Origin: an uncultured Sulfitobacter sp.
Lineage (GTDB): Bacteria > Pseudomonadota > Alphaproteobacteria > Rhodobacterales > Rhodobacteraceae
Length of the DNA stretch: 64,000 nt
Direction of reading: 5' to 3'
Assembly: GCA_947502265.1 (NCBI GenBank)
Contig: CANMZB010000013.1
Location: 1 to 64,000 of the forward strand
In this document: one piece after another, positions 1 through 64,000 of the stretch
Position numbering within the stretch: position 1 is the stretch's first letter
Layout of the letters: the number at the start of each line of letters is the position of its first letter
Translations under genes and position numbers: made by a program
Notes under the pieces: model-generated
What the model was told of the DNA's origin: nothing
Database searches by the model: none
Seen by the model: only the letters and a program-made list of their open reading frames with translations

Positions 1-33
1 TGTGTAAGACGGGGTGTGTTTGCGCCGTGTCAT
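1..33 (-). CDS. Partial start of a transposase-like OrfA
   Basis: Only 11 codons are present, beginning MTRRKHTPSYT, with an AAGGA ribosome binding site about 8 bases upstream. The basic RRKH/TP start resembles IS3-family OrfA helix-turn-helix proteins. The fragment is too short for a firm family call; its position directly behind the IS-like terminus is the main support. Confidence 0.35.
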   Translation of the reverse strand, partial: MTRRKHTPSYT

Positions 34-82
34 AAGGTTCATCCTTGGAGAGTTTGCTCTCAGGTAAACCCGGGGCGATTCA
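1..82 (-). mobile_element. End of an IS3-like insertion sequence running off the left edge
   Basis: Read on the minus strand, the integrase gene stops matching its family at position 83. It continues into TGAATCGCCCCGGGTTTACC (82 down to 63), then a short leader and an ATG at 33. A TGA-CCCCGG-type terminus just ahead of a small Arg/Lys-rich transposase-like ORF is what I would expect of the left end of an IS3-family element (recall, not a search). The rest of the element, its other inverted repeat and the far target duplication lie outside the window, so family and insertion point are inferred. Confidence 0.5.
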
Positions 83-1037
83 GATCGTGAAACCGAAGGT
101 CTTCAATTTCGACCAATTGCCGGTGACGACGAAACGCTGTCCCAGTAGATCTCGGATTATACGGGAAGATAAATTCTGACGTCCTCGGCATGGATAGAAT
201 GATTTTTAACGCTTCAGGCGGCAAGTTCACGGTGACGTTGTTTCCTTTCTTTTTGCGCGGATGCTTCATCTGGCGAATCAAAATTGTACTCTCGGAAACG
301 TTCAGGTCGCTCCAGCGAAGTCTACAAATCCCGCTAAGGCGTCGACACGAGTAAATTGCGAAAACGCTGATAGTGATTACAGGAATTTTTTGCCGTTTGT
401 TGGCAAGCACAGCATTCAATATTTGATCCAGCTCTTCCAGAGATGGCCGGCGTTCACGTTCGTCAGAACGAGCAAGAATTTCATCCTCCCATAGTATCTC
501 CATCGCCCAAACAATGACGTCATATGGCACGTCTGCTTTGCGCTTTGCTGCCCATTTGAGTGAAGAGGCCAGTATGGCCATGTAACCGGCGGCAGTCTGA
601 GGAAGCATCCCAGTGGCGATAAGACCATCGGCCATGGCCCTGAACCATTTTAGGTTGAGGGTTGACGCTGACACCTGACAACGATCATGTTTGATTAGTA
701 AATCCAAGTTTTGATTGGCCGAGCGTTCCATGTGCCGACCATTGTCCCTCTTTCGCTGCAACAGATCGGAAACAAGGACTTGGTTTGTTTCCTCTTCATT
801 CTGTTTGCGAGCCAGCCTCCCCAATTGAATTTTGGCCAGCGTGTCGTCACGCCATTTCTTGGCTTCATCAAGAGTTGAAAAGGTCTTGCTGGCGCTGACA
901 TCTCCTTGGTCTTGTTTCCGACGAATTTGCACGCAGTATCGCGGTGAGCGACCGTTGCCCGACCGTTTAGAGATAAATGGTTCTTGAGAGCAATCTGCCG
1001 GCTCGGGACAGTTCCCCGCTGGCTTTGGTGCTTCCAT
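60..1037 (-). pseudogene. Tyrosine recombinase (phage-type integrase), C-terminus lost
   Basis: The 325-residue frame has an N-terminal SAM-like core-binding region (about 85-190) and the start of the catalytic domain. The first active-site arginine lies in YSCRRLSGICRLRW (about 229-242), and the HxxR box begins as FHDL at 317-319. Where the family continues with R-H and then the catalytic Tyr about 30 residues on, this frame reads N-R-P-G-F-T-stop, and those codons are IS-end sequence. Box-II Arg, the second His and the Tyr nucleophile are all missing, so the protein should be inactive. The ATG at 1037 has a CAGGAG site 5 bases upstream. A 41-codon ORF precedes it. GC is lower than in the downstream core genes, which fits an integrated element edge. 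Confidence 0.8.
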
Positions 1038-1085
1038 TTTGCTCCTGGCGGTTGAGCGTTTGGGCGACTTTTCGGATTTAGAGGG

Positions 1086-1211
1086 TTAAACACTTCTTTG
1101 TGCTGTCCCGGTGGGCGCCGGTGACGGGAGCGTGAAAGGTGAACCTGCAGATTGTTTGCGCGAGATTTCTGCAAGAAGGCTAGCGGAACTACGTTGAGTG
1201 GTCTGAGACAT
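1086..1211 (-). CDS. Small hypothetical protein upstream of the integrase
   Basis: A 41-codon frame (starting MSQTTQRSSASLLAEI) has a clean AAGGA site 8 bases before its ATG and ends 48 bases before the integrase start, so the two could be co-transcribed. It is Ser/Thr/Pro-rich and I see no recognisable domain. An excisionase would be the obvious partner for an integrase, but no winged-helix motif is visible. The case rests on the ribosome binding site and spacing only. Confidence 0.35.
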   Translation of the reverse strand: MSQTTQRSSASLLAEISRKQSAGSPFTLPSPAPTGTAQRSV

Positions 1212-1657
1212 GATTTTCTTCCTTGACCGATTATGAGGAGCAGGTGTCGTTTTGTTCCGGCCGAAAATCGCATGATTGAGTTATGTGACGCCCGGGCCGA
1301 AAATGGGTGCATGTGGGCTTTTGGAGGGCCCCTCAACTTGGGGATGCACGCCGCGAAAAAAAGCTGCTATTCGGTAGCAAGCGTTTTCGGAAAACCCACG
1401 GAAACTACCGAAAATCGGGGTAAATCACAGGAAATGCGTCAAAGTCACGAAGTCACGAAATTCCTGCTATGTCATTGAATTAAAAAATTAAAATCATCCG
1501 ATCGACTCAGCATTGCGCCTGATGATGGAGATGATGGACAAGGCACGCGCGGCAGGGCAGGTTCACGATTGCGATGCGCCCCGTTTCATGGGGCCGAATG
1601 GCCCGTCTCCCGGCGACCGGTCCGATGTCTTTAAGAATCTTGCGAAAGAACGATGCC
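1212..1657. other. Gap with short repeats, no supported gene
   Basis: This stretch is AT-rich near 1470-1500 and contains no frame with a credible start. It has three copies of CCGAAAAT (1261, 1297, 1408) and a tandem octamer AGTCACGA at 1443-1458. These could be recombinase arm sites or chance; nothing else stands out. Confidence 0.4.
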
Positions 1658-3067
1658 ATGACCAATGTGCCGCCCCCGTCAGCCGTGACGCCATTCGCCG
1701 ATGCGGCATCGACGGCCCGTGCCGCGCGTACGCAGCTTTTGCTTGAGGCTCCCATCGACTCGACACTGGCTAGGCTGGCCGCGCCCAATGTGCTGGCCAT
1801 GTTTGTGCAGGCGGTCCAAAGCATTGCCGAAGCGTACTTTGCAAGTCTGCTGGGGGTGACGGCGCTGGCCGGTCTGGCGATTGTGTTTCCGCTGGTGATG
1901 CTGACGCAGATGCTTTCGGCTGGGGCCATGGGCGGGGCCATTTCCGCGTCTGTGGCACGCGCGCTGGGGGCTGCAAATCCCGGACGGGCGGCGACGCTCA
2001 CCTGTACCGCGTGGGTTATTGCAACGGCTCTGGCGCTGCTCATGGCTGTGGGGATGGCGGTTTTCGGGCGCGGCATTTTCAATCTGCTCGGCGGCGGTCC
2101 CGAGGCGGTTGCGCTGGCTGCTACCTATGCTGCTGTTTTCTTTCCCGGCTGTATCGCGATCTGGCTGTGTAATTCCTCGCTCAGCATCATTCGCGGCACC
2201 GGCGATATGCGTATGCCTTCGGTGCTGCTTTTGCTGGTGTCGCTGATCTCGATTCCCCTGACAGGGGCATTTGCATTGGGATGGGGGCCGTTTCCGGCAA
2301 TGGGAATTGCGGGGCTGCCAACAGGATTAATCCTTGCCTACGGGGTCGGTGCGATTGTCGCGATGGGCTATATCTTTGCCGGTCGCACGGGGCTGCAGTT
2401 CGCCGGAGCACTGCGCCAGATCAATCCCGGCATGTTTCGCGACATCCTGAGCGTTGGCGCGATGGCTTCTTTCAACACGCTTCTTACGGTGCTGACTGTC
2501 GTGATCATGGTTGGCCTGGTCGGCCAGTACGGCGAGGCGGCGCTGGCGGGATACGGGTTGGGCGCGCGGCTGGAGTTTTTGATGATTCCGGTGATCTTTG
2601 GCATCGGCGCCGCAATGACGGCGATGGTCGGCGCGAATGTCGGCGCAGGCAAGCACGACCGTGCGCTGCGGGTGGCATGGACCGGATCCTTGATGGCGGC
2701 TTTGATTGTCGGAGCCATCGGAGCGCTGCTGGCGGTCTTTCCTGATCTCTGGCTTGGCATGTTTCTTGACCCGTCGAACACCGGCGCGCTGGAGGCAGGG
2801 CGCGCGTATTTCAGGATTGTCGCGCCATTCTATGTATTCTTTGGAGTGGGCCTTGCGCTTTATTTTGCAAGTCAGGGGGCGGGCAGGATGATCTGGCCGG
2901 TGATTGGCAGCCTGTGCCGGATCGCGGTTGCGGTGGGCGGCGCGATTGTCCTGACATCCACGACGGCACTGGGCGTGCAGGGGGTCTTTGCGGCAATCGC
3001 GGCGGCGATGCTGGTGTACGGGCTGGTCATCGGCCTTGCCATCAGGCGCACGCGCTGGAGGCCGTGA
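1658..3067 (+). CDS. MATE-family multidrug/cation antiporter
   Basis: A 469-residue, strongly hydrophobic protein with two repeated six-helix bundles. The family-typical N-terminal stretch LARLAAPNVLAMFVQA is followed by SIAEAYFASLLG, and the second half opens near GAMASFNTLLTVLTVVI. MATE proteins use H+ or Na+ gradients to expel cationic drugs and metabolites across the inner membrane; the substrate cannot be read from sequence. The frame is open back to 1574, but homology begins near residue 25 of the version starting at 1658, so I prefer that ATG although its ribosome binding site is weak. It stands alone, 150 bases before the ABC operon. Confidence 0.85.
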   Translation: MTNVPPPSAVTPFADAASTARAARTQLLLEAPIDSTLARLAAPNVLAMFVQAVQSIAEAYFASLLGVTALAGLAIVFPLVMLTQMLSAGAMGGAISASVARALGAANPGRAATLTCTAWVIATALALLMAVGMAVFGRGIFNLLGGGPEAVALAATYAAVFFPGCIAIWLCNSSLSIIRGTGDMRMPSVLLLLVSLISIPLTGAFALGWGPFPAMGIAGLPTGLILAYGVGAIVAMGYIFAGRTGLQFAGALRQINPGMFRDILSVGAMASFNTLLTVLTVVIMVGLVGQYGEAALAGYGLGARLEFLMIPVIFGIGAAMTAMVGANVGAGKHDRALRVAWTGSLMAALIVGAIGALLAVFPDLWLGMFLDPSNTGALEAGRAYFRIVAPFYVFFGVGLALYFASQGAGRMIWPVIGSLCRIAVAVGGAIVLTSTTALGVQGVFAAIAAAMLVYGLVIGLAIRRTRWRP

Positions 3068-3217
3068 TTTACCGGGTGGGTTTGTAACCGGCGTGTGAAG
3101 ATTGCGGGCAGATGTGCGATAAGTATTGACCTCAAGCGGCTCCCGTTCCTACGCTAAGCGCATCAAGCGCGCTGTGTCGCGTCTGTCGACAGATGCAAAA
3201 GAACTGGGGTTATTCAC

Positions 3218-4702
3218 ATGATGCACATTCGGAAATCACTGCAATTCACGACCTTTGCGATGGCCCTCGGGCTTTGTGCCACAGCAGTAAGTGCCGCCGA
3301 TCTGGTGATCGGGCTGCAACAGGAACCTACCTCGCTTGATCCCACAGCGGACGCCACCGCAGCCATTGACGGGATGATGACGCAGAACGTCTATGAATCG
3401 CTGACCATCGTTGCCGAGAATGGTGAGGTGGGCCCCAATCTGGCCAGTGCGTGGGAGGTTTCCGAGGATGGCCTGACGTACACGTTTACCCTGACAGACG
3501 CCGCGACCTTCCACGATGGCACCGCTTTTGATGCGGATGATGTGATCTATTCATTCGAACGCGCGATGGCCGAAGACAGCGTGAACCCGTCAAAAGCCAT
3601 CTTTAAACCCATCGAGAGCATCACGGCCCTGGACCCACGCACGATCCAGATCAAGCTGAAAAACAAGGACGCGTTTTTCCTGTTCAATATGGGGCAGGGT
3701 GACAGCGCCATTGTCGCCGCCGAATCGGCGGCAACGAACAATGTAAATCCCGTCGGCACCGGCCCGTTCAAATTTGACAACTGGACACGCGGCGACCGTT
3801 TGAAGCTGGTCAAGAACCCCGATCACCGCGACGCCGGCGAGGTGGCGCTTGATAGCGTCACGTTCCGCTTTATTTCGGACGCCGCAGCGGCCACCGCCGC
3901 GATGATGGCCGAGGAACTGGATGCCTTTCCCGGCTTCCCCGCGCCCGAGCTTCTGGAACAGTTCGAGGCCGATCCGCGGTTCCGCGTCAATCAGGGCAGC
4001 ACCGAAGGCGAAGTCATTCTGGCGATGAATAATTCCAAGCCGCCGTTTGACAACATCGAGGTGCGCCGCGCCGTTGCCACGGCGATCAATCGCGACGAGA
4101 TCATAGACGGCGCGATGTACGGCAAGGCCACCCCGATCGGCAGCTTCTATCCGCCCCACGGCACAGCCTATGTCGACCTCACGGACGCTTATCCGACCGA
4201 TACCGCCAAAGCCAAGGGCATGTTCGAAGCCGCAGGCGTTGCCGGCCAGACAATGACCTTGCGGGTGCCGCCGTTCCCCTACGCCACACGCTCTGCCGAG
4301 ATCATTCAGGCACAGCTGTCCGATGCGGGCATTGATGCACGCGTGGAAAATGTCGAATGGGGGTTCTGGATCGACGAGATCTACAAGAAAAAGAACTATG
4401 ACATGACGATCATTGCGCACACCGGTCCCAATGACATGGGCAATTTTGCGCGCGGGCCTGATTACTTCTACGGGTACGATGATCCGAAATTTACGGCCCT
4501 CTGGGACAGTATTTCAACAGAGGCGGATGATACCAAGCGCGATGAACTGCTCAAGGAGGGGCAACAGTATCTGTCCGATCAGGCGGTACATGGTTTCCTG
4601 TTCCAACTGCCGCTTCTGGGTGTATTCCGCAACGAGGTGAAGGGCTACTGGTCCTCCTCTCCGGTGCTGTATATGCCTTTGAAAAATGTCTCCAAAGATT
4701 GA
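3218..4702 (+). CDS. Periplasmic substrate-binding protein, peptide/nickel type (SBP_bac_5)
   Basis: A 494-residue protein with a cleavable signal peptide (basic start, hydrophobic core, probable cleavage after VSA near residue 27). It has the extended two-lobe fold of family 5 binding proteins: GLQQEPTSLDPTAD near the mature N-terminus, WEVSEDGLTYTFTL, and NPVGTGPFKFDNW mid-protein. It captures a small ligand, classically di- or oligopeptides, for the permease encoded next. The four downstream genes are closely spaced or overlapping and complete the importer. The terminal phosphodiesterase hints that the ligand may be a phosphodiester or nucleotide-like compound, but that is inference. Confidence 0.9.
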   Translation: MMHIRKSLQFTTFAMALGLCATAVSAADLVIGLQQEPTSLDPTADATAAIDGMMTQNVYESLTIVAENGEVGPNLASAWEVSEDGLTYTFTLTDAATFHDGTAFDADDVIYSFERAMAEDSVNPSKAIFKPIESITALDPRTIQIKLKNKDAFFLFNMGQGDSAIVAAESAATNNVNPVGTGPFKFDNWTRGDRLKLVKNPDHRDAGEVALDSVTFRFISDAAAATAAMMAEELDAFPGFPAPELLEQFEADPRFRVNQGSTEGEVILAMNNSKPPFDNIEVRRAVATAINRDEIIDGAMYGKATPIGSFYPPHGTAYVDLTDAYPTDTAKAKGMFEAAGVAGQTMTLRVPPFPYATRSAEIIQAQLSDAGIDARVENVEWGFWIDEIYKKKNYDMTIIAHTGPNDMGNFARGPDYFYGYDDPKFTALWDSISTEADDTKRDELLKEGQQYLSDQAVHGFLFQLPLLGVFRNEVKGYWSSSPVLYMPLKNVSKD

Positions 4703-4754
4703 TCCATATGGAACAGCGGGAGGGGGCGACCCCTCCTGACGGGCAATTTCGCAT

Positions 4755-5699
4755 ATGACCTATTTCCTGTTGCGCCGCACGTTCGGCTTTATCGCGACGC
4801 TGATTGCCGTGTCGATTGTCGTGTTCGCGGTGATGAACGTGTTGCCCGGTGATCCGGCGCTGACCATTCTGGGAATGGATGCGACCGACGACGCGCTGGC
4901 CGCCCTGCGCAAAGAGCTTGGCCTGAACGATCCGCTGCTTGCGCGTTATTTCGCATGGGTCGGGGGCGCGCTGACGGGGGATTTCGGGACCAGCCATTCG
5001 TTTCGCGTTCCCGTGGCCGAACTCATAACCGAGCGGCTGGCGATGACCGTCTCGCTGGCTGTGGCGGGCATGGTTTTGACGCTGGTCATTGCGCTGTCCG
5101 TGGGCATTTTCGCCGCCGCCAACCACGGCAAGGCAGGCGATTGGGCCACGATGTTTATCAGCCAGCTTGGCATTGCCGTGCCTGCGTTCTGGCTGTCGAT
5201 CCTGCTGGTGCTGCTTTTTGCGGTCAAATTACGCTGGCTGCCGCCGGGCGGATTTGCGGGCTGGTCCGATCCGGTGGCGGCGCTGCGCTCGCTGGTGTTG
5301 CCCACGGTGGCATTGGCGCTGGTCCAGTCAGCGGTGCTGGCCCGCGTCACCCGTTCTTCGGCCCTCGAAGTGATGCGGCAGGATTTCACCCGCACCGCGC
5401 GGGCCAGCGGGCTGTCACAGCGGCGCATCCTGTGGCGCCATGTGCTGCCCAATGCCTTGGTGCCGATTGTCACCATCGTGGGGATGCAGTTTGCGGCCCT
5501 TGTCACAGGCACAATCGTAATCGAAAACGTGTTTTACCTGCCCGGCCTCGGGCGGTTGATATTCCAATCCATCGCCAACCGCGATTTACCTACCGTGCAG
5601 GCACTCGTCATGCTTTTCGCGGTAATCGTGGTAACGGCTAACTTTGTTGTCGATCTTCTTTATGTCCTGATCGACCCGCGATTAAAGGCCCGCGCATGA
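4755..5699 (+). CDS. ABC transporter permease, DppB type
   Basis: A 314-residue inner membrane protein with about six helices. N-terminal FGFIATLIAVSIVVFAVMNVLPGDPA is characteristic of DppB/OppB, and the cytoplasmic EAA-type loop that contacts the ATPase lies near FTRTARASGLSQRRILWRHVLPNA (about 211-234). It follows the binding protein by 52 bases. It overlaps the next permease by 4 bases (ATGA), which points to translational coupling and a heteromeric DppB/DppC-type channel. Confidence 0.9.
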   Translation: MTYFLLRRTFGFIATLIAVSIVVFAVMNVLPGDPALTILGMDATDDALAALRKELGLNDPLLARYFAWVGGALTGDFGTSHSFRVPVAELITERLAMTVSLAVAGMVLTLVIALSVGIFAAANHGKAGDWATMFISQLGIAVPAFWLSILLVLLFAVKLRWLPPGGFAGWSDPVAALRSLVLPTVALALVQSAVLARVTRSSALEVMRQDFTRTARASGLSQRRILWRHVLPNALVPIVTIVGMQFAALVTGTIVIENVFYLPGLGRLIFQSIANRDLPTVQALVMLFAVIVVTANFVVDLLYVLIDPRLKARA

Positions 5700-6514
5700 A
5701 GTCGTTGCCTGCAAATTTCACCATCGGCGCGGTGCTGGTGGCGCTGGTTCTCGGCGCTGCGGCCCTGTCGCTGGTCTGGACGCCGCATGACCCCACCGCG
5801 CTGAACATCAGGGGTAAATTTGCGGCACCCTCCGCGGCCCATTGGCTCGGCACCGACCAGCTGGGGCGCGATATCGTCAGCCAGCTGATGGCGGCGGCGC
5901 GCAATTCCATGACTGTGGCCATTGTTGCCGTGTTTTTGGGCGGTTCCATCGGGGTTGCGCTTGGCCTGCTGGCGTCGGCGATTGGTGGTTGGGTCGAGGA
6001 TGGCGTGATGCGGCTTGCCGATCTCGGCTTTGCTTTTCCGGCGTTGTTGTTTGCGATCATGCTGGCGGCGGTGTTTGGTCCGTCGCTGACGAACGCGGTG
6101 CTTGCGATTGCCTTTATCAACATTCCCATTTTTGCGCGTGTTGCGCGGGCCTCGGCCAATCAGGTCTGGACGCGCGAATATGTACTGGCGGCGCGGGCGG
6201 CGGGCATGAACAAACTGGCCATCACCCGCGATCACATCCTGCCCAACATCGCCGCCGCCGTGATCGTACAGGCCACCATCGAATTCGCGGTCGCCATTCT
6301 GGCTGAAGCGGCGCTTTCCTATCTTGGTCTTGGCGCACAGCCGCCCGCGTCAAGCTGGGGAAGGATGCTCTCGGAAGCGCAGACGCTGATCTATCTTGCA
6401 CCCGAGCTTGCGATCTATCCGGGCCTGTGTATCGTCACGGCTGTTCTGGGGTTCGGCCTTTTGGGGGACGGGTTGCGCGATGTGACAGATCCCCGACTGG
6501 CGAGGGCGCGTTAA
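5696..6514 (+). CDS. ABC transporter permease, DppC type
   Basis: This 272-residue protein has the usual DppC layout: one N-terminal helix, then the family motif HWLGTDQLGRDIVSQL (about 49-64), five further helices, and the EAA loop around YVLAARAAGMNKLAITRDHILPN. It pairs with the upstream permease. Its stop is one base before the ATPase start, so it lies firmly inside the operon. Confidence 0.9.
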   Translation: MKSLPANFTIGAVLVALVLGAAALSLVWTPHDPTALNIRGKFAAPSAAHWLGTDQLGRDIVSQLMAAARNSMTVAIVAVFLGGSIGVALGLLASAIGGWVEDGVMRLADLGFAFPALLFAIMLAAVFGPSLTNAVLAIAFINIPIFARVARASANQVWTREYVLAARAAGMNKLAITRDHILPNIAAAVIVQATIEFAVAILAEAALSYLGLGAQPPASSWGRMLSEAQTLIYLAPELAIYPGLCIVTAVLGFGLLGDGLRDVTDPRLARAR

Positions 6515-6515
6515 G

Positions 6516-7474
6516 ATGTTCGAGTTGCAAAATATGACGGTGCGCTTCAGCTTTGGAGAAGCCTTGCGCGAGGCGTCCTTGCGAATCAATCCGGGGGACA
6601 GGATCGGTATTGTGGGCGAAAGCGGATCGGGTAAATCCATGCTGGCGGCCTGCCTGATGGGCATGGTGCCCGACGCCGCCGAGCTGACCGGGACACTTGG
6701 CGTTGACGGCATCGACATGACCCACGCGTCCGAGGCGCATTGGCAAACCATTCGTGCGCGCCGCGTCGCGATGATTTTTCAAGAGCCGATGTCCGCGCTT
6801 AACCCGTTGCGGCGGGTGGGCGAAACGGTGGCCGAACCGATGCGCGTGCATCTGGGGCTGGGCAAGGCACAGGCGCGCGCCCGCGTGAGCGCGCTTTTCA
6901 AAGAGGTGGGCATCCCCGATCCGGACTCACGGCTGCGGATGTTTCCGCACGAGTTGTCCGGCGGGCAACGCCAGCGGGTGCTGATTGCGCTGGCGCTGGC
7001 CTGTGATCCCGAACTTTTGATCGCGGACGAGCCGACAACGGCGCTGGATGCGAATGTGGCGTTGAAAATCACCGATCTGCTGGTTGATCTGAGCCGCACC
7101 CGCAACATGGCGCTGGTGTTTATCAGCCATGATCTTGCCGCTGTGGCGCGTGCCACAACGGACATTGCCGTGATGTATGGCGGCGATATCGTGGAGCGGG
7201 GGCGCACGGCGGAGGTTCTTGCCAACCCCGTGCATCCCTATACCCAAGGACTGCTGGCGGCGCGCCCCGATCCGCGCGCGGTGCCGCGCGATGCAAACGG
7301 GCGGCGCAGACGCTTGCCGACGATTCCCGGCACGGTGCCGCCGCTTTACAAATTGCCGCAGGGCTGCCGCTTTTCGGGGCGCTGCGCGGTGGAACGTAGC
7401 GCCTGTGCCTATGTAAAACCTGCGCCCGTCGGACCACGCCATGCCACCTGTCACGCCATTACGCAGGATACCCT

Positions 7475-7478
<4 letters not shown>
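6516..7478 (+). CDS. ABC transporter ATP-binding protein, DppD type
   Basis: A 320-residue ATPase with Walker A GESGSGKS, a Q-loop at FQEPMSALNPLRRVGETVAEP, signature LSGGQRQRV, Walker B LLIADEPTTALD and an H-loop ISHDLAAV. The C-terminal extension PGTVPPLYKLPQGCRFSGRC with later cysteines is the oligopeptide-transport C-terminal domain, which in some family members binds an Fe-S cluster. It overlaps the next ATPase gene by 4 bases (GTGA). Confidence 0.9.
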
Positions 7479-8244
<766 letters not shown>

Positions 8245-8248
<4 letters not shown>

Positions 8249-9051
8249 CCCGTTTCGTTCATCTTACCGATCTGCATGTTTCGCACCCGGATGCGAATGA
8301 CCCCAAAGACAAAACCGCGAGCCGTGATCTGCTTGAAAGGGTTGTGGGCCTGATCAACGCGATGCAACCACAGCCCGATTTTGTGGTGGCCAGCGGCGAT
8401 CTGACCAATATGGGCGACGAGGCCAGCTATGCTTTGGTGCGCGATCTGCTTGCGCCGCTCAAGGCACCGGTGGTCATGGCGCTTGGCAATCATGATCTGC
8501 GCGCGGGGTTTCACGCAGTTTTTGGTGGCGAGGCGGGGGATGCGCCGTATTTTCATGATGAGGTGTATGGCGGCCTGCATGTCATCACTCTTGATACCAA
8601 GGTGCCAGAGCGCGTCGCAGGCGCGATTTGCGAGGCGCAGTTCGCGTATCTGCCAAAGGCGCTGACCCGTCATGCGGACCTGCCCAAGCTGATCGTCATG
8701 CACCATCCGCCGCGTGTGGATGATGGCGGCTTGCCGTGGGGCAGCATTGATATGGGGTCAACCACGCGGTTGGCCGAAATGCTTGAAGGTCAGAACATTG
8801 CAGGTATTCTGTCGGGCCACATCCATATCAACCAGATCCACCACTGGCATGGTATGCCCGTCTGCATCACAAGCGGTCTGGATTACACAATTGATCTGCT
8901 TGAGCGCCGCGACCTGCGACTGCTTGAAGGCACCACGATGGCGATCTGCGAGCATCGCGCGTCGGGCCTCTCGGTCAGCTTTGTTCCGCTCAGCCCTGCG
9001 CAACGCGATCTGGGCACCATAGATCGCGCGCGGCTTCTGGCGTTTACCTGA
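8245..9051 (+). CDS. Calcineurin-like metallophosphoesterase, CpdA-like
   Basis: A 268-residue cytoplasmic protein with the full dinuclear-metal signature of class III phosphodiesterases: DLH at 9-11, GD near residue 52, GNHD near 86-89, a lone His in VMHHPPR, and GHIHINQ near 191-197. Members hydrolyse cyclic nucleotides (CpdA) or glycerophosphodiesters (GpdQ-like). It is translationally coupled to the ABC ATPase, so it probably acts on the imported ligand rather than as a general cAMP phosphodiesterase. No signal peptide is visible. The substrate is not decided by the sequence. Confidence 0.8.
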
Positions 9052-9060
9052 ACTGCCGCC

Positions 9061-9516
9061 TCAGGCGGATATACTGTTGGTGCGCTTGATCTCGCGCAGG
9101 ACAACATTCGTTTGCGCGCTTTCCACGGCGGGCAGGCGGAACAGGAACTCTTCGAGAAAGACGTTGTAGGCGGCAATGTCGCGGCACAGAACGCGCAGGT
9201 GATAGTCGGCCTGTCCGGTTGTCGCATAGCAATCAAGGACTTCGGGCCGTGCATCCACCGCCGTTATGAAGTCGGAAAGATGCTCGGGATTGTGCCGCGT
9301 GAGATGTATGTGAACGAGAGCCTGAAAGGTCAGACCGATGACCTGTGGCGATACCTCGGCGCTGTACCCCTTGATGATGCCAGCCTCCTCAAGCGCGCGG
9401 GTTTTGCGCCAGCAAGCCGAGGGCGACATGCCGATCTGCTCCGCAAGATCGCCGTTGGAAATCCGGCAATCGGCCTGCAATATTCTGAGAATATGTTTGT
9501 CGCGTGCATCCATCAT
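9061..9516 (-). CDS. Lrp/AsnC family transcriptional regulator
   Basis: A 151-residue protein with an N-terminal winged helix (ILRILQADCRISNGDLAEQIGMSPSACWRK, recognition helix around 28-40) followed by a RAM domain that senses amino acids and forms octamers. It is convergent with the phosphodiesterase (9 bases apart) and divergent from the indolepyruvate oxidoreductase gene. That fits regulation of aromatic amino acid breakdown, probably with autoregulation through the shared promoter region. Confidence 0.9.
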   Translation of the reverse strand: MMDARDKHILRILQADCRISNGDLAEQIGMSPSACWRKTRALEEAGIIKGYSAEVSPQVIGLTFQALVHIHLTRHNPEHLSDFITAVDARPEVLDCYATTGQADYHLRVLCRDIAAYNVFLEEFLFRLPAVESAQTNVVLREIKRTNSISA

Positions 9517-9582
9517 TGCCGGTCAACTATTTCGATTTTCATGGGTAAGGTGGTTATGTAGGCCGAATATCACCAAATTACG

Positions 9583-9607
9583 GTGGGTAATAGACTAATT
9601 TACCCAC
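9583..9607. promoter_or_regulatory. Candidate Lrp-type operator
   Basis: GTGGGTAA and TTACCCAC form a perfect 8-bp inverted repeat around a 9-base AT-rich spacer, 42 bases before the oxidoreductase start and 66 bases from the lrp start. A 15-25-bp interrupted palindrome in a divergent lrp-target gap is the usual Lrp/AsnC arrangement. Its role is inferred. Confidence 0.55.
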
Positions 9608-9649
9608 AGATATCCGGATAATATCGTCACAGCCACAAGGGATGCCGGA

Positions 9650-12600
9650 ATGACTCACGATCTTCATGATTTCACGACCTATGCGTTGTCAGACCGCTAT
9701 GCGCGCAGCGAGGGGCGTGTTTTTCTGACCGGCACACAGGCGTTGGTGCGCATCATGCTGGATCAGGCCCGCCGCGATTCTGCCGCCGGCCTGAACACCG
9801 CCGGCTTTGTTTCGGGTTATCGCGGCTCGCCTCTGGGGGCGCTTGATATCGAGCTTTGGCGCGCCAAGGCGCAGACGGACGCGCAGCGCATCACATTCAT
9901 GCCTGCGGTGAACGAAGATCTTGGTGCCACCGCAGTTCTTGGCGCACAACAAGCAACGTTGGACCCGCAAGCAGAGGTCGAAGGCGTGTTTGCGATGTGG
10001 TACGGTAAGGGGCCGGGCGTGGACCGCTCCGGCGATGCGCTGCGCCACGGGAATGCGTATGGCTCATCGCCCAAGGGGGGTGTGCTGGTTGTTGCGGGCG
10101 ATGATCACGGATGTGTCTCGTCGTCAATGCCGCACCAATCCGATGTCGCGTTTATGACGTGGTTCATGCCCACGTTGAACCCCGCCAATGTGGCGGAATA
10201 TCAGGCGTTTGGCGAATACGGCTTTGCGCTGAGCCGCTATTGCGGCGCTTGGGTCGGGTTCAAGGCGATCTCTGAAACAGTGGAAAGCGGGCAGTCGGTT
10301 GACTTGCTGCCCGCGCGGGAATTTACGCGGCCTGAAATTGATCTGCCCGCTGGTGGGTTGCATGTGCGCAGCGCCGATCTGCCCAGCCCTGAAATCGAAA
10401 CCCGCCTTGAACACAAGCTGCGCGCGGTCGAGGCTTTTGTCGAAGCCAACCCGATCGACCGCCACATCTACGAAATCGCGGATGCGACTTTCGGGATTGT
10501 CACAACCGGCAAGGGCCATCTGGACCTGATGGAGGCGCTGCGGCTCTTGGGGCTGGACGAGAGCGCCTGCCGCCGCCTTGGTATCGACATCTACAAGGTC
10601 GGCATGGTCTGGCCGCTGGCGCGCCGGGATGCTTTGGCTTTTGTGCGCGGCAAGAAAGAGGTTCTTGTTGTCGAGGAAAAGCGCGGCATCATCGAAAGCC
10701 AGTTCAAGGAATACTTCTATGACTGGCCGGGGGACAAGCCCGAGCGGATGGTGGGTAAACACCGTGCGGCGGGTGACCCGCTGATTCCGTGGACCGGAGA
10801 GCTGACGCCGCTGGCCCTTGTTCCCGTGGTGGCGGAGCGTCTGCACGCGTTCTTTCCCGACGAGAACCTGTTGCAAAAGGCAAACGCGCTGACTGATCAT
10901 CCGCCAACCTTGCTGAACGTCACGGGGGCGACCCGCACGCCCTATTTCTGTTCGGGCTGTCCGCATAACACCTCCACGAAGGTGCCCGAAGGCAGCACCG
11001 CCGCCTCGGGCATCGGATGCCATGTGATGGCAAGCTGGATGGATCGCAGCACCGTCGGATATGCCCAGATGGGCGGTGAAGGCGTGCCGCATGTGGCGGC
11101 CTCGCATTTCAATGGCGGCAAACACATCTTCCAGAATTTGGGAGAGGGGACGTGGTATCATTCCGGCTCGCTTGCCATCCGGCAGGCGGTCGCGGGTGGT
11201 GCGAACATCACCTATAAAATTCTCTACAATGATGCCGTGGCGATGACCGGCGGACAACCGGTGGATGGCCCCGTCAGCGTCAAAGGCATTGCGCAAAGCT
11301 GTCGTGCCGAAGGCGTTGCGCGGATCGCCCTTGTGTCTGATGACATCACCAAATTTACCCGCGCCGACTTCCCCTCCGGCACCAGCTTTCATCCGCGCGA
11401 GGAGATGGACACCGTCCAGCGCGAATTGCGTGACATCTCCGGCGTTACGGTGCTGGTCTATGAGCAAACCTGCGCCACCGAAAAACGCCGCCGCCGCAAG
11501 CGTGGCACAATGGAAGACCCCAAGCGTTTCGTCTTTATCAACCCTGCCGTCTGCGAAGGGTGCGGCGATTGCTCGGTCGAAAGCAACTGTCTAAGCATCG
11601 AGCCGCTGGAAACAGAGTTCGGGCGCAAGCGCAAAGTGAACCAGTCGTCGTGCAACAAGGATTTTTCCTGCCTGAACGGCTTTTGCCCCAGCTTTGTGAC
11701 CGTCGAAGGGGCCACGCGGCGCAAAAAGAAGGGGGAGGCTGTTGATCTGTCGACTGTACTGCCCAACCTGCCTGAGCCCGATTTGCCCGCCCTTGATGCG
11801 CCCTATGATCTGCTGGTCACCGGCGTCGGCGGTACGGGTGTCGTGACGGTGGGTGCGCTGATCACCATGGCGGCGCATCTGGAAGGCAAGGGCGCGAGCG
11901 TTCTGGATTTCACCGGATTTGCCCAGAAATTCGGCACGGTTCTCAGCTATATCCGTCTGGGGCGGGTACCCGGTGCGATACATCAGGTGCGCACCGATAT
12001 CGGCTCGGCGCAGGCGGTGATTGCGTGTGATGTGGTTGCCTCTTCGGCGCCGCGCGCATCCGTCTATTACCGCAAAGGTACGCGCGTTGTGCTGAACCTT
12101 GCACAGATGCCGACAGGTGATCTGGTGTTGCACCGCGATGCGCAGCTCAAAGTGGATAAGCGCGAGGTGGCAATCCGCGGGGTCGTCGGGGACACCAACC
12201 TGTGGAGCTTTGATGCCAACCGTTTGGCCGAGCAGCTGCTGGGCGACAGTGTTTTTGCCAATGTCATCATGTTGGGCTATGCGTGGCAAAAGGGATTGGT
12301 GCCGGTCAGTGAAATCGCGCTGAAACAGGCCATCCACCTGAACGCTGTGGCGGTCGATGCCAACCTGCGCGCCTTTGATCTGGGCCGTGTTCTGGCCGTT
12401 GATCCGCAAAGCGTGACACCCGAGGTGCCGCCGCGCGAAGACCTCTCTCTTGACGCTCTGATCGCGCGCAACGCGGCATTTCTCACGGACTATCATGACG
12501 CACGATACGCCGTGCGCTACCGTACGACGGTGGCGCGGTTGCGTGGGGCACTGCCAGAACAACAGGCAGAAACGCTCACGCGGGTTGCGGCGAAATCGCT

Positions 12601-13081
12601 GTTCAAGCTGATGGCGATCAAGGATGAATACGAGGTCGCGCGCCTGCATCTCCAGCCGGTGTTTGCCGGCATGCTGGCGCAGGAGTTCGAGCCGGGTTTC
12701 AAAGTGCATTACCATCTCGCACCGCCATTGCTTTCCTTTGGCAAAGATAGCCGCGGCCGCCCGCGCAAGCGCCGCTTTGGCCCGTGGCTCACGCCGGTCT
12801 TTCGGGGGTTGGCGGGGATGCGCAAGCTGCGCGGGACCGTCTTTGATCCGTTCGGATATGGCGCAGAGCGCAAAGGCGATGTGGCATTGATCCCGTGGTT
12901 CGAGAATATTCTGGCCGCATCGCCCGATCTTCTTGCGCGATCAAACGTCGATGTTCTGCGCGAAATTCTAAGCGCCCCTTTGGAGTTTCGCGGATACGGG
13001 CCGGTCAAGGAAGCCTCTGTTCAGAACCATAAGCGCAAGGTCGACGCTGTGATCGCGGGGGTGGAAGAGGTAAAAGTTTAG
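9650..13081 (+). CDS. Indolepyruvate ferredoxin oxidoreductase, fused alpha-beta (IorA-IorB)
   Basis: A 1143-residue enzyme that oxidatively decarboxylates aryl pyruvates (from Trp, Phe, Tyr transamination) to aryl-acetyl-CoA, reducing ferredoxin. The order is an N-terminal pyruvate-oxidoreductase-like domain, a thiamine diphosphate domain with CSGCPHNTSTKVPEGS near 437-452, and a ferredoxin module (CEGCGDCS near 631, then CNKDFSC and CPSF). The IorB-like gamma domain follows, with GVGGTGVVTVG near 727. Separate subunits in archaea are one chain here, as in many proteobacteria. The neighbouring lrp gene and the palindrome upstream point to amino-acid control. Confidence 0.9.
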   Translation: MTHDLHDFTTYALSDRYARSEGRVFLTGTQALVRIMLDQARRDSAAGLNTAGFVSGYRGSPLGALDIELWRAKAQTDAQRITFMPAVNEDLGATAVLGAQQATLDPQAEVEGVFAMWYGKGPGVDRSGDALRHGNAYGSSPKGGVLVVAGDDHGCVSSSMPHQSDVAFMTWFMPTLNPANVAEYQAFGEYGFALSRYCGAWVGFKAISETVESGQSVDLLPAREFTRPEIDLPAGGLHVRSADLPSPEIETRLEHKLRAVEAFVEANPIDRHIYEIADATFGIVTTGKGHLDLMEALRLLGLDESACRRLGIDIYKVGMVWPLARRDALAFVRGKKEVLVVEEKRGIIESQFKEYFYDWPGDKPERMVGKHRAAGDPLIPWTGELTPLALVPVVAERLHAFFPDENLLQKANALTDHPPTLLNVTGATRTPYFCSGCPHNTSTKVPEGSTAASGIGCHVMASWMDRSTVGYAQMGGEGVPHVAASHFNGGKHIFQNLGEGTWYHSGSLAIRQAVAGGANITYKILYNDAVAMTGGQPVDGPVSVKGIAQSCRAEGVARIALVSDDITKFTRADFPSGTSFHPREEMDTVQRELRDISGVTVLVYEQTCATEKRRRRKRGTMEDPKRFVFINPAVCEGCGDCSVESNCLSIEPLETEFGRKRKVNQSSCNKDFSCLNGFCPSFVTVEGATRRKKKGEAVDLSTVLPNLPEPDLPALDAPYDLLVTGVGGTGVVTVGALITMAAHLEGKGASVLDFTGFAQKFGTVLSYIRLGRVPGAIHQVRTDIGSAQAVIACDVVASSAPRASVYYRKGTRVVLNLAQMPTGDLVLHRDAQLKVDKREVAIRGVVGDTNLWSFDANRLAEQLLGDSVFANVIMLGYAWQKGLVPVSEIALKQAIHLNAVAVDANLRAFDLGRVLAVDPQSVTPEVPPREDLSLDALIARNAAFLTDYHDARYAVRYRTTVARLRGALPEQQAETLTRVAAKSLFKLMAIKDEYEVARLHLQPVFAGMLAQEFEPGFKVHYHLAPPLLSFGKDSRGRPRKRRFGPWLTPVFRGLAGMRKLRGTVFDPFGYGAERKGDVALIPWFENILAASPDLLARSNVDVLREILSAPLEFRGYGPVKEASVQNHKRKVDAVIAGVEEVKV

Positions 13082-13275
13082 CGTGGAATGCCCGCCGGCG
13101 CATCGGGCTGTTTGGTTTGGGTTGAAGGTACGTTCCTTTGCCTGAATGTAGTCCCCGATCCACTTTCTGACCGCCTTGGGCGTCGGTTCTGTGGCGGTTC
13201 ACACGCTGCTCACCATAGGCCCTGTTTGCGCAGGGACGGTTCCTCACTCAACGGGCTTAGGTGAACGGCTCAGGA

Positions 13276-13749
13276 TTAGGGGCCTGACTGTGCCTTGCAC
13301 GACACAGGAAGCTGCGGCGACATCTCCAACAGTGCGGAAATCCCGCAATTGCCTTTCACCAGATCGGCCAACGTCACCATGTCCAACTCGCGATAAAACG
13401 CTTCGACGGCGCGGGCCACAAAACTCCGCAGGCGGCACACGTCCGACAGCGGACAGGTGTTGGTTTCAAGGTCAAAACACTCTGCGAACGGCACACCTGC
13501 CTCAAAGATGCGGAAAACCTCGCCGATGGTGATCTGCTCCATGGGGCGGGCAAGTTTCAACCCGCCATTGCGCCCCCTGATGGTTTTCACAAAACCGCTG
13601 GCTTGCAAAAGATTGACAACCTGTAGCAGGTGATTGACAGACGCATTGCACTTCGCGGCAATCTCGGCGGTCCGCACAATACCGCCATTATTTACGGCAC
13701 AGGCCATCAGGATACGCGAAGCGAGGTTTGTTCGGGTGGTCAAACGCAT
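13276..13749 (-). CDS. Rrf2-family regulator with NsrR/RirA-type cysteine triad
   Basis: From the ATG at 13749 the protein has 157 residues; the frame is open further upstream, but homology starts at MRLTTRTNLASR. It has a winged helix in the first 70 residues and, near 90-105, cysteines in C-x7-C-x5-C spacing (ECFDLETNTCPLSDVC), the Fe-S ligands of RirA/NsrR-type sensors. It is divergent from cydDC across about 130 bases, so iron, NO or Fe-S status may tune bd oxidase assembly. It is distinct from the nsrR at 27.2 kb. Which effector it senses is not visible. Confidence 0.85.
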   Translation of the reverse strand: MRLTTRTNLASRILMACAVNNGGIVRTAEIAAKCNASVNHLLQVVNLLQASGFVKTIRGRNGGLKLARPMEQITIGEVFRIFEAGVPFAECFDLETNTCPLSDVCRLRSFVARAVEAFYRELDMVTLADLVKGNCGISALLEMSPQLPVSCKAQSGP

Positions 13750-13786
13750 GAAGGCACCGTTATCGACTGCAATTAACGCAATATGA

Positions 13787-13804
13787 CAGGTGATAAAGTA
13801 CCTG
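13787..13804. promoter_or_regulatory. Candidate Rrf2 operator
   Basis: CAGGT and ACCTG form an inverted repeat around the 8-base spacer GATAAAGT, 38 bases upstream of the Rrf2 gene start and just upstream of the FNR-like box that serves cydD. Arm length is short, so chance is possible. Confidence 0.35.
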
Positions 13805-13807
13805 ACT

Positions 13808-13821
13808 TTGATTCGGATCAG
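13808..13821 (+). promoter_or_regulatory. FNR-like box before cydD
   Basis: TTGATTCGGATCAG matches the consensus TTGAT-N4-ATCAA at 9 of 10 positions. If it sits at -41.5, transcription would start near 13856 with CAATAT (13841-13846) near the -10 position, leaving a short leader to the TTG start at 13882. This agrees with activation of cydDC at low oxygen and argues that cydD cannot start upstream of the box. Confidence 0.6.
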
Positions 13822-13881
13822 ATCGGTCGCGCTGTAAGGCCAATATCTGGTATCCAAGAATCACGTTATGAGGATAAGCCT

Positions 13882-15555
13882 TTGAATTCCCCGACGCAAA
13901 GCGACACAGACAAAGTGAGCAAGTCAAAGGTAACCGGCCCCTCATGGCTGGAACCGGGCCACGGGTATCAACGACGCGCTGCGGTATTGTCCGTGACGGG
14001 CAATCTGGTCTGGCCGTTTCAGGCCGCATTGGTCGCCGCTGCTCTTGGTGGTCTATTGACGGGGGGGGATGTATCGCCTGTCTGGACCGCTGTGGGATAT
14101 ATCGTTCTGGGGGCGCTGCGCGCGTGGCTCGGGGTATTGGCCGAAGCGTCTTCGCAAGCAGCGGCAGAGGCGGTGATTCACACCGGGCGGGACCGGATTG
14201 TCGCGATCGAGGCAGGGCGGGCCGAAGACAGCCCCTTTGGCGGGGCGGGCAGTGTGTCTGCATTGGCGAGCGAGAAGCTTGATCTGCTTGCGCCATACGT
14301 CACGCGCTATGCGCCTGCGCGGGCCCGGGCTGTGGTTGTGCCGCTGGTCATTCTGGCCTTGGCGCTTTGGCAGTCTTGGGCCGTGGCGGTGGTTCTGGTG
14401 ATCTCGGGGCCGCTTATTCCGGTGTTCATGGCGCTTGTCGGAATGGCCGCAAAAGAAGCGAGCCGCCGCCAGATGGCCGAGATCGGCAGCCTGAACGATC
14501 TGCTTGTCGAGCGTCTGTCGGCGCTTGTCGACATCCGCCTGTTGGGGGCGGGCGATACCGTCCTTCGGGGGTTTTCCGCGCAGGCAGGGGATTTGAGACA
14601 GCGCACGATGGCGGTGCTGCGGGTCGCGTTCCTGTCCTCGACGGTGCTTGAGCTGTTTGCCGCAATCGGTGTTGCGATGGTGGCGGTTTTCGTTGGCTTT
14701 TCCCTGCTGGGCGCGTTGGAGTTCGGCGCATGGGGCGGCGTGTTGTCGGCGCAGGCGGGGATATTCCTGTTGTTGCTTGCGCCCGAATTTTACCAGCCGA
14801 TGCGCGATCTGTCCGTCGCGTGGCACGACAAGGCCGCTGCGGATGCGGTGATTGACGATCTGGCGGCGTGGGACGCGGCGCCTGTGGTGCATCTGTTGGG
14901 GCAGGGCGCGCGGGCTGCTCCTTTGGCCGGTCCTGCAACGATTTCATTGCGTGGCTGTGTGTTGCCAAGCGGGCTCATGCTGGAGGATATCATCATCGCA
15001 GCAGGCGAAAGCGTGGCGTTGATGGGTCCAAGCGGCGCGGGCAAGACGTCTGTTTTGCGGATCATGGCAGGGTTGTTGTCACCGGCCTCGGGGGAGGTTG
15101 ATGTGGCGGGGCATCCTTTGGACACAACTACCGCCGATGCGTGGCGCGCGCGCATCGGCTGGATGCCGCAAAGCCCGCATTTTCTGAATGCCAGCTTGCG
15201 GCACAATCTTTCGCTTGGCCGCGACGGAGATATTGACTCGGCCTTGGCGCAGGCGGCTGTTGGCGGTGTTGTGGCGGCGTTGCCGCAGGGGCTTAACACA
15301 CGTCTGGGTGAAACCGGTGGCGGTCTGTCGGGCGGCGAAGCGCGGCGTCTGACCTTGGCCCGCGCGTTGTACGGCGCACCGGATGTGATCCTTGCCGACG
15401 AGCCGACCGCAGATCTGGACGCGGCCACGGCGCGCATTGTCGCCGACGGGTTGATCGCGCGTGCGTCGCAGGGAGCGACGTTGGTTGTTGCCACCCATGA
15501 CGCCGGTTTTGCCGCCCGAATGGACCGGATCATCCGGATCGGAGACGTATCATGA
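13882..15555 (+). CDS. cydD: Heterodimeric thiol exporter / cytochrome bd assembly subunit CydD
   Basis: A 557-residue fused membrane-ATPase half transporter. The membrane domain occupies about residues 35-300. The ATPase has Walker A GPSGAGKTSVLRI, Q-loop MPQSPHFLNAS, signature LSGGEARRLTLARA and Walker B VILADEPTADLD. CydDC exports cysteine and glutathione to the periplasm and is needed for heme insertion into bd oxidase. The frame is open to an ATG at 13783, but that would put the FNR-like box inside the gene. TTG at 13882 has GAGG 8 bases upstream and is preferred. It overlaps cydC by 4 bases. Confidence 0.9.
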   Translation: MNSPTQSDTDKVSKSKVTGPSWLEPGHGYQRRAAVLSVTGNLVWPFQAALVAAALGGLLTGGDVSPVWTAVGYIVLGALRAWLGVLAEASSQAAAEAVIHTGRDRIVAIEAGRAEDSPFGGAGSVSALASEKLDLLAPYVTRYAPARARAVVVPLVILALALWQSWAVAVVLVISGPLIPVFMALVGMAAKEASRRQMAEIGSLNDLLVERLSALVDIRLLGAGDTVLRGFSAQAGDLRQRTMAVLRVAFLSSTVLELFAAIGVAMVAVFVGFSLLGALEFGAWGGVLSAQAGIFLLLLAPEFYQPMRDLSVAWHDKAAADAVIDDLAAWDAAPVVHLLGQGARAAPLAGPATISLRGCVLPSGLMLEDIIIAAGESVALMGPSGAGKTSVLRIMAGLLSPASGEVDVAGHPLDTTTADAWRARIGWMPQSPHFLNASLRHNLSLGRDGDIDSALAQAAVGGVVAALPQGLNTRLGETGGGLSGGEARRLTLARALYGAPDVILADEPTADLDAATARIVADGLIARASQGATLVVATHDAGFAARMDRIIRIGDVS

Positions 15556-17192
15556 AGGCACTTTGGCAGATATTCCGGATGATCCTGCGCGAACAGCGGG
15601 TGTCGCTGTCGCGCGGCGCATTGCTCAGCTTTGTCGTGCTGGCGATGGGGGCGGCGCTGCTGGGGCTGTCGGGGTGGTTTATCACGGCGGCTGCGGCGGC
15701 GGGGCTGGCAGGTGTGGGGGCGGTGTTCGATGTGTTCCGTCCCTCGGCGATGGTGCGGTTTCTGGCCCTTGGCCGCGCCGCTGCCCGTTACGGCGAACGG
15801 GTATTGACCCATGACGCCACGCTGCACGCGCTTGAGGCTTTGCGTCTGCGGCTGCTGTCGGGGTTGCTGGCCGCACCCTACGCCAAAATGATCAGGACGC
15901 GCGGCGCACAAACGCTGAACCGGCTGACGGCGGATATTGACGCGCTGGATGGGGTGTCGTTGCGGTTGGTGCTGCCTGTTATGGCTGGCCTGATGGCGCA
16001 GTTGGTGGCCTTTATCGCCTTGTGGGCGTTGGTTGATCTCACGATTGCTCTCTGGATTCTGCTTGGCTATCTCGTCGGGGCCGCGTTGATCTTCTGGCAG
16101 GTTGCTGCGCGCACAACCTCTCTGTCGCGTCGCTCCGAGGCTGCGGGGCAGGCCTTTCGCGCGCGGCTGATTGATCTGATCCGCGCGCGCACCGATCTGG
16201 CGGTGCAGGGCCGCTTGCAGGCGCAGGCGGATCATGCACTTGATGCAGACCGGCGGCGTCTTGACTTGCGCCGCGTGCAGGATCGGGCCGAACGTCTTGC
16301 GGGGGCTGCGCTGATGATGCTTGGCACCATCGTCGCGGGGGGAACGCTCTGGCTGGGGCTGTCGATGGTGCAGGCGGGCAACCTTGCGGCCCCTTTTGCC
16401 GCGCTCGGATTTTTCGCCGCGCTGGCGCTGGCCGAAACGGTGGCTCCCCTGCGCCGTGCTGCCGCCGATCTGGGGCGCATGGCAGAGGCTGCGCGGCGGG
16501 TGTCGCGCGATATTGTTGCGCCGCTGCCAGTTCGCGCCGGACCAGCCGGGGGCGACGGAGCGCTGCGCATTGATGCGGTAACGCTGCACCGTGCGCTGTC
16601 TACGCAACCGATCATACAAGATATGACGCTGCAAATTGCGCCCGGTGAAACGGTCGCGGTCACGGGGGCCAGCGGTGCCGGGAAATCAACGTTGCTGTTG
16701 GCGGTGGCCGGGCTTCATCCGGTGTCTGGCGGGCAAATCACGTTGGGCGGGATACCCGTTGGCGCGTGGGACGAAGCCGCATTGCGCAATCATCTGACCT
16801 TGTTGCCCCAGCGCAGTGCGCTTATGTCGGGAACGGTGGCGCAGGCGCTACATCTTGCCGCACCGGATTGTGATGAGGCGACCCTTTGGCAGGTACTGGA
16901 TGCGGTGCAGCTTTCGGGTACGCTGCACACGCGCAGTGGGCTGGACACAAGGATCGGGGCGCGGGGCGATGGCATTTCGGGCGGCGAAGCGCGCCGCCTG
17001 ACGCTTGCGCGGGCGTTGCTGAGAAGGCCGTGTGTCCTCTTGTTGGACGAACCGACCGAAGGGCTGGACCAGAGCACAGCCAAGGCAGTGCTGGCGGGGG
17101 TGAGGCGGTTTCTGCCGGATAGCGCCATCCTGATCGCGGCACATCGCGGCGTCGAGACGCGCTTTGCCGACCGGGTCGTCACCCTGAATTAA
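15552..17192 (+). CDS. cydC: Heterodimeric thiol exporter / cytochrome bd assembly subunit CydC
   Basis: The 546-residue partner of CydD starts inside its stop codon (ATGA). Six membrane helices lie in about residues 15-285, then an ATPase with Walker A GASGAGKSTLLLAVAG, signature ISGGEARRLTLARALL and Walker B VLLLDEPTEGLD. Both halves carry intact catalytic motifs. Its stop is 20 bases before the FNR box that serves cydA, so cydDC and cydABX are adjacent but separately promoted units. Confidence 0.9.
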   Translation: MKALWQIFRMILREQRVSLSRGALLSFVVLAMGAALLGLSGWFITAAAAAGLAGVGAVFDVFRPSAMVRFLALGRAAARYGERVLTHDATLHALEALRLRLLSGLLAAPYAKMIRTRGAQTLNRLTADIDALDGVSLRLVLPVMAGLMAQLVAFIALWALVDLTIALWILLGYLVGAALIFWQVAARTTSLSRRSEAAGQAFRARLIDLIRARTDLAVQGRLQAQADHALDADRRRLDLRRVQDRAERLAGAALMMLGTIVAGGTLWLGLSMVQAGNLAAPFAALGFFAALALAETVAPLRRAAADLGRMAEAARRVSRDIVAPLPVRAGPAGGDGALRIDAVTLHRALSTQPIIQDMTLQIAPGETVAVTGASGAGKSTLLLAVAGLHPVSGGQITLGGIPVGAWDEAALRNHLTLLPQRSALMSGTVAQALHLAAPDCDEATLWQVLDAVQLSGTLHTRSGLDTRIGARGDGISGGEARRLTLARALLRRPCVLLLDEPTEGLDQSTAKAVLAGVRRFLPDSAILIAAHRGVETRFADRVVTLN

Positions 17193-17212
17193 CTCACATC
17201 AAAATACCAGAA

Positions 17213-17254
17213 TTGATCCTGATCAAGCCCGCGATAGTATCAATTTCCGATATA
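17213..17254 (+). promoter_or_regulatory. FNR-dependent promoter of cydABX
   Basis: TTGATCCTGATCAA at 17213-17226 is a perfect FNR/Crp-type palindrome. GATATA at 17249-17254 sits exactly where a -10 element falls if the box is centred at -41.5 (start near 17261). This is a textbook class II FNR layout, leaving a leader of about 50 bases before cydA. Confidence 0.75.
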
Positions 17255-17312
17255 TGTGGATATTGGAACTGTTGGGGGCTGGATTCGCCTCTAGGTAGCT
17301 GGAGCTGAGTAA

Positions 17313-18935
17313 ATGGAATTTGGCATCGTCGAGCTGTCCCGACTGCAATTTGCGGTGACAGTAATGTATCACTTTCTCTTCGTGCCGTTGACGCTGGGAC
17401 TTTCGGTCCTCCTCGCGATCATGGAGACGGTCTATGTCATGACCAACCGTCCGATCTGGCGGCAAATGACCAAGTTTTGGGGCACACTTTTCGGGATCAA
17501 TTTTGTTCTCGGTGTTGCCACGGGCATCACGATGGAATTCCAGTTCGGAATGAACTGGAGCTATTTCAGCCATTATGTGGGTGATATTTTCGGCGCGCCT
17601 CTGGCGCTTGAAGGGCTGATGGCCTTCTTCCTCGAAGCCACATTTGTCGGGCTGTTCTTCTTTGGCTGGGAAAAACTTAGCAAGCTTGGTCACCTGACAG
17701 TCACTTGGCTGGTTGCCATTGGATCAAACTTTTCGGCGCTGTGGATTTTGATTGCCAACGGCTGGATGCAGAACCCGGTAGGGGCCGAATTCAACCCGAT
17801 GACCATGCGGATGGAGATGACGGATTTCTTTGCCGTTCTGTTCAACGAGGTGGCGCAGGCGAAATTCGTGCATACTGTTTCGGCGGGGTATGTGACGGCG
17901 GCGGTCTTTGTGATCGGCGTGTCGGCGTGGTATCTGCTGCGTGACCGTCACGTCGAGCTGGCGCGCCGCTCTCTCACTGTGGGCGCGGCTTTCGGTCTGG
18001 CCTCGGCATTTTCGGTTGTTCTTTTGGGTGACGAATCCGGTTATTCCGCGACACACAGCCAAAAGATGAAGCTCGCGGCGATCGAGGCGATGTGGGAAAC
18101 CCACGAGGCCCCCGCACCGTTTAATTTGATCGGTTTCCCCGACCAAGAAGCGCGCGAGACACATTACGCAATCGAGATACCTTGGGCGATGGGGCTGATC
18201 GGTACGCGCTCGCTGACCACCGAAATCCCCGGCATCAACGATCTGGTGGCGAATGCAGACGAACGCATCCGGTCGGGCATGATCGCCTATGGGGCGCTGC
18301 TGGATATACGTGAAAACCGCGAGGCGACCGACCCTGCTGTCATCGCCACATTCGAGGAGCATTCCGCCGATCTTGGCTTTGCGTTTCTGCTGAAGAAATA
18401 CGTGGATAATCCGGCGGAGGCGACAGAGGCGCAGATCAGGATGGCCGCAGATGATACTGTGCCGACCGTCTGGCCGCTGTTCTGGGCGTTCCGGATCATG
18501 GTGGGGCTTGGCTTTGGATTCATCGCCACGATGCTGTATTTCTTCTATCGAGCCTCCTTCAAGGGCATGAACTTTCCCCGTCCGGCGCTGCATCTGGCGG
18601 TCTGGATGATCCCCGCGCCGTGGATCGCCGCCGAGCTGGGCTGGTTCGTGGCCGAATACGGGCGTCAGCCCTGGACGGTTGACGGGGTGCTGCCCACGGC
18701 AATGTCGGTCTCAGCACTGTCGATGACCGAAGTGGCGCTGACGCTGGCGGGGTTTGTGGTTTTCTACACCGTTCTGTTCATCATCGAGATGGGTCTCATG
18801 CTCAAATACATCCGCAAGGGTCCGTTTCAGGATGTGGAGGAGACCGAGGCGTGGAACACCCGTCACAAGGATCGTCTGACGGGCCGTAACGGCACCGATA
18901 CAATTGCCGATCCCGACCTTCAACCTGCGGAGTAA
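17313..18935 (+). CDS. cydA: Cytochrome bd oxidase subunit I
   Basis: A 540-residue quinol oxidase subunit carrying the three hemes. The heme-b595 ligand His is at position 20 (VMYHFLFVPLTLG), the next conserved His sits in KFVHTVSAGYVT, and the periplasmic quinol-binding Q-loop region spans about 245-330. The enzyme reduces O2 to water with high affinity without pumping protons and tolerates sulfide and NO. GGAG lies 8 bases before the ATG. It is followed by cydB after 5 bases. Confidence 0.95.
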   Translation: MEFGIVELSRLQFAVTVMYHFLFVPLTLGLSVLLAIMETVYVMTNRPIWRQMTKFWGTLFGINFVLGVATGITMEFQFGMNWSYFSHYVGDIFGAPLALEGLMAFFLEATFVGLFFFGWEKLSKLGHLTVTWLVAIGSNFSALWILIANGWMQNPVGAEFNPMTMRMEMTDFFAVLFNEVAQAKFVHTVSAGYVTAAVFVIGVSAWYLLRDRHVELARRSLTVGAAFGLASAFSVVLLGDESGYSATHSQKMKLAAIEAMWETHEAPAPFNLIGFPDQEARETHYAIEIPWAMGLIGTRSLTTEIPGINDLVANADERIRSGMIAYGALLDIRENREATDPAVIATFEEHSADLGFAFLLKKYVDNPAEATEAQIRMAADDTVPTVWPLFWAFRIMVGLGFGFIATMLYFFYRASFKGMNFPRPALHLAVWMIPAPWIAAELGWFVAEYGRQPWTVDGVLPTAMSVSALSMTEVALTLAGFVVFYTVLFIIEMGLMLKYIRKGPFQDVEETEAWNTRHKDRLTGRNGTDTIADPDLQPAE

Positions 18936-18940
18936 GACAC

Positions 18941-20104
18941 ATGATCCTGCATGAACTTTTAAGTTACGAGACGCTGCGTGTGATCTGGTGGGGCCTTCTG
19001 GGTGTGCTGCTGATCGGTTTTGCCCTGACGGACGGGTTTGACATGGGGGTCGGTGCGCTGCTGCCCTTTATTGCGAAAACGGATGTCGAACGGCGCGTGG
19101 CCATCAACACTGTCGGCCCGGTCTGGGAAGGCAATCAGGTCTGGTTTATTCTGGGCGGTGGTGCGATTTTCGCCGCGTGGCCACCGCTGTATGCGGTGAG
19201 CTTTTCAGGCTTCTATCTGGCGATGTTCGTCATTCTGTCAGCCTTTATTGTGCGCCCAGTGGCGTTCAAATACCGCTCCAAGCGGGACGATCCGTCCTGG
19301 CGCAGTTCGTGGGACTGGGCGCTGTGTGTCAGCGGGGCCATCCCCGCATTGCTGTTCGGTGTCGCCGTCGGCAATGTCATCCAGGGCGTGCCATTCCACT
19401 TTACCGACGATCTGCACACCATCTACGAGGGGGCATGGTACATGAAGTTCATCGGCTTGCTCGATCCGTTCTCGATCCTGGCGGGAGTGGTGTCGCTGTC
19501 GATGCTAGTGATGCATGGCGGGGCGTGGTTGACGCTGAAAGCCGAGGGTGCGGTGCAAATCCGCGCGCGTGCCATCGGGTCGGTTGCGGCTTTGATCGCG
19601 GTCGCGACCTATGCGTTGGCGGGCTTGTGGCTGGCCGTGGGGATCGAGGGGTTCGCGATTGTTGGTGATTATGTGACCGATGGCCCCTCCAACCCGCTGC
19701 ATTTCGAAGTTGCGCGCACGGCAAGCTGGCTTACGGCCTATACCGACCGACCGTGGATCGTTGTGGCACCTGTGATGGGGATTGTGGGCGGTCTGCTGAC
19801 CTTCCTCGGTTTGCGGGCAGGGCGCGAAGTGTCAACGCTGCTGGTCTCCAAAATGGCGATCCTTGGCGTGATTTCGTCGGTTGGCCTGACGATGTTCCCG
19901 TTCATCCTACCAAGCTCAAGCGACCCGCAGTCTTCGCTGACGGTCTGGAACAGCTCTTCTTCGCACCTCACGTTGTTCATCATGCTGGTGTCTACGGCGA
20001 TCTTCATGCCGCTGATCCTGATGTACACCGCGTGGGTCTACAAAGTGCTTTGGGGCAAGGTCACCGAGGCTGATGTGTCTGAAAACTCTCACTCTGTTTA
20101 CTGA
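18941..20104 (+). CDS. cydB: Cytochrome bd oxidase subunit II
   Basis: A 387-residue membrane protein with the family motif LTDGFDMGVGALLPF near residue 28 and GPVWEGNQVWFI near 58. It forms the CydAB heterodimer, structurally a heme-free copy of subunit I. It sits between cydA and cydX with short spacers, forming a standard cydABX operon. Confidence 0.95.
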   Translation: MILHELLSYETLRVIWWGLLGVLLIGFALTDGFDMGVGALLPFIAKTDVERRVAINTVGPVWEGNQVWFILGGGAIFAAWPPLYAVSFSGFYLAMFVILSAFIVRPVAFKYRSKRDDPSWRSSWDWALCVSGAIPALLFGVAVGNVIQGVPFHFTDDLHTIYEGAWYMKFIGLLDPFSILAGVVSLSMLVMHGGAWLTLKAEGAVQIRARAIGSVAALIAVATYALAGLWLAVGIEGFAIVGDYVTDGPSNPLHFEVARTASWLTAYTDRPWIVVAPVMGIVGGLLTFLGLRAGREVSTLLVSKMAILGVISSVGLTMFPFILPSSSDPQSSLTVWNSSSSHLTLFIMLVSTAIFMPLILMYTAWVYKVLWGKVTEADVSENSHSVY

Positions 20105-20118
20105 GGAAAGGAAATCCG

Positions 20119-20259
20119 ATGTGGTATTTTGCCTGGATACTTGGCCTTCCGCTGGCCGCCATCTTTGCTGTCATGAATGCGATGTGGCTTGAGATGAAGG
20201 AAGACGAGCGCACGATTGCCGAGGGCGAGCGCGCGCGTCCGAAAAAAACGCGATCGTGA
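20119..20259 (+). CDS. cydX: Cytochrome bd small subunit CydX
   Basis: A 46-residue single-helix protein starting MWYFAWILGLPLAAIFAV and ending in a charged Glu/Arg/Lys tail. GAGGAAAGGAA lies just ahead of its ATG, 14 bases after cydB. CydX stabilises the heme groups of CydAB. The W-Y-F-A-W-I-L-G start and the conserved N-A-M-W-L-E are the family hallmarks. Confidence 0.92.
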   Translation: MWYFAWILGLPLAAIFAVMNAMWLEMKEDERTIAEGERARPKKTRS

Positions 20260-20341
20260 TCGCGACAGCAGCGCGGCGGCGGCATCCTTGTTTCGCTGCC
20301 GCGTTGCCATCCCGTTGATTTAAAAATGGAAATGTAGGGAA

Positions 20342-21318
20342 ATGTCAATCTCTACACTCGCAAACCAAAGCCAGCCAAAGCTTGCAAACCTGCCCATTAC
20401 GTTCTTTGCCATCGGCATAGGCATGATGGGGCTGACGCTGGCCCTGCGCGCGGCGGAAACGGGTTTCTCCGTCGGGCATGGTGTCTCGATGGTTGTGCTG
20501 GCGGTCTCGACCGTGATGCTTGGGGCCATTACGGCGGGCTATCTGGCCAAGGCGTATCGCTTCCCTGACAAGGTCGCCGAAGACTGGCCCACCCTGTCAA
20601 GATTACGTTCTTTCCGGCCATGTCGATCTCCTTGCTGTTGCTTGCCACCGCGTTGGTCGAGGTGGCCCCGACGGTAGCAGAGCCGTTGTGGATGTTCGGG
20701 ACTGCATTGCAGGGTGTGCTGGCGCTTTCGGTGATCTCGGCTTGGACCGGACCCCGTCCGTTTCAGACCGGCATGATGACGCCTGCGTGGTTTATTCCGG
20801 CGGTGGGTAATGTGATCGTGCCGCTTGCGGGCGCGCGTCTTGGCTATATCGAGGTGTCGTGGCTGTTCTTTTCGGGCGGTCTGGTCTTTTGGATCGTGCT
20901 GCTGACGCTGGTGATGAACCGCCTGATGTTCCACGACCCCATGCCCGGCAAGATGGTGCCGACGCTGATGATCCTCGTCGCTCCGCCCGCCGTCGCGTTC
21001 AGTGCGTGGTTACGCCTTGAAGGTGAAGTCGGTGCGTTCGGGCATTTTCTGCTCAGTACCGCGTATATCTTTGCGCCGCTTGTCACCACGCAGGCCGCGA
21101 AGTTGCGCAAATTGCCGTTCGCGCTGTCGTGGTGGGCGCTGTCCTTTCCGATAGCGGCGCTTGCGATTGCTAGCTTGGGCTATGCCCACGCGGCGGCGTC
21201 CGTTGCCCATCTGTGGATCGGCGCAGGCCTTCTTTCCCTACTGATCGTAGTGGTGGCCGCGTTGATCGTGCGCACGGGGGTGGCCATCCGCTCGGGCGCT
21301 ATTTGCGTGCCTGAATAG
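20342..21318 (+). pseudogene. TDT/SLAC1-family (TehA-like) transporter, frameshifted
   Basis: The first frame runs from the ATG at 20342 through several helices to AYRFPDKVAEDW. Past about 20590 the family sequence resumes in another frame as HPVKITFFPAMSISLLLLA and runs to the stop at 21318. The total length is one base short of a multiple of three. Restoring one G in TGGCCCAC (20585-20592) would give EDWAHPVKITFF. The protein would be a ten-helix carrier of tellurite, dicarboxylate or sulfite-like anions. Either a real single-base deletion or a homopolymer sequencing error. It lies 82 bases after cydX. Confidence 0.8.
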
Positions 21319-21348
21319 ATTTTCCTAACGCACTAAAGGAGTACCAAA

Positions 21349-21787
21349 ATGCGTCTTTCCAAAATTTTCACCGCTTCAGTTCTTGCCGTCGGTCTGGCGG
21401 GCACGGCGCAGGCAGATGAGCCCAACAAGCTGATCACGATCCTGACCGCGCCCGAGCCACAGACCCAACTGATGGCGATGGTCCTGACCATGAACGCCAT
21501 CGCCGCCGGTGCCAAGGCAGAGATGCTGCTGTGCGGTCCGGCAGGGGATATCGCCCTTCAGGATGCACCGGCCTCGGCAACGGATGGTCAGCCGCTCAAG
21601 GACGCCAGCCCGCAAGGCTGCGGAAGATGATGATCGCGAAAAGGGTCTCAAGGTTCAGTTCTGTGCGATTTACCTGCCCGGCAAAGGCGCCGATGCGTCC
21701 GTGCTGGTTGAGGGGGTTACTGCTGCCGCGCCTGATGCGATGGGCGCAGCCATCGTGGCCGACGACACAACCGTGATGAGCTTTTGA
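21349..21787 (+). pseudogene. Periplasmic DsrE/F-like protein, two frameshifts
   Basis: An ideal AAGGAG site precedes the ATG. The product starts with a signal peptide (cleavage after AQA, residue 22), then ITILTAPEPQTQLMAMVLTM and the cysteine motif LLCGPAGD. The frame breaks at about 21617, continues as LRKMMIAK in a second frame, and breaks again at about 21642 to give LKVQFCAIYLPGKGADASVL in a third, ending at 21787. Two single-base losses would restore a 146-residue DsrE-like sulfur-handling protein. The rebuilt protein keeps two cysteines, consistent with persulfide chemistry. Confidence 0.75.
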
Positions 21788-21800
21788 GTCATTACAACAA

Positions 21801-21828
21801 CCGCCGCATCGGGATGATGGCGGCGTTT
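21801..21828 (+). terminator. Possible terminator after the DsrE-like gene
   Basis: CGCCGCATC and GATGGCGGCG pair with one bulge around a 5-base loop, followed by TTTAT. The U-tract is short, so efficiency is doubtful. Confidence 0.35.
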
Positions 21829-21891
21829 ATGCTGGTATATCAGAAGCTTATTATAAAAACTTAATACGTTACGTTAAGATTTGTGTTGTTC

Positions 21892-22071
21892 ATGACGAAC
21901 CATGCCGCCGCTTGGTTGAAGTGGCAACCGCACGCGGTTTTGGGGTGGTTGTTTGATCCTGACGTAACGCTGGCCTGGTGTCAGGCCGGATGTCCTGATT
22001 GTGTTTTCGCGGAACGGGGCATCCACCAATTCCACACGGCGCCGCCGGTGGATTTCCCGGTGAGAAGATGA
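21892..22071 (+). CDS. Small Cys-containing ORF coupled to the flavoprotein gene
   Basis: A 59-residue frame (ATG at 21892; GTG at 21883 also possible) whose TGA overlaps the flavoprotein ATG by 3 bases (ATGA). It contains three clustered cysteines, WCQAGCPDC, with a Trp-rich N-terminal half. There is no strong ribosome binding site and I recognise no domain. The overlap is the typical signature of coupled genes in this genome, so it may be genuine, but the neighbours are decayed and it could also be a remnant. Confidence 0.4.
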   Translation: MTNHAAAWLKWQPHAVLGWLFDPDVTLAWCQAGCPDCVFAERGIHQFHTAPPVDFPVRR

Positions 22072-23388
22072 CTGTGACCAAGGTTCAAAACATACAGGCC
22101 TCGCGCCGCGCCTTTTTCGGCCTTGTCGCCGGGGGGCTTGCCACTGCGGCGGCTGTGCGCCCTGCGCAGGCCGCCAAAATCCGCACAAACGCCCGCATCG
22201 TGATAATTGGTGCGGGGGCCGCAGGTGTCGCTTTGGTTAACCGGCTGGTGGATCGTCTGGAAGGGGCCGCGATTACAATACTCGACCCGAGCGCCGCGCA
22301 TCTCTATCAGCCCGGTCTGTCACTGGTCGCGGCAGGGTTGAGACCGGCGTCCTACACAATGGAAAACCACCGACTGGCTGCCCAAGGGCATCACATTTAT
22401 CCCCGAGGCCGCCGCCGCGATTGATCCTGTGGCCAAGACCGTAGACACCTCCGGGGGCCGGTCGGTGCCGTATGATTTTCTGATCGTGGCCCCCGGCCTT
22501 GTGCTGGATCACGATGCCATCGAAGGGTTCTCGCTTGATCTGGTGGGAGCGCAGGGTATTGGCGCGCTTTATGCAGGTCCGCAAAATGCCACCAAAACAT
22601 GGGCTGCCGGATCGAAATTCGCCGAGGAGGGCGGCGTGGTCCTGTTTACCCGTCCGGTGACCGAGATAAAATGCGCGGGCGCGCCGCTGAAGCACATGTT
22701 TCTGATCGAGGATGTTGCCACCCGCACCGCAGGCAAAGGCAAGCACGAAATGCATTATGCCGCCCATGATGCGACCTTGTTCGGGGTGCAGATTGTATCG
22801 GAAAAGGTACGGATGCTGTTTGAAGACCGCGCAATCAACCCGCACTACAGCCATGTTCTGAAGGCGGTCGGTCCGGGCCGCAAACGGGCGACGTTTGCCA
22901 CACCCACAGGCGATGCCGAACTGGAGTATGACTATCTGCATGTGGTTCCCCCGCAACGCGCACCCGATGTGATCCGCCAGTCGGGGTTAAGCTGGGCTGA
23001 CAGGTGGACGGATCAGGGATGGGTCGAGGTTGACCAAAAAACCCTGCGCCACCTGCGGTTTCCCGATGTTTTCGCCTTGGGAGATGTAGCGGGCGTGCCC
23101 AAAGGCAAAACCGCAGCCTCGCTAAGATGGCAGGTGCCGGTTGTCGAAGACCACCTGATCGCTGCCATTGAGGGCCGTGAGGGGACTGCCACCTATGACG
23201 GCTATAGCTCCTGTCCGTTGGTCACGCGGGTGGGCCGTGCGAGGCTGGTGGAATTCGACTATCACAACAATCTGACCCCTTCGTTCCCCGGCGCGATCGC
23301 ACCGCTGGAAGAGTTGTGGATCAGTTGGCTGATGAAAGAGGTGGCGTTGAAAGCCACCTATAGCGCCATGCTGCGTGGCAAGGTCTGA
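22068..23388 (+). pseudogene. Tat-exported sulfide:quinone reductase / flavocytochrome c-like flavoprotein, frameshifted
   Basis: The N-terminus carries a Tat signal (SRRAFFGLVAGGLATAAA) and an FAD-binding RIVIIGAGAAGVALVNRL. After PASYTME (about 22361) the frame shifts. The rest, starting TTDWLPKGITFIPEA, is in the +1 frame and contains the redox-type Cys in IKCAGAPLKHMF and the late FAD motif FALGDVAGVPKGKTAAS. The length is one base over a multiple of three. Removing one A from the GAAAACC run restores a protein of about 439 residues. The Tat signal places it in the periplasm, as for flavocytochrome c sulfide dehydrogenase. Confidence 0.8.
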
Positions 23389-23423
23389 GGAGACGGACAA
23401 CGGAACAACTCAGTATTGAAACG

Positions 23424-23792
23424 ATGATCGCGGTGTTCGAAGGAATCTTTGGCCGCGGATTGTTCTGGGCGATGGTGGTCGCGGCTTTGGTGGTGACGGG
23501 CGGCTATCTCTACGTTCTGATCCGCGACAGGGAGATGTCGATGCGCAAATTTCTGCTGGCGCAGCTGCCGATGCCGTTTGGCGCAGTGACGGCTGTGGTG
23601 CTTGTGCTGGTCATAACGCATTCGCAATTGCGTGACATCGGCGGCCCGGTAGATGTGATCGTGCTGCTTGGTGTTGCTGTCATGGGGGCCATTGGCACTG
23701 CGATTCTGGTGTATACGGCGCAGTCCTGTTTCGTGGCACGCGGGAATAGGCAGTTCATAAAATCATCGCCTGTCCGCGTCGACAGGCGATGA
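23424..23792 (+). CDS. Small three-helix membrane protein, DUF5368-like
   Basis: A 122-residue protein with three to four predicted helices and the stretch VFEGIFGRGLFWAMVVAALV at the start. I associate this with DUF5368 proteins that sit in roseobacter sulfur gene sets; the name is recall, not a search. The frame is open upstream, and the family-like N-terminus EQLSIETMIAVFE extends before the ATG at 23424. The codon where an ATG would be expected (23400) is ACG, with GGAG about 9 bases ahead of it. Either translation starts at 23424, or ACG is used, or the start has been lost. Confidence 0.55.
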   Translation: MIAVFEGIFGRGLFWAMVVAALVVTGGYLYVLIRDREMSMRKFLLAQLPMPFGAVTAVVLVLVITHSQLRDIGGPVDVIVLLGVAVMGAIGTAILVYTAQSCFVARGNRQFIKSSPVRVDRR

Positions 23793-23857
23793 GCGGGCAC
23801 AAAAGAATACCCCGGCAGAGCAACGCCCGCCGGGAGTAAACCTGTCATGTGTGGCTT

Positions 23858-24658
23858 CTAGGCAAAGCTGATGTCGACAGAGCCGAAGCTACCGAAATCT
23901 GCGTGAATGGCGCTGCCGGAGGGGCATTCCACAGGGCGGATAAAACTGCCCGAGAGGATCACATGTCCGGCCTCGATAGCTTGGCCATACTGCGCCATGC
24001 GGCGGGCGAGCCAGACAACGCTTTCGACAGGATCGTTCAGCACGCCAGCGCCAAGGCCGGTTTCCTCGATCTCGCCGTTGCGCAACGTCAGCGCACCGAC
24101 CCAGCGCAGGTCAAAGGCATCGGGCGCGTGGCGTTCGACGCCCAGCACAACACCCGCATTGGCGGCATTGTCGCTGATGGTGTCGAACACGGTGCGGGCC
24201 TTGCCGTTTTCGGGATCGGCCCTTTGGATACGGGTGTCCAGAATTTCGATCGCGGGCGCGACAAAACCGGTCGCGTCCAGCACGTCCTGACGGGTCACAT
24301 TCTCTGCGCCGAGGGCCGATTTCATGACAAAGGCGATCTCGGTCTCGATGCGCGGCTGGATAAAGCGGCCCGCAGGAACGGTTGCGCCGGTGTCAAAGAC
24401 CATATCGTCGAACAGGATCCCGCTGTCGGGAGTGTCGATGTTCAGCGCGTATTGCATTGCTTTCGAGGTCAGCCCGATCTTCCAGCCGATCACCTTGCGT
24501 CCCTGCGCAAGCTTTTGCTCGAAGACGGCTTTTTGTACGGCATAGGCATCGTCCATTCCCATTTCAGGATGGCGCCGGGTCAATATGCCGATCTGCCGGC
24601 CGCTCTGCTCGGCTTGCAACAGGTCGGCGGCGGCGCGGACGTGATCCTGAGGGGTCAT
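23858..24658 (-). CDS. 2-oxo-hept-4-ene-dioate / 2-keto-4-pentenoate hydratase
   Basis: A 266-residue cytoplasmic enzyme of the MhpD/HpaH hydratase-decarboxylase family, which acts late in meta-cleavage of aromatics. Landmarks are GWKIGLTSKAMQ near 61, the metal-binding PRIETEIAFV near 105 and GAGVLNDPVESVVWLA near 203. The ATG at 24658 has GGAGAA 6 bases upstream and overlaps the stop of the degraded upstream gene. The other pathway genes next to it are ruined, so its present role is uncertain. HpaH is the closest guess from the FAH and ALDH neighbours. Confidence 0.8.
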   Translation of the reverse strand: MTPQDHVRAAADLLQAEQSGRQIGILTRRHPEMGMDDAYAVQKAVFEQKLAQGRKVIGWKIGLTSKAMQYALNIDTPDSGILFDDMVFDTGATVPAGRFIQPRIETEIAFVMKSALGAENVTRQDVLDATGFVAPAIEILDTRIQRADPENGKARTVFDTISDNAANAGVVLGVERHAPDAFDLRWVGALTLRNGEIEETGLGAGVLNDPVESVVWLARRMAQYGQAIEAGHVILSGSFIRPVECPSGSAIHADFGSFGSVDISFA

Positions 24659-24838
24659 TGCTTGTTCTCCACACGGCTGCACGGAACGTCGATGCCTGCC
24701 ACTTCGATCTCGACCAGATCACCGCTCACGTCCAGCAGGGTGTGGCATTGTTTGAAATCGGATGACAGGGCCACGCCCTGCATCGGTGATTGCACCGTAA
24801 AAGGACTGGTCGTTGGCGGTATAAGTTTCAAAGTGCAT
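24655..24838 (-). pseudogene. Remnant of an FAH-family (fumarylacetoacetate hydrolase-like) gene
   Basis: AAGGA and an ATG at 24838 begin MHFETYTANDQSFYGAITD, then the frame breaks. A second frame gives VALSSDFKQCHTLLDV and runs directly into SGDLVEIEVAGIDVP, which is the C-terminal strand of FAH-fold enzymes (usually GD-VEVEI-GIG). The whole catalytic middle, normally some 200 codons, is missing. The end still overlaps the hydratase ATG, so the fragment keeps its original operon position. This cannot be explained by a base-call error. Confidence 0.65.
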
Positions 24839-25013
24839 AGCTTGATCCTTGTCGGCAGCGGAGTGATAATTCAGGGCGCGATGACAGCAGAGCTTGAAGG
24901 TGTGAGGCTTTTACCCCGGTGTCAACGAATCCGGAGCCGTTTGCGAACCCGCTGCGCTGCGGAGCGTCTTGCGGTGCGGGTCTTTCAGATCCCGTTTGAC
25001 CGGTTCGGGATCG

Positions 25014-25125
25014 GGACCGGACCAAATATCCTTCCTGCGTGATGCGTATTTTTCTGGTGGCACCGGTGAACAGGGCGGGGCGGTAAAAATATCCCTCATC
25101 CCCTACCGGCATCATTGCGCCGGAT
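25014..25125 (-). pseudogene. Fragment of an aldehyde dehydrogenase gene
   Basis: The minus-strand frame reads SGAMMPVGDEGYFYRPALF, then FTGAT and RITQE. This is the region of NAD-dependent aldehyde dehydrogenases that leads into EEIFGPV. Here the next bases encode IFGPV only after one missing base (near 25031), after which the similarity ends. The 5-prime two thirds, including the catalytic Cys, are absent. With the FAH remnant and hydratase it outlines a lost hpa-like catabolic operon. Confidence 0.6.
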
Positions 25126-25412
25126 GTTACAGAACAAGCCTGTGCACAGATTTTTTGTTTCATATGATTTGCGGGTGTGATGTAATAAGGCAGATGGAGA
25201 ATGCTCTAAAGCCTGCTGTTGTGCGCAGCCATACGTCACTGGACGCTATTCAGGCCGCGAGAGCCTGTCTTTTCCGGACGGTCCTGTAAAGATATGATGG
25301 CCACGGAGTTTTTCGAGTGTCCGACAGGCAGCCGCGTTGAAACGCGCGTGATATTTGAACATTTGCCTTGCACTGCGGATAGCGCCATCTGCCAAACCTG
25401 CGTGAAAATGAT
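25126..25412. other. Gap before phnM, nothing firm
   Basis: No supported gene. A 65-codon frame (25219-25416) overlaps the phnM start but has no ribosome binding site or recognisable motif. Confidence 0.4.
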
Positions 25413-26558
25413 ATGACTGACCAGACGATCTTTGCAAATGCCCGCCTGATCCTGAACGATGAAATCATGCTTGGAACGGTGAGGATCGACAACGGCGTGA
25501 TCTCCGATATCGACAGCGGGGCAGGGGTGCCGCAAGGTGCGCTTGATCTGGGGGGAGATTACCTCGCGCCCGGTCTGGTCGAGCTTCATACCGATAACCT
25601 TGAGAGGCATTTGTCGCCACGCCCGACGGTGGACTGGCCCTACAAGGCGGCCATTCTGGCCCATGACCGGGAGTTGGCAGGAAACGGCATCACCACGGTT
25701 TTCGATGCGATCCGCGTGGGGTCTATCGTGTCAGGCAACAGTAAACGTTACGGAAAATATGCCCGCAGAATGGCCGATGAAATCCTTGCCATGCGGCGCG
25801 CAGGCCTGCTGCGGATCAGCCATCACATGCATCTCAGGGCCGAAATCTGTTGCGAGACCCTGGAGGAGGAGCTTGCCGAGTTTCTGCCGCAGGACCGGAT
25901 CGGTATTGTGTCAATGATGGATCACACCCCCGGCCAGCGTCAATTCACGGACATCTCCAAGTTCGAGACATATGTGCGTGGAAAATATGCGTTCGGTGAT
26001 CAGGAGTTTCTTGATTACATCGGTTTCCTGACCGGCCTGCAATCCGAATTGGGCGCAAAACACGAGGCCGCGACAGTGGCGGCGGCGCAAAGGCTTGGCG
26101 CAACATTGGCAAGCCATGACGATACGACGGTCAAACAGGTTGCGACCAGCCATGCGCACGGCGTCAAAGTGGCCGAGTTTCCGACCACTGTTGATGCCGC
26201 TGACGCCTGCCACGCGCATGGCATCGCCACCATCATGGGCGCGCCAAATCTGATCCGGGGCGGATCGCACTCGGGCAATGTATCCGCGTCCGAGCTGGCA
26301 TCGCGCGACCGGCTTGATATCCTGTCCTCCGACTATGTGCCTGCGGGGCTGTTGATGGCGGCGGTGCAGCTGGGTGATTTATGGGGCGATCTGGCGCGCG
26401 GCATACGCACTGTCACAGCACGGCCTGCACAGGCGGTTGGTCTGACCGATCGTGGCACAATCAGCCCCGGCCAAAGGGCGGATTTTATTCGGTTTGCAAT
26501 TGCAGACGGGACGCCGATCCTGCACGAAACATGGTCTGCGGGGCGGCGCGTCTTTTGA
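25413..26558 (+). CDS. phnM: Alpha-D-ribose 1-methylphosphonate 5-triphosphate diphosphatase (PhnM)
   Basis: A 381-residue amidohydrolase-fold protein of the carbon-phosphorus lyase pathway, releasing pyrophosphate from the 5-triphosphate intermediate. Markers are DYLAPGLVELHTDNLERHL (first metal motif, near 47-65), HHMHLRAEICCE near 137, TLASHDDTT near 231, and VTARPAQAVGLTDRG near the C-terminus. No other phn gene is within 10 kb on either side, so it is an orphan copy here. The lyase core may lie elsewhere in the genome. Confidence 0.9.
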   Translation: MTDQTIFANARLILNDEIMLGTVRIDNGVISDIDSGAGVPQGALDLGGDYLAPGLVELHTDNLERHLSPRPTVDWPYKAAILAHDRELAGNGITTVFDAIRVGSIVSGNSKRYGKYARRMADEILAMRRAGLLRISHHMHLRAEICCETLEEELAEFLPQDRIGIVSMMDHTPGQRQFTDISKFETYVRGKYAFGDQEFLDYIGFLTGLQSELGAKHEAATVAAAQRLGATLASHDDTTVKQVATSHAHGVKVAEFPTTVDAADACHAHGIATIMGAPNLIRGGSHSGNVSASELASRDRLDILSSDYVPAGLLMAAVQLGDLWGDLARGIRTVTARPAQAVGLTDRGTISPGQRADFIRFAIADGTPILHETWSAGRRVF

Positions 26559-26619
26559 CGATGACGCGGCGGGAATATCCGGCTGGTGAAGTCAAGGACC
26601 GCCGCCCGCACGGTTTTTT

Positions 26620-26931
26620 CTAGACATCTCCCGTCCCGCCGCGCGCGTCTGTCCCGCTGCGTTCGCGGGGTGCGTCGAACTGGCTACGGCCGAGAATCCG
26701 GCTGTTTTCATCAACCGTCAGGCGAAAGGCGCGACTGTTGTGAAAGAAGGTCAATCGCCAACGCCCCTCGTCCTCGTCCACACCTTTTTCGCACCGCGAG
26801 GTGATCGCACCGGACTGCATAAGGCTTTGAACCTCTGACGTAGTAAGGCCAAAGGCGTCTGCGATGATCTGCGCGTCTACGACAAAGCCGTCATCGCCAA
26901 TTTCGATTGATGTCACGACGGGTTTTTCCAA
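26620..26931 (-). CDS. DUF6522-type protein, third gene of the nsrR operon
   Basis: A 103-residue soluble protein of unknown function that I associate with DUF6522 (recall). It has a DGFVVDAQIIADAFGLT segment resembling a small helix-turn-helix around 14-45 and a beta-rich second half (GRWRLTFFHNSRAFRLTVD). It overlaps the heme protein gene by 19 bases in another frame, so it is translationally coupled to it. The NsrR operon context suggests a role in NO or peroxide stress. No cysteine pair or metal motif is obvious. Confidence 0.65.
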   Translation of the reverse strand: MEKPVVTSIEIGDDGFVVDAQIIADAFGLTTSEVQSLMQSGAITSRCEKGVDEDEGRWRLTFFHNSRAFRLTVDENSRILGRSQFDAPRERSGTDARGGTGDV

Positions 26932-27146
26932 TGGTCGTTGGCTGCGGCCACGGTCGCAAAATGCGTGGCGACGACCTGACTGACAGAGATCAACGCAGCG
27001 GCATCTTCGGCATATTCCGGACGCATACGATCGCGCGCATCCGCGTCGGGTTGAGTCAGCTTTATCGCCATGCGCGAAAGCTTTATCGCAAGGTCATAGC
27101 CTTCTTCGGGGGTTTTCGTGATCAGGGTTGGTAGCCAGGTTGTCAT
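26913..27146 (-). CDS. Hexameric tyrosine-coordinated heme protein (HTHP)
   Basis: A 77-residue protein. TWLPTLITKTPEEGYDLAIK is followed by RPEYAEDAAALISVSQVVAT and HFATVAAANDHW, matching the small heme protein crystallised from Silicibacter pomeroyi, in which Tyr coordinates heme and the hexamer shows peroxidase and catalase activity. Candidate ligand and distal residues Tyr and His are present in these motifs. AAGGAT lies 7 bases before the ATG. It is encoded 39 bases downstream of nsrR and overlaps the DUF6522 gene. Identification is from memory of the family, with good motif agreement. Confidence 0.75.
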   Translation of the reverse strand: MTTWLPTLITKTPEEGYDLAIKLSRMAIKLTQPDADARDRMRPEYAEDAAALISVSQVVATHFATVAAANDHWKNPS

Positions 27147-27185
27147 GTTTTTATCCTTTATTGGCCCCGTTAAGAGGGAGGGGTG

Positions 27186-27605
27186 TCAGGCTTCTGTCGT
27201 AATAGACGGAAGCGCAACGTCGGCCAGCGTGGAGGTGTCGAGATGCGCGAGGAACGCCGCTTCGGCGGCGCGCAAACGGGATTTGAGGCGGCACCGGCCG
27301 TCAAGCGAACAGGTATTCGTTGCGCTCTGGAAGCATTCCACCAATGGCTGGTCTTCTTCGAGCAGGCGCACCACATCGCCCAGACGAATATTTTGCGGTG
27401 TCCGTGCCAATATTGCACCGCCACCGCTTCCGCGGCGCGTTTCCACGATCCCGCCACGCGACAGGCGTTGCATGATTTTGCTAAGATGATTGCGCGACAG
27501 GCCAAGTTCTCCGGCCAGATCAGCCGTAGAATAGGCGCGGTCCGGGGCGCTTGCCATGCGCATCAGCATGCGCAATCCATAATCGGTAAAAGAGGTCAGG
27601 CGCAC
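27186..27605 (-). CDS. nsrR: NO-sensing Rrf2 repressor NsrR
   Basis: A 139-residue regulator starting at GTG 27605 (RLTSFTDYGLRMLMRMAS is the exact NsrR N-terminus), with GGAAG 7 bases upstream. The winged helix covers about 25-70. The Fe-S ligands are in ECFQSATNTCSLDGRC (C-x7-C-x5-C, about 90-105). NO destroys the cluster and releases the repressor. It leads the HTHP-DUF6522 operon and is divergent from a haemoglobin gene, with a palindrome in the shared promoter, consistent with autorepression and control of both arms. Confidence 0.88.
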   Translation of the reverse strand: MRLTSFTDYGLRMLMRMASAPDRAYSTADLAGELGLSRNHLSKIMQRLSRGGIVETRRGSGGGAILARTPQNIRLGDVVRLLEEDQPLVECFQSATNTCSLDGRCRLKSRLRAAEAAFLAHLDTSTLADVALPSITTEA

Positions 27606-27628
27606 AATAATCTTCCGTTCATTGAATG

Positions 27629-27643
27629 GGTATTTACAATACC
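27629..27643. promoter_or_regulatory. Probable NsrR operator
   Basis: GGTATTTACAATACC is a perfect inverted repeat (GGTATT/AATACC, 3-base spacer) 24 bases upstream of the nsrR GTG and 51 bases upstream of the haemoglobin ATG. Its place between two NO-response transcripts makes it the best operator candidate; binding is inferred. Confidence 0.6.
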
Positions 27644-27693
27644 AATTAACAGGTCTACGCAGTGTTGCAACATAATTATTGCAGGACGCCACA

Positions 27694-28152
27694 ATGGCCG
27701 AAACGCAGACAAACCACCCGCGCATCATTTCCGCCCGCCCCGAGATGACACGGGCGCTCATGGATCGCACCGGTCTTGACCCGGCGATTCTGACCGGCCT
27801 TGTGCATCGCTTTTATGACCAAATCCGTGCCGATGCTGTTTTGGGACCGATCTTTGACAGCCACATCGACGACTGGCCACAGCATCTGGACCGGATGGTG
27901 TCGTTCTGGTCTTCGGTGGCGTTGATGACCGGATCGTATCACGGCGCGCCGGTGCCCGCGCATGCGCAACTACCGGTGACATGGGTGCATTTCGAACGGT
28001 GGCTGGCGCTGTTTCGCGCCACCGCCCGCGAGGTTTGCTCGCCTGCGGGGGCTGATCATGTCATCGGGCGCGCCGAACGGATTGCGCGTTCGCTGTACAT
28101 GACAATCGAGGACACGGCCCGCAAGGTCGGCGCCGCAAGGATGCCGCAATGA
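27694..28152 (+). CDS. Group III truncated haemoglobin
   Basis: A 152-residue globin from the ATG at 27694. Typical group III features are FYDQIRADAVLGPIFD in the B-C region, DRMVSFWSSVALMTGSYHG, and the proximal-side H-x-x-F-x-x-W-L stretch in HFERWLALFRATAREV. Group III globins have very high ligand affinity and are linked to NO and low-oxygen metabolism. It is the first gene of the NnrS/NnrU arm, divergent from nsrR. Confidence 0.88.
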   Translation: MAETQTNHPRIISARPEMTRALMDRTGLDPAILTGLVHRFYDQIRADAVLGPIFDSHIDDWPQHLDRMVSFWSSVALMTGSYHGAPVPAHAQLPVTWVHFERWLALFRATAREVCSPAGADHVIGRAERIARSLYMTIEDTARKVGAARMPQ

Positions 28153-28201
28153 CTGATACAGCCCGCCTTCAGTATTTCACCGTGATAACAGGGGGATGAC
28201 A

Positions 28202-28897
28202 ATGTCCGATCCAGATGAAACCGGGCGCTATGCCTCGCCTCCCTGCCTCGCAGGAGAGATCGCGCCGGACTATTTCGATCCGCTGGCGGTAGACCCCCAA
28301 CAGGCGCATGACGTGGCACGTTGGCGGCACGCAGAACGCACACGCCTGCGCTCCGAGCGGCAGGCGTTAAGGGTGGATGAGCGGGCAGCGGTCGGGACCG
28401 CGCTTGGCGCGCATCTGCGTGCGCTGTTGTCAGCGCGCTTCGATGACGCGCGGGGCAAAGTGTTTGCGGCCTACTGGCCGATCAAGGGCGAGCCGGACCT
28501 TCGGCCCCTGATGTCCGAGCTGCACGGCGCGGGCGTCACGGTCTGCCTGCCGCTGGTCGAACAGAAGGCAGCGCCGCTTGTCTTTCGCCGCTGGACGCCG
28601 CAAACGCGGATGGTGCGGGGCGACTGGAACATTCCCGTCCCGCCCCCCGAGGCGGAAGTCCTCACGCCCGACTTTACGCTGGCGCCGCTGGTCGGGTGGG
28701 ATGCTCTTGGCTACCGGCTTGGATATGGCGGCGGGTATTTTGACCGGACGCTGGCTAGGCTTGAGCCAAAGCCCGTAGCCATCGGGGTCGGGTTCCAATC
28801 CGCGCGGCTTGCGACGATATTTCCACAACCCCACGATATCCCGCTTGATGTCATTGTGACCGAAGCGGGCGTCCAGTTTCACTTGGAGGCGACATGA
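28202..28897 (+). CDS. 5-formyltetrahydrofolate cyclo-ligase family protein
   Basis: A 231-residue protein with a cyclo-ligase fold: KVFAAYWPIKGEPDL, the ATP-loop-like VGWDALGYRLGYGGGYFDRTL near 160-180, and the C-terminal DIPLDVIVTE. It has an N-terminal extension of about 45 residues (GRYASPPCLAGEI) not found in housekeeping YgfA. ATG at 28202 has GGGGG 6 bases upstream; the frame is also open from 28196. It overlaps nnrS by 4 bases. Its presence in the NO cluster suggests a specialised paralogue acting on a one-carbon or nitrosated substrate rather than general folate salvage. Confidence 0.85.
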   Translation: MSDPDETGRYASPPCLAGEIAPDYFDPLAVDPQQAHDVARWRHAERTRLRSERQALRVDERAAVGTALGAHLRALLSARFDDARGKVFAAYWPIKGEPDLRPLMSELHGAGVTVCLPLVEQKAAPLVFRRWTPQTRMVRGDWNIPVPPPEAEVLTPDFTLAPLVGWDALGYRLGYGGGYFDRTLARLEPKPVAIGVGFQSARLATIFPQPHDIPLDVIVTEAGVQFHLEAT

Positions 28898-30105
28898 CAA
28901 CGACGGCAGAACAGATGCGCGCGTGGCGCGGTCCCGCAATCTTGACCTACGGGTTCCGCCCGTTCTTTTTCGGCGCTGCGGTATGGGCGGCGTTTGCAAT
29001 GGCGCTCTGGGTGCCGATGCTGTCGGGTGCGTTAACGTTACCAACAGCATTTGACCCCGTGTCATGGCATGCCCACGAGTTCCTTTTTGGCTACCTTACT
29101 GCTGTTGTCGCGGGCTTTTTGCTGACCGCGGTGCCGAACTGGACCGGACGTTTGCCGATTGTCGGCTGGTCGCTTGGCGCGCTCTTTGCGTTGTGGGTGG
29201 CGGGACGCATCGTTGTGGCGGTTTCGGTGGTCCTGCCGCCGTTTGCGGTGGCGCTGGTGGACCTCGCCTTTCCTGTGGCCGTGGGACTGGTAATTGCGCG
29301 CGAAATCATTGCGGGCAAAAACTGGCGTAACCTTATCGTGCTGGGCATGCTGGCTGTGTTCACGATCGGCAATGTGGTGTTTCACTTCGAGGCCGCAAGC
29401 GGGGCTTATCCTGCGCAGGGCTACGGGCTGCGCCTTGGCCTTGGCGCGGGGGTGATGATGATCGGGGTGATCGGCGGGCGCGTTGTGCCGTCCTTTACGC
29501 GCAACTGGCTGGTCAAACGCGGCAGCGGGCGTCTACCGACCCCGCCAATGCAGCGGTTCGACAAATCGGCGCTGGGAGTGCTGTTGGCAGCCTTGTTGCT
29601 GTGGGTCTTGATGCCCGCCCATCCGGTGAGCGGCGCGGCACTTTTGCTGGCGGCCCTTTTGCACGGTATCCGGTTGGCACGCTGGGCAGGATACCGGACC
29701 GGATCCGAACCGTTGGTAACCGTCCTGCACATCGCCTATGCGTTTGTCCCGCTGGGCGCGCTGGTAACCGGAGCCGAAATCCTCTGGCCCGGCAGTTTTG
29801 GCGTGGCGGGGGCGCAACACCTGTGGATGGCCGGAGCTGTCGGGCTGATGACATTGGCCGTCATGACCCGCGCCACGCTTGGTCATACCGGACAGCCCCT
29901 TACGGCAGGGCCTGCGACGGTTGGCATCTATGTGGCCTTCGGGGTCGCGGTTCTTGCACGGGTTTGTGCAGGGCTGTGGCCGTCCGAGGCGGCGTGGCTG
30001 CATATGGTTGCAGGTCTTGGCTGGATCGTGGCCTTTGGCGGGTTTTCTGTGGTGTATGGCTCTTTGTTGCTGCGATTGCCGGCGGGCAAGCGGCGGGCAG
30101 GATAG
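28894..30105 (+). CDS. nnrS: NnrS family membrane protein
   Basis: A 403-residue protein with about 12 helices. The start ILTYGFRPFFFGAAVWAAFA and the HAHEFLFGYLTAVVAGFLLTAV, SFTRNW and RATLGHTG motifs are NnrS signatures, including conserved His residues thought to bind heme and copper. NnrS relieves NO stress under anaerobic conditions in denitrifiers and pathogens. It is coupled upstream to the cyclo-ligase-like gene and followed by nnrU after 9 bases. Confidence 0.9.
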   Translation: MTTTAEQMRAWRGPAILTYGFRPFFFGAAVWAAFAMALWVPMLSGALTLPTAFDPVSWHAHEFLFGYLTAVVAGFLLTAVPNWTGRLPIVGWSLGALFALWVAGRIVVAVSVVLPPFAVALVDLAFPVAVGLVIAREIIAGKNWRNLIVLGMLAVFTIGNVVFHFEAASGAYPAQGYGLRLGLGAGVMMIGVIGGRVVPSFTRNWLVKRGSGRLPTPPMQRFDKSALGVLLAALLLWVLMPAHPVSGAALLLAALLHGIRLARWAGYRTGSEPLVTVLHIAYAFVPLGALVTGAEILWPGSFGVAGAQHLWMAGAVGLMTLAVMTRATLGHTGQPLTAGPATVGIYVAFGVAVLARVCAGLWPSEAAWLHMVAGLGWIVAFGGFSVVYGSLLLRLPAGKRRAG

Positions 30106-30114
30106 GGGAGCGCT

Positions 30115-30783
30115 GTGGGCTGGTTTGAGTTCGCGTTTGCCTGGGTCGTTTTCTTTCTGACCCATTCGGTGCCGCTGCGGCCCCCGCTGCGCCCGTGGGT
30201 GCAGGGGCGGCTGGGGCAGCGTGGCTTTACAATGGTTTATTCGGCGTTGTCGCTGGCTGTGCTTGTCTGGCTGATCGGCGCTGCGGGGCGCGCGCCGGTT
30301 GTGTCGCTTTGGGAGTGGGCCGCGTGGCAGCGGTTTGTACCTTTGGCCGTTATGCTGCCAGTCTGCCTGATCCTTGCATATGGCATCGGACGGCCAAACC
30401 CGTTTTCCTTTGGCGGGGCGCATAACGGGCGCTTTGATCCGGCCCGGCCCGGCATCGTGCGGTTTACGCGCCATCCGTTGCTTGTGGCTATGGCGCTTTG
30501 GGCGGCGGCGCATGTCGTGGCCAACGGGGATGTCGCGCATGTGCTGCTGTTCGGGGTGTTCGCAGGGTTCGCCGCGCTGGGGGGGCGTCTTGTTGACCGG
30601 CGGCGCCAACGCGATCTGGGGGCAGAGTGGCAACGTCTACAGGCCGCCGTTGCGGCAGGGCCTGCGCGCATCAGACCGGCATCATGGCGCGGTGCCGTGG
30701 CGCGAATGGTGGCAGGTATCGCCCTTTATGCCGGATTGATCTGGCTGCACCCTGTGGTATTCGGCGTGAGCCCGCTTTGGTGA
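30115..30783 (+). CDS. nnrU: NnrU family membrane protein
   Basis: A 222-residue protein with about six helices, starting at GTG with GGGGAG just upstream. NGRFDPARPGIVRFTRHP near 110-125 is the NnrU hallmark. The fold resembles isoprenylcysteine methyltransferase-like membrane proteins. In Rhodobacter NnrU is needed for nitrite and NO metabolism though its chemistry is unknown. It ends the plus-strand arm and is convergent with narR. Confidence 0.88.
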   Translation: MGWFEFAFAWVVFFLTHSVPLRPPLRPWVQGRLGQRGFTMVYSALSLAVLVWLIGAAGRAPVVSLWEWAAWQRFVPLAVMLPVCLILAYGIGRPNPFSFGGAHNGRFDPARPGIVRFTRHPLLVAMALWAAAHVVANGDVAHVLLFGVFAGFAALGGRLVDRRRQRDLGAEWQRLQAAVAAGPARIRPASWRGAVARMVAGIALYAGLIWLHPVVFGVSPLW

Positions 30784-30833
30784 GCCCGCTATCCGCTTCG
30801 CCCTTGTTGCACGATTGTCCAAAGGTCCGGCAT

Positions 30834-31529
30834 TTACGCCGAATAATCGTCGATGAGCGGGTTCGGCTTGGCAAACCGGATCAGATCTTCGGGATTGCTA
30901 ATGGTGATGCGCGTTCCCGATACTTTGACGCTATAAGGCTCAAGCCCTCTGAAGGCACGGCTCAGGTTTTCGGGGGTCATACCCAAAAAGGACGCCAGCC
31001 GTCGTTTTTCCATGGTCAGGACAAATTCGGCGGCTCCGGTTCGTTTTTGTTGACGCAACAGGTAATTCGCCAAGCGCTCAAGCGATGTGCGCAGCTTCAG
31101 ATCCTTGGTGTTTTTCACAACAGAGCGGTAGCATTGTGCAAGTTCGGAAACGATCGCCTGTGCAAAGGCGGCGTCGGCAGCAAACACCTTTCTGACGTCT
31201 TGCGAGGGAATGAGGGCAATGCGGCTTTTCTCCAGCGTTCTGGCGGACATCAGATAGGGCAGATCCCGCACCGTCGCGGCCAGAATGAACGTCGATACCG
31301 GCCTGACAGTTGCCATGCTGGTTTCCCGGCCGTTCCACGATGAATACAAGTCCACAGAGCCTGACAGAACAACATGCAAGAAATCGGGTGGCTCCTCTTC
31401 ATGAGCCAGCACGATGCGGGGCGGGAAATTCTGGACATAGGCGCCGCGCATGATTGCTTCGAAATGTTTTAGGTCCATGTTCGCAAACAACGCGAGGTTG
31501 CGGATATCAGTGTGGTACGAGTTGGTCAT
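30834..31529 (-). CDS. narR: Crp/Fnr-family regulator, NarR-like
   Basis: A 231-residue protein with an N-terminal cyclic-nucleotide-type beta roll (about 15-125), a dimerisation helix and a C-terminal winged helix whose recognition helix is MTPENLSRAFRGLE (about 185-198). It has one cysteine only, so it lacks the N-terminal Fe-S ligands of FNR. Paracoccus NarR, also cluster-less and next to narK, activates nar genes in response to nitrate or nitrite. Gene order is the main reason for the name; DNR/NnrR-type NO sensors are the alternative. Two FNR-type boxes lie in the 255-base gap to narK. Confidence 0.78.
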   Translation of the reverse strand: MTNSYHTDIRNLALFANMDLKHFEAIMRGAYVQNFPPRIVLAHEEEPPDFLHVVLSGSVDLYSSWNGRETSMATVRPVSTFILAATVRDLPYLMSARTLEKSRIALIPSQDVRKVFAADAAFAQAIVSELAQCYRSVVKNTKDLKLRTSLERLANYLLRQQKRTGAAEFVLTMEKRRLASFLGMTPENLSRAFRGLEPYSVKVSGTRITISNPEDLIRFAKPNPLIDDYSA

Positions 31530-31574
31530 TTTCTGTCAACTGCTCTCATTGTCTGGGTGCATTTGAATTGTGGC

Positions 31575-31588
31575 TTGATAATTATCAA
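31575..31588. promoter_or_regulatory. FNR/NarR-type box near narR
   Basis: TTGATAATTATCAA is a perfect 14-base palindrome whose near edge is 45 bases upstream of the narR start. It could serve autoregulation of narR or FNR control of it. Confidence 0.65.
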
Positions 31589-31687
31589 TTGTCCAGTTGA
31601 TTTCTGCGGAATTGAACTTGATCCGTCGCTGCGATAAAATTGATAAATGTTTGTAAGATACTAATTTCATTGGATTATTAGTATACT

Positions 31688-31701
31688 TTGATCCAGATCA
31701 A
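31688..31701. promoter_or_regulatory. FNR/NarR-type box of the narK-narGHJI promoter
   Basis: TTGATCCAGATCAA is a perfect palindrome 83 bases before the narK ATG. If it sits at -41.5, transcription starts near 31736, leaving a leader of about 50 bases with TTAGGAGA before the ATG. Confidence 0.7.
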
Positions 31702-31784
31702 CAAGCAAAATCGCGATCTCCTGCACGTCTGTTTCCGAACCCGTATCGGGTCTGTCTCATTCACAGACGTTAGGAGAAACAAAC

Positions 31785-34514
31785 ATGGACAGTGCCGGAA
31801 CCGTCCGAAAGGACGATCAGAACCGCGCTCTGGGGCTTAGCACCGTTGCCTTTACGGCCTGCTTTGCAGTCTGGACGATATTTTCCATCATCGGTGTGGG
31901 GATCAAAGATGAGCTGGGCCTCAACGAAGCGCAGTTCGGCCTTTTGATTGCGACACCTATTCTGACAGGCTCTGTTACACGTCTGTTTCTGGGAGTCTGG
32001 ACCGAAAAATACGGCGGGCGTCTTGTCTTTACGGGGCAAATGCTTCTCACCGCCATGGCAACCTGGGCGCTGACCTTCGCCTCGACCTATGCGATGTATC
32101 TTGTCGCAGCTCTTGGCATCGGCCTTGCGGGCGGTTCCTTTATCATCGGCGTCGCTTATGTTTCGCGTTTTTATGACGCGGGCCGTCAGGGTACGGCTCT
32201 TGGCATTTTCGGTGCCGGTAATGTCGGCGCGGCGGTGACCAAATTCGCGGCTCCCTTCGTGATGGTCGCTTATGGCTGGGAAGGTGTGGCGCATGTCTGG
32301 GCAATCGGGCTTGCGATTATGGCAGTCGTATTCTTCGTGTTTGCCAAGGATGACCCTGAACTGGTTGCGCGCCGCAAATCCGGCGTCAAAGCACCAAGTC
32401 TGGCCCAGCAATTCGCGCCTCTCAAAAACCTTCAGGTCTGGCGCTTTTCGCTCTATTATTTCTTTGTCTTCGGGGCTTTCGTCGCCCTTGCACTCTGGAC
32501 GCCTCACTATCTGATCGACGTTTACGGTCTTGATGTGCGTACGGCTGGTATGGCCGCCGCGGCGTTCTCGCTTTCGGCTTCGTTGTTTCGCGCATATGGC
32601 GGGGTGCTGTCTGACAAGTTCGGGGCACGTTCGGTCATGTACTGGACCTTCGGTTTCAGCCTCGTTCTGTTGTTCATGCTGTCCTATCCGCCAACCGAAT
32701 ATGTGATCAACAGCAAGAACGGACCGATCACTTTTTCCACCGAAATGGACGTTTTGCCCTTTGTTATCACGTTGTTTGTTCTGGGTTTCTTTATGAGCCT
32801 CGGCAAGGCGGCGGTGTTCAAGCATATTCCGGTTTATTATCCACAGCACGTCGGCGCGGTTGGTGGCCTTGTTGGTATGATTGGCGGTCTTGGCGGTTTC
32901 ATTCTGCCGATCACCTTCGGTTTCCTGTTGGAACTGACCGGCATCTACACAAGCTGTTTTGCTCTGCTGTTCCTTGTGGTGGCGATTTCTCTGGGCTGGA
33001 TGCACCTTTCGATACGTTCGATGGAGCAGGCGGCATATGGGTCGGAACTGGACGCGCTTCCCGAACTTCCCGAAATGCAGGAAATTCACTCGCCTGAACG
33101 CACGGCCATGCCGCGCACCCTGAGCGAGTGGGAGCCCGAGGACGAGGCATTCTGGGTCGAAAAAGGACGCGCGGTTGCCCGCCGCAACCTGTGGATCTCG
33201 ATCCCTGCGCTGCTGCTGGCTTTCTCGGTCTGGATGGTCTGGTCCATGGTTGTGGCGCGGTTGCCCGCAATCGGTTTCGGCTTCACCTCGTCACAACTGT
33301 TCTGGCTGGCCGCTTTGCCGGGTCTGTCGGGTGCCACATTGCGCATCTTCTACAGTTTCATGGTGCCGATCTTTGGCGGCAGGCTCTGGACAACGCTCTC
33401 CACGGCTTCGCTTTTGCTGCCGGCCATCGGCATCGGTTATGCGGTACAAAACCCTGAAACGCCCTACCTCATCTTCCTGACTTTGGCGTTGCTGTGTGGT
33501 CTCGGGGGCGGTAACTTTGCCTCTTCCATGGCCAACATCGCCTATTTCTATCCCAAAGCAGAAAAGGGCAATGCGCTGGCGCTGAACGCCGGATTGGGGA
33601 ACCTCGGTGTCTCTGTCATGCAGTTCCTCGTGCCAATCGTCATCACGGCGGGTGTCTTCGGGGCCATGGGCGGTGCGCCGGTCACTCTGGACGACGGCAG
33701 CCAGCTCTGGATGCAGAACGCCGGCTTTATCTGGGTGCCCTTCATCCTCGTGGCGACTGTCGCGGCATGGCTTGGCATGAACGATATCGCCGACGCCAAA
33801 GCCAGCTTCCGCGATCAGGCGGTCATCTTCAGCCGGTTCCACAACTGGGTGATGTGCGTGCTCTATACCGGCACCTTCGGTAGCTTCATCGGGTATTCGG
33901 CGGGCTTCCCGTTGCTGACGCGGCTGATGTTCCCCGAAGTGAACGCGTTGCAATATGTATTCCTCGGCCCGCTTGTTGGCGCGCTCAGCCGTGCAGGCAC
34001 GGGTTGGATCAGTGACCGTTTCGGCGGTGCGCGCGTTACCTTCTGGACCTTCCTCGGCATGATCATCGCGGTCTTCGGGGTAATCAGCTTCCTGCCGTCA
34101 AACGGGGCCGGTGGCAGCTTCCTGGGCTTCTTCGTCTGCTTCATGGCGCTGTTCCTTCTGACCGGTATCGGCAACGCCTCAACCTTCCAGATGATCCCGG
34201 CGATCATGGGCCGCGAGATTCCGCGCCTGATGCCGGAACTGGATGCTGTTGCCAGCCGCAAGCAGGGCGAACGTGAAAGCGCTGCGATCATCGCCTTCAC
34301 CTCGGCCATTGCCGCTTACGGTGCCTTTTTCATCCCGAAGGCTTACGGCACCTCGATCGCGATGACCGGCTCCCCGGTCGGCGCGCTCTGGGGCTTCCTT
34401 GGCTTCTACGCGATCTGCGTCGCGCTGACCTGGGTCTACTACACCCGTCCGGGTGGGCTTCTCCATGACATTGAACGTGGTCGCGGCGCTGCCGTTGCCC
34501 AACCCGCTGAATAA
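31785..34514 (+). CDS. narK: Fused nitrate/nitrite transporter NarK1-NarK2
   Basis: A 909-residue protein made of two complete 12-helix major facilitator units (about 15-420 and 465-890) joined by a charged linker. Each carries a nitrate-signature glycine segment: GAGNVGAAVTKF in the first and GLGNLGVSVMQF in the second. In Paracoccus the equivalent fusion combines NarK1 (proton-linked nitrate uptake to start respiration) with NarK2 (nitrate/nitrite exchange for steady state). It precedes narG by 13 bases, so transporter and enzyme are co-expressed. Confidence 0.92.
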   Translation: MDSAGTVRKDDQNRALGLSTVAFTACFAVWTIFSIIGVGIKDELGLNEAQFGLLIATPILTGSVTRLFLGVWTEKYGGRLVFTGQMLLTAMATWALTFASTYAMYLVAALGIGLAGGSFIIGVAYVSRFYDAGRQGTALGIFGAGNVGAAVTKFAAPFVMVAYGWEGVAHVWAIGLAIMAVVFFVFAKDDPELVARRKSGVKAPSLAQQFAPLKNLQVWRFSLYYFFVFGAFVALALWTPHYLIDVYGLDVRTAGMAAAAFSLSASLFRAYGGVLSDKFGARSVMYWTFGFSLVLLFMLSYPPTEYVINSKNGPITFSTEMDVLPFVITLFVLGFFMSLGKAAVFKHIPVYYPQHVGAVGGLVGMIGGLGGFILPITFGFLLELTGIYTSCFALLFLVVAISLGWMHLSIRSMEQAAYGSELDALPELPEMQEIHSPERTAMPRTLSEWEPEDEAFWVEKGRAVARRNLWISIPALLLAFSVWMVWSMVVARLPAIGFGFTSSQLFWLAALPGLSGATLRIFYSFMVPIFGGRLWTTLSTASLLLPAIGIGYAVQNPETPYLIFLTLALLCGLGGGNFASSMANIAYFYPKAEKGNALALNAGLGNLGVSVMQFLVPIVITAGVFGAMGGAPVTLDDGSQLWMQNAGFIWVPFILVATVAAWLGMNDIADAKASFRDQAVIFSRFHNWVMCVLYTGTFGSFIGYSAGFPLLTRLMFPEVNALQYVFLGPLVGALSRAGTGWISDRFGGARVTFWTFLGMIIAVFGVISFLPSNGAGGSFLGFFVCFMALFLLTGIGNASTFQMIPAIMGREIPRLMPELDAVASRKQGERESAAIIAFTSAIAAYGAFFIPKAYGTSIAMTGSPVGALWGFLGFYAICVALTWVYYTRPGGLLHDIERGRGAAVAQPAE

Positions 34515-34527
34515 GAAAGGAAACGAT

Positions 34528-37500
34528 ATGAGTCATCTGCTCGATAGATTGAACTTCCTCCAGTCGAAAGAACTGGAGCAGTTCTCGAACGGCCACGGTC
34601 AGGTTACCCGCGAGAACCGCGATTGGGAGGAGACGTACCGCAACCGCTGGCGGCACGATAAAATCGTGCGCTCGACCCATGGGGTGAACTGCACCGGGTC
34701 GTGTAGCTGGAAGATCTACGTCAAATCCGGGATCGTTACATGGGAAACGCAGCAAACCGACTATCCGCGCACACGTCCCGATCTGCCAAACCATGAACCG
34801 CGCGGCTGTGCGCGCGGCGCAAGTTATAGCTGGTATCTGTATTCCGCGAACCGGGTGAAAAACCCGTTGGTGCGCGGACGTCTGATGAGGGTCTGGCGCA
34901 ACCTGCGCGAAACGCTGTCGCCAATCGAGGCATGGACCAAGCTGCAAGCCGATCCGATCCTGCGCGCCTCATATGTCGAGACACGCGGCAAGGGCGGTTT
35001 CGTGCGCGCCACATGGGACGAGGCGACTGAAATCACCGCCGCTGCGAACGCCTATACCGCCAAAACCTACGGGCCTGACCGCGTTTTCGGGTTCTCGCCG
35101 ATCCCTGCGATGTCGATGGTCAGCTATGCCGCGGGCTCGCGCTATCTGTCGCTGATGGGTGGCGTGTGCATGTCGTTCTACGACTGGTATTGCGACCTGC
35201 CGCCTGCGTCGCCCATGACATGGGGCGAACAGACCGACGTGCCGGAATCTGCCGATTGGTACAACTCGGGCTATCTGCTTTTGTGGGGCTCGAACGTGCC
35301 GCAGACCCGCACGCCTGATGCGCACTTCTACACTGAAGCGCGTTATAAAGGCACCAAATCCGCCGTTATTTGCCCGGACTACTCGGAGGCGGCGAAATTT
35401 GGCGATGTCTGGCTGAATGCGCGCCAAGGGACGGACGCGGCGCTGGCGATGGCCTTTGGGCACGTAATCCTGCGCGAATACCATCTGGACCGCCAAACCG
35501 AGTATTTCGAGGATTACACCCGTAAATACTCTGACTTACCGATGCTGGTAAAGCTGGATGAAAAGGACGGCCAGCTTGTGCCGGGCCGCTTCCTGCGCGC
35601 TGACGATCTGGATGGTAAACTGGGTGAAGACAACAATCCCGAATGGAAAACCGTTGCGTTCGACGAGGTGTCGAACGGGCTGGTCGCGCCCAACGGCTCG
35701 GTCGGTTATCGCTGGGGTGAAGATGGCGAATGGAACCTTGAAGAAAGGGCTGGGCAAACCGATACGCGTCTGAAGTTGACGATGGTTCTGGAAGAAGATC
35801 ACGATGAAGTTGTTGGTGTCGACTTCCCGTATTTCGGCGGTCAGACTTTTGGCCAGTTCACCACCGATGCCGATCATCCAGATGTCCTGACGCGCAACAT
35901 TCCGATCAAAAGGGTCGAGACAGCCGAAGGCACCATCGCGGTCGCCACGGTGTTCGATCTGTTCTGCGCCAACTACGGCCTTGATCGGGGTCTGGGCGGT
36001 GATTGGGTCACATCCGATTTTGCCGACGACATGCCCGGCACACCCGCATGGGCTGCAAAGATCACCGGCGTTTCCGCCGACAAGATCATTCACGTCGCGC
36101 GTGAATTTGCATCGAACGCGGAAAAAACCAACGGCAAGTCGATGGTCATCATGGGGGCCGGTATCAACCACTGGTATCACATGGACATGAACTATCGCGG
36201 TATCATCAACATGTTGGTGATGTGCGGTTGCATCGGGCAATCGGGGGGCGGTTGGTCGCACTATGTGGGGCAGGAAAAGCTGCGTCCGCAGACCGGCTGG
36301 CAGCCGCTGGCCTTCGCGCTGGACTGGAGCCGCCCGCCGCGCCACATGAACGCGACCAGCGCGTGGTACGCCCACACCGACCAGTGGCGCTACGAGACGC
36401 TGGAAGCGGATGAGATCCTGTCACCGACAGCACCCGCAGGCGATTGGGACATCGGCCTGATCGACTATAACATCCGCGCCGAGCGCATGGGCTGGTTGCC
36501 ATCGGCACCCCAGTTCAAGACCAACCCGTTCGACGTCGCCAAGGCGGCAAAGGCGGCGGGAAAGGAAATCCCGGCTTATGTCGCGGATAACCTGAAATCG
36601 GGTGATCTGGAGTTGTCGTGCGAAGACCCTGACAACCCTGCCAACTGGCCGCGCAACCTGTTTGTGTGGCGCTCCAACCTTTTGGGGTCGTCGGGCAAAG
36701 GGCATGAATACTTCCTCAAGCACCTGCTGGGTACTGACAATGGCGTCATGGGCAAGGATCTGGGCGAGGAAGGCAAGCAACTGCCCAAAGAGGCCAAGTG
36801 GCACAAGGAAGCGCCGCGCGGCAAGCTGGACCTGCTGGTGACCATTGACTTCCGGATGAGCACAACGTGCGTCTATTCCGACATCGTTCTGCCAACCGCA
36901 AGCTGGTACGAAAAAGACGACATGAACACGTCGGACATGCACCCGTTCATCCACCCGCTGCAAGCGGCGGTTGATCCTGCCTATGAAAGCAAATCCGACT
37001 GGGAAATCTTCAAGGCGATTGCCAAGAAGTTCCAGGAGATCACACCGGGCTATCTGGAGAAGGAAACCGATATTGTCGCGCTGCCGATCCTGCACGACAC
37101 CCCGTCCGAGATTGCGCAAGATCAGGTGAAGGACTGGAAAAAAGGCGAATGCGACCTTATTCCCGGCAAGACCGCGCCGTCTTTTGTGACGGTAGAGCGT
37201 GATTATACCGCGATCTATGACCGCTTTACCGCGCTTGGCCCGCTTTTGGACAAGCTGGGAAATGGCGGAAAGGGGATCAATTGGGACACCCAAGCCGAGA
37301 TCGACAACCTGTCGGAGCTGAATGGTGTGCATCTGGACGGCGCTGCCGCCGGACGCCCCAAGATCGACACAGCAATTGATGCCTGCGAAGTCATCCTGAT
37401 GCTGGCGCCCGAAACCAATGGCGAGGTTGCGGTCAAGGCGTGGGAGGCGCTTGAGAAAGCCACCGGTCGCGCACATGCGCATCTGGCCGAAGGTGAGCAT

Positions 37501-38264
37501 CACAACAAGATCCGGTTCAGGGACATCGCAGCACAGCCGCGCAAGATCATCTCTAGCCCCACGTGGTCGGGGATCGAATCCGAGAAGGTCAGCTATAACG
37601 CGGGCTATACCAACGTTCACGAACTGATCCCGTGGCGCACCCTGACGGGCCGCCAGCAGCTGTATCAGGATCACCTGTGGATGCGCGCATTCGGTGAAGG
37701 CTTTATGTCCTACCGGCCTCCGATCGACGTCAAATCCGTCACCAAAGCGGTGCAGGACGCCGGCGACACGCTTGTGCTTAACTTCATCACGCCGCACCAG
37801 AAATGGGGCATCCACTCTACCTATACCGACAACCTGTTGATGCTCACGCTCAACCGGGGCGGTCCTGTAGTGTGGATCTCCGAAGTGGACGCAAAATCGG
37901 CGGGTATTGTCGATAACGACTGGATCGAGCTGTACAATATCAACGGGGCGTTGACGGCGCGGGCGGTTGTTTCCCAGCGGATCAAGGAAGGCACGACCTT
38001 TATGTATCACGCGCAGGAAAAAATCATCAATACACCGGGGTCGCAGAAGACGGGTAACCGCGGCGGTATCCACAACTCGGTCACGCGCACGGTTTTGAAG
38101 CCGACACATATGATCGGTGCCTACGCCCAGCAATCTTACGGGTTCAACTATTACGGCACCGTTGGATCAAACCGCGACGAATTCGTCGTTGTCAGAAAAA
38201 TGAACAAAGTCGACTGGCTTGATGCCGAGAAGGCTTGGGAAGCACCCGTAAAGGAGACATCGGC

Positions 38265-38268
<4 letters not shown>
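34528..38268 (+). CDS. narG: Respiratory nitrate reductase alpha subunit
   Basis: A 1246-residue molybdopterin (bis-MGD) catalytic subunit on the cytoplasmic face, reducing nitrate to nitrite. The ATG at 34528 has AAAGGAAA upstream; the frame is open further 5-prime within narK. The FS0 cluster region has HGVNCTGSCSWKIYVKSG (His and Cys ligands, about residues 50-67), and the Mo-ligand Asp region is YNSGYLLLWGSNVPQTRTPD (about 245-264). Length matches NarG (about 1245). Its stop overlaps the narH start. Confidence 0.95.
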
Positions 38269-39787
<1,519 letters not shown>

Positions 39788-39788
<1 letters not shown>

Positions 39789-40492
39789 TGGACCGCTCTC
39801 TAAAAGCCTTTTCCCTTATTCTGAGTTACCCGACGAACGACTTGCAGCATGCCATGCCCGAGATCGGAGCCGTTCTGGCTTCGGACTCGCGGTTGACAGC
39901 CGCAGCGCGTCGGGCGTTGCGCCCGCTGGTGGAGGACCTGGCCGGGCGCGACATCTATGACCTGCAAGAAACCTTTGTGATGCTGTTCGACCGGTCGCGT
40001 ACCTTGTCGCTGAACCTGTTCGAACATGTTCACGGCGAAAGCCGGGATCGCGGGGGGGCGATGGTGTCGCTGGTCGAAACCTACAGGGAGGGCGGGTTTG
40101 ATCCCGTCACCTCCGAATTGCCGGATCACTTGCCGGTGCTGTTGGAGTTTCTAGCGACCCGTCCCTTTGCCGAAGCGCAGGACACTCTGGCGGATGCGGC
40201 GCATATCTTTGCCGCATTGAGCGAGCGGCTGGTGCGGCGCGAAAGCCCCTATGGGGCCGTGTTCGACGCGCTTGTGCAGTTGGCGGGCGTCAAGATCGAC
40301 AGCGCGTCCGTTGCCGAGATGCTGGAGCAGCCCGATGATGACCCGACCGACCTTGAGGCGCTGGACGAGGTTTGGGAGGAAAGCGAAGTGCTTTTCGGTC
40401 CCGACCCGAATGCCGGATGCCCGCAAGTGCGCGATATTCTGTCGCGCATGGATATGCCGGTAAAACCCACGCCGAAACACGCGGCTGAATAG
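39788..40492 (+). CDS. narJ: Nitrate reductase assembly chaperone NarJ
   Basis: A 234-residue soluble chaperone that guides cofactor insertion into NarG before membrane attachment. Family motifs are LKAFSLILSYPTNDLQ at the N-terminus, YDLQETFVMLFDRSRTLSLNLFEHVHGESRDRG near 58-90 and DHLPVLLEFL. ATG shares its first base with the narH stop. The acidic tail is typical. Confidence 0.93.
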
Positions 40493-40504
40493 GGAGAGAA
40501 TGAT

Positions 40505-41254
40505 ATGTTTACGAACTTCGACATCGACTATTTCATCTTCGGGATCATGCCCTATATCGCGCTGACCGTGCTGATTGTGGGCTGCATCGCGCGCTACGAG
40601 CGTGATCCGTTCACGTGGAAATCATCGTCCAGCCAGCTTTTGCGCCGCAAACAGCTGGTGATGGGGTCGATCCTGTTTCACGTCGGGATCATCACGGTGT
40701 TCGGTGGTCACCTGATCGGGCTGTTTACGCCGGTGTGGATTCTTGATGCGCTGGGTATTCCTCATGCACTCAAGCAGTGGGCGGCCGTTATTCTGGGCGG
40801 AACGGCGGGTATCGCGGCCCTGATCGGGGCGTCGATGCTGATCCATCGCCGTGTCACCGATCCACGGATCTGGCGACACACCAGCTTTGGCGATATCGGC
40901 ATTCTGGTTCTGATCTGGTTGCAGCTTCTCATTGGTCTGGGAACCATTTTCCTGACGTTGCAGCACATGGACGGGGTCGAAATGGTCCGCTTTATGACCT
41001 GGTCGCAAAGTGTGATCCTGCTGAACCTGAATGCCTGGGCGATGGTGGTGGACGTGCATTGGCTCTACAAGGCGCATATCTTCCTTGGTCTGCTGATCAC
41101 GATGCTGTTCCCGTTCACGCGCCTTGTGCACATGGTCTCGGGATTTGCAGCACCCTTCCGGTTCCTGCTGCGCCCCGGCTACCAATTGGTCCGGTCGCGC
41201 CGTCAGGTCGCATTGCCCAAGCGCGGCACTTCCAAGACAACCCCGGCGGAGTAA
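40505..41254 (+). CDS. narI: Respiratory nitrate reductase gamma subunit (cytochrome b)
   Basis: A 249-residue five-helix membrane subunit that oxidises quinol and carries two hemes b. His residues are placed as expected: HVGIITVFGGHLIG near 59-72 for the first helix ligands, and the pair in WLYKAHIFLGLLITMLFPFTRLVHM near the C-terminal helices. It anchors NarGH to the inner membrane. Confidence 0.93.
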   Translation: MFTNFDIDYFIFGIMPYIALTVLIVGCIARYERDPFTWKSSSSQLLRRKQLVMGSILFHVGIITVFGGHLIGLFTPVWILDALGIPHALKQWAAVILGGTAGIAALIGASMLIHRRVTDPRIWRHTSFGDIGILVLIWLQLLIGLGTIFLTLQHMDGVEMVRFMTWSQSVILLNLNAWAMVVDVHWLYKAHIFLGLLITMLFPFTRLVHMVSGFAAPFRFLLRPGYQLVRSRRQVALPKRGTSKTTPAE

Positions 41255-41259
41255 CAATC

Positions 41260-42057
41260 ATGAACTCAGCTCTTTTTCCCGATCTGGTCGTTAATGGCGA
41301 ACTGGTGCCTCATACACTGGTCGCCGCCGAAACCCAGAACCAGCAAGCCCCCAAGGGCAAGCCGGGTATTGCGTGGCGCAAGGCGGCCAACGCCGTGGCG
41401 ATCCGCACCCTTCTGTTACAGGAGGCCCGGACCCGTGCCGTCACGCCCGAACCACAAGAGGTTGGACCCGGACGCTTTGAAACCGAAGAGGAAGCCCTGA
41501 TCCGGGGCCTTCTTGAAGAGGCAGTGGAGGTGGCTGCGCCGCAAGCGGAGGCCATCCAGGATGAATGGCAAAAAGATCCCACCCGTTTCAGAACCCATCC
41601 GCTTTGGGAAGTGTCCCACATCCTGTGCATCTGCGACCCTCGTGATGCAGAGGCAAGCGCCAAGGCGCGTGTGCGGGCGGACACTATTCTGGCGATGGTA
41701 TTGGAGAACCCCAAGAGCTTTCAGACATTGGCAGCGCGTGAAAGCGATTGCGGTTCGAAATCATCTGGCGGAGCGCTTGGACAACTTGGCCCCGGCGATA
41801 CCGTGCCGGAGTTCGAAGCCGCGCTTCGCACGCTGGCCGAAGGGGCCACGACACGCGAGCCGGTGCTGACCCGCCATGGTTACCATATCATCCGGATGGA
41901 TGCGGTGGCCGAGGGGCAGGTATTGCCTTTTGACGCGGTTCAGGAAAAGATATCAGACGCATTGGAGAAAGCCGCATGGGCCACGCAAGCCCGTCAGTTT
42001 GTCAATCAGCTGGTTGAAGCCGCCGAGATCAAGGGGGCCGACCTGAGCCCTGTTTGA
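41260..42057 (+). CDS. Parvulin-type peptidyl-prolyl isomerase, NifM-like
   Basis: A 265-residue protein with no signal peptide: an N-terminal helical region and a rotamase domain at about 120-215 (VSHILCICDPRDAEA, GGALGQLGPGDTVPEFEAAL, GYHIIRMD). It follows narI by 5 bases, so it is part of the nar operon. NifM, a cytoplasmic relative, matures nitrogenase Fe protein, which suggests a folding role for NarGHI. The substrate is inferred from position only. Confidence 0.85.
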   Translation: MNSALFPDLVVNGELVPHTLVAAETQNQQAPKGKPGIAWRKAANAVAIRTLLLQEARTRAVTPEPQEVGPGRFETEEEALIRGLLEEAVEVAAPQAEAIQDEWQKDPTRFRTHPLWEVSHILCICDPRDAEASAKARVRADTILAMVLENPKSFQTLAARESDCGSKSSGGALGQLGPGDTVPEFEAALRTLAEGATTREPVLTRHGYHIIRMDAVAEGQVLPFDAVQEKISDALEKAAWATQARQFVNQLVEAAEIKGADLSPV

Positions 42058-42176
42058 CCCTAAGGCAAGGCGGTGGCCAAGTTTACCAGACAGCTGCCGC
42101 ACCCCCTTACGGATAAATAAAACGCCCTGTTCCCGCCAATGCTGGAACAGGCGAGCCCGAAGAGGAAACCGACAAG

Positions 42177-42362
42177 GTGATAGACACGCTGCACTCCGAT
42201 AACCGTATTGCGCTGGCGAAAACGTCTGCTGAAGCCGTTTCAGGTGACACGAACCGGACAGGTGTCAGCGTCACTGCCCGCAAGGCGATGTTGAATAATG
42301 CCCGTGAGGTTTCGGGCAACTGGCGCGGGCTTGAGCGTACTGCGCAGGGGGCACCATGTTAG
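42177..42362 (+). CDS. Small hypothetical ORF ahead of carbonic anhydrase
   Basis: A 61-residue frame from a GTG with GAGGAAA 8 bases upstream, ending 7 bases inside the carbonic anhydrase gene. It has no hydrophobic segment, one Cys at the very end, and no recognisable domain. Good initiation signals and coupling to the next gene support it; codon use is not distinctive. It may be a leader ORF that couples translation. Confidence 0.4.
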   Translation: MIDTLHSDNRIALAKTSAEAVSGDTNRTGVSVTARKAMLNNAREVSGNWRGLERTAQGAPC

Positions 42363-42973
42363 GTCACCTTCTTGAGCGCAATGTGCAGTGGGCAGATCAA
42401 AAGAATGCAGATGAGCCGGGGTATTTTGCCCGTCTGGCCACCCATCAATCACCGGAATTCTTCTGGATCGGGTGTTCGGACAGCAGGGTTCCGGCGAATG
42501 TCGTGGCCGGCCTTGATCCGGGCGAGGTGTTTGTCCATCGCAACGTTGCCAATATCATCCATTCTGCTGATATGAATATGCTGTCCGCGCTCGAATTTGC
42601 GGTGGAAACCCTCAAGATCCGGGAAATCATTGTCTGTGGCCATTTCGGCTGTGGAGGTGTCAAGGCCGCGACCGAGGATTTGCCGCACGGGCTTGCCGAT
42701 CACTGGCTGGAGCCTATTCGCCGTCTGGCCAGATCCTACGCTGTCGATCTTGCACAGGAAAACGGCGAAGAAGCGCGGCGCGACAAGCTGGCAGAACTCA
42801 ACGCCATCGAAGGTGTCAGGCGGGTGGCGGAAACGCCGATCCTGCAACATGCGTGGCGCACGGGTGTCAACATCCGGGTTCACGGTCTGATCTACGGCTT
42901 GAAGGACGGTCGCTTGCGCGACCTCGATTGCACGGTTGGACCGGGTCATTTTAACGAGGAGGCTGCTCAATGA
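42356..42973 (+). CDS. Beta-class carbonic anhydrase
   Basis: A 205-residue enzyme interconverting CO2 and bicarbonate. Zinc ligands appear as WIGCSDSRVP (Cys and the Asp-Arg dyad near 39-44) and CGHFGCGG (His and second Cys near 98-101). It overlaps moeA by 4 bases. In a nar-mo cluster its likely job is to balance CO2 and bicarbonate (and pH) during anaerobic respiration; formate oxidation at the far cluster also yields CO2. Confidence 0.92.
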   Translation: MLGHLLERNVQWADQKNADEPGYFARLATHQSPEFFWIGCSDSRVPANVVAGLDPGEVFVHRNVANIIHSADMNMLSALEFAVETLKIREIIVCGHFGCGGVKAATEDLPHGLADHWLEPIRRLARSYAVDLAQENGEEARRDKLAELNAIEGVRRVAETPILQHAWRTGVNIRVHGLIYGLKDGRLRDLDCTVGPGHFNEEAAQ

Positions 42974-44250
42974 CGGTTGTATCACGCATTATAGAGATGG
43001 GGTGTGGCTGTGACACTCTGGACGGTCAAAACGGGCCAATCACCGTCGACGAGGCGCTTGCGCGCATCCGGCAAAGCATCAACGTGGTTCCGGAAATGGA
43101 AACCGTAGACCTTGTGCAGGCGCGCGGTCGTGTGCTGGCCGAGCCGGTTTGCGCCCGTTCTGCCGTGCCGCCGTTCGACAACGCGGCAATGGATGGCTAT
43201 GCGCTCCACACCGCCTCGCTGGGCGGGGCAGGGCCGTGGCGGCTTGCGGTGACGGGCCGGATTGCTGCCGGTCAGACGGAGCTTGCCACCGTCGGCACAG
43301 GGACGGCAGTGCAGATATTCACCGGCGCGCCGATGCCGGACGGTGCAGATGCCGTTGTGATGCAAGAGGACGTGGTGCGCGATGGTGGCGTGATCATCGT
43401 CTCGCGCAAGGTGAATTCACAGACGCATGTCCGGTCTGCGGGCGAAGACATGCAGGCGGGCGAAACGATCATTCCCGCCGGTCGCCAACTGAACGCGCAG
43501 GACATCGCAGCATGCGCCGCTGCGGGGGCCGCAACCGTCCGTGTCAGGCGGCGTGTGCGCGTGGCGCTGATTGTTACCGGTGACGAGGTGACCAAACCCG
43601 GAATGATCGCGAATCGCGCGGGAATCTGGGACGTGAACACGTCGATGCTCAGCGCTGCGATTGCGTCGGTTTCGGTTGATATTGTTCATGTCGGGACCGG
43701 CAAGGATGATCGCGCGGCCCTGCGCGACCAGATTTCCGAACTGGCCGATCGTGTGGACCTTATTGTCACCACGGGGGGCATTTCGGTCGGAGAGGAAGAC
43801 CACGTTAAACCTGCGCTGGCCGACCTTGGCGCGACAATTGTGTTTGGCGGCGTTGCGATGAAGCCGGGCAAGCCGGTCTCGTTCGGTCGTGTGGGGGGCG
43901 CACATTGGCTGGGCCTGCCGGGCAATCCGCTGTCGGCGTTTGTGACATGGCAGCTTTTCGGCACAGTGCTGTGTCGGGGTCTTGCGGGGGGCGCGACAGT
44001 CGCGGGCATCCGGCGGCATGTGGTCTTGTCGCGACCGCTGTGTCACAGGCCGGGCCGATGCGAATTGCGATTGGCCGACGTGTCGGGATTTGATGGCGTG
44101 GGGCGGGAGGTTGTCCATTTTGACGACGCGACCCATTCGGGGCGCGTGGCACGCTTGCCGCAAGCCAATGGCGTGATTTTGATCCCTGCCGAGGTGGAAA
44201 CCTTGCCGACCGGTGCGTTGGTCGAATTCCTGCCTTTCAGTGACAGATAA
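42970..44250 (+). CDS. moeA: Molybdopterin molybdenumtransferase MoeA
   Basis: A 426-residue enzyme that inserts molybdate into adenylated molybdopterin. Key segments are PPFDNAAMDGYALHTA near 62, TGAPMPDGADAVVMQED near 118, the MoCF-like domain with VTGDEV and TTGGISVGEEDHVKPAL, and PGNPLSAFVTW near 317. About 20 residues precede the usual start of homology. The product supplies cofactor for both NarG and the formate dehydrogenase. Confidence 0.93.
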   Translation: MTVVSRIIEMGCGCDTLDGQNGPITVDEALARIRQSINVVPEMETVDLVQARGRVLAEPVCARSAVPPFDNAAMDGYALHTASLGGAGPWRLAVTGRIAAGQTELATVGTGTAVQIFTGAPMPDGADAVVMQEDVVRDGGVIIVSRKVNSQTHVRSAGEDMQAGETIIPAGRQLNAQDIAACAAAGAATVRVRRRVRVALIVTGDEVTKPGMIANRAGIWDVNTSMLSAAIASVSVDIVHVGTGKDDRAALRDQISELADRVDLIVTTGGISVGEEDHVKPALADLGATIVFGGVAMKPGKPVSFGRVGGAHWLGLPGNPLSAFVTWQLFGTVLCRGLAGGATVAGIRRHVVLSRPLCHRPGRCELRLADVSGFDGVGREVVHFDDATHSGRVARLPQANGVILIPAEVETLPTGALVEFLPFSDR

Positions 44251-44262
44251 GAAAGAACTACC

Positions 44263-44793
44263 ATGAATATCGCCTATACAATGGCGCCGGGGCGCGGTGA
44301 CACAGATCAGTTTTTGTTTGCGCTGGCACAGGAGCTGGCATCGCTTGGCTACCGGACCTGCGGCACCGTCCAGATCAATACCGAGCGTGGCGGACACCCT
44401 TGTGACATGGATGTTCAGGTTTTGCCTGACGGGCCTGTCCTGCGGATTTCGCAAAGCCTTGGGGCAAACGCAAAAGGGTGCCGGTTGGACCCTTCCGTGC
44501 TTGAGACGGCAGTCGGGCAGGTCACGATGCGCCTAAATCAGGGCGCGGATGTTCTGATCGTCAACAAGTTCGGGAAGCACGAGGCTGACGGGCGTGGTTT
44601 TCGCGCGGTGATCGCTGACGCGTTGTCGCAAGGTGTTCCCGTCATCGTCGGGTTGAGCGCACTTAATGCAGAGGCATTTCACGTCTTTACCGGCGATTGT
44701 GCCATAGCCCTAAAGCCGGACCGTCAGGAAATCCTCGACTGGCTGCAAAGTGTGAGCGCACCGCTTGAGGTGCCGCAAACCGTCAATTCGTAA
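44263..44793 (+). CDS. DUF2478 protein (molybdenum-associated NTPase-like)
   Basis: A 176-residue protein that I recognise as DUF2478, a family found in Mo-cofactor and Mo-transport operons with an NTPase/MobB-like architecture. Visible here are ADVLIVNKFGKHEADGRGFR (Walker-B and switch-like) and VPVIVGLSALNAEAFHVF. There is no clean P-loop: the N-terminus reads AYTMAPGRGDTDQFL. It follows moeA by 12 bases. Function is unproved; binding of a nucleotide or pterin is a guess. Confidence 0.75.
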   Translation: MNIAYTMAPGRGDTDQFLFALAQELASLGYRTCGTVQINTERGGHPCDMDVQVLPDGPVLRISQSLGANAKGCRLDPSVLETAVGQVTMRLNQGADVLIVNKFGKHEADGRGFRAVIADALSQGVPVIVGLSALNAEAFHVFTGDCAIALKPDRQEILDWLQSVSAPLEVPQTVNS

Positions 44794-44836
44794 ACGCCGA
44801 AGGGTGAAGGGCGATGTTTAGACCTCGAAACCGGAA

Positions 44837-44862
44837 ACACCGCGTCTTGCAAGACGCGGTGT
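44837..44862. promoter_or_regulatory. Perfect 26-bp palindrome before the one-component regulator gene
   Basis: ACACCGCGTCTTG is followed directly by its exact reverse complement. It lies 43 bases after the DUF2478 stop and 38 bases before the regulator start. No T-tract follows on the plus strand (GATGGTCC), so an operator for the regulator is at least as likely as a terminator. Confidence 0.55.
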
Positions 44863-44900
44863 GATGGTCCATCTTGGAGCGCTTGTAGATAGGGCGCAAG

Positions 44901-45782
44901 ATGCCGCAAGACCATCGAAATGATGACCCGAGTTATCTGACCACCAAGGAGGTGGCGGAGCTTTTGCGCGTGAAGGAACGCAAGGTGTATGACCTTGCGG
45001 CGGCGGGCGAGATTCCGCATCGGCGCATTACCGGCAAGCTGCTGTTCCCTAAAACCGAGCTTTTGGATTGGATCGAGACCGACGGCGGATCTGCCTCTGT
45101 CGCGCGTCCGGCGGTGCTGACCGGTTCGCATGACCCGCTTGTGGATTGGGCGGTGCGGGACTCCGGCGCGGGCCTGGCGACGTTGTTCAACGGCAGCCGT
45201 GCCGGTCTGGACTGTTTTGCCGAGGGGCGGGCCGCTTTGACGGGGCTGCATATTCCGGGCGGGACGGATTGGAACGTTGATACAGTCGCTGCGCTGGGTC
45301 TGAAAGATTGCGTTCTCGTTGCGTGGGCGACCCGCGCACGGGGGCTTGTGTTGTCTGAAACCGCGCGCGGCAGGATCACCTGTTTTGCCGATCTCAAAGG
45401 CAAACGCGTTGTGCAGCGCCAGCCGGGGGCAGGCGGGGCCACGTTTTTCGACGAAATGATGCGCCGGGAAGGTCTGAGCAGTGCGGATCTGGATTTTGTC
45501 TCCGGGCTGGCCCACACCGAATATGATGCTGCGGCGGCGGTGGCCGCAGGGCAGGCGGACGCCGCAACGGGGATCAAGGCGATGGCGCGCCAGTTCAACC
45601 TTGGTTTCCTGCCGTTGGCGGAGGAACGCTTTGATCTGCTGATCGACCGGCACGCCTATTTTACCGCCCCCGTGCAAAAGCTGCTGACGTTCGCGCGCAG
45701 CACCGCCTGCCGCGAGAAGGCAGAGGCGATGGGCGGTTATGATCTTGACCAGATGGGCACAGTGCGCTGGCTGTCGGCCTGA
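44901..45782 (+). CDS. Helix-turn-helix regulator with periplasmic-binding-protein-like sensor
   Basis: A 293-residue cytoplasmic protein. An excisionase/MerR-type helix-turn-helix at 10-60 (YLTTKEVAELLRVKERKVYD) is followed by a substrate-binding-protein-like domain (about 85-290; ETARGRITCFADLKGKRVVQ). These PBP-like regulators appear with molybdate and tungstate transport genes and probably sense oxyanion or cofactor. It sits between the cofactor genes and a convergent oxyanion importer, which it is likely to control. The ligand is inferred. Confidence 0.8.
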   Translation: MPQDHRNDDPSYLTTKEVAELLRVKERKVYDLAAAGEIPHRRITGKLLFPKTELLDWIETDGGSASVARPAVLTGSHDPLVDWAVRDSGAGLATLFNGSRAGLDCFAEGRAALTGLHIPGGTDWNVDTVAALGLKDCVLVAWATRARGLVLSETARGRITCFADLKGKRVVQRQPGAGGATFFDEMMRREGLSSADLDFVSGLAHTEYDAAAAVAAGQADAATGIKAMARQFNLGFLPLAEERFDLLIDRHAYFTAPVQKLLTFARSTACREKAEAMGGYDLDQMGTVRWLSA

Positions 45783-45801
45783 CGCATGACCGACGGGGGC
45801 G

Positions 45802-46596
45802 CTATTTCGCGGGCTTGAACCCGTAGCTTGCAAGGATTTCCTGCCCGCCGGGGGCAAGGATGAACGCAGCCAGATCATGTGCCTGTGTGGGGGCGCCGTT
45901 CAATACGGTTACCCCATAGCGCGCGCCCACGGACAGCGCCTCGGGGAGTTGTACGATCTGCAAGGTTGGCACGTCGCGTTGCGCCAGCACGGCGTTGGTG
46001 CAATAGGTCAGGAACAGATCGGCGCGATCCTCGCTCATCACCCAGCCGTAAGGGTTGCGGCCTTCCGGTGGTTTGGCGCTATTGGGGCCGCCGGTCAGTT
46101 GCAGGGCTTTTGCTTGCAGCGTGGACGTGGCACCTTGCCGGACGGTCTCCGCCTTGCCGAACAGTTCCCATGCGTAATCGCCCGAAGGGTCGGCCTTGGG
46201 CGTTGAGGTGCCAAGGCGGATGTTTTCGGATAACATGACTTCCAGCATCGTGTCGGTCGACACCTCGACGTCCTGTTGGGCCAATGCACACAGGCTGTTG
46301 CGGGCAAATTCCGACACCGTACCGGCACGCCCCGCATCGGACAGGATTTGCGGGTGGCGCATGTTGGCAGAGGCAAAGACCTCGGCAGTCTCGCCCTGCT
46401 CGATCCGTTTGCGCAGCAGGCCCGAGGGGCCGAAATTACGGTGAACTGTCACGCTGCCATACGCTTCATAAGCGTTCGCGATATCTGTCATCGCGGCCTT
46501 CAGGCTGCCTGCCGCGTGCAAGTGCGCCTCTTGGGCAACTGCCGGTGGCGCCATCACCGCCATTGCCAGAATACCGGTCTTGATCAGGGTGTCCAT
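45802..46596 (-). CDS. ModA-like oxyanion-binding protein
   Basis: A 264-residue secreted protein with a signal peptide cleaved after AVA (about 21) and the ModA-type start LHAAGSLKAAMTDIANAY. The Ser/Ala-rich pocket continues at FGPSGLLRKRIEQGE and VFASANMRHP. It would bind molybdate or a related anion. It has its own GAGGAG site and lies 56 bases downstream of tupA behind a terminator hairpin. No separate ModB/ModC is encoded nearby, so it may share the Tup permease or serve one elsewhere. Confidence 0.82.
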   Translation of the reverse strand: MDTLIKTGILAMAVMAPPAVAQEAHLHAAGSLKAAMTDIANAYEAYGSVTVHRNFGPSGLLRKRIEQGETAEVFASANMRHPQILSDAGRAGTVSEFARNSLCALAQQDVEVSTDTMLEVMLSENIRLGTSTPKADPSGDYAWELFGKAETVRQGATSTLQAKALQLTGGPNSAKPPEGRNPYGWVMSEDRADLFLTYCTNAVLAQRDVPTLQIVQLPEALSVGARYGVTVLNGAPTQAHDLAAFILAPGGQEILASYGFKPAK

Positions 46597-46613
46597 GAAA
46601 CTCTCCTCGACTA

Positions 46614-46641
46614 AAACGGGTGCGCCCGTGACAGGCGCACC
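46614..46641 (-). terminator. Terminator between tupA and the ModA-like gene
   Basis: On the minus strand GGTGCGCC and GGCGCACC pair perfectly around a 7-base loop, followed by CGTTTTAG. It would end or attenuate the tupBCA transcript just before the fourth gene. Confidence 0.65.
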
Positions 46642-46652
46642 TTTTCGTCAGA

Positions 46653-47477
46653 TTATTTTGCGTTCGGGAAAAACAGCTGCTGGCCGTCAACCTTGTAAGA
46701 CGCAATCGCTTCCTGCCCTGCGTCGGACAACACCCAGTCGACGAACTGCTGCGCAGACTCGGTCTTTACGTTGGGATGCTTTTCGGCGTTCACGAGGATG
46801 ATACCATACTGGTTGAACATCTTTTCGTCACCTTCGATCGCGATCTGGTAATCGCCTTTGTTGCCAAAGCTGATCCATGTCGCGCGGTCGGTCATGATGT
46901 AGGCGTTCATGCCGGTGCCGGTGTTCAGCGTGGCCCCCATGCCCGAACCGGTTTCGCGATACCAACCACCCGATGCCGCGTTAACGTCGATGCCCGCGTC
47001 TTTCCACAGGCGCAACTCGGCCTTGTGCGTGCCGCTGTCATCGCCGCGCGAAGCGAAGGGCGACTCGGTTTCGGCAATTTTGGACATGGCGGCGGCAACA
47101 TCGGACATGCCTGTCACGCCAGCCGGATCAGCAGGAGGGCCGACGATGACAAAGTCATTATACATCACATCGCTGCGGCTAACTCCGTTGCCACCGGCCA
47201 CGAATTTCTCTTCTGATGCTTTGGCGTGGACGAACAGCACATCACCGTCGCCATTTTCGGCGTTCTTGATCGCCTGACCTGTGCCAACAGCGACGACCCG
47301 CACGTCAATCCCCGTCTCGTCGCGAAACATTGGCAGGATGTAATCGAACAGCCCCGAGTTCTGGGTCGAGGTCGTGGACTGGACGATGATAAAATCGTCC
47401 TGAGCGGTGGCGGGGCCGGACAGGCCGAGCGCCAGAAGGCCCGCTGTAGCCAAGCCGAGGAAATTGCGTCTGAACAT
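46653..47477 (-). CDS. tupA: Tungstate-binding protein TupA
   Basis: A 274-residue periplasmic protein with a signal peptide ending in TAQ or ATA (about 25). The tungstate-specific STTSTQNSGLFDYILP near 34-49 provides the T-T-S-T oxyanion loop, followed by AVGTGQAIKNAENGDGDVL and the RGDDSGTHKAE segment with the conserved Arg. TupA proteins prefer tungstate over molybdate strongly. AAAGGA lies 8 bases before the ATG. Tungsten here may supply the formate dehydrogenase. Confidence 0.9.
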   Translation of the reverse strand: MFRRNFLGLATAGLLALGLSGPATAQDDFIIVQSTTSTQNSGLFDYILPMFRDETGIDVRVVAVGTGQAIKNAENGDGDVLFVHAKASEEKFVAGGNGVSRSDVMYNDFVIVGPPADPAGVTGMSDVAAAMSKIAETESPFASRGDDSGTHKAELRLWKDAGIDVNAASGGWYRETGSGMGATLNTGTGMNAYIMTDRATWISFGNKGDYQIAIEGDEKMFNQYGIILVNAEKHPNVKTESAQQFVDWVLSDAGQEAIASYKVDGQQLFFPNAK

Positions 47478-47507
47478 GGTGATATTCCTTTATGTTACAG
47501 TTTGGTT

Positions 47508-48293
47508 TCAGGATGTGGGAGTGAGGAACAGCCGACCGCCAAGCCACGCCTGCGCAGCCTCCGAGCGGGGCTGGTCCAGCACCCGCCCGACGGAACCGGT
47601 TTCGGCAATCCGTCCGCCGTGCAGGAAAACCAGATCATCGCCCAGCCTGCGGGCCTGACCTGCGTCGTGGGTGACGAGAATGATCGTGGCGCCGCTTTCA
47701 CGGGCGCCCCGAATCAGCTGTTCGATGGCCAGCGTCGAGGCGGGATCAAGGCTCGCCGTTGGTTCGTCGAGAAACAGGATGCGCGGCGCGCAGATCAGGG
47801 CGCGCGCGACTGCAAGGCGTTGCTGCTCTCCGCCTGACAGAACACGGGCCGGTTTGTCCTTTAGGTGTTCCAGACGGGCGAGCGCGATTGTTTCGGCCTC
47901 GCGCGCCTTGCGTTCTGCCCGTGGCACACCACGCACAGAGAGCGCAAAACGCAGGTTCGCGGCGACAGAACGGCGCAGCATGACAGGGCGTTGGAACACC
48001 ATTGCCTGCTCTTGTCGCGCGGCGCGGTCCAGCGGTCGGCCACGCCAGAAAAGAGTTCCCGAAGTCGGGACGATCAAGCCGTGCAGCAGCCTTAGAAGCA
48101 GGCTTTTTCCGCTGCCATTAGCGCCCATGACAACTGTGCAGCGACCGGGTGAAATGCCCAGATCAACAGCGTCGATCAACCGCTGTCCGCCTGCATCGAA
48201 ACACAGACCTTGCGCAGATAAAAGCGCCGTCGGAGCGGCGACATCGTTGTGCGCGGTATGATCATCGTGCATGTTGATGGTGGCCTCAAACAT
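47508..48293 (-). CDS. tupC: Tungstate ABC transporter ATP-binding protein TupC
   Basis: A 261-residue ATPase. Motifs are Walker A GANGSGKSLLLRLLHG, Q-loop FQRPVMLRRSVAANLRFAL, signature LSGGEQQRLAVARAL and Walker B RILFLDEPTASLD. It overlaps the permease gene by 8 bases and is followed by tupA. The His-rich start (MHDDHTAHND) is unusual and might bind metal or be chance. Confidence 0.88.
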   Translation of the reverse strand: MFEATINMHDDHTAHNDVAAPTALLSAQGLCFDAGGQRLIDAVDLGISPGRCTVVMGANGSGKSLLLRLLHGLIVPTSGTLFWRGRPLDRAARQEQAMVFQRPVMLRRSVAANLRFALSVRGVPRAERKAREAETIALARLEHLKDKPARVLSGGEQQRLAVARALICAPRILFLDEPTASLDPASTLAIEQLIRGARESGATIILVTHDAGQARRLGDDLVFLHGGRIAETGSVGRVLDQPRSEAAQAWLGGRLFLTPTS

Positions 48294-48993
48294 AGGCCGC
48301 CCTTGCTGCCGTACCGCGAATGGCCATCAATAGCCCGTTCACGATCACCGCAATCGTTAGCAAAATAAGGCCAAGGGCCAGCGCCAGTTGCAGGTTCCCC
48401 TTGGAGGTTTCCAGCGCGATCGTCGTTGTCATCACGCGGGTGACATGGTTGATATTGCCGCCGACGATAATGACTGCGCCAACCTCGGCCACCGCCCGCC
48501 CGAATCCTGCAAGGGCGACGGTCAGGAGGCTGTATCGCGCATCCCAAAGCAGTGCGAGCACGCGGTCAAGCGGGCGGACACCAAGCGATGCGAACTGCTC
48601 GGCATACTCGTTATAAAGGTCTTCGATCACCTGACGGGTCAGCGCCGCAACGATGGGTGTCACCAGAATGGTTTGCGCCACGATCATCGCCGTGGGCGTA
48701 TACAGCAGGCCCAATACGCCCATCGGACCTGATGCAGACAACATCAGATAAACCAGCAGGCCGACGACCACCGGCGGCAGACCCATCAGCGTGTTCATCG
48801 CGACGATCACACCATTGCGCATCGGAAAGCGGAACGCGCCGACAATCGCCCCCAAGGGAAACCCGATCAGACAGGCCGCCGCGACCGCCGTCAGGGTCAC
48901 ACGCAACGACAGGACGATAATTTCGATCACGTCCGGATCCCACGACACGATAAGCTCCACCGCCTCGATCAAGATCGCAGAAAAGCTCTCCAT
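48286..48993 (-). CDS. tupB: Tungstate ABC transporter permease TupB
   Basis: A 235-residue, six-helix permease from the ATG at 48993 (GGAG-like site upstream). The frame is open to 49359, but that part lacks homology. The EAA loop is at EQFASLGVRPLDRVLALLWDARYSLL, and the family motif GRAVAEVGAVIIVGGNI lies near 180. First gene of the tupBCA unit and divergent from trmO across 190 bases in which I see no clear operator. Confidence 0.88.
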   Translation of the reverse strand: MESFSAILIEAVELIVSWDPDVIEIIVLSLRVTLTAVAAACLIGFPLGAIVGAFRFPMRNGVIVAMNTLMGLPPVVVGLLVYLMLSASGPMGVLGLLYTPTAMIVAQTILVTPIVAALTRQVIEDLYNEYAEQFASLGVRPLDRVLALLWDARYSLLTVALAGFGRAVAEVGAVIIVGGNINHVTRVMTTTIALETSKGNLQLALALGLILLTIAVIVNGLLMAIRGTAARAAYV

Positions 48994-49183
48994 GATGCGC
49001 TCCGTTTCCCATTTGTTGGGAAATTTTACACAATAACAACTGATAATCCATCCCAATTCGGGAGGATTTCGGTCAATCTGTCGATGCAAGGCATGTTGTG
49101 TCGCAATTGCAAAGAAAAGGCGCGCCCCAATCGGGCGCAAATTTGTCGCAGACGGAACGGGCAGAGGTGATACAAGGGGGCCG

Positions 49184-49675
49184 ATGAGGAAAGGACAAAC
49201 CGTGACCCCCAAACCGTCCGGCATCCGCGCCCATGAGGTTCGCGTCGATCTACCCGAGGCGCGCGATGCGCAGATCCGTTTTATCGGGCGTATCCATACG
49301 CCTTCGACCAAACGCAGCGATTGCCCCAGACAGGGGGCGCTGGACGGTCCGGTTTGCAAGGTTGAATTGTTCGAGCCGTGGGGTGCGGCGTTGAAAGGTC
49401 TGGAGGAATACGCGCATATCGAGCTGCTTTATTGGCTCGATCAGGCGCGAAGGGATCTGGTGGTGCAAAATCCGGCCTCGAACGGCAGGACTTTCGGCAC
49501 TTTTGCGCTGCGCTCCCCGGTGCGGCCCAATCCGGTTGGCATCTCGGTGGTGCGGCTGGAGTCTATCGACGGATTGACGCTGGATGTCCGGGGGCTGGAT
49601 TGCCTCGACGGTACGCCGCTGATCGACATCAAACCCGAGCGTCGCGCGTTTACACCAAAAGCAAGCCCCAAATAG
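49184..49675 (+). CDS. trmO: tRNA (t6A37) N6-methyltransferase TrmO
   Basis: A 163-residue SAM-dependent enzyme of the TsaA/YaeB family that methylates t6A37 in tRNA-Thr. Motifs are IRFIGRIHTP near 29, GLEEYAHIELLYWLDQAR near 76 and RSPVRPNPVGISVVRL near 109. A GTG at 49202 has the stronger ribosome binding site (GAGGAAAGG), so the protein may start six residues later. This family often neighbours Mo/W genes. It is followed with no gap by the 108-bp repeat. Confidence 0.88.
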   Translation: MRKGQTVTPKPSGIRAHEVRVDLPEARDAQIRFIGRIHTPSTKRSDCPRQGALDGPVCKVELFEPWGAALKGLEEYAHIELLYWLDQARRDLVVQNPASNGRTFGTFALRSPVRPNPVGISVVRLESIDGLTLDVRGLDCLDGTPLIDIKPERRAFTPKASPK

Positions 49676-49783
49676 CTAAAGCGTCCCGCCTTTGACCTGA
49701 GGCACCTCTTGTCGCCAGTGTTCCGAGAACGCCGAAGGCGTGGCAGGGTGTTGGTGATTCAAGTTTAAGGCGGGGCGTTCTAG
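49676..49783. repeat. 108-bp MITE-like repeat, copy A
   Basis: It starts CTAAAGCGTCCCGCC and ends GGCGGGGCGTTCTAG. The ends are imperfect inverted repeats over roughly 25 bases. By eye about 92 of 108 bases match copy B at 61672-61779, with no gaps. It begins directly after the trmO stop, and its final CTAG supplies the TAG stop of the convergent DUF6505 gene. Size, inverted ends and absence of an ORF fit a miniature inverted-repeat element or a conserved intergenic hairpin acting as a two-way terminator. Confidence 0.75.
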
Positions 49784-50268
49784 TGGTGCGGATCGTCCAG
49801 TTCCGCGTGGATCGCGAATTGCTCAAGCCCTGCGGCCTGTGCCTCGATCGCGCGATAGGATTCGCGCACACCCGCCTGCGTAAGTTCGCGGGCAACGGTC
49901 AGCAGGGTGTTTGCGTCATGTTCGTCGCACAGATCTGCCATTTGCGACAACTCCTCCAACGCGACATTGCGGGCGGCCTCCAGCGACGGTGCGCCGTAAA
50001 TGTCGACGAAATGCTGCGCCAGAAGGTTGGCCAGCATCTCGCGTTCGGCAGGTTCGATCCGGGTGATCGCGACAAAGGTGACACGGCCAAAGGTCTCGCA
50101 CCCCAACCAGCCGTTGGCAAAGGCCTGACGCGCCTTGCCGGACAGATCGGCATCGGACCAGTTGGAAAACTCGAAGCCGCCGGAAATGCACCATTCTCCG
50201 GTGCGGGCCGGATTGTGGAAAACGCGGGTGTCGCTTTCGTCAAAATGAATCGCGCGGGCAAGTTTCAT
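49780..50268 (-). CDS. DUF6505-type protein of the formate dehydrogenase maturation arm
   Basis: A 162-residue soluble protein that I associate with DUF6505 (recall). It starts MKLARAIHFDESDTRVF and contains GEWCISGGFEFSNW and FVAITRIEPAEREMLANLL. No catalytic motif is evident. It is the last gene of a five-gene minus-strand unit and is coupled to the upstream ligase-like gene (4-base overlap). Its stop lies in the repeat. Confidence 0.7.
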   Translation of the reverse strand: MKLARAIHFDESDTRVFHNPARTGEWCISGGFEFSNWSDADLSGKARQAFANGWLGCETFGRVTFVAITRIEPAEREMLANLLAQHFVDIYGAPSLEAARNVALEELSQMADLCDEHDANTLLTVARELTQAGVRESYRAIEAQAAGLEQFAIHAELDDPHH

Positions 50269-50969
50269 GCGGGCTCCGTCAGTAGGGCAGTCAGGGGGAT
50301 CAGGCGCGAACCGTCACCGGTTTTCAACAGCAGGCCAAGGTTTTCATCAATCCCGATGAAAGTTCCGCGATGTCCGGCAATTGTCATTTCTGTGTCGCGC
50401 CCATGCGCCACGCCAAGCCAGTTGCGATGCAGCCGCGCAGGTCCGTCGTCGGCCCATGCGTTGATCTCGACCAGCGTGTGCCGCACCCACGCCTCAAGCA
50501 GAATAATCGGGTCCACCTCGCCGCACCCTTCGGCATAAAGGGCGGTCGCGTCGGGGGTCAAGCCGGTGTCTTGCGAGGGCGGCCAAAGCTCAAGCGACAG
50601 GCCAACGACCAGCCATGCCGGAACGGTATCGGGGTCAGGGTCGGAGGCGGCGATTTTCAGGTCACCGCAATGACCGCCATTAAGGTAGATTTCACCGCCC
50701 CAGCCCAGATGCACAGCCACTTCGGGCGGGCCAATCGCACCGAGCGCATTTTGAAAACCCGCCCCGCAAAGGGGCAGCATGCAGGCGGCATCGCGCAAAT
50801 TCACCTCGGGGGCGAAAACAATTGCGGCGCGCAGGCGGTCATGGGCCAGATCGTATGTCACCAGCCCCGCATCGCACACGCCCTGCGCCTGCGCACACGC
50901 CAGCGCGAACGGATCAGCGCCGCCCGCATCAAGGCCCGAGAAAAGCGGAGGGAAGGACGGCTGTGTCAT
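50265..50969 (-). CDS. Biotin/lipoate ligase-like protein, DUF4444 type
   Basis: A 234-residue protein with a lipoate/biotin protein ligase-like fold: VTYDLAHDRLRAAIVFAPEV near 35-54, GWGGEIYLNGGHCGDLKIAA near 90-109 and the C-terminal GRDTEMTIAGHRGTFIGIDE like the BPL C-domain. Coupled by 4-base overlaps to mrp upstream and DUF6505 downstream. The Fe-S and molybdoenzyme setting suggests a specialised acyltransferase or a non-catalytic assembly role, not general biotinylation. Confidence 0.72.
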   Translation of the reverse strand: MTQPSFPPLFSGLDAGGADPFALACAQAQGVCDAGLVTYDLAHDRLRAAIVFAPEVNLRDAACMLPLCGAGFQNALGAIGPPEVAVHLGWGGEIYLNGGHCGDLKIAASDPDPDTVPAWLVVGLSLELWPPSQDTGLTPDATALYAEGCGEVDPIILLEAWVRHTLVEINAWADDGPARLHRNWLGVAHGRDTEMTIAGHRGTFIGIDENLGLLLKTGDGSRLIPLTALLTEPA

Positions 50970-52033
50970 GCGTGGCCGAGCGCGATCAACTGCTGTGCGA
51001 CTGCGCGGAACCCCGCCGCCTGCGCGCTGTCGGGTTTGGAAACCACAATCGGCGCACCGCCATCGGCGGCCAGCCGGATATCAAGATGCAGCGGGATTTC
51101 CGCCAGCAGTGGCACACCAAGCTTGGCAGCCTCCGCGGCGACTCCACCATGGCCAAAAACATGTTCCTCGTGGCCGCATTGCGAGCAGACATGAGTGGAC
51201 ATATTTTCGATCATGCCAATGATCGGGGTGCCAAGCTGATTGAACATGTCGATCCCCTTGCGAGCGTCGATAAGCGCCACGTCCTGCGGCGTCGAGACGA
51301 TGATCGCGCCTTCAAGCTGTGCCTTTTGCGCCAGCGTCATTTGCACATCGCCGGTGCCGGGCGGCAGATCCACGATCAGCACATCAAGCGCGCCCCATTG
51401 AACCTGCGTCAGCATTTGCTGCAAGGCCCCCATCAGCATCGGACCGCGCCAGACGACGGCCTGGTCGTCGTTTGTCATCAGGCCAAGCGACATCATCGTC
51501 ACGCCGAAATTGCGCATCGGCAGGATCGTCTTACCGTCCGGCGACGAGGGGCGCCCCGATACGCCCAACATACGCGGCTGTGAAGGGCCGTAGACATCAG
51601 CGTCAAGCAGGCCAACGCGCCGCCCTTCAGCTGCCAGCGCGCAGGCGAGGTTGGCCGAGACAGTGGATTTACCCACGCCACCCTTGCCCGACGCCACCGC
51701 GATGATGCGTTCGATGCCGGGTATTTTTTGCGGCCCGGCAGGTTCCGCCGGGCGGTTCAGCTTCAGGTCGGGCGGCGCGGCGGGGGCGCTGTGCGCCGTC
51801 ATCACGACGGCCAGCTTCTCAACGCCGGGCAAGGCCTTTACCCTGGCCTCGACGTCGTCCTTGAGTTTACCGTACGCGGCTGTATGGTTGGCGCTCACCT
51901 CCAGCACAAAGCGCACCGCACCGTTCTCGACGGTAAGCGCCTTGACCAGTCCGGCATCCACCAGCGACGTGCCACTGACCGGATCCGTGAGCTTTTGCAG
52001 CACGGACAGCACATCCTCGCGGGTAAGTGTCAT
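50966..52033 (-). CDS. Mrp/ApbC-family P-loop Fe-S carrier
   Basis: A 355-residue protein. An N-terminal MIP18-type domain (about 1-80, LTDPVSGTSLVDAGLVK) is followed by a deviant Walker A AVASGKGGVGKSTVSANLA near 113, DADVYGPSQPRML, and the cluster-binding SQCGHEEHVFG (CxxC type) near 285. Mrp/ApbC/Ind1 proteins carry Fe-S clusters to targets such as complex I. It neighbours a large Fe-S protein and formate dehydrogenase, so it probably loads their clusters. Confidence 0.9.
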   Translation of the reverse strand: MTLTREDVLSVLQKLTDPVSGTSLVDAGLVKALTVENGAVRFVLEVSANHTAAYGKLKDDVEARVKALPGVEKLAVVMTAHSAPAAPPDLKLNRPAEPAGPQKIPGIERIIAVASGKGGVGKSTVSANLACALAAEGRRVGLLDADVYGPSQPRMLGVSGRPSSPDGKTILPMRNFGVTMMSLGLMTNDDQAVVWRGPMLMGALQQMLTQVQWGALDVLIVDLPPGTGDVQMTLAQKAQLEGAIIVSTPQDVALIDARKGIDMFNQLGTPIIGMIENMSTHVCSQCGHEEHVFGHGGVAAEAAKLGVPLLAEIPLHLDIRLAADGGAPIVVSKPDSAQAAGFRAVAQQLIALGHA

Positions 52034-52040
52034 GTCTGGA

Positions 52041-52229
52041 TCAACCCTTGATCGTGCCGGTCACTACATGCTCCAGATCGACGCCATCGACGGTCAGGAC
52101 CATACGCGCTTCGAACTGTTTGCCTGCTGTGCCGTCCGTCTTGCGGAACGATTCTTCGATCGCCTGTTGCGAGGTCACACCGACCTGCTTGAGGAACTTG
52201 CGCATGGACATGTTGAAATCTTCGCTCAT
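52041..52229 (-). CDS. DUF6494-type small protein
   Basis: A 62-residue protein (MSEDFNMSMRKFLKQVGVTS start) with an ideal AAGGAG site. FEARMVLTVDGVDLEHVVTG forms its C-terminal strands. I associate it with DUF6494 (recall). Conserved in position between mrp and the large Fe-S gene; function unknown. Confidence 0.75.
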   Translation of the reverse strand: MSEDFNMSMRKFLKQVGVTSQQAIEESFRKTDGTAGKQFEARMVLTVDGVDLEHVVTGTIKG

Positions 52230-52262
52230 CGTCGTCTCCTTTTCGGGGTTTGCCGTTAGTTA

Positions 52263-54218
52263 TCAGTGGTCTTTGCGCTTGGACAGGTAGTCATCGGTGG
52301 TGCGCACGGCGGGGCGCTCGGGGCCGGTGAACGGGTTGTCCTGCGAATGAAATTGCGCCTGAACGCGGCAATTGTCGCACATCTGGATCATCCGGGCGGT
52401 GGCAGGGTTGGCGAACATCGAGTGTTTGCCCGCCAGCTTTTCCATGATCCGCTCGACCGTGGATTTGACGCCGAACAGGCTGCCACATTCGACGCAGGCA
52501 AAGGGCTCTTCCTCGTGCAGCACTACCTGCGACAGGGCCGCGTCGGTCAGGTTAAGCTGCGGTCGCAAGGTGATCGCGTTCTCGGGGCAGACATTGGCAC
52601 AAAGACCGCATTGCAGGCAGGCATCTTCCTGAAACCGCAACTGCGGCATATCAGGGTTGTCAACCAGCGCGCCGGACGGGCAAAGCGAGGCGCAGGCGAG
52701 GCACAGCGTGCAGGCATTTGTATCGACAAGCACCGCGCCATAAGGCGCGTGGGCGGGCAGGGGTGTTACCGTTGTTTCCGGCAAAAGCGCCTTGGCGGCG
52801 AGGCGGGTGATCTGGCGGCGCGAGCCTTGCGGCAAAATCGGGGTAATGGCCGGATCGGGCAATGCTTTGCGGTTGAACAGATGGTCGCAAAGCGCGTCAG
52901 GGTCTGTGAAATCAAGCAAGGTAACGGTGTCATCCGCGCCCATGGCGGCGGCGAGGCCGGCCTGCGCTTGCAGCACCTCGCGGTCGCTCTTGGGGGCGAG
53001 CAGGACGTCCACACCGGCAAATCCGCTGGCCAGCGCCGCGAGCATTTCGGCATGGCCAAACATCGCCAGCGCGTCGATCTCCAACGGAATAACATGCGCG
53101 GGCAGACCATCGCCGTAGCGCGCGGCAAGGCTGATCATCTCGGTGCCGTGGGCGTCATGCACCAGAAGCCTGCCCGCCTGACCGCCTGCTTTGCGATAGG
53201 CAGAGGCCAGCGTGCCGATGCGGCGAAAAACATGATCGACCGGCGGCGCGTCATAGCTGATTGCGCCGGACGGACAGACCGCCGAACACGCACCGCAGCC
53301 CGCACAAATCATCGGATCAATGCGCACATGCTCTCCCGCGGGCAGGATCGCGCCTGTGGGGCAGACATCGAGACAGTTCGAGCAGGCGGGCTGCTCGGCG
53401 CGCGAATGGGCGCACAGCGATGGCTCCAGCCGGATATGAAGCGGTTTCTCGAAGGTGCCAACCATCTGGCTGGCGGCAAGGATGGCATCGGCAACCGCAG
53501 GCAGGCTTGCAGGGTCGGCGCGCAGGTATCCATCACGTTTGTCGGGGGCAGGGAACAGGGGCGTGTCGCCGGTCAGGTCAAGGATCAGGTCACATTCGGA
53601 GCGCGCGCCGTCGCGCGCCTCTGTCAGGGCCGGTGCGCCGCGCCCGCCGGGGAGTACCTGTTGGAACGCATCAATCACGATGTCGAATTGACCAAGCGTA
53701 CCTGCGGCGCGGCGCAGGTGTCCGACGCAGCAATCATAACCGGCCATCGCGGGCAGGTCCGTCGCGTCCGGCACAAGCACCGTTACCGCCAGAATATCGG
53801 CCAGTTTTGCCGCAGCAGCAAAGGCAACATCAGGCGCGCCGGTAATCAGGCAAATGCCGTCAGAAACAATATCAACGGTCTTGGGGTCAGGGTGCGTCAA
53901 TGCGGCATCGGCCACCAAAGCGGCCATTTTCGCGTTTGTGTCGGCGGTATCGCTGGTCCAGCCCGCGCGATCGCGTAAATCGACAAACTCCGGCACGGGT
54001 GCGCTGATCTCGTCGGCCAGATCAGAGAAGCGGGCGGCTTCCTGCTGGCAGGCGATCATGACATCTCCGGGCCCCATCGCTGCGGCGGCAAGGTCAATTT
54101 GGGACTGGCACAGCGCGGTATGCATCCGCGAACATTCAACGCCCGTCGCCGCGCTCAATGCGGCGGCGTCAATGGTCTGAGTACCAAGACAATCACAGAT
54201 CAGCAGAGTTTTTTTCAT
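52263..54218 (-). CDS. Large multi-cluster ferredoxin-like protein of the formate dehydrogenase cluster
   Basis: A 651-residue soluble protein from the ATG at 54218 (GAGGTGA site). The N-terminal part has scattered cysteines and a VDLRDRAGWTSD segment recalling the start of HdrA-like proteins. Then come two ferredoxin modules, CSNCLDVCPTGAI with CAGCGACSAVCPSGAI (about 285-330) and CTLCLACASLCPSGAL with CLQCGLCANVCPENAI (about 510-565). A C-terminal pair CVECG / CDNC (about 590-630) looks like a metal site. Up to four [4Fe-4S] clusters are expected. It is divergent from the FDH genes and might transfer electrons or clusters. Confidence 0.82.
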   Translation of the reverse strand: MKKTLLICDCLGTQTIDAAALSAATGVECSRMHTALCQSQIDLAAAAMGPGDVMIACQQEAARFSDLADEISAPVPEFVDLRDRAGWTSDTADTNAKMAALVADAALTHPDPKTVDIVSDGICLITGAPDVAFAAAAKLADILAVTVLVPDATDLPAMAGYDCCVGHLRRAAGTLGQFDIVIDAFQQVLPGGRGAPALTEARDGARSECDLILDLTGDTPLFPAPDKRDGYLRADPASLPAVADAILAASQMVGTFEKPLHIRLEPSLCAHSRAEQPACSNCLDVCPTGAILPAGEHVRIDPMICAGCGACSAVCPSGAISYDAPPVDHVFRRIGTLASAYRKAGGQAGRLLVHDAHGTEMISLAARYGDGLPAHVIPLEIDALAMFGHAEMLAALASGFAGVDVLLAPKSDREVLQAQAGLAAAMGADDTVTLLDFTDPDALCDHLFNRKALPDPAITPILPQGSRRQITRLAAKALLPETTVTPLPAHAPYGAVLVDTNACTLCLACASLCPSGALVDNPDMPQLRFQEDACLQCGLCANVCPENAITLRPQLNLTDAALSQVVLHEEEPFACVECGSLFGVKSTVERIMEKLAGKHSMFANPATARMIQMCDNCRVQAQFHSQDNPFTGPERPAVRTTDDYLSKRKDH

Positions 54219-54383
54219 TTGGTCACCTCGCCGCAATATAGGTAGGATGGAATGGCGGCAGATGAAAGGCGGTCCGGCGGATTTCCGGGATCATTTTTGA
54301 CCTGACGCCGCAGGGGGCGATGAATTGCTGCGGTGCAGCTTGGAAAAAGCAGGTTTGCGCACCTGCAAAAGCGACAAGCCCCT

Positions 54384-54410
54384 TTGAATTTACCCGAAAA
54401 TCAGTATAAT
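54384..54410 (+). promoter_or_regulatory. Candidate sigma-70 promoter of the formate dehydrogenase operon
   Basis: TATAAT at 54405-54410 is a perfect -10 hexamer with TTGAAT at 54384 as a possible -35 (spacing 15, shorter than ideal). Transcription would start near 54417, 12 bases before the DUF3305 ATG. No FNR box is visible in the 210-base divergent gap. Confidence 0.4.
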
Positions 54411-54428
54411 GGCAGTGATTCATCGTTC

Positions 54429-55022
54429 ATGTGCCAGCCAGCGGGTGCCAGCTTGTCTTTCGTTTTCCCTCATTCCCAATCTATCCCCCTCGGGGTTGTA
54501 GTGCGTAAATCGCCCGGCGTGACGCGGTGGGCGAAATGGGCGTGGCGGGCGGTTGGCATTTTGCCGGGGGCCGGCCCTGCGGATTGGGCGGTTTTGCGCC
54601 AGGACGGGGAGGTGCAGGAATTTCATGCCGCGACCTTGCCGTTGGAATTATACGTTTCGGACACCGAAGCATATATGCACGAATTACAGACCCGCGAGCC
54701 ATCCGTTTACGTCGTGCTGAGCCCTGATGAGGGATCGGTGCAGATGCCGTGGAAAGTGTCGCTTGTCACTGCTTCGCCTTATGAGGGGCAGGATTACTGC
54801 GACTCGGCTGAGGTGATGGTCGAGAGGGTGTCTATGCCCGACGGGATGCAGGCGTGGGTTGCGGATTTTGTGAACCGCCATCACGAGGAAGAGGCATTTG
54901 TAAAGCGCAAGCGCAGGAATTGGCGCGCGCAAGAGGGCGAGGATGGTATCGGCGATCCGCGTATTGCAAAAGACAGCGACGTTTACAGTTCTCCTAGCCG
55001 CCGCAAGGAGGTGCTGAGTTGA
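54429..55022 (+). CDS. DUF3305 protein, formate dehydrogenase accessory
   Basis: A 197-residue protein with SIPLGVVVRKSPGVTRWAKWAW near 19-40, the DUF3305 hallmark, and a basic C-terminal tail. The ATG at 54429 lacks a good ribosome binding site and a TTG at 54453 is an alternative; the inferred promoter argues against anything further upstream. DUF3305 and DUF3306 genes accompany formate dehydrogenase in proteobacteria, with roles in assembly still unassigned. It overlaps DUF3306 by 4 bases. Confidence 0.82.
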   Translation: MCQPAGASLSFVFPHSQSIPLGVVVRKSPGVTRWAKWAWRAVGILPGAGPADWAVLRQDGEVQEFHAATLPLELYVSDTEAYMHELQTREPSVYVVLSPDEGSVQMPWKVSLVTASPYEGQDYCDSAEVMVERVSMPDGMQAWVADFVNRHHEEEAFVKRKRRNWRAQEGEDGIGDPRIAKDSDVYSSPSRRKEVLS

Positions 55023-55612
55023 CCGGAAGCGCCACATTCTGGGAGCGCCGCCGCGTTGCCGTTCAGGCCGAGGAAGAGGCCGACGAAGCCGCCGTGCAAG
55101 CCGCGCGTGAAGCGGAGCAGCAGGAGGCTCTTGCCCGCAAAACAGACGCGGAAGTACTGACAGAACTGGGCCTGCCCGATCCTGATACCCTTGCCATGGG
55201 GGACGACTTCGCCGCCTTTATGGCCAAAGCCGTGCCGGAACACATCCGCAGACGCGCGCTGCGCAAATTGTGGCGCAGCAACCCTGTGCTGGCCTGTGTG
55301 GACGGGTTGAATGATTATGATGATGATTACCTCACCGGCAGCTTTGGCAACGGGCCGGTCCAGACAAGCTATCAGGTTGGTAAGGGGTTGCTGGCCCATG
55401 TTCTTGAAACAATGCGCCCGGATGAGGCTGATGAGGGGATGTCGCTCGACACTGAGAAGGTTTTGGCCGAGAGTAGTGTCGAACAGGAACCGGTAACAAA
55501 TATAGAAGATAACATGTCAGGCGCGCCGCAGGTTATGCAAGAGCAGGCGGGCGTGCCTGAATACACCAAACCGCGCCGGATGGTATTTCATTTTGACGGG
55601 AACAGCGCATGA
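55019..55612 (+). CDS. DUF3306 protein, formate dehydrogenase accessory
   Basis: A 197-residue protein from a TTG start preceded by a perfect AAGGAGG. SATFWERRRVAVQ near the start and PEHIRRRALRKLWRSNPVLA near 77 are the DUF3306 motifs, and DGLNDYDDDYL follows. Glu/Ala-rich helices and a long acidic linker make up the rest. It is coupled on both sides and probably acts with DUF3305 and TorD. Confidence 0.85.
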   Translation: MTGSATFWERRRVAVQAEEEADEAAVQAAREAEQQEALARKTDAEVLTELGLPDPDTLAMGDDFAAFMAKAVPEHIRRRALRKLWRSNPVLACVDGLNDYDDDYLTGSFGNGPVQTSYQVGKGLLAHVLETMRPDEADEGMSLDTEKVLAESSVEQEPVTNIEDNMSGAPQVMQEQAGVPEYTKPRRMVFHFDGNSA

Positions 55613-56217
55613 CACTGGCACAAGTACATCCGCAGATCGAAGAGGAAGACCGCCTGCGCGCGGATCTTTACAATTATCTCGGGTTGATGTTGTCTGGGCC
55701 GCCGGATGAAGTGTTGTTGGCGCAAACCGCAGCATTGACCGGCGATGCGTCCCCGTTGGGCAAGGCGATAGAGGGACTGGCGCAGGTTGCGAAAGTGATC
55801 CGGCCAAAACCGGCCCGCACCGAATATAACGCGCTGTTTATCGGCCTCGGGCGGGGGGAATTGTTGCCCTACGCCAGCTATTATATGACGGGATTCCTTA
55901 ACGAAAAGCCGCTTGCCAATCTGCGCGCGGATATGGCCACGCTTGGCATCACGCGGGCCCAAAACACGTTCGAGCCGGAAGATAACATTGCCTCGCTGAT
56001 GGAAATGATGGGCGGCATGATTGTCGGGCGCTTTGGCGATCCGGCACCGCTGGTGCGCCAGAAAGAATTTTATAACAAGCACATCGGCCCGTGGGCCACG
56101 CATTTCTTTACGGACTTGCAGGGGGCAAAAGCATCGGTGCTTTATGCCTCTCTCGGGGCGGTGGGGGCCGAATTTCTGAGCATCGAGCAGGAAGCGTTCC
56201 GGATGATGACTGGCTGA
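55609..56217 (+). CDS. TorD/DmsD-family molybdoenzyme chaperone
   Basis: A 202-residue all-helical protein. LRADLYNYLGLMLSGPPDEVL near the N-terminus, YNALFIGLGRGELLPYASYYMTG near 66 and HIGPWATHFFTDLQ near 158 match TorD-type chaperones. These bind Tat signals and apo-enzymes until cofactor is inserted. The next two products both carry twin-arginine signals, so they are the natural clients. Confidence 0.88.
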   Translation: MTLAQVHPQIEEEDRLRADLYNYLGLMLSGPPDEVLLAQTAALTGDASPLGKAIEGLAQVAKVIRPKPARTEYNALFIGLGRGELLPYASYYMTGFLNEKPLANLRADMATLGITRAQNTFEPEDNIASLMEMMGGMIVGRFGDPAPLVRQKEFYNKHIGPWATHFFTDLQGAKASVLYASLGAVGAEFLSIEQEAFRMMTG

Positions 56218-56302
56218 TTGCCAGACGGTTAAACGGCGGCCGGGACATTTATTTAGCGGGATCGCCATGCAAAATAAAACAACAGGAAAAGGGAGTATTC
56301 AA

Positions 56303-56494
56303 ATGACTGACACGGAAAAGGGCACAACCCGCCGGAGTTTCCTGAAGATCGCAGGCACGGCAATGCCGGGTGTTGTGGCGGTTGTCGCCGGCACCAGCGC
56401 CGCACACGCCGCACCGGCGGAGGTGGATCTGACATCGCATGTGATGCAGGATACAGAACATACGCGCACCTATCTTGAAACGGCGCGTTTTTAA
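56303..56494 (+). CDS. Small twin-arginine protein of the formate dehydrogenase operon
   Basis: A 63-residue protein with TTRRSFLKIAGTAMPG (Tat motif at 9-14) and a signal region ending near AHA (about 36), leaving a mature peptide of only about 27 residues (EVDLTSHVMQDTEHTRTYLE). GGGAG lies 8 bases before the ATG. Similar short Tat proteins precede FdhA in many alphaproteobacteria. It may be a small periplasmic FDH subunit or a Tat-escort. Confidence 0.82.
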   Translation: MTDTEKGTTRRSFLKIAGTAMPGVVAVVAGTSAAHAAPAEVDLTSHVMQDTEHTRTYLETARF

Positions 56495-56580
56495 TACTGC
56501 GCAACCTGTCCGGCGACATCAGGGCAGTGAATTATTGACGGCGACCAAGACTGCGACAGCGCAGAAGTAGGGAGAAGACC

Positions 56581-59500
56581 ATGCTTAGGAAAAAGACAAA
56601 TGGCAGCGCGCGCCGGTCGGGAAGACCGTCTGTAGCGTCTGGCGCAACCGGCTCCGTTGACCGGCGTACGTTCTTGCGCGGATCGGGCCTTGCCATCGGC
56701 GGGCTGGCCGCTGTTGCTGCAACCGGTGGAACGGTGTCGCAGGCCACGGCGCAAACCGCCGCGCAGCGCGCGATCGAGATCAAGAAGACCGTCTGCACGC
56801 ATTGCTCGGTCGGGTGTACGGTGATTGCCGAGGTCGATAACGGCGTCTGGACAGGGCAGGAGCCCGGTTTTGACAGCCCGTTCAACCTGGGCTCGCATTG
56901 TGCCAAGGGCGCATCCGTGCGCGAACATGCGCATGGCGAGCGTCGCCTGAAATACCCGATGAAGAAAGAGAACGGCGAATGGGTCCGTCTCAGCTGGGAA
57001 CAGGCGATCAACGAGATCGGGGATGGCATGATGAAGATCCGCGACGAAAGCGGACCGGATTCTGTTTACTGGCTGGGATCGGCCAAGCACAGCAACGAAC
57101 AGGCCTATCTGTTTCGCAAGTTCGCCGCATATTGGGGCACCAACAACGTTGACCACCAAGCGCGGATTTGTCACTCGACCACTGTGGCCGGTGTGGCGAA
57201 TACATGGGGCTACGGCGCCATGACCAACAGCTACAACGACATCCACAACTCCAAGGCGATGTTCCTGATTGGCTCCAACCCCGCCGAGGCGCATCCTGTT
57301 TCGCTTCTGCATATCCTGAAGGCGAAAGAAGAGAACAACGCGCCGCTTATCGTATGCGATCCGCGCTTTACGCGCACGGCGGCCCATGCCGATGAATATG
57401 TGCGCTTCCGCCCCGGCTCGGATGTGGCGCTGATCTGGGGTATTCTGTGGCATATTTTCGAGAATGGCTGGGAAGACAGGGAATTCATGCGCACCCGTGC
57501 CTGGGGCATGGACCAGATCCGCGACGAGGTGAAGCGCTGGACTCCTGAGGAGACCGAGCGCGTGACCGGCACGCCCGGTGCACAGCTTGAGCGGGTCGCG
57601 CGCACCCTGGCCAACAACCGTCCCGGCACGTTGATCTGGTGCATGGGCGGCACGCAGCACAGCAACGGCAACAACAACACCCGTGCCTATTGCATCCTTC
57701 AGCTTGCCCTTGGCAACATGGGCCGTGCGGGCGGTGGCACCAACATCTTCCGCGGCCATGACAACGTGCAGGGCGCTACCGACCTTGGCGTTCTGGCGGA
57801 TACATTGCCGGGATATTACGGGTTGTCCGAAGGGTCATGGGCGCATTGGGCGCGCGTGTGGGAAGAAGACCTTGACTGGCTCAAGGGACAGTTTTCCGAC
57901 GCGAGCGTTGGCGACACCAAAATGATGAACCTGACGGGGATTCCGGTCAGCCGCTGGATTGATGGGGTGCTCGAAGACAAAGCCAACCTTGACCAGCCTG
58001 ACAACACCCGCGCCATGGTTCTATGGGGCCATGCACCAAACTCGCAGACCCGCATGAAGGAAATGAAGACCGCGATGGAGCGGTTGGACATGCTGGTTGT
58101 GGTTGACCCGTATCCCACCGTTTCGGCGGTGATGCAGGACCGCACCGATGGCGTCTATCTGCTGCCGGCCTGTACGCAGTTCGAAACCCGCGGTTCGGTG
58201 ACGGCTTCAAACCGGTCGCTGCAATGGCGCGAGAAAGTCTTTGATCCTTTGTTTGAATCGCTGCCTGACCATACGATTCTGGCGAAATTCGCCGAAAAGT
58301 TCGGCTTTCACGACAAGATGTTCCGCAACATCGCGATTGACGAGGGCGGCGAGCCGAATGTCGAGGACCTGACCCGCGAATTCAACCGTGGCATGTGGAC
58401 CATCGGCTATACCGGCCAAAGCCCCGAGCGCATGAAAAAGCACATGGCCAACCAGCATACGTTCGACCGCACCACGTTGCGCGCCGTTGGCGGGCCTGCG
58501 GATGGTGATGTCTACGGCATGCCTTGGCCTTGCTGGGGAACCGCCGAGATGAACCACCCCGGAACGCCAATCCTTTATGACATGTCGGTTCCGGTGGCCG
58601 AAGGCGGCCTGACCTTCCGCGCCCGTTTCGGGGTGGAGCGGGACGGCGACAATCTTCTGGCCGAAGGGGTCTATTCCAAAGATTCCGAGATCAAGGACGG
58701 GTATCCCGAATTCACCGTACAAATGTTGCGTGATCTGGGGTGGGAAAATGACCTGACCGCAGAGGAAATGGCCAGCATCAACCGCGTTGCGGGCTATCCT
58801 GACGGCGCCCCCCTGACGGCCGAGCCTGCAGATGATGGTGGTGCAAACGCAAGCGAGGAAGTGGGAGAAACATCGCAGCAGGGTGAAATACCTTCGGATT
58901 TCGAGGCGAAAACCGGTGGCGTAAACTGGAAAACCGACCTGTCGGGTGGTATCCAGCGCGTTGCGATCAAACACGGTTGTGCGCCGTTCGGCAACGCCAA
59001 GGCCCGCGCCGTGGTCTGGACCTTCCCCGATCCGGTGCCGCTGCACCGCGAGCCGCTGTATTCCAACCGGCGCGATCTGGTGGCCGATTATCCGACCTAC
59101 GAGGATAAAAAGTTCTGGCGCGTTCCGACGATGTACAGCTCGATCCAGAAGAACGATTTCTCGAAGGATTATCCGATCATCCTGACTTCCGGCCGTTTGG
59201 TCGAATACGAAGGCGGGGGCGAGGAAACCCGCTCCAACCCTTGGTTGGCGGAGCTCCAGCAGGACATGTTTGTCGAGATCAACATCCGCGACGCCAATGA
59301 CCTTGGCGTCCGTGATGGCGCACAGGTCTGGGTCGAAGGCCCCGAGGGGGGCAAGGTCAAGGTGATGGCCATGGTGACCGAACGTGTGGGTGCCGGCGTG
59401 GCCTTCATGCCGTTCCACTTTGGCGGTCATTTCGAGGGTAAAGATCTGCGCGATAAATATCCCGAGGGGGCCGATCCTTACGTCCTGGGGGAGTCAGCCA

Positions 59501-59583
59501 ACCTTGCCCAGACCTATGGCTATGACAGCGTAACCCAGATGCAAGAGACCAAAGCGACTCTCTGCAAAATCTGGACAGCATAA
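56581..59583 (+). CDS. fdhA: Formate dehydrogenase catalytic subunit (Cys type, Tat-exported)
   Basis: A 1000-residue Mo/W-bis-MGD enzyme oxidising formate to CO2 in the periplasm. The Tat motif is DRRTFLRGSG at 27-36. A [4Fe-4S] cluster is bound by VCTHCSVGC near 72-80 and a later Cys in GSHCAKG. The metal ligand is Cys in ARICHSTTVAG (about 197), so it is not a selenoenzyme. The MGD domain at the C-terminus includes LTSGRLVEYEGGGEETRSNP. An acidic Asp/Glu/Ala-rich stretch near 750-775 looks like an insertion. FdhB follows 13 bases later. Confidence 0.93.
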   Translation: MLRKKTNGSARRSGRPSVASGATGSVDRRTFLRGSGLAIGGLAAVAATGGTVSQATAQTAAQRAIEIKKTVCTHCSVGCTVIAEVDNGVWTGQEPGFDSPFNLGSHCAKGASVREHAHGERRLKYPMKKENGEWVRLSWEQAINEIGDGMMKIRDESGPDSVYWLGSAKHSNEQAYLFRKFAAYWGTNNVDHQARICHSTTVAGVANTWGYGAMTNSYNDIHNSKAMFLIGSNPAEAHPVSLLHILKAKEENNAPLIVCDPRFTRTAAHADEYVRFRPGSDVALIWGILWHIFENGWEDREFMRTRAWGMDQIRDEVKRWTPEETERVTGTPGAQLERVARTLANNRPGTLIWCMGGTQHSNGNNNTRAYCILQLALGNMGRAGGGTNIFRGHDNVQGATDLGVLADTLPGYYGLSEGSWAHWARVWEEDLDWLKGQFSDASVGDTKMMNLTGIPVSRWIDGVLEDKANLDQPDNTRAMVLWGHAPNSQTRMKEMKTAMERLDMLVVVDPYPTVSAVMQDRTDGVYLLPACTQFETRGSVTASNRSLQWREKVFDPLFESLPDHTILAKFAEKFGFHDKMFRNIAIDEGGEPNVEDLTREFNRGMWTIGYTGQSPERMKKHMANQHTFDRTTLRAVGGPADGDVYGMPWPCWGTAEMNHPGTPILYDMSVPVAEGGLTFRARFGVERDGDNLLAEGVYSKDSEIKDGYPEFTVQMLRDLGWENDLTAEEMASINRVAGYPDGAPLTAEPADDGGANASEEVGETSQQGEIPSDFEAKTGGVNWKTDLSGGIQRVAIKHGCAPFGNAKARAVVWTFPDPVPLHREPLYSNRRDLVADYPTYEDKKFWRVPTMYSSIQKNDFSKDYPIILTSGRLVEYEGGGEETRSNPWLAELQQDMFVEINIRDANDLGVRDGAQVWVEGPEGGKVKVMAMVTERVGAGVAFMPFHFGGHFEGKDLRDKYPEGADPYVLGESANLAQTYGYDSVTQMQETKATLCKIWTA

Positions 59584-59596
59584 GAGGAGACCTATC

Positions 59597-60202
59597 ATGG
59601 CTAGAGCAAAGTTTCTCTGCGACGCCGAGCGCTGCATCGAATGCAACGCCTGCGTCACCGCCTGCAAAAACGAGCACGAGGTGCCTTGGGGCATCAACCG
59701 TCGCAAGGTGGTCACGATCAACGACGGCAAACCGGGCGAACGCTCGATCTCGGTGGCCTGTATGCACTGTTCGGATGCGCCGTGCATGGCTGTGTGTCCG
59801 GTGGATTGCTTCTATCAGACCGAAGACGGGATCGTGCTGCACTCCAAAGACCTGTGCATCGGCTGTGGCTATTGTTTCTATGCGTGCCCCTTTGGCGCAC
59901 CGCAGTACCCGCAAGCGGGCAACTTCGGATCACGCGGCAAGATGGACAAATGCACCTTCTGCGCCGGTGGTCCCGAAGAAAACCACTCCGCCGCCGAGTT
60001 CGCCAAATACGGGCGCAACCGGATCGCGGAAGGCAAACTGCCGCTGTGCGCCGAGATGTGTTCAACCAAGGCGTTGCTGGCTGGTGACGGTGACACCGTT
60101 TCCGACATCTACCGTGAGCGCATCGTCGCGCGTGGTTTTGGCGCAGGCGCTTGGGGCTGGGGCACGGCTTATGGCCAGAAGGGTCAACCGGCACAGCAAT
60201 GA
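59597..60202 (+). CDS. fdhB: Formate dehydrogenase beta (four-cluster ferredoxin) subunit
   Basis: A 201-residue FDH3-type Fe-S subunit with four Cys groups: CIECNACVTACKNEH, CMHCSDAPCMAVCPVDCF, CIGCGYCFYACPFGAPQ and CTFCAGGPEE with a late CAEMC. It lacks the C-terminal membrane helix of FdnH and carries electrons from FdhA to the cytochrome subunit. It probably travels through Tat with FdhA, since it has no signal of its own. Confidence 0.92.
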   Translation: MARAKFLCDAERCIECNACVTACKNEHEVPWGINRRKVVTINDGKPGERSISVACMHCSDAPCMAVCPVDCFYQTEDGIVLHSKDLCIGCGYCFYACPFGAPQYPQAGNFGSRGKMDKCTFCAGGPEENHSAAEFAKYGRNRIAEGKLPLCAEMCSTKALLAGDGDTVSDIYRERIVARGFGAGAWGWGTAYGQKGQPAQQ

Positions 60203-60243
60203 AGAAGCGGCGAATAATTCGGCGCGCCCTCCCTGGACCAAGC

Positions 60244-60274
60244 GGGCGGCCTTTACAGGGCCGCCCGTCTTTTA
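60244..60274 (+). terminator. Hairpin with T-tract inside the fdh operon
   Basis: GGGCGGCC and GGCCGCCC pair around a 7-base loop and are followed within 3 bases by TTTT. It lies 42 bases after fdhB and 24 bases before the gamma subunit start, so it is likely to attenuate read-through into the last genes. Confidence 0.6.
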
Positions 60275-60297
60275 CGACATACTAAAGGATCGCCCTG

Positions 60298-61482
60298 ATG
60301 CTTCGTCTCTTTGCAGTTTTTGTCCTGATTTGCAGCTTTCTTGCGCCGGCCTGGGCGCAGGAAGCCGTGGACAATCCACGCGCGCAAACGGGCGGGGCGC
60401 AAACGCTTGATGATATCTTGCGCCGCCAGTCGTCACAGAAAGTGGACGACACATTCCGCAGTTCCGTCACCGGCGATCCGGAGGCCGCGGCACCTATGAC
60501 TGCGCCGCTTGGGACGCGCGGCGGGCAATCCGATCCGGATCTGTGGCGCGCGTTGCGCTATGATACGGCGGACGTAAAAACCCAATCGCGCGGGCCTGCT
60601 TCGACAACGCTTATTCAGGACGGTGGCATGTGGTGGCTAAAGCTGCGCGAAGGCCCGATGCTGGTCTATGGCGCGGCGCTTTTGGGGGGGACATTGTTGC
60701 TGCTGGCACTGTTCTACCTGATCCGCGGGCGCATCCGTATCGAGGGCGAGAAAACCGGCCGTAGCATCACCCGCTTCAAGGCGGTAGAGCGGTTTGGTCA
60801 CTGGCTTCTGGCGGGTTCCTTCCTTATCCTCGGCGTCACCGGTCTGATTTCTCTTTTCGGGCGCAAGGTGCTGATACCGGCCTTCGGCCACGATGCGTTT
60901 TCGACCCTCGCAATCGGAACAAAATGGATCCACAACAACATCTCCTGGGCCTTTATCGTGGCGCTGGTCATCATCTTTGTTTTCTGGGTTGCACATAATC
61001 TTCCCGACCGTACGGATATTAACTGGCTGTTAAAAGGCGGCGGGATTTTCGGCAGTGGCCACCCTCCTGCCAAGAAGTTCAACGCGGGCCAGAAGTTGAT
61101 TTTCTGGTCGGTGATCCTGCTTGGAACGTCGATTTCGGTGTCAGGTCTTTCACTGCTGTTCCCGTTTGAATTCAATATGTTCGGGCCGACCTTCGGAGTG
61201 CTGAACGATTGGGGCGTCACCGGTTGGGTCGGGTTGGATCCGCTGCCCTATCCGCTGACACCGCAAGAAGAAATGCAGTATGCCCAGCTTTGGCATGCCA
61301 TTGTCAGCCTTGTTCTGACTGCCATCATTTTCGCCCATATCTACATTGGCTCCATCGGGATGGAGGGAGCGTTTGACGCCATGGGCAGCGGCGATGTGGA
61401 GGAACAGTGGGCGCGTGAACATCACAGCCTGTGGGTGGAAGAAGTTCAGGAGACCGGATTGCGCCAAGGCAGGGAAGTATAG
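60298..61482 (+). CDS. Formate dehydrogenase cytochrome b556 (gamma) subunit
   Basis: A 394-residue membrane subunit: a signal peptide (cleavage near WAQ, residue 21), a periplasmic extension of about 95 residues, one extra helix near 120-142, then the four-helix FDH cytochrome b core. Heme His candidates are VERFGHWLLAGSF near 163, WIHNNISWAFIV near 207 and FAHIYIG near 346. It passes electrons to quinone. The N-terminal extension is longer than in E. coli FdnI, but this layout is common in proteobacterial FDH3 enzymes. Confidence 0.9.
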   Translation: MLRLFAVFVLICSFLAPAWAQEAVDNPRAQTGGAQTLDDILRRQSSQKVDDTFRSSVTGDPEAAAPMTAPLGTRGGQSDPDLWRALRYDTADVKTQSRGPASTTLIQDGGMWWLKLREGPMLVYGAALLGGTLLLLALFYLIRGRIRIEGEKTGRSITRFKAVERFGHWLLAGSFLILGVTGLISLFGRKVLIPAFGHDAFSTLAIGTKWIHNNISWAFIVALVIIFVFWVAHNLPDRTDINWLLKGGGIFGSGHPPAKKFNAGQKLIFWSVILLGTSISVSGLSLLFPFEFNMFGPTFGVLNDWGVTGWVGLDPLPYPLTPQEEMQYAQLWHAIVSLVLTAIIFAHIYIGSIGMEGAFDAMGSGDVEEQWAREHHSLWVEEVQETGLRQGREV

Positions 61483-61483
61483 G

Positions 61484-61615
61484 ATGAAGGCATTTTTGAC
61501 AGCAATGGTTGCCTTGGTGTTCATCACCGTCGGCGCGAACCTGATTTTGACGTATAGCGACTTTTCCGCAAGCGCTGTTACGGTATCCCCCGGAAACGTG
61601 AGGATTCACGACTAG
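61484..61615 (+). CDS. Small single-helix membrane peptide at the end of the fdh operon
   Basis: A 43-residue product: MKAFLTAMVALVFITVGANL forms one hydrophobic helix, followed by a short polar tail. It starts one base after the gamma subunit stop, with AGGGAAG upstream. Position and size suggest a small accessory subunit or stabiliser of the membrane part, analogous to CydX. I recognise no named family. Confidence 0.65.
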   Translation: MKAFLTAMVALVFITVGANLILTYSDFSASAVTVSPGNVRIHD

Positions 61616-61671
61616 CGCCAAAGTCGGTTCATCGCACCAGACGTGACCAGCCGGGTATGCAGCTACGCGCG

Positions 61672-61779
61672 CTAGAGCGTCCCGGCTTTAATCCGAGGCA
61701 TCTCTTGTCGCCAATGTCGCGAGAGCGCTGAAGGCGTGGCAGGGTATCGGGGATTCAAGTTCAAGGTGGGGCGTTCTAG
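61672..61779. repeat. 108-bp MITE-like repeat, copy B
   Basis: It starts CTAGAGCGTCCCGGC and ends GGTGGGGCGTTCTAG. Length equals copy A, with about 16 mismatches and no gaps by eye. It lies in the gap between convergent genes (the fdh operon and the lipoprotein hydrolase), the same setting as copy A, in the same orientation. Confidence 0.75.
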
Positions 61780-61876
61780 TGTCGGTGACGGGGATGTGAG
61801 CGCGCCCGCCATCTGTCGGGAGCGTGAATTTTCTTTGAAACCGCGTTTAGATCATCGTGGATCAGAGGTGCCCGTG

Positions 61877-62977
<1,101 letters not shown>

Positions 62978-63059
62978 CCACGGTATTCCTTATGCTGCCG
63001 TAGTCGATCAAAATGATGCTGTGGGGGCCTTACTAAGCAGCCCCAAGCTGCCTTGAGGG

Positions 63060-64000
63060 TCATCCTGACAGGCTCATTGAACGGCGAAACAACAGCAGGC
63101 TTGCCACAAAGAAGGCCAGTCCAAGCCCTGCCATCAGCGACAATTCGAACCAGACCGCGCCCAGACCCGCGCCGCGAAACACCACCGCCTTGGCAAAAGC
63201 CAGAAAGTGGCGGGAGGGAAGGACCAATGTCAGCCGTTGTACAATGTCGGGTTGGCTTTCGATGGCGCCCATGCCGCCCGAAAGCATAATGATGGGGATG
63301 ATGACCATGATCACCAGCAGCGCGAATTGCGCCATACTGCGCGCCATCGTGCCAAGGAACATGCCAATGGCGGCGGCGGCGGCGAGGTAAATTGCGGTTC
63401 CGCTCAGCAGCAACGCCACCGATCCGCTTACAGGCACCTTTAGCAATCCCTGAACCACGAACATAAGCGACAGGGTGAAGGCCGCCAGCACAACGACCAC
63501 GTTGGCCAGCACTTTGGACAGTGCAATTTCCAGCGGCGTGAGCGGCATCACCATCAAATGCTCGATGGTGCCTTTTTCACGTTCTCGCAGCATCGCCGCC
63601 CCGGTCAGGGCAATGGTCAAAAGCGACAGCTGGTTCAAAAGCGAGGAGACCGATTTGAACCAGACCGGATTCCCGTTGGGGTTAAAGGCGCGGCGCAACT
63701 CAAGGCGCAACGCCGGATCGGGCGCATCGGGATTGCCCGACAGAAATGCGCGGGTTTCCGAAGCCAGGATACTGACGATGTAATCGGTGCCAAGCTGGGC
63801 CTGTGACACGGCGGTGGCGTCAACCTCAAGCTGGGCGACGGGCATCAGGCCCGAAATCACATCGGCCTCGAAACCGGGAGGGAAGGCGAGGACGAACATG
63901 ATCCGGCCTGCGTCCATTTCGGGGCCCACCTGATCAGGGGTGACCATCACCGGCGGCTGGAACCACGGCGGGCCAAGCGCATCGGCGATCTGGCGTGACA
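63060..64000 (-). CDS. ABC-2 type transporter permease (5-prime end outside window)
   Basis: At least 313 codons, open to the right edge. It has a large periplasmic loop (VISGLMPVAQLEVDATAVSQ) followed by about five helices, with the ABC-2 motif LTGAAMLREREKGTIEHLMV and the conserved PLTPLEIALSKVLAN. This resembles YhhJ/YbhS-type exporters of the MacB-like or drug/lipid export systems that work with an ATPase and a membrane fusion protein. Those partners would lie upstream, beyond the window. Confidence 0.85.
   Translation of the reverse strand, partial: SRQIADALGPPWFQPPVMVTPDQVGPEMDAGRIMFVLAFPPGFEADVISGLMPVAQLEVDATAVSQAQLGTDYIVSILASETRAFLSGNPDAPDPALRLELRRAFNPNGNPVWFKSVSSLLNQLSLLTIALTGAAMLREREKGTIEHLMVMPLTPLEIALSKVLANVVVVLAAFTLSLMFVVQGLLKVPVSGSVALLLSGTAIYLAAAAAIGMFLGTMARSMAQFALLVIMVIIPIIMLSGGMGAIESQPDIVQRLTLVLPSRHFLAFAKAVVFRGAGLGAVWFELSLMAGLGLAFFVASLLLFRRSMSLSG

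Follow-up and report, generated by a model that had tools for sequence, protein, structure and literature searches.

Genes of the locus

The window, the whole stretch of 64,000 nucleotides of Sulfitobacter sp. DNA that was analysed, carries two divergent gene sets, an nsrR-HTHP-DUF6522 arm and a truncated haemoglobin III-cyclo-ligase-NnrS-NnrU arm, next to genes of nitrate respiration:

26620..26916, minus strand: DUF6522 protein, most likely 98 aa from the GTG at 26914-26916 (103 aa with the TTG at 26931); PF20132, 2.6e-36
26913..27146, minus strand: HTHP, hexameric tyrosine-coordinated haem protein, 77 aa; PF11534, 9.7e-39
27186..27605, minus strand: nsrR-type Rrf2 repressor, likely GTG start; best solved match NsrR
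27625..27648, no strand: NsrR-type box separating the divergent transcripts; inverted repeat GGTATT-N3-AATACC at 27629-27643
27694..28152, plus strand: group III truncated haemoglobin; PF01152; 2ig3, 4e-13
28196..28897, plus strand: 5-formyltetrahydrofolate cyclo-ligase-like protein; PF01812; TIGR02727
28894..30105, plus strand: NnrS; PF05940, 361 bits
30115..30783, plus strand: NnrU; PF07298, 172 bits
30834..31529, minus strand: FtrB-type Crp/Fnr regulator; NF006901, 324 bits (cut-off 211)
31785..34514, plus strand: two-domain NarK nitrate/nitrite transporter; TIGR00886, two stretches
34453-38268, after NarK: nitrate reductase alpha subunit; Nitr_red_alph_N and Molybdopterin matches

All genes named in the initial annotation are present, as judged by profile matches for DUF6522, HTHP, Rrf2/NsrR, globin, cyclo-ligase, NnrS and NnrU. 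The DUF6522 protein scored 123.7 bits with PF20132 (curated cut-off 25), and HTHP matched PF11534 over its full length (positions 1-72 of 72) with 132 bits (cut-off 25). The cyclo-ligase-like protein gave 106 bits with PF01812 and 143 bits with the NCBIfam model TIGR02727, above the cut-off of 84.9. The globin reached 23.8 bits with the Bac_globin profile (cut-off 21), and among solved structures it was closest to group III (2ig3), the next match having an E-value of 7e-4. The FtrB-type regulator is a recurrent neighbour by synteny (loci L088, L093 and L164). Rfam searches at gathering thresholds over positions 24000-35000 gave no match.

The 19-base overlap originally proposed for the HTHP and DUF6522 genes requires a TTG start at 26931, and most likely has to be shortened to 4 bases (GTGA). 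In 36 of 39 relatives with adjacent genes, an in-frame ATG or GTG at the HTHP stop codon leaves the two genes overlapping by 4 bases (many also have the TTG), and the window GTG at 26914-26916 occupies the same position. Because this overlap is available in so many relatives, the GTG was chosen as the most likely start of the window DUF6522. For nsrR, the GTG at 27603-27605 is the likely start.

The NsrR-type regulator and its box

The regulator belongs to the Rrf2 family (PF02082, 122 bits). When solved structures were ranked against it, NsrR came first (5n07, 84 bits; variant 5n08, 72 bits), and the next other protein reached 44 bits. The ligands of the NsrR cluster are three Cys and an N-terminal Asp, and Asp8 and the three Cys of the regulator all align with 5n07. 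Since the score with the NCBIfam NsrR equivalog NF008240 was below its cut-off (112 vs 182 bits), the protein is called NsrR-type here. The RirA model gave 98 bits, though below its cut-off, and DUF6522 has links to Fe-S clusters (see below), which would fit an iron or Fe-S regulator of the RirA or IscR type in an iron-homeostasis unit. We regard this as very improbable: IscR reached at most 35 bits against the 84 of solved NsrR, Asp8 and the Cys residues line up with NsrR, the gene neighbours are NO genes, and the box is similar to the published NsrR motif.

The palindrome predicted to be shared by the two arms was found as a 24-bp box (27625-27648) with the core GGTATTTACAATACC at 27629-27643. 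Among the matches listed for the 4.55-Mb genome, the window copy is the sole zero-mismatch occurrence of GGTATTNNNAATACC; with up to two mismatches there are 111 places, compared with 71 for the backward control. A matrix was built from 69 distinct nsrR upstream regions of other loci (window left out), 63 of which matched the seed consensus at at least 19 of 24 positions. It detected one site only in the window, of 42.6 bits; of 20 mononucleotide shuffles a single one got as far as 8.2 bits, the rest staying below 6. The same genome has boxes upstream of a flavin reductase gene (contig C15, 36.1 bits) and 1.3 kb upstream of ccoN (contig C10, 32.9 bits).

NsrR-like boxes also precede some HTHP genes that have no close nsrR next to them. 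Among the culturable strains with the unit are Thioclava nitratireducens and Pseudorhodobacter ferrugineus, the latter with the box present and nsrR not next to it. Among 45 loci lacking an nsrR of at least 60% identity (three duplicates and an HTHP relic of the window's own genome included), 11 have a box of at least 18 bits within 600 bp upstream of HTHP, where about 0.07 would be expected by chance (2.39 Mb contain 6 such sites off module genes). Four of the 11 (L128, L149, L174 and L175) have nearby an Rrf2 relative of lower identity (46-52%), and in the other seven none was found with the queries used. At the level of sequence, a conserved palindromic box upstream of the putative target genes, as required of a regulon, is present.

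The window unit is like the NsrR regulons of beta- and gamma-proteobacteria (PMC1274295) in its Rrf2-type repressor, its palindromic box and the targets nnrS and dnrN/ytfE. That paper (Rodionov 2005) reports an NsrR orthologue in no alpha-proteobacterium but R. capsulatus E1F1 and nowhere mentions cbb3; in the available part, neither HTHP nor DUF6522 was met as a target. According to the same part, nnrS of Rhodobacter sphaeroides is likewise under an NO-responsive regulator of Rhodobacterales, NnrR. The NnrR regulon, however, uses a Crp/Fnr-type activator and a different box, whereas the window has an Rrf2-type repressor. The accessible parts of PMC9409073 and PMC5398030 do not describe the window unit.

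Genomic context of HTHP

The 98 distinct HTHP loci compared are mostly close relatives of the window HTHP; the 80 loci drawn from genome_contigs were the best 80 of 564 relatives of the query, and the query's clade is therefore over-represented. The possibility raised beforehand, that HTHP genes usually lie away from NsrR targets, proved wrong in this clade, where nsrR is no more than 10 kb away in 57 of the 98 loci, and right for HTHP as a whole, which is not bound to NsrR: the class and phylum samples show a linked nsrR at 1 of 13 loci. An nsrR, DUF2189/cbb3 operon or NO gene is present in 70 of the 98 loci, and DUF6522 directly adjoins HTHP in 52. The tested NO genes are absent from 28 loci (4 of them near a contig end), of which 7 have a box upstream of HTHP and 21 lack the box too. 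Neighbour clustering for unlinked HTHP genes brought out no shared alternative context among the clusters listed. The commonest arrangement is nsrR-ccoNOQP-DUF2189-ccoS-HTHP-DUF6522, and the window has a compact form. Paracoccus has ytfE-HTHP beside nsrR-DUF6522, and Rrf2, hmpA and catalase are near HTHP in Polymorphobacter and Hymenobacter; both fit the NO reading.

The anticipated co-occurrence was observed in 198 genomes, with phylogeny ignored: DUF6522 is present in 18 of 23 HTHP genomes vs 23 of 175 others (p 2e-10). Strict-core genomes contained HTHP in 9 of 15 cases vs 14 of 183 others (p 3e-6) and DUF6522 in 15 of 15 vs 26 of 183 (p 5e-12), and the strict core is missing genome-wide from 14 of the 23 HTHP genomes. 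The genes, the box and their conserved linkage are directly visible in the sequences. Because of the synteny, the box and the linkage counts, the predicted membership of HTHP and DUF6522 in the NsrR regulon is well supported in the window's family. The NO-regulon reading put forward at the outset is likewise well supported by conserved synteny, NsrR-like box and gene co-occurrence.

The DUF2189/cbb3 operon occurs in 33 of the 57 nsrR-linked HTHP loci, HTHP directly follows ccoS in Thioclava with a 26-base overlap, and among the 9 genomes carrying the closest DUF2189 type (at least 59% identity) 7 have HTHP, vs 16 of 189 others. These links would be consistent with HTHP serving as a haem reservoir or chaperone that helps the second, NsrR-linked cbb3 oxidase to mature. 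Such a role appears unlikely, as no DUF2189 was seen within 10 kb in 24 of the 57 loci (some at contig ends), the closest DUF2189 type is missing from 16 of the 23 HTHP genomes, the window genome has elsewhere a cbb3 operon with a decayed HTHP beside it, and some box-linked HTHP forms have signal-peptide-like N-termini. In many relatives the second cbb3 oxidase (with DUF2189) is apparently under NsrR, which bears on the O2 respiration of denitrifiers amid NO; in the open literature no paper linking DUF2189 with cbb3 was found.

Of 26 plasmid HTHP records 21 were viewed, and in 9 of these the flanks shown (4-10 kb) contain an Rrf2 gene. Additional to these is the megaplasmid of Ruegeria (Silicibacter) pomeroyi, whose HTHP (2oyy) is 68% identical to the window HTHP by tblastn, with Tyr45 and Arg25 kept, and has an uncharacterised protein on one side and a redoxin on the other; unlike in the window, the Rrf2 gene, adjoining cbb3 genes, is 9 kb away.

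In several lineages HTHP has neighbours of the peroxide type. An OhrR-type regulator adjoins it in L202 (solved OhrR, 4e-28), MarR-family relatives stand beside it in L072 and L079, and two of the 13 broader-sample loci, L268 and L270, have OhrR-like genes. The redoxin downstream of HTHP in R. pomeroyi is of the AhpC/TSA type, L264 has a redoxin homologue, and the catalases of Polymorphobacter and Hymenobacter are of this kind too. The loci with OhrR-type genes recall OhrR-controlled peroxide-resistance units, but no gene of the OhrR type was seen next to the window HTHP. The OhrR-type and redoxin neighbours in other lineages point to peroxide-like HTHP substrates. With the MarR-family relatives, the catalases and the in vitro reduction of peroxide by HTHP (available part of PMC4813847), they would suit a general H2O2 or organic-peroxide peroxidase recruited by NsrR, with reactive nitrogen not its substrate. 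This we consider possible but rather doubtful, as in the window's family HTHP is linked to NO genes by both boxes and synteny. A general control of HTHP by MarR was rejected: three MarR queries run on 97 distinct HTHP loci (window left out) and 13 plasmid regions yielded a close, divergently placed relative in L072, L079 and L202 alone, weak matches of about 30% in L057, L064 and L163 being ignored. A different MarR-family gene lies 1.3 kb from the R. pomeroyi HTHP.

Putative functions of HTHP and DUF6522

In alignment A1 (n = 15) Tyr45 is the sole invariant Tyr of HTHP, and Arg25 and Arg42 are invariant; all are kept in the window (residue numbers are those of the alignment). The only convincing solved relative is 2oyy (7e-31), and no relative was found in the viral contigs scanned. 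The haem-ligand Tyr and distal Arg types of HTHP, and its low specific activity of 3 units/mg, are described in the available part of PMC4813847. The protein has a solved structure and known in vitro activities, and its role is still unsettled; in the open literature no assay of HTHP with peroxynitrite was met and, judging by titles, no HTHP paper is about NO.

We think it about evenly balanced whether the locus is, as a whole, an NO-inducible, NsrR-repressed nitrosative-stress regulon beside nitrate-respiration genes, including an HTHP peroxidase and an Fe-S role of DUF6522. We infer that the window NsrR binds the box and senses NO: damage of its Fe-S cluster by NO would make it leave the palindrome, and both transcripts would start. 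One arm would yield the group III haemoglobin, the cyclo-ligase, NnrS and NnrU, the other NsrR, HTHP and DUF6522, the latter probably translationally coupled. Boxes of the same type are present elsewhere in the genome, upstream of a second cbb3 oxidase operon and of the flavin reductase gene. HTHP itself is most likely a soluble, NsrR-induced haem peroxidase with Tyr as haem ligand and a distal Arg; it would clear peroxynitrite or peroxides, its presumed substrates, arising where NO meets oxygen or superoxide. Sharing an NO-type repressor with globins and NnrS, HTHP might alternatively bind or oxidise NO or act as a denitrosylase replacing Hmp; this is quite improbable, as the group III haemoglobin of the same divergon is the more obvious NO binder and weak NO binding is expected of a ferric haem with a Tyr ligand. 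The conserved regulator, box and neighbours make the question of the HTHP role a simple genetic test.

The suggested partnership of DUF6522 with HTHP gained weak support: the two co-occur as given above, but HTHP is lacking in 23 of the 41 genomes with DUF6522, in several of these DUF6522 directly follows nsrR, and in some genomes DUF6522 domains are fused to Nfu Fe-S scaffolds/carriers. The frequent occurrence without HTHP and the Nfu fusions therefore favour a part in Fe-S repair over a partnership reserved for HTHP, and DUF6522 most likely would aid the delivery or repair of Fe-S clusters following NO damage. No paper on DUF6522 was found in the open literature, and this is a first lead for the family. 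The best match in a fold search with a DUF6522 model (pLDDT 78.5) had an E-value of 0.031; over the 50 rows listed, TM did not exceed 0.39 when normalised by the query and rose to 0.50 when normalised by the target (very short targets), and on account of these low scores no fold family was assigned. A short match to tape-measure proteins, below cut-offs, was dismissed. A wider proposal can be made tentatively, with its combined claims somewhat unlikely to hold together: HTHP would be a haem enzyme dedicated to the removal of peroxynitrite, which the NsrR regulons of alpha-proteobacteria recruited on more than one occasion, in a main clade that is cytoplasmic and in a distant one that has signal-peptide-like members. 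It would act together with a second cbb3 oxidase induced by NO, and DUF6522, as the Nfu fusion suggests, would be a new Fe-S repair factor. DUF6522 was also found tail to tail with ric.

Regulator, genes and NsrR-type box of the window

The seven genes of the proposed NO module were found where the initial annotation had placed them, each matching its family in profile searches. Among solved proteins the regulator is nearest to NsrR (5n07, 84 bits vs 44 for the next non-NsrR protein). Its Asp8 and each of its three cysteines are matched in the alignment with 5n07; because the cut-off of the NCBIfam equivalog NF008240 was not reached, it is called 'NsrR-type' here. By comparison with solved structures the globin is nearest to a group III truncated haemoglobin. 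The 19-base overlap of HTHP and DUF6522 depends on a TTG start and is most likely one of 4 bases: of the 39 relatives with adjacent genes, 36 possess a start codon giving a 4-base overlap, and at this position the window carries GTG.

To define the box, upstream regions of nsrR genes (identity at least 60%) were collected from 74 loci fetched for HTHP or DUF6522, leaving 69 distinct regions once the window was excluded. In 63 of these, at least 19 of the 24 positions agree with the seed TAATAGGTATTGTAAATACCTATT, and in six (L094, L097, L111, L166, L194 and L140) 16-18 do; in some of the six the site is perhaps misplaced. With the matrix built without the window, the window site scored 42.6 bits; one of 20 mononucleotide-shuffled versions of the window got to 8.2 bits. 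Boxes were also detected at DUF6522 genes without adjacent nsrR (L086, 42.2; L099, 40.1; L092, 25.0 bits).

Among the matches listed, the zero-mismatch box core occurs once in the window's own genome. Within this genome the matrix was applied to the fetched stretches, where it predicted boxes on two further contigs, C15 (36.1 bits) and C10 (32.9 bits). On C15 the gene downstream of the box encodes a flavin reductase, which might serve the truncated haemoglobin as its reductase; on the far side of the box is a DUF488-like gene, recognised by eye. Small ORFs lie between the C10 box and ccoN of a cbb3-DUF2189-ccoS operon, behind which a truncated HTHP was found.

Predicted boxes elsewhere in the window's genome
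L208 (C15): box at 1497, 36.1 bits; FAD/NAD flavin reductase, 1653-2312
L081 (C10): truncated HTHP relic, 9963-10250; box 1.3 kb upstream of the operon's ccoN

CcoN of the C10 operon is 81% identical to Thioclava CcoN, the genome's other CcoN 53%.

The window has a second Rrf2 gene:
13276-13752, minus strand: Rrf2 gene sharing the three-Cys pattern of the NsrR-type regulator but lacking Asp8
No box was found at this gene with the matrix. It is divergent from two cydDC-like ABC genes followed by cytochrome bd, and may place the bd oxidase under redox or NO control.

HTHP and DUF6522 in the Rhodobacteraceae

In 198 genomes of the window's family (sample one), HTHP occurred in 23 and DUF6522 in 41; 18 had both, directly adjacent by coordinates in 12. 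The strict core GGTATTNTAAATACC was present in 15 genomes and the backward control pattern in 3. All 15 strict-core genomes had DUF6522 and nine had HTHP; the core was absent from 14 HTHP genomes. Fisher values for this sample ignore phylogeny.

For sample two, genome_contigs yielded 564 HTHP relatives, of which the best 80 were taken. Together with the window the two samples gave 105 HTHP loci, reduced to 98 by removal of seven duplicates; the decayed L081 copy was left out. DUF6522 was directly beside HTHP in 52 of the 98, and nsrR (at least 60% identity) was within 10 kb in 57. In 33 of these 57, DUF2189 of the cbb3 operon was also found, an arrangement in which HTHP could be a cbb3 chaperone; this idea is weakened by the other 24 nsrR-linked loci, which lack DUF2189 within 10 kb. 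Counting nsrR, DUF2189 or an NO-set gene (trHb, NnrS, NnrU, hemerythrin, YtfE, nitronate monooxygenase), 70 of 98 loci were positive. Seven of the remaining 28 have a box at most 600 bp upstream of HTHP (L076, L077, L128, L174, L175, L190, L204), and L128, L174 and L175 also a diverged Rrf2 gene (46-50%) nearby.

The most frequent first arm is nsrR-ccoN-ccoO-ccoQ-ccoP-small gene-DUF2189-ccoS-HTHP-DUF6522, and the divergent second arm trHbIII-hemerythrin-CMD-DUF488-nitronate monooxygenase-cyclo-ligase-NnrS, genes of either being absent in some loci. The window arrangement is a compact form of this unit. As judged from gene order and boxes, HTHP and DUF6522 very probably belong to an NsrR-type regulon in this family.

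NsrR regulons as such are already known, and later databases may list alpha-proteobacterial ones. No placement of HTHP, DUF6522 and the cbb3 operon in an NsrR regulon was found in the open literature searched. The available text of Rodionov 2005 (PMC1274295) describes NsrR regulons as nearly absent from alpha-proteobacteria.

DUF6522 and iron-sulphur proteins

DUF6522 is more widespread in the family than HTHP and often directly follows nsrR without HTHP (L082, L088, L093 and others). In two genomes (G125, G062) a single protein consists of Nfu_N and NifU domains, DUF6522 and about 130-140 further residues. Positions of fusion proteins:
L107, 9529-10812: Nfu_N-NifU-DUF6522 fusion
L110, 9510-10763: Nfu_N-NifU-DUF6522 fusion
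The G080 translation has the same architecture. The gene after the G125 fusion encodes a NUBPL/Mrp-type NTPase, and an NTPase also neighbours DUF6522 in G140 and G183. At L075 a separate DUF6522 gene adjoins an Nfu gene and an NTPase, and in Paracoccus kondratievae DUF6522 and ric are tail to tail. A fold search with the AlphaFold2 model (moderate, 78.5) gave no convincing structural relative. The Nfu fusions, the NTPase, Nfu and ric neighbours and the occurrence without HTHP favour a putative Fe-S role for DUF6522.

HTHP beyond the main arrangement

In Paracoccus versutus and P. denitrificans, ytfE and then HTHP face nsrR-DUF6522, and in Paracoccus sp. TOH HTHP faces Rrf2-DUF6522. The P. versutus protein, L075 and the box-linked L076 and L077 branch outside the main clade of the HTHP tree and are separated from it by unlinked HTHPs; because the tree has few columns and long branches, the number of origins of the linkage is uncertain. 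An NsrR-type box is upstream of HTHP in L076 and L077, and none was found in the L078 stretch scanned. These three HTHP forms have signal-peptide-like N-termini, as judged by eye. The order is hmpA, DUF1971, trHbIII, Rrf2, AraC, catalase, HTHP in Polymorphobacter, and hmpA, Rrf2, small gene, catalase, hypothetical gene, HTHP, protoglobin in Hymenobacter (Bacteroidota); Asp at position 8 is present in the Polymorphobacter Rrf2 protein and absent from that of Hymenobacter.

The class sample had HTHP in 6 of its 385 genomes and the phylum sample in 9 of 398, giving 13 loci outside the window's genome. The tie between HTHP and NsrR holds in the family (57/98 loci) but not in these samples (1/13), the sole nsrR locus, L266, also having the box and DUF6522. 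YtfE homologues are within 4 kb of HTHP at L260 and L262; OhrR-like genes occur at L268 and L270 (one genus), the latter also with a globin; a hypothetical gene of about 250 aa known from R. pomeroyi is present at L264, with a redoxin, and at L267. In six of the 13 none of the query genes was near HTHP. Since peroxide chemistry of HTHP is in print (available text of PMC4813847), its neighbours elsewhere include OhrR, catalase and redoxin, and the setting here is NO, its probable substrate is peroxynitrite, or peroxides that arise where NO and oxygen are both present.

A divergent OhrR-like or MarR-family regulator adjoins HTHP at L202, L072, L079, L268 and L270; that of L202 matches a solved OhrR at 4e-28. 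HTHP is directly preceded by the hypothetical ~250-aa gene in R. pomeroyi (L117), two other genomes (L264, L267) and Hymenobacter (L245); the R. pomeroyi protein had no Pfam match.

Flanks of 4-10 kb were inspected in 21 of 26 plasmid HTHP records, the unannotated L246 by tblastn only. Nine have an Rrf2 gene in the inspected stretch, and R. pomeroyi, in addition, has one 9 kb away. A further record, from Marinovum, keeps the trHb-DnrN-cyclo-ligase-NnrS arm, separated from HTHP by a transposase; the remaining ten have neither Rrf2 nor this arm. On the conjugative E. coli plasmid CP057135.1 (L119), HTHP is beside a DUF1471 gene and a gene for a haem-binding protein.
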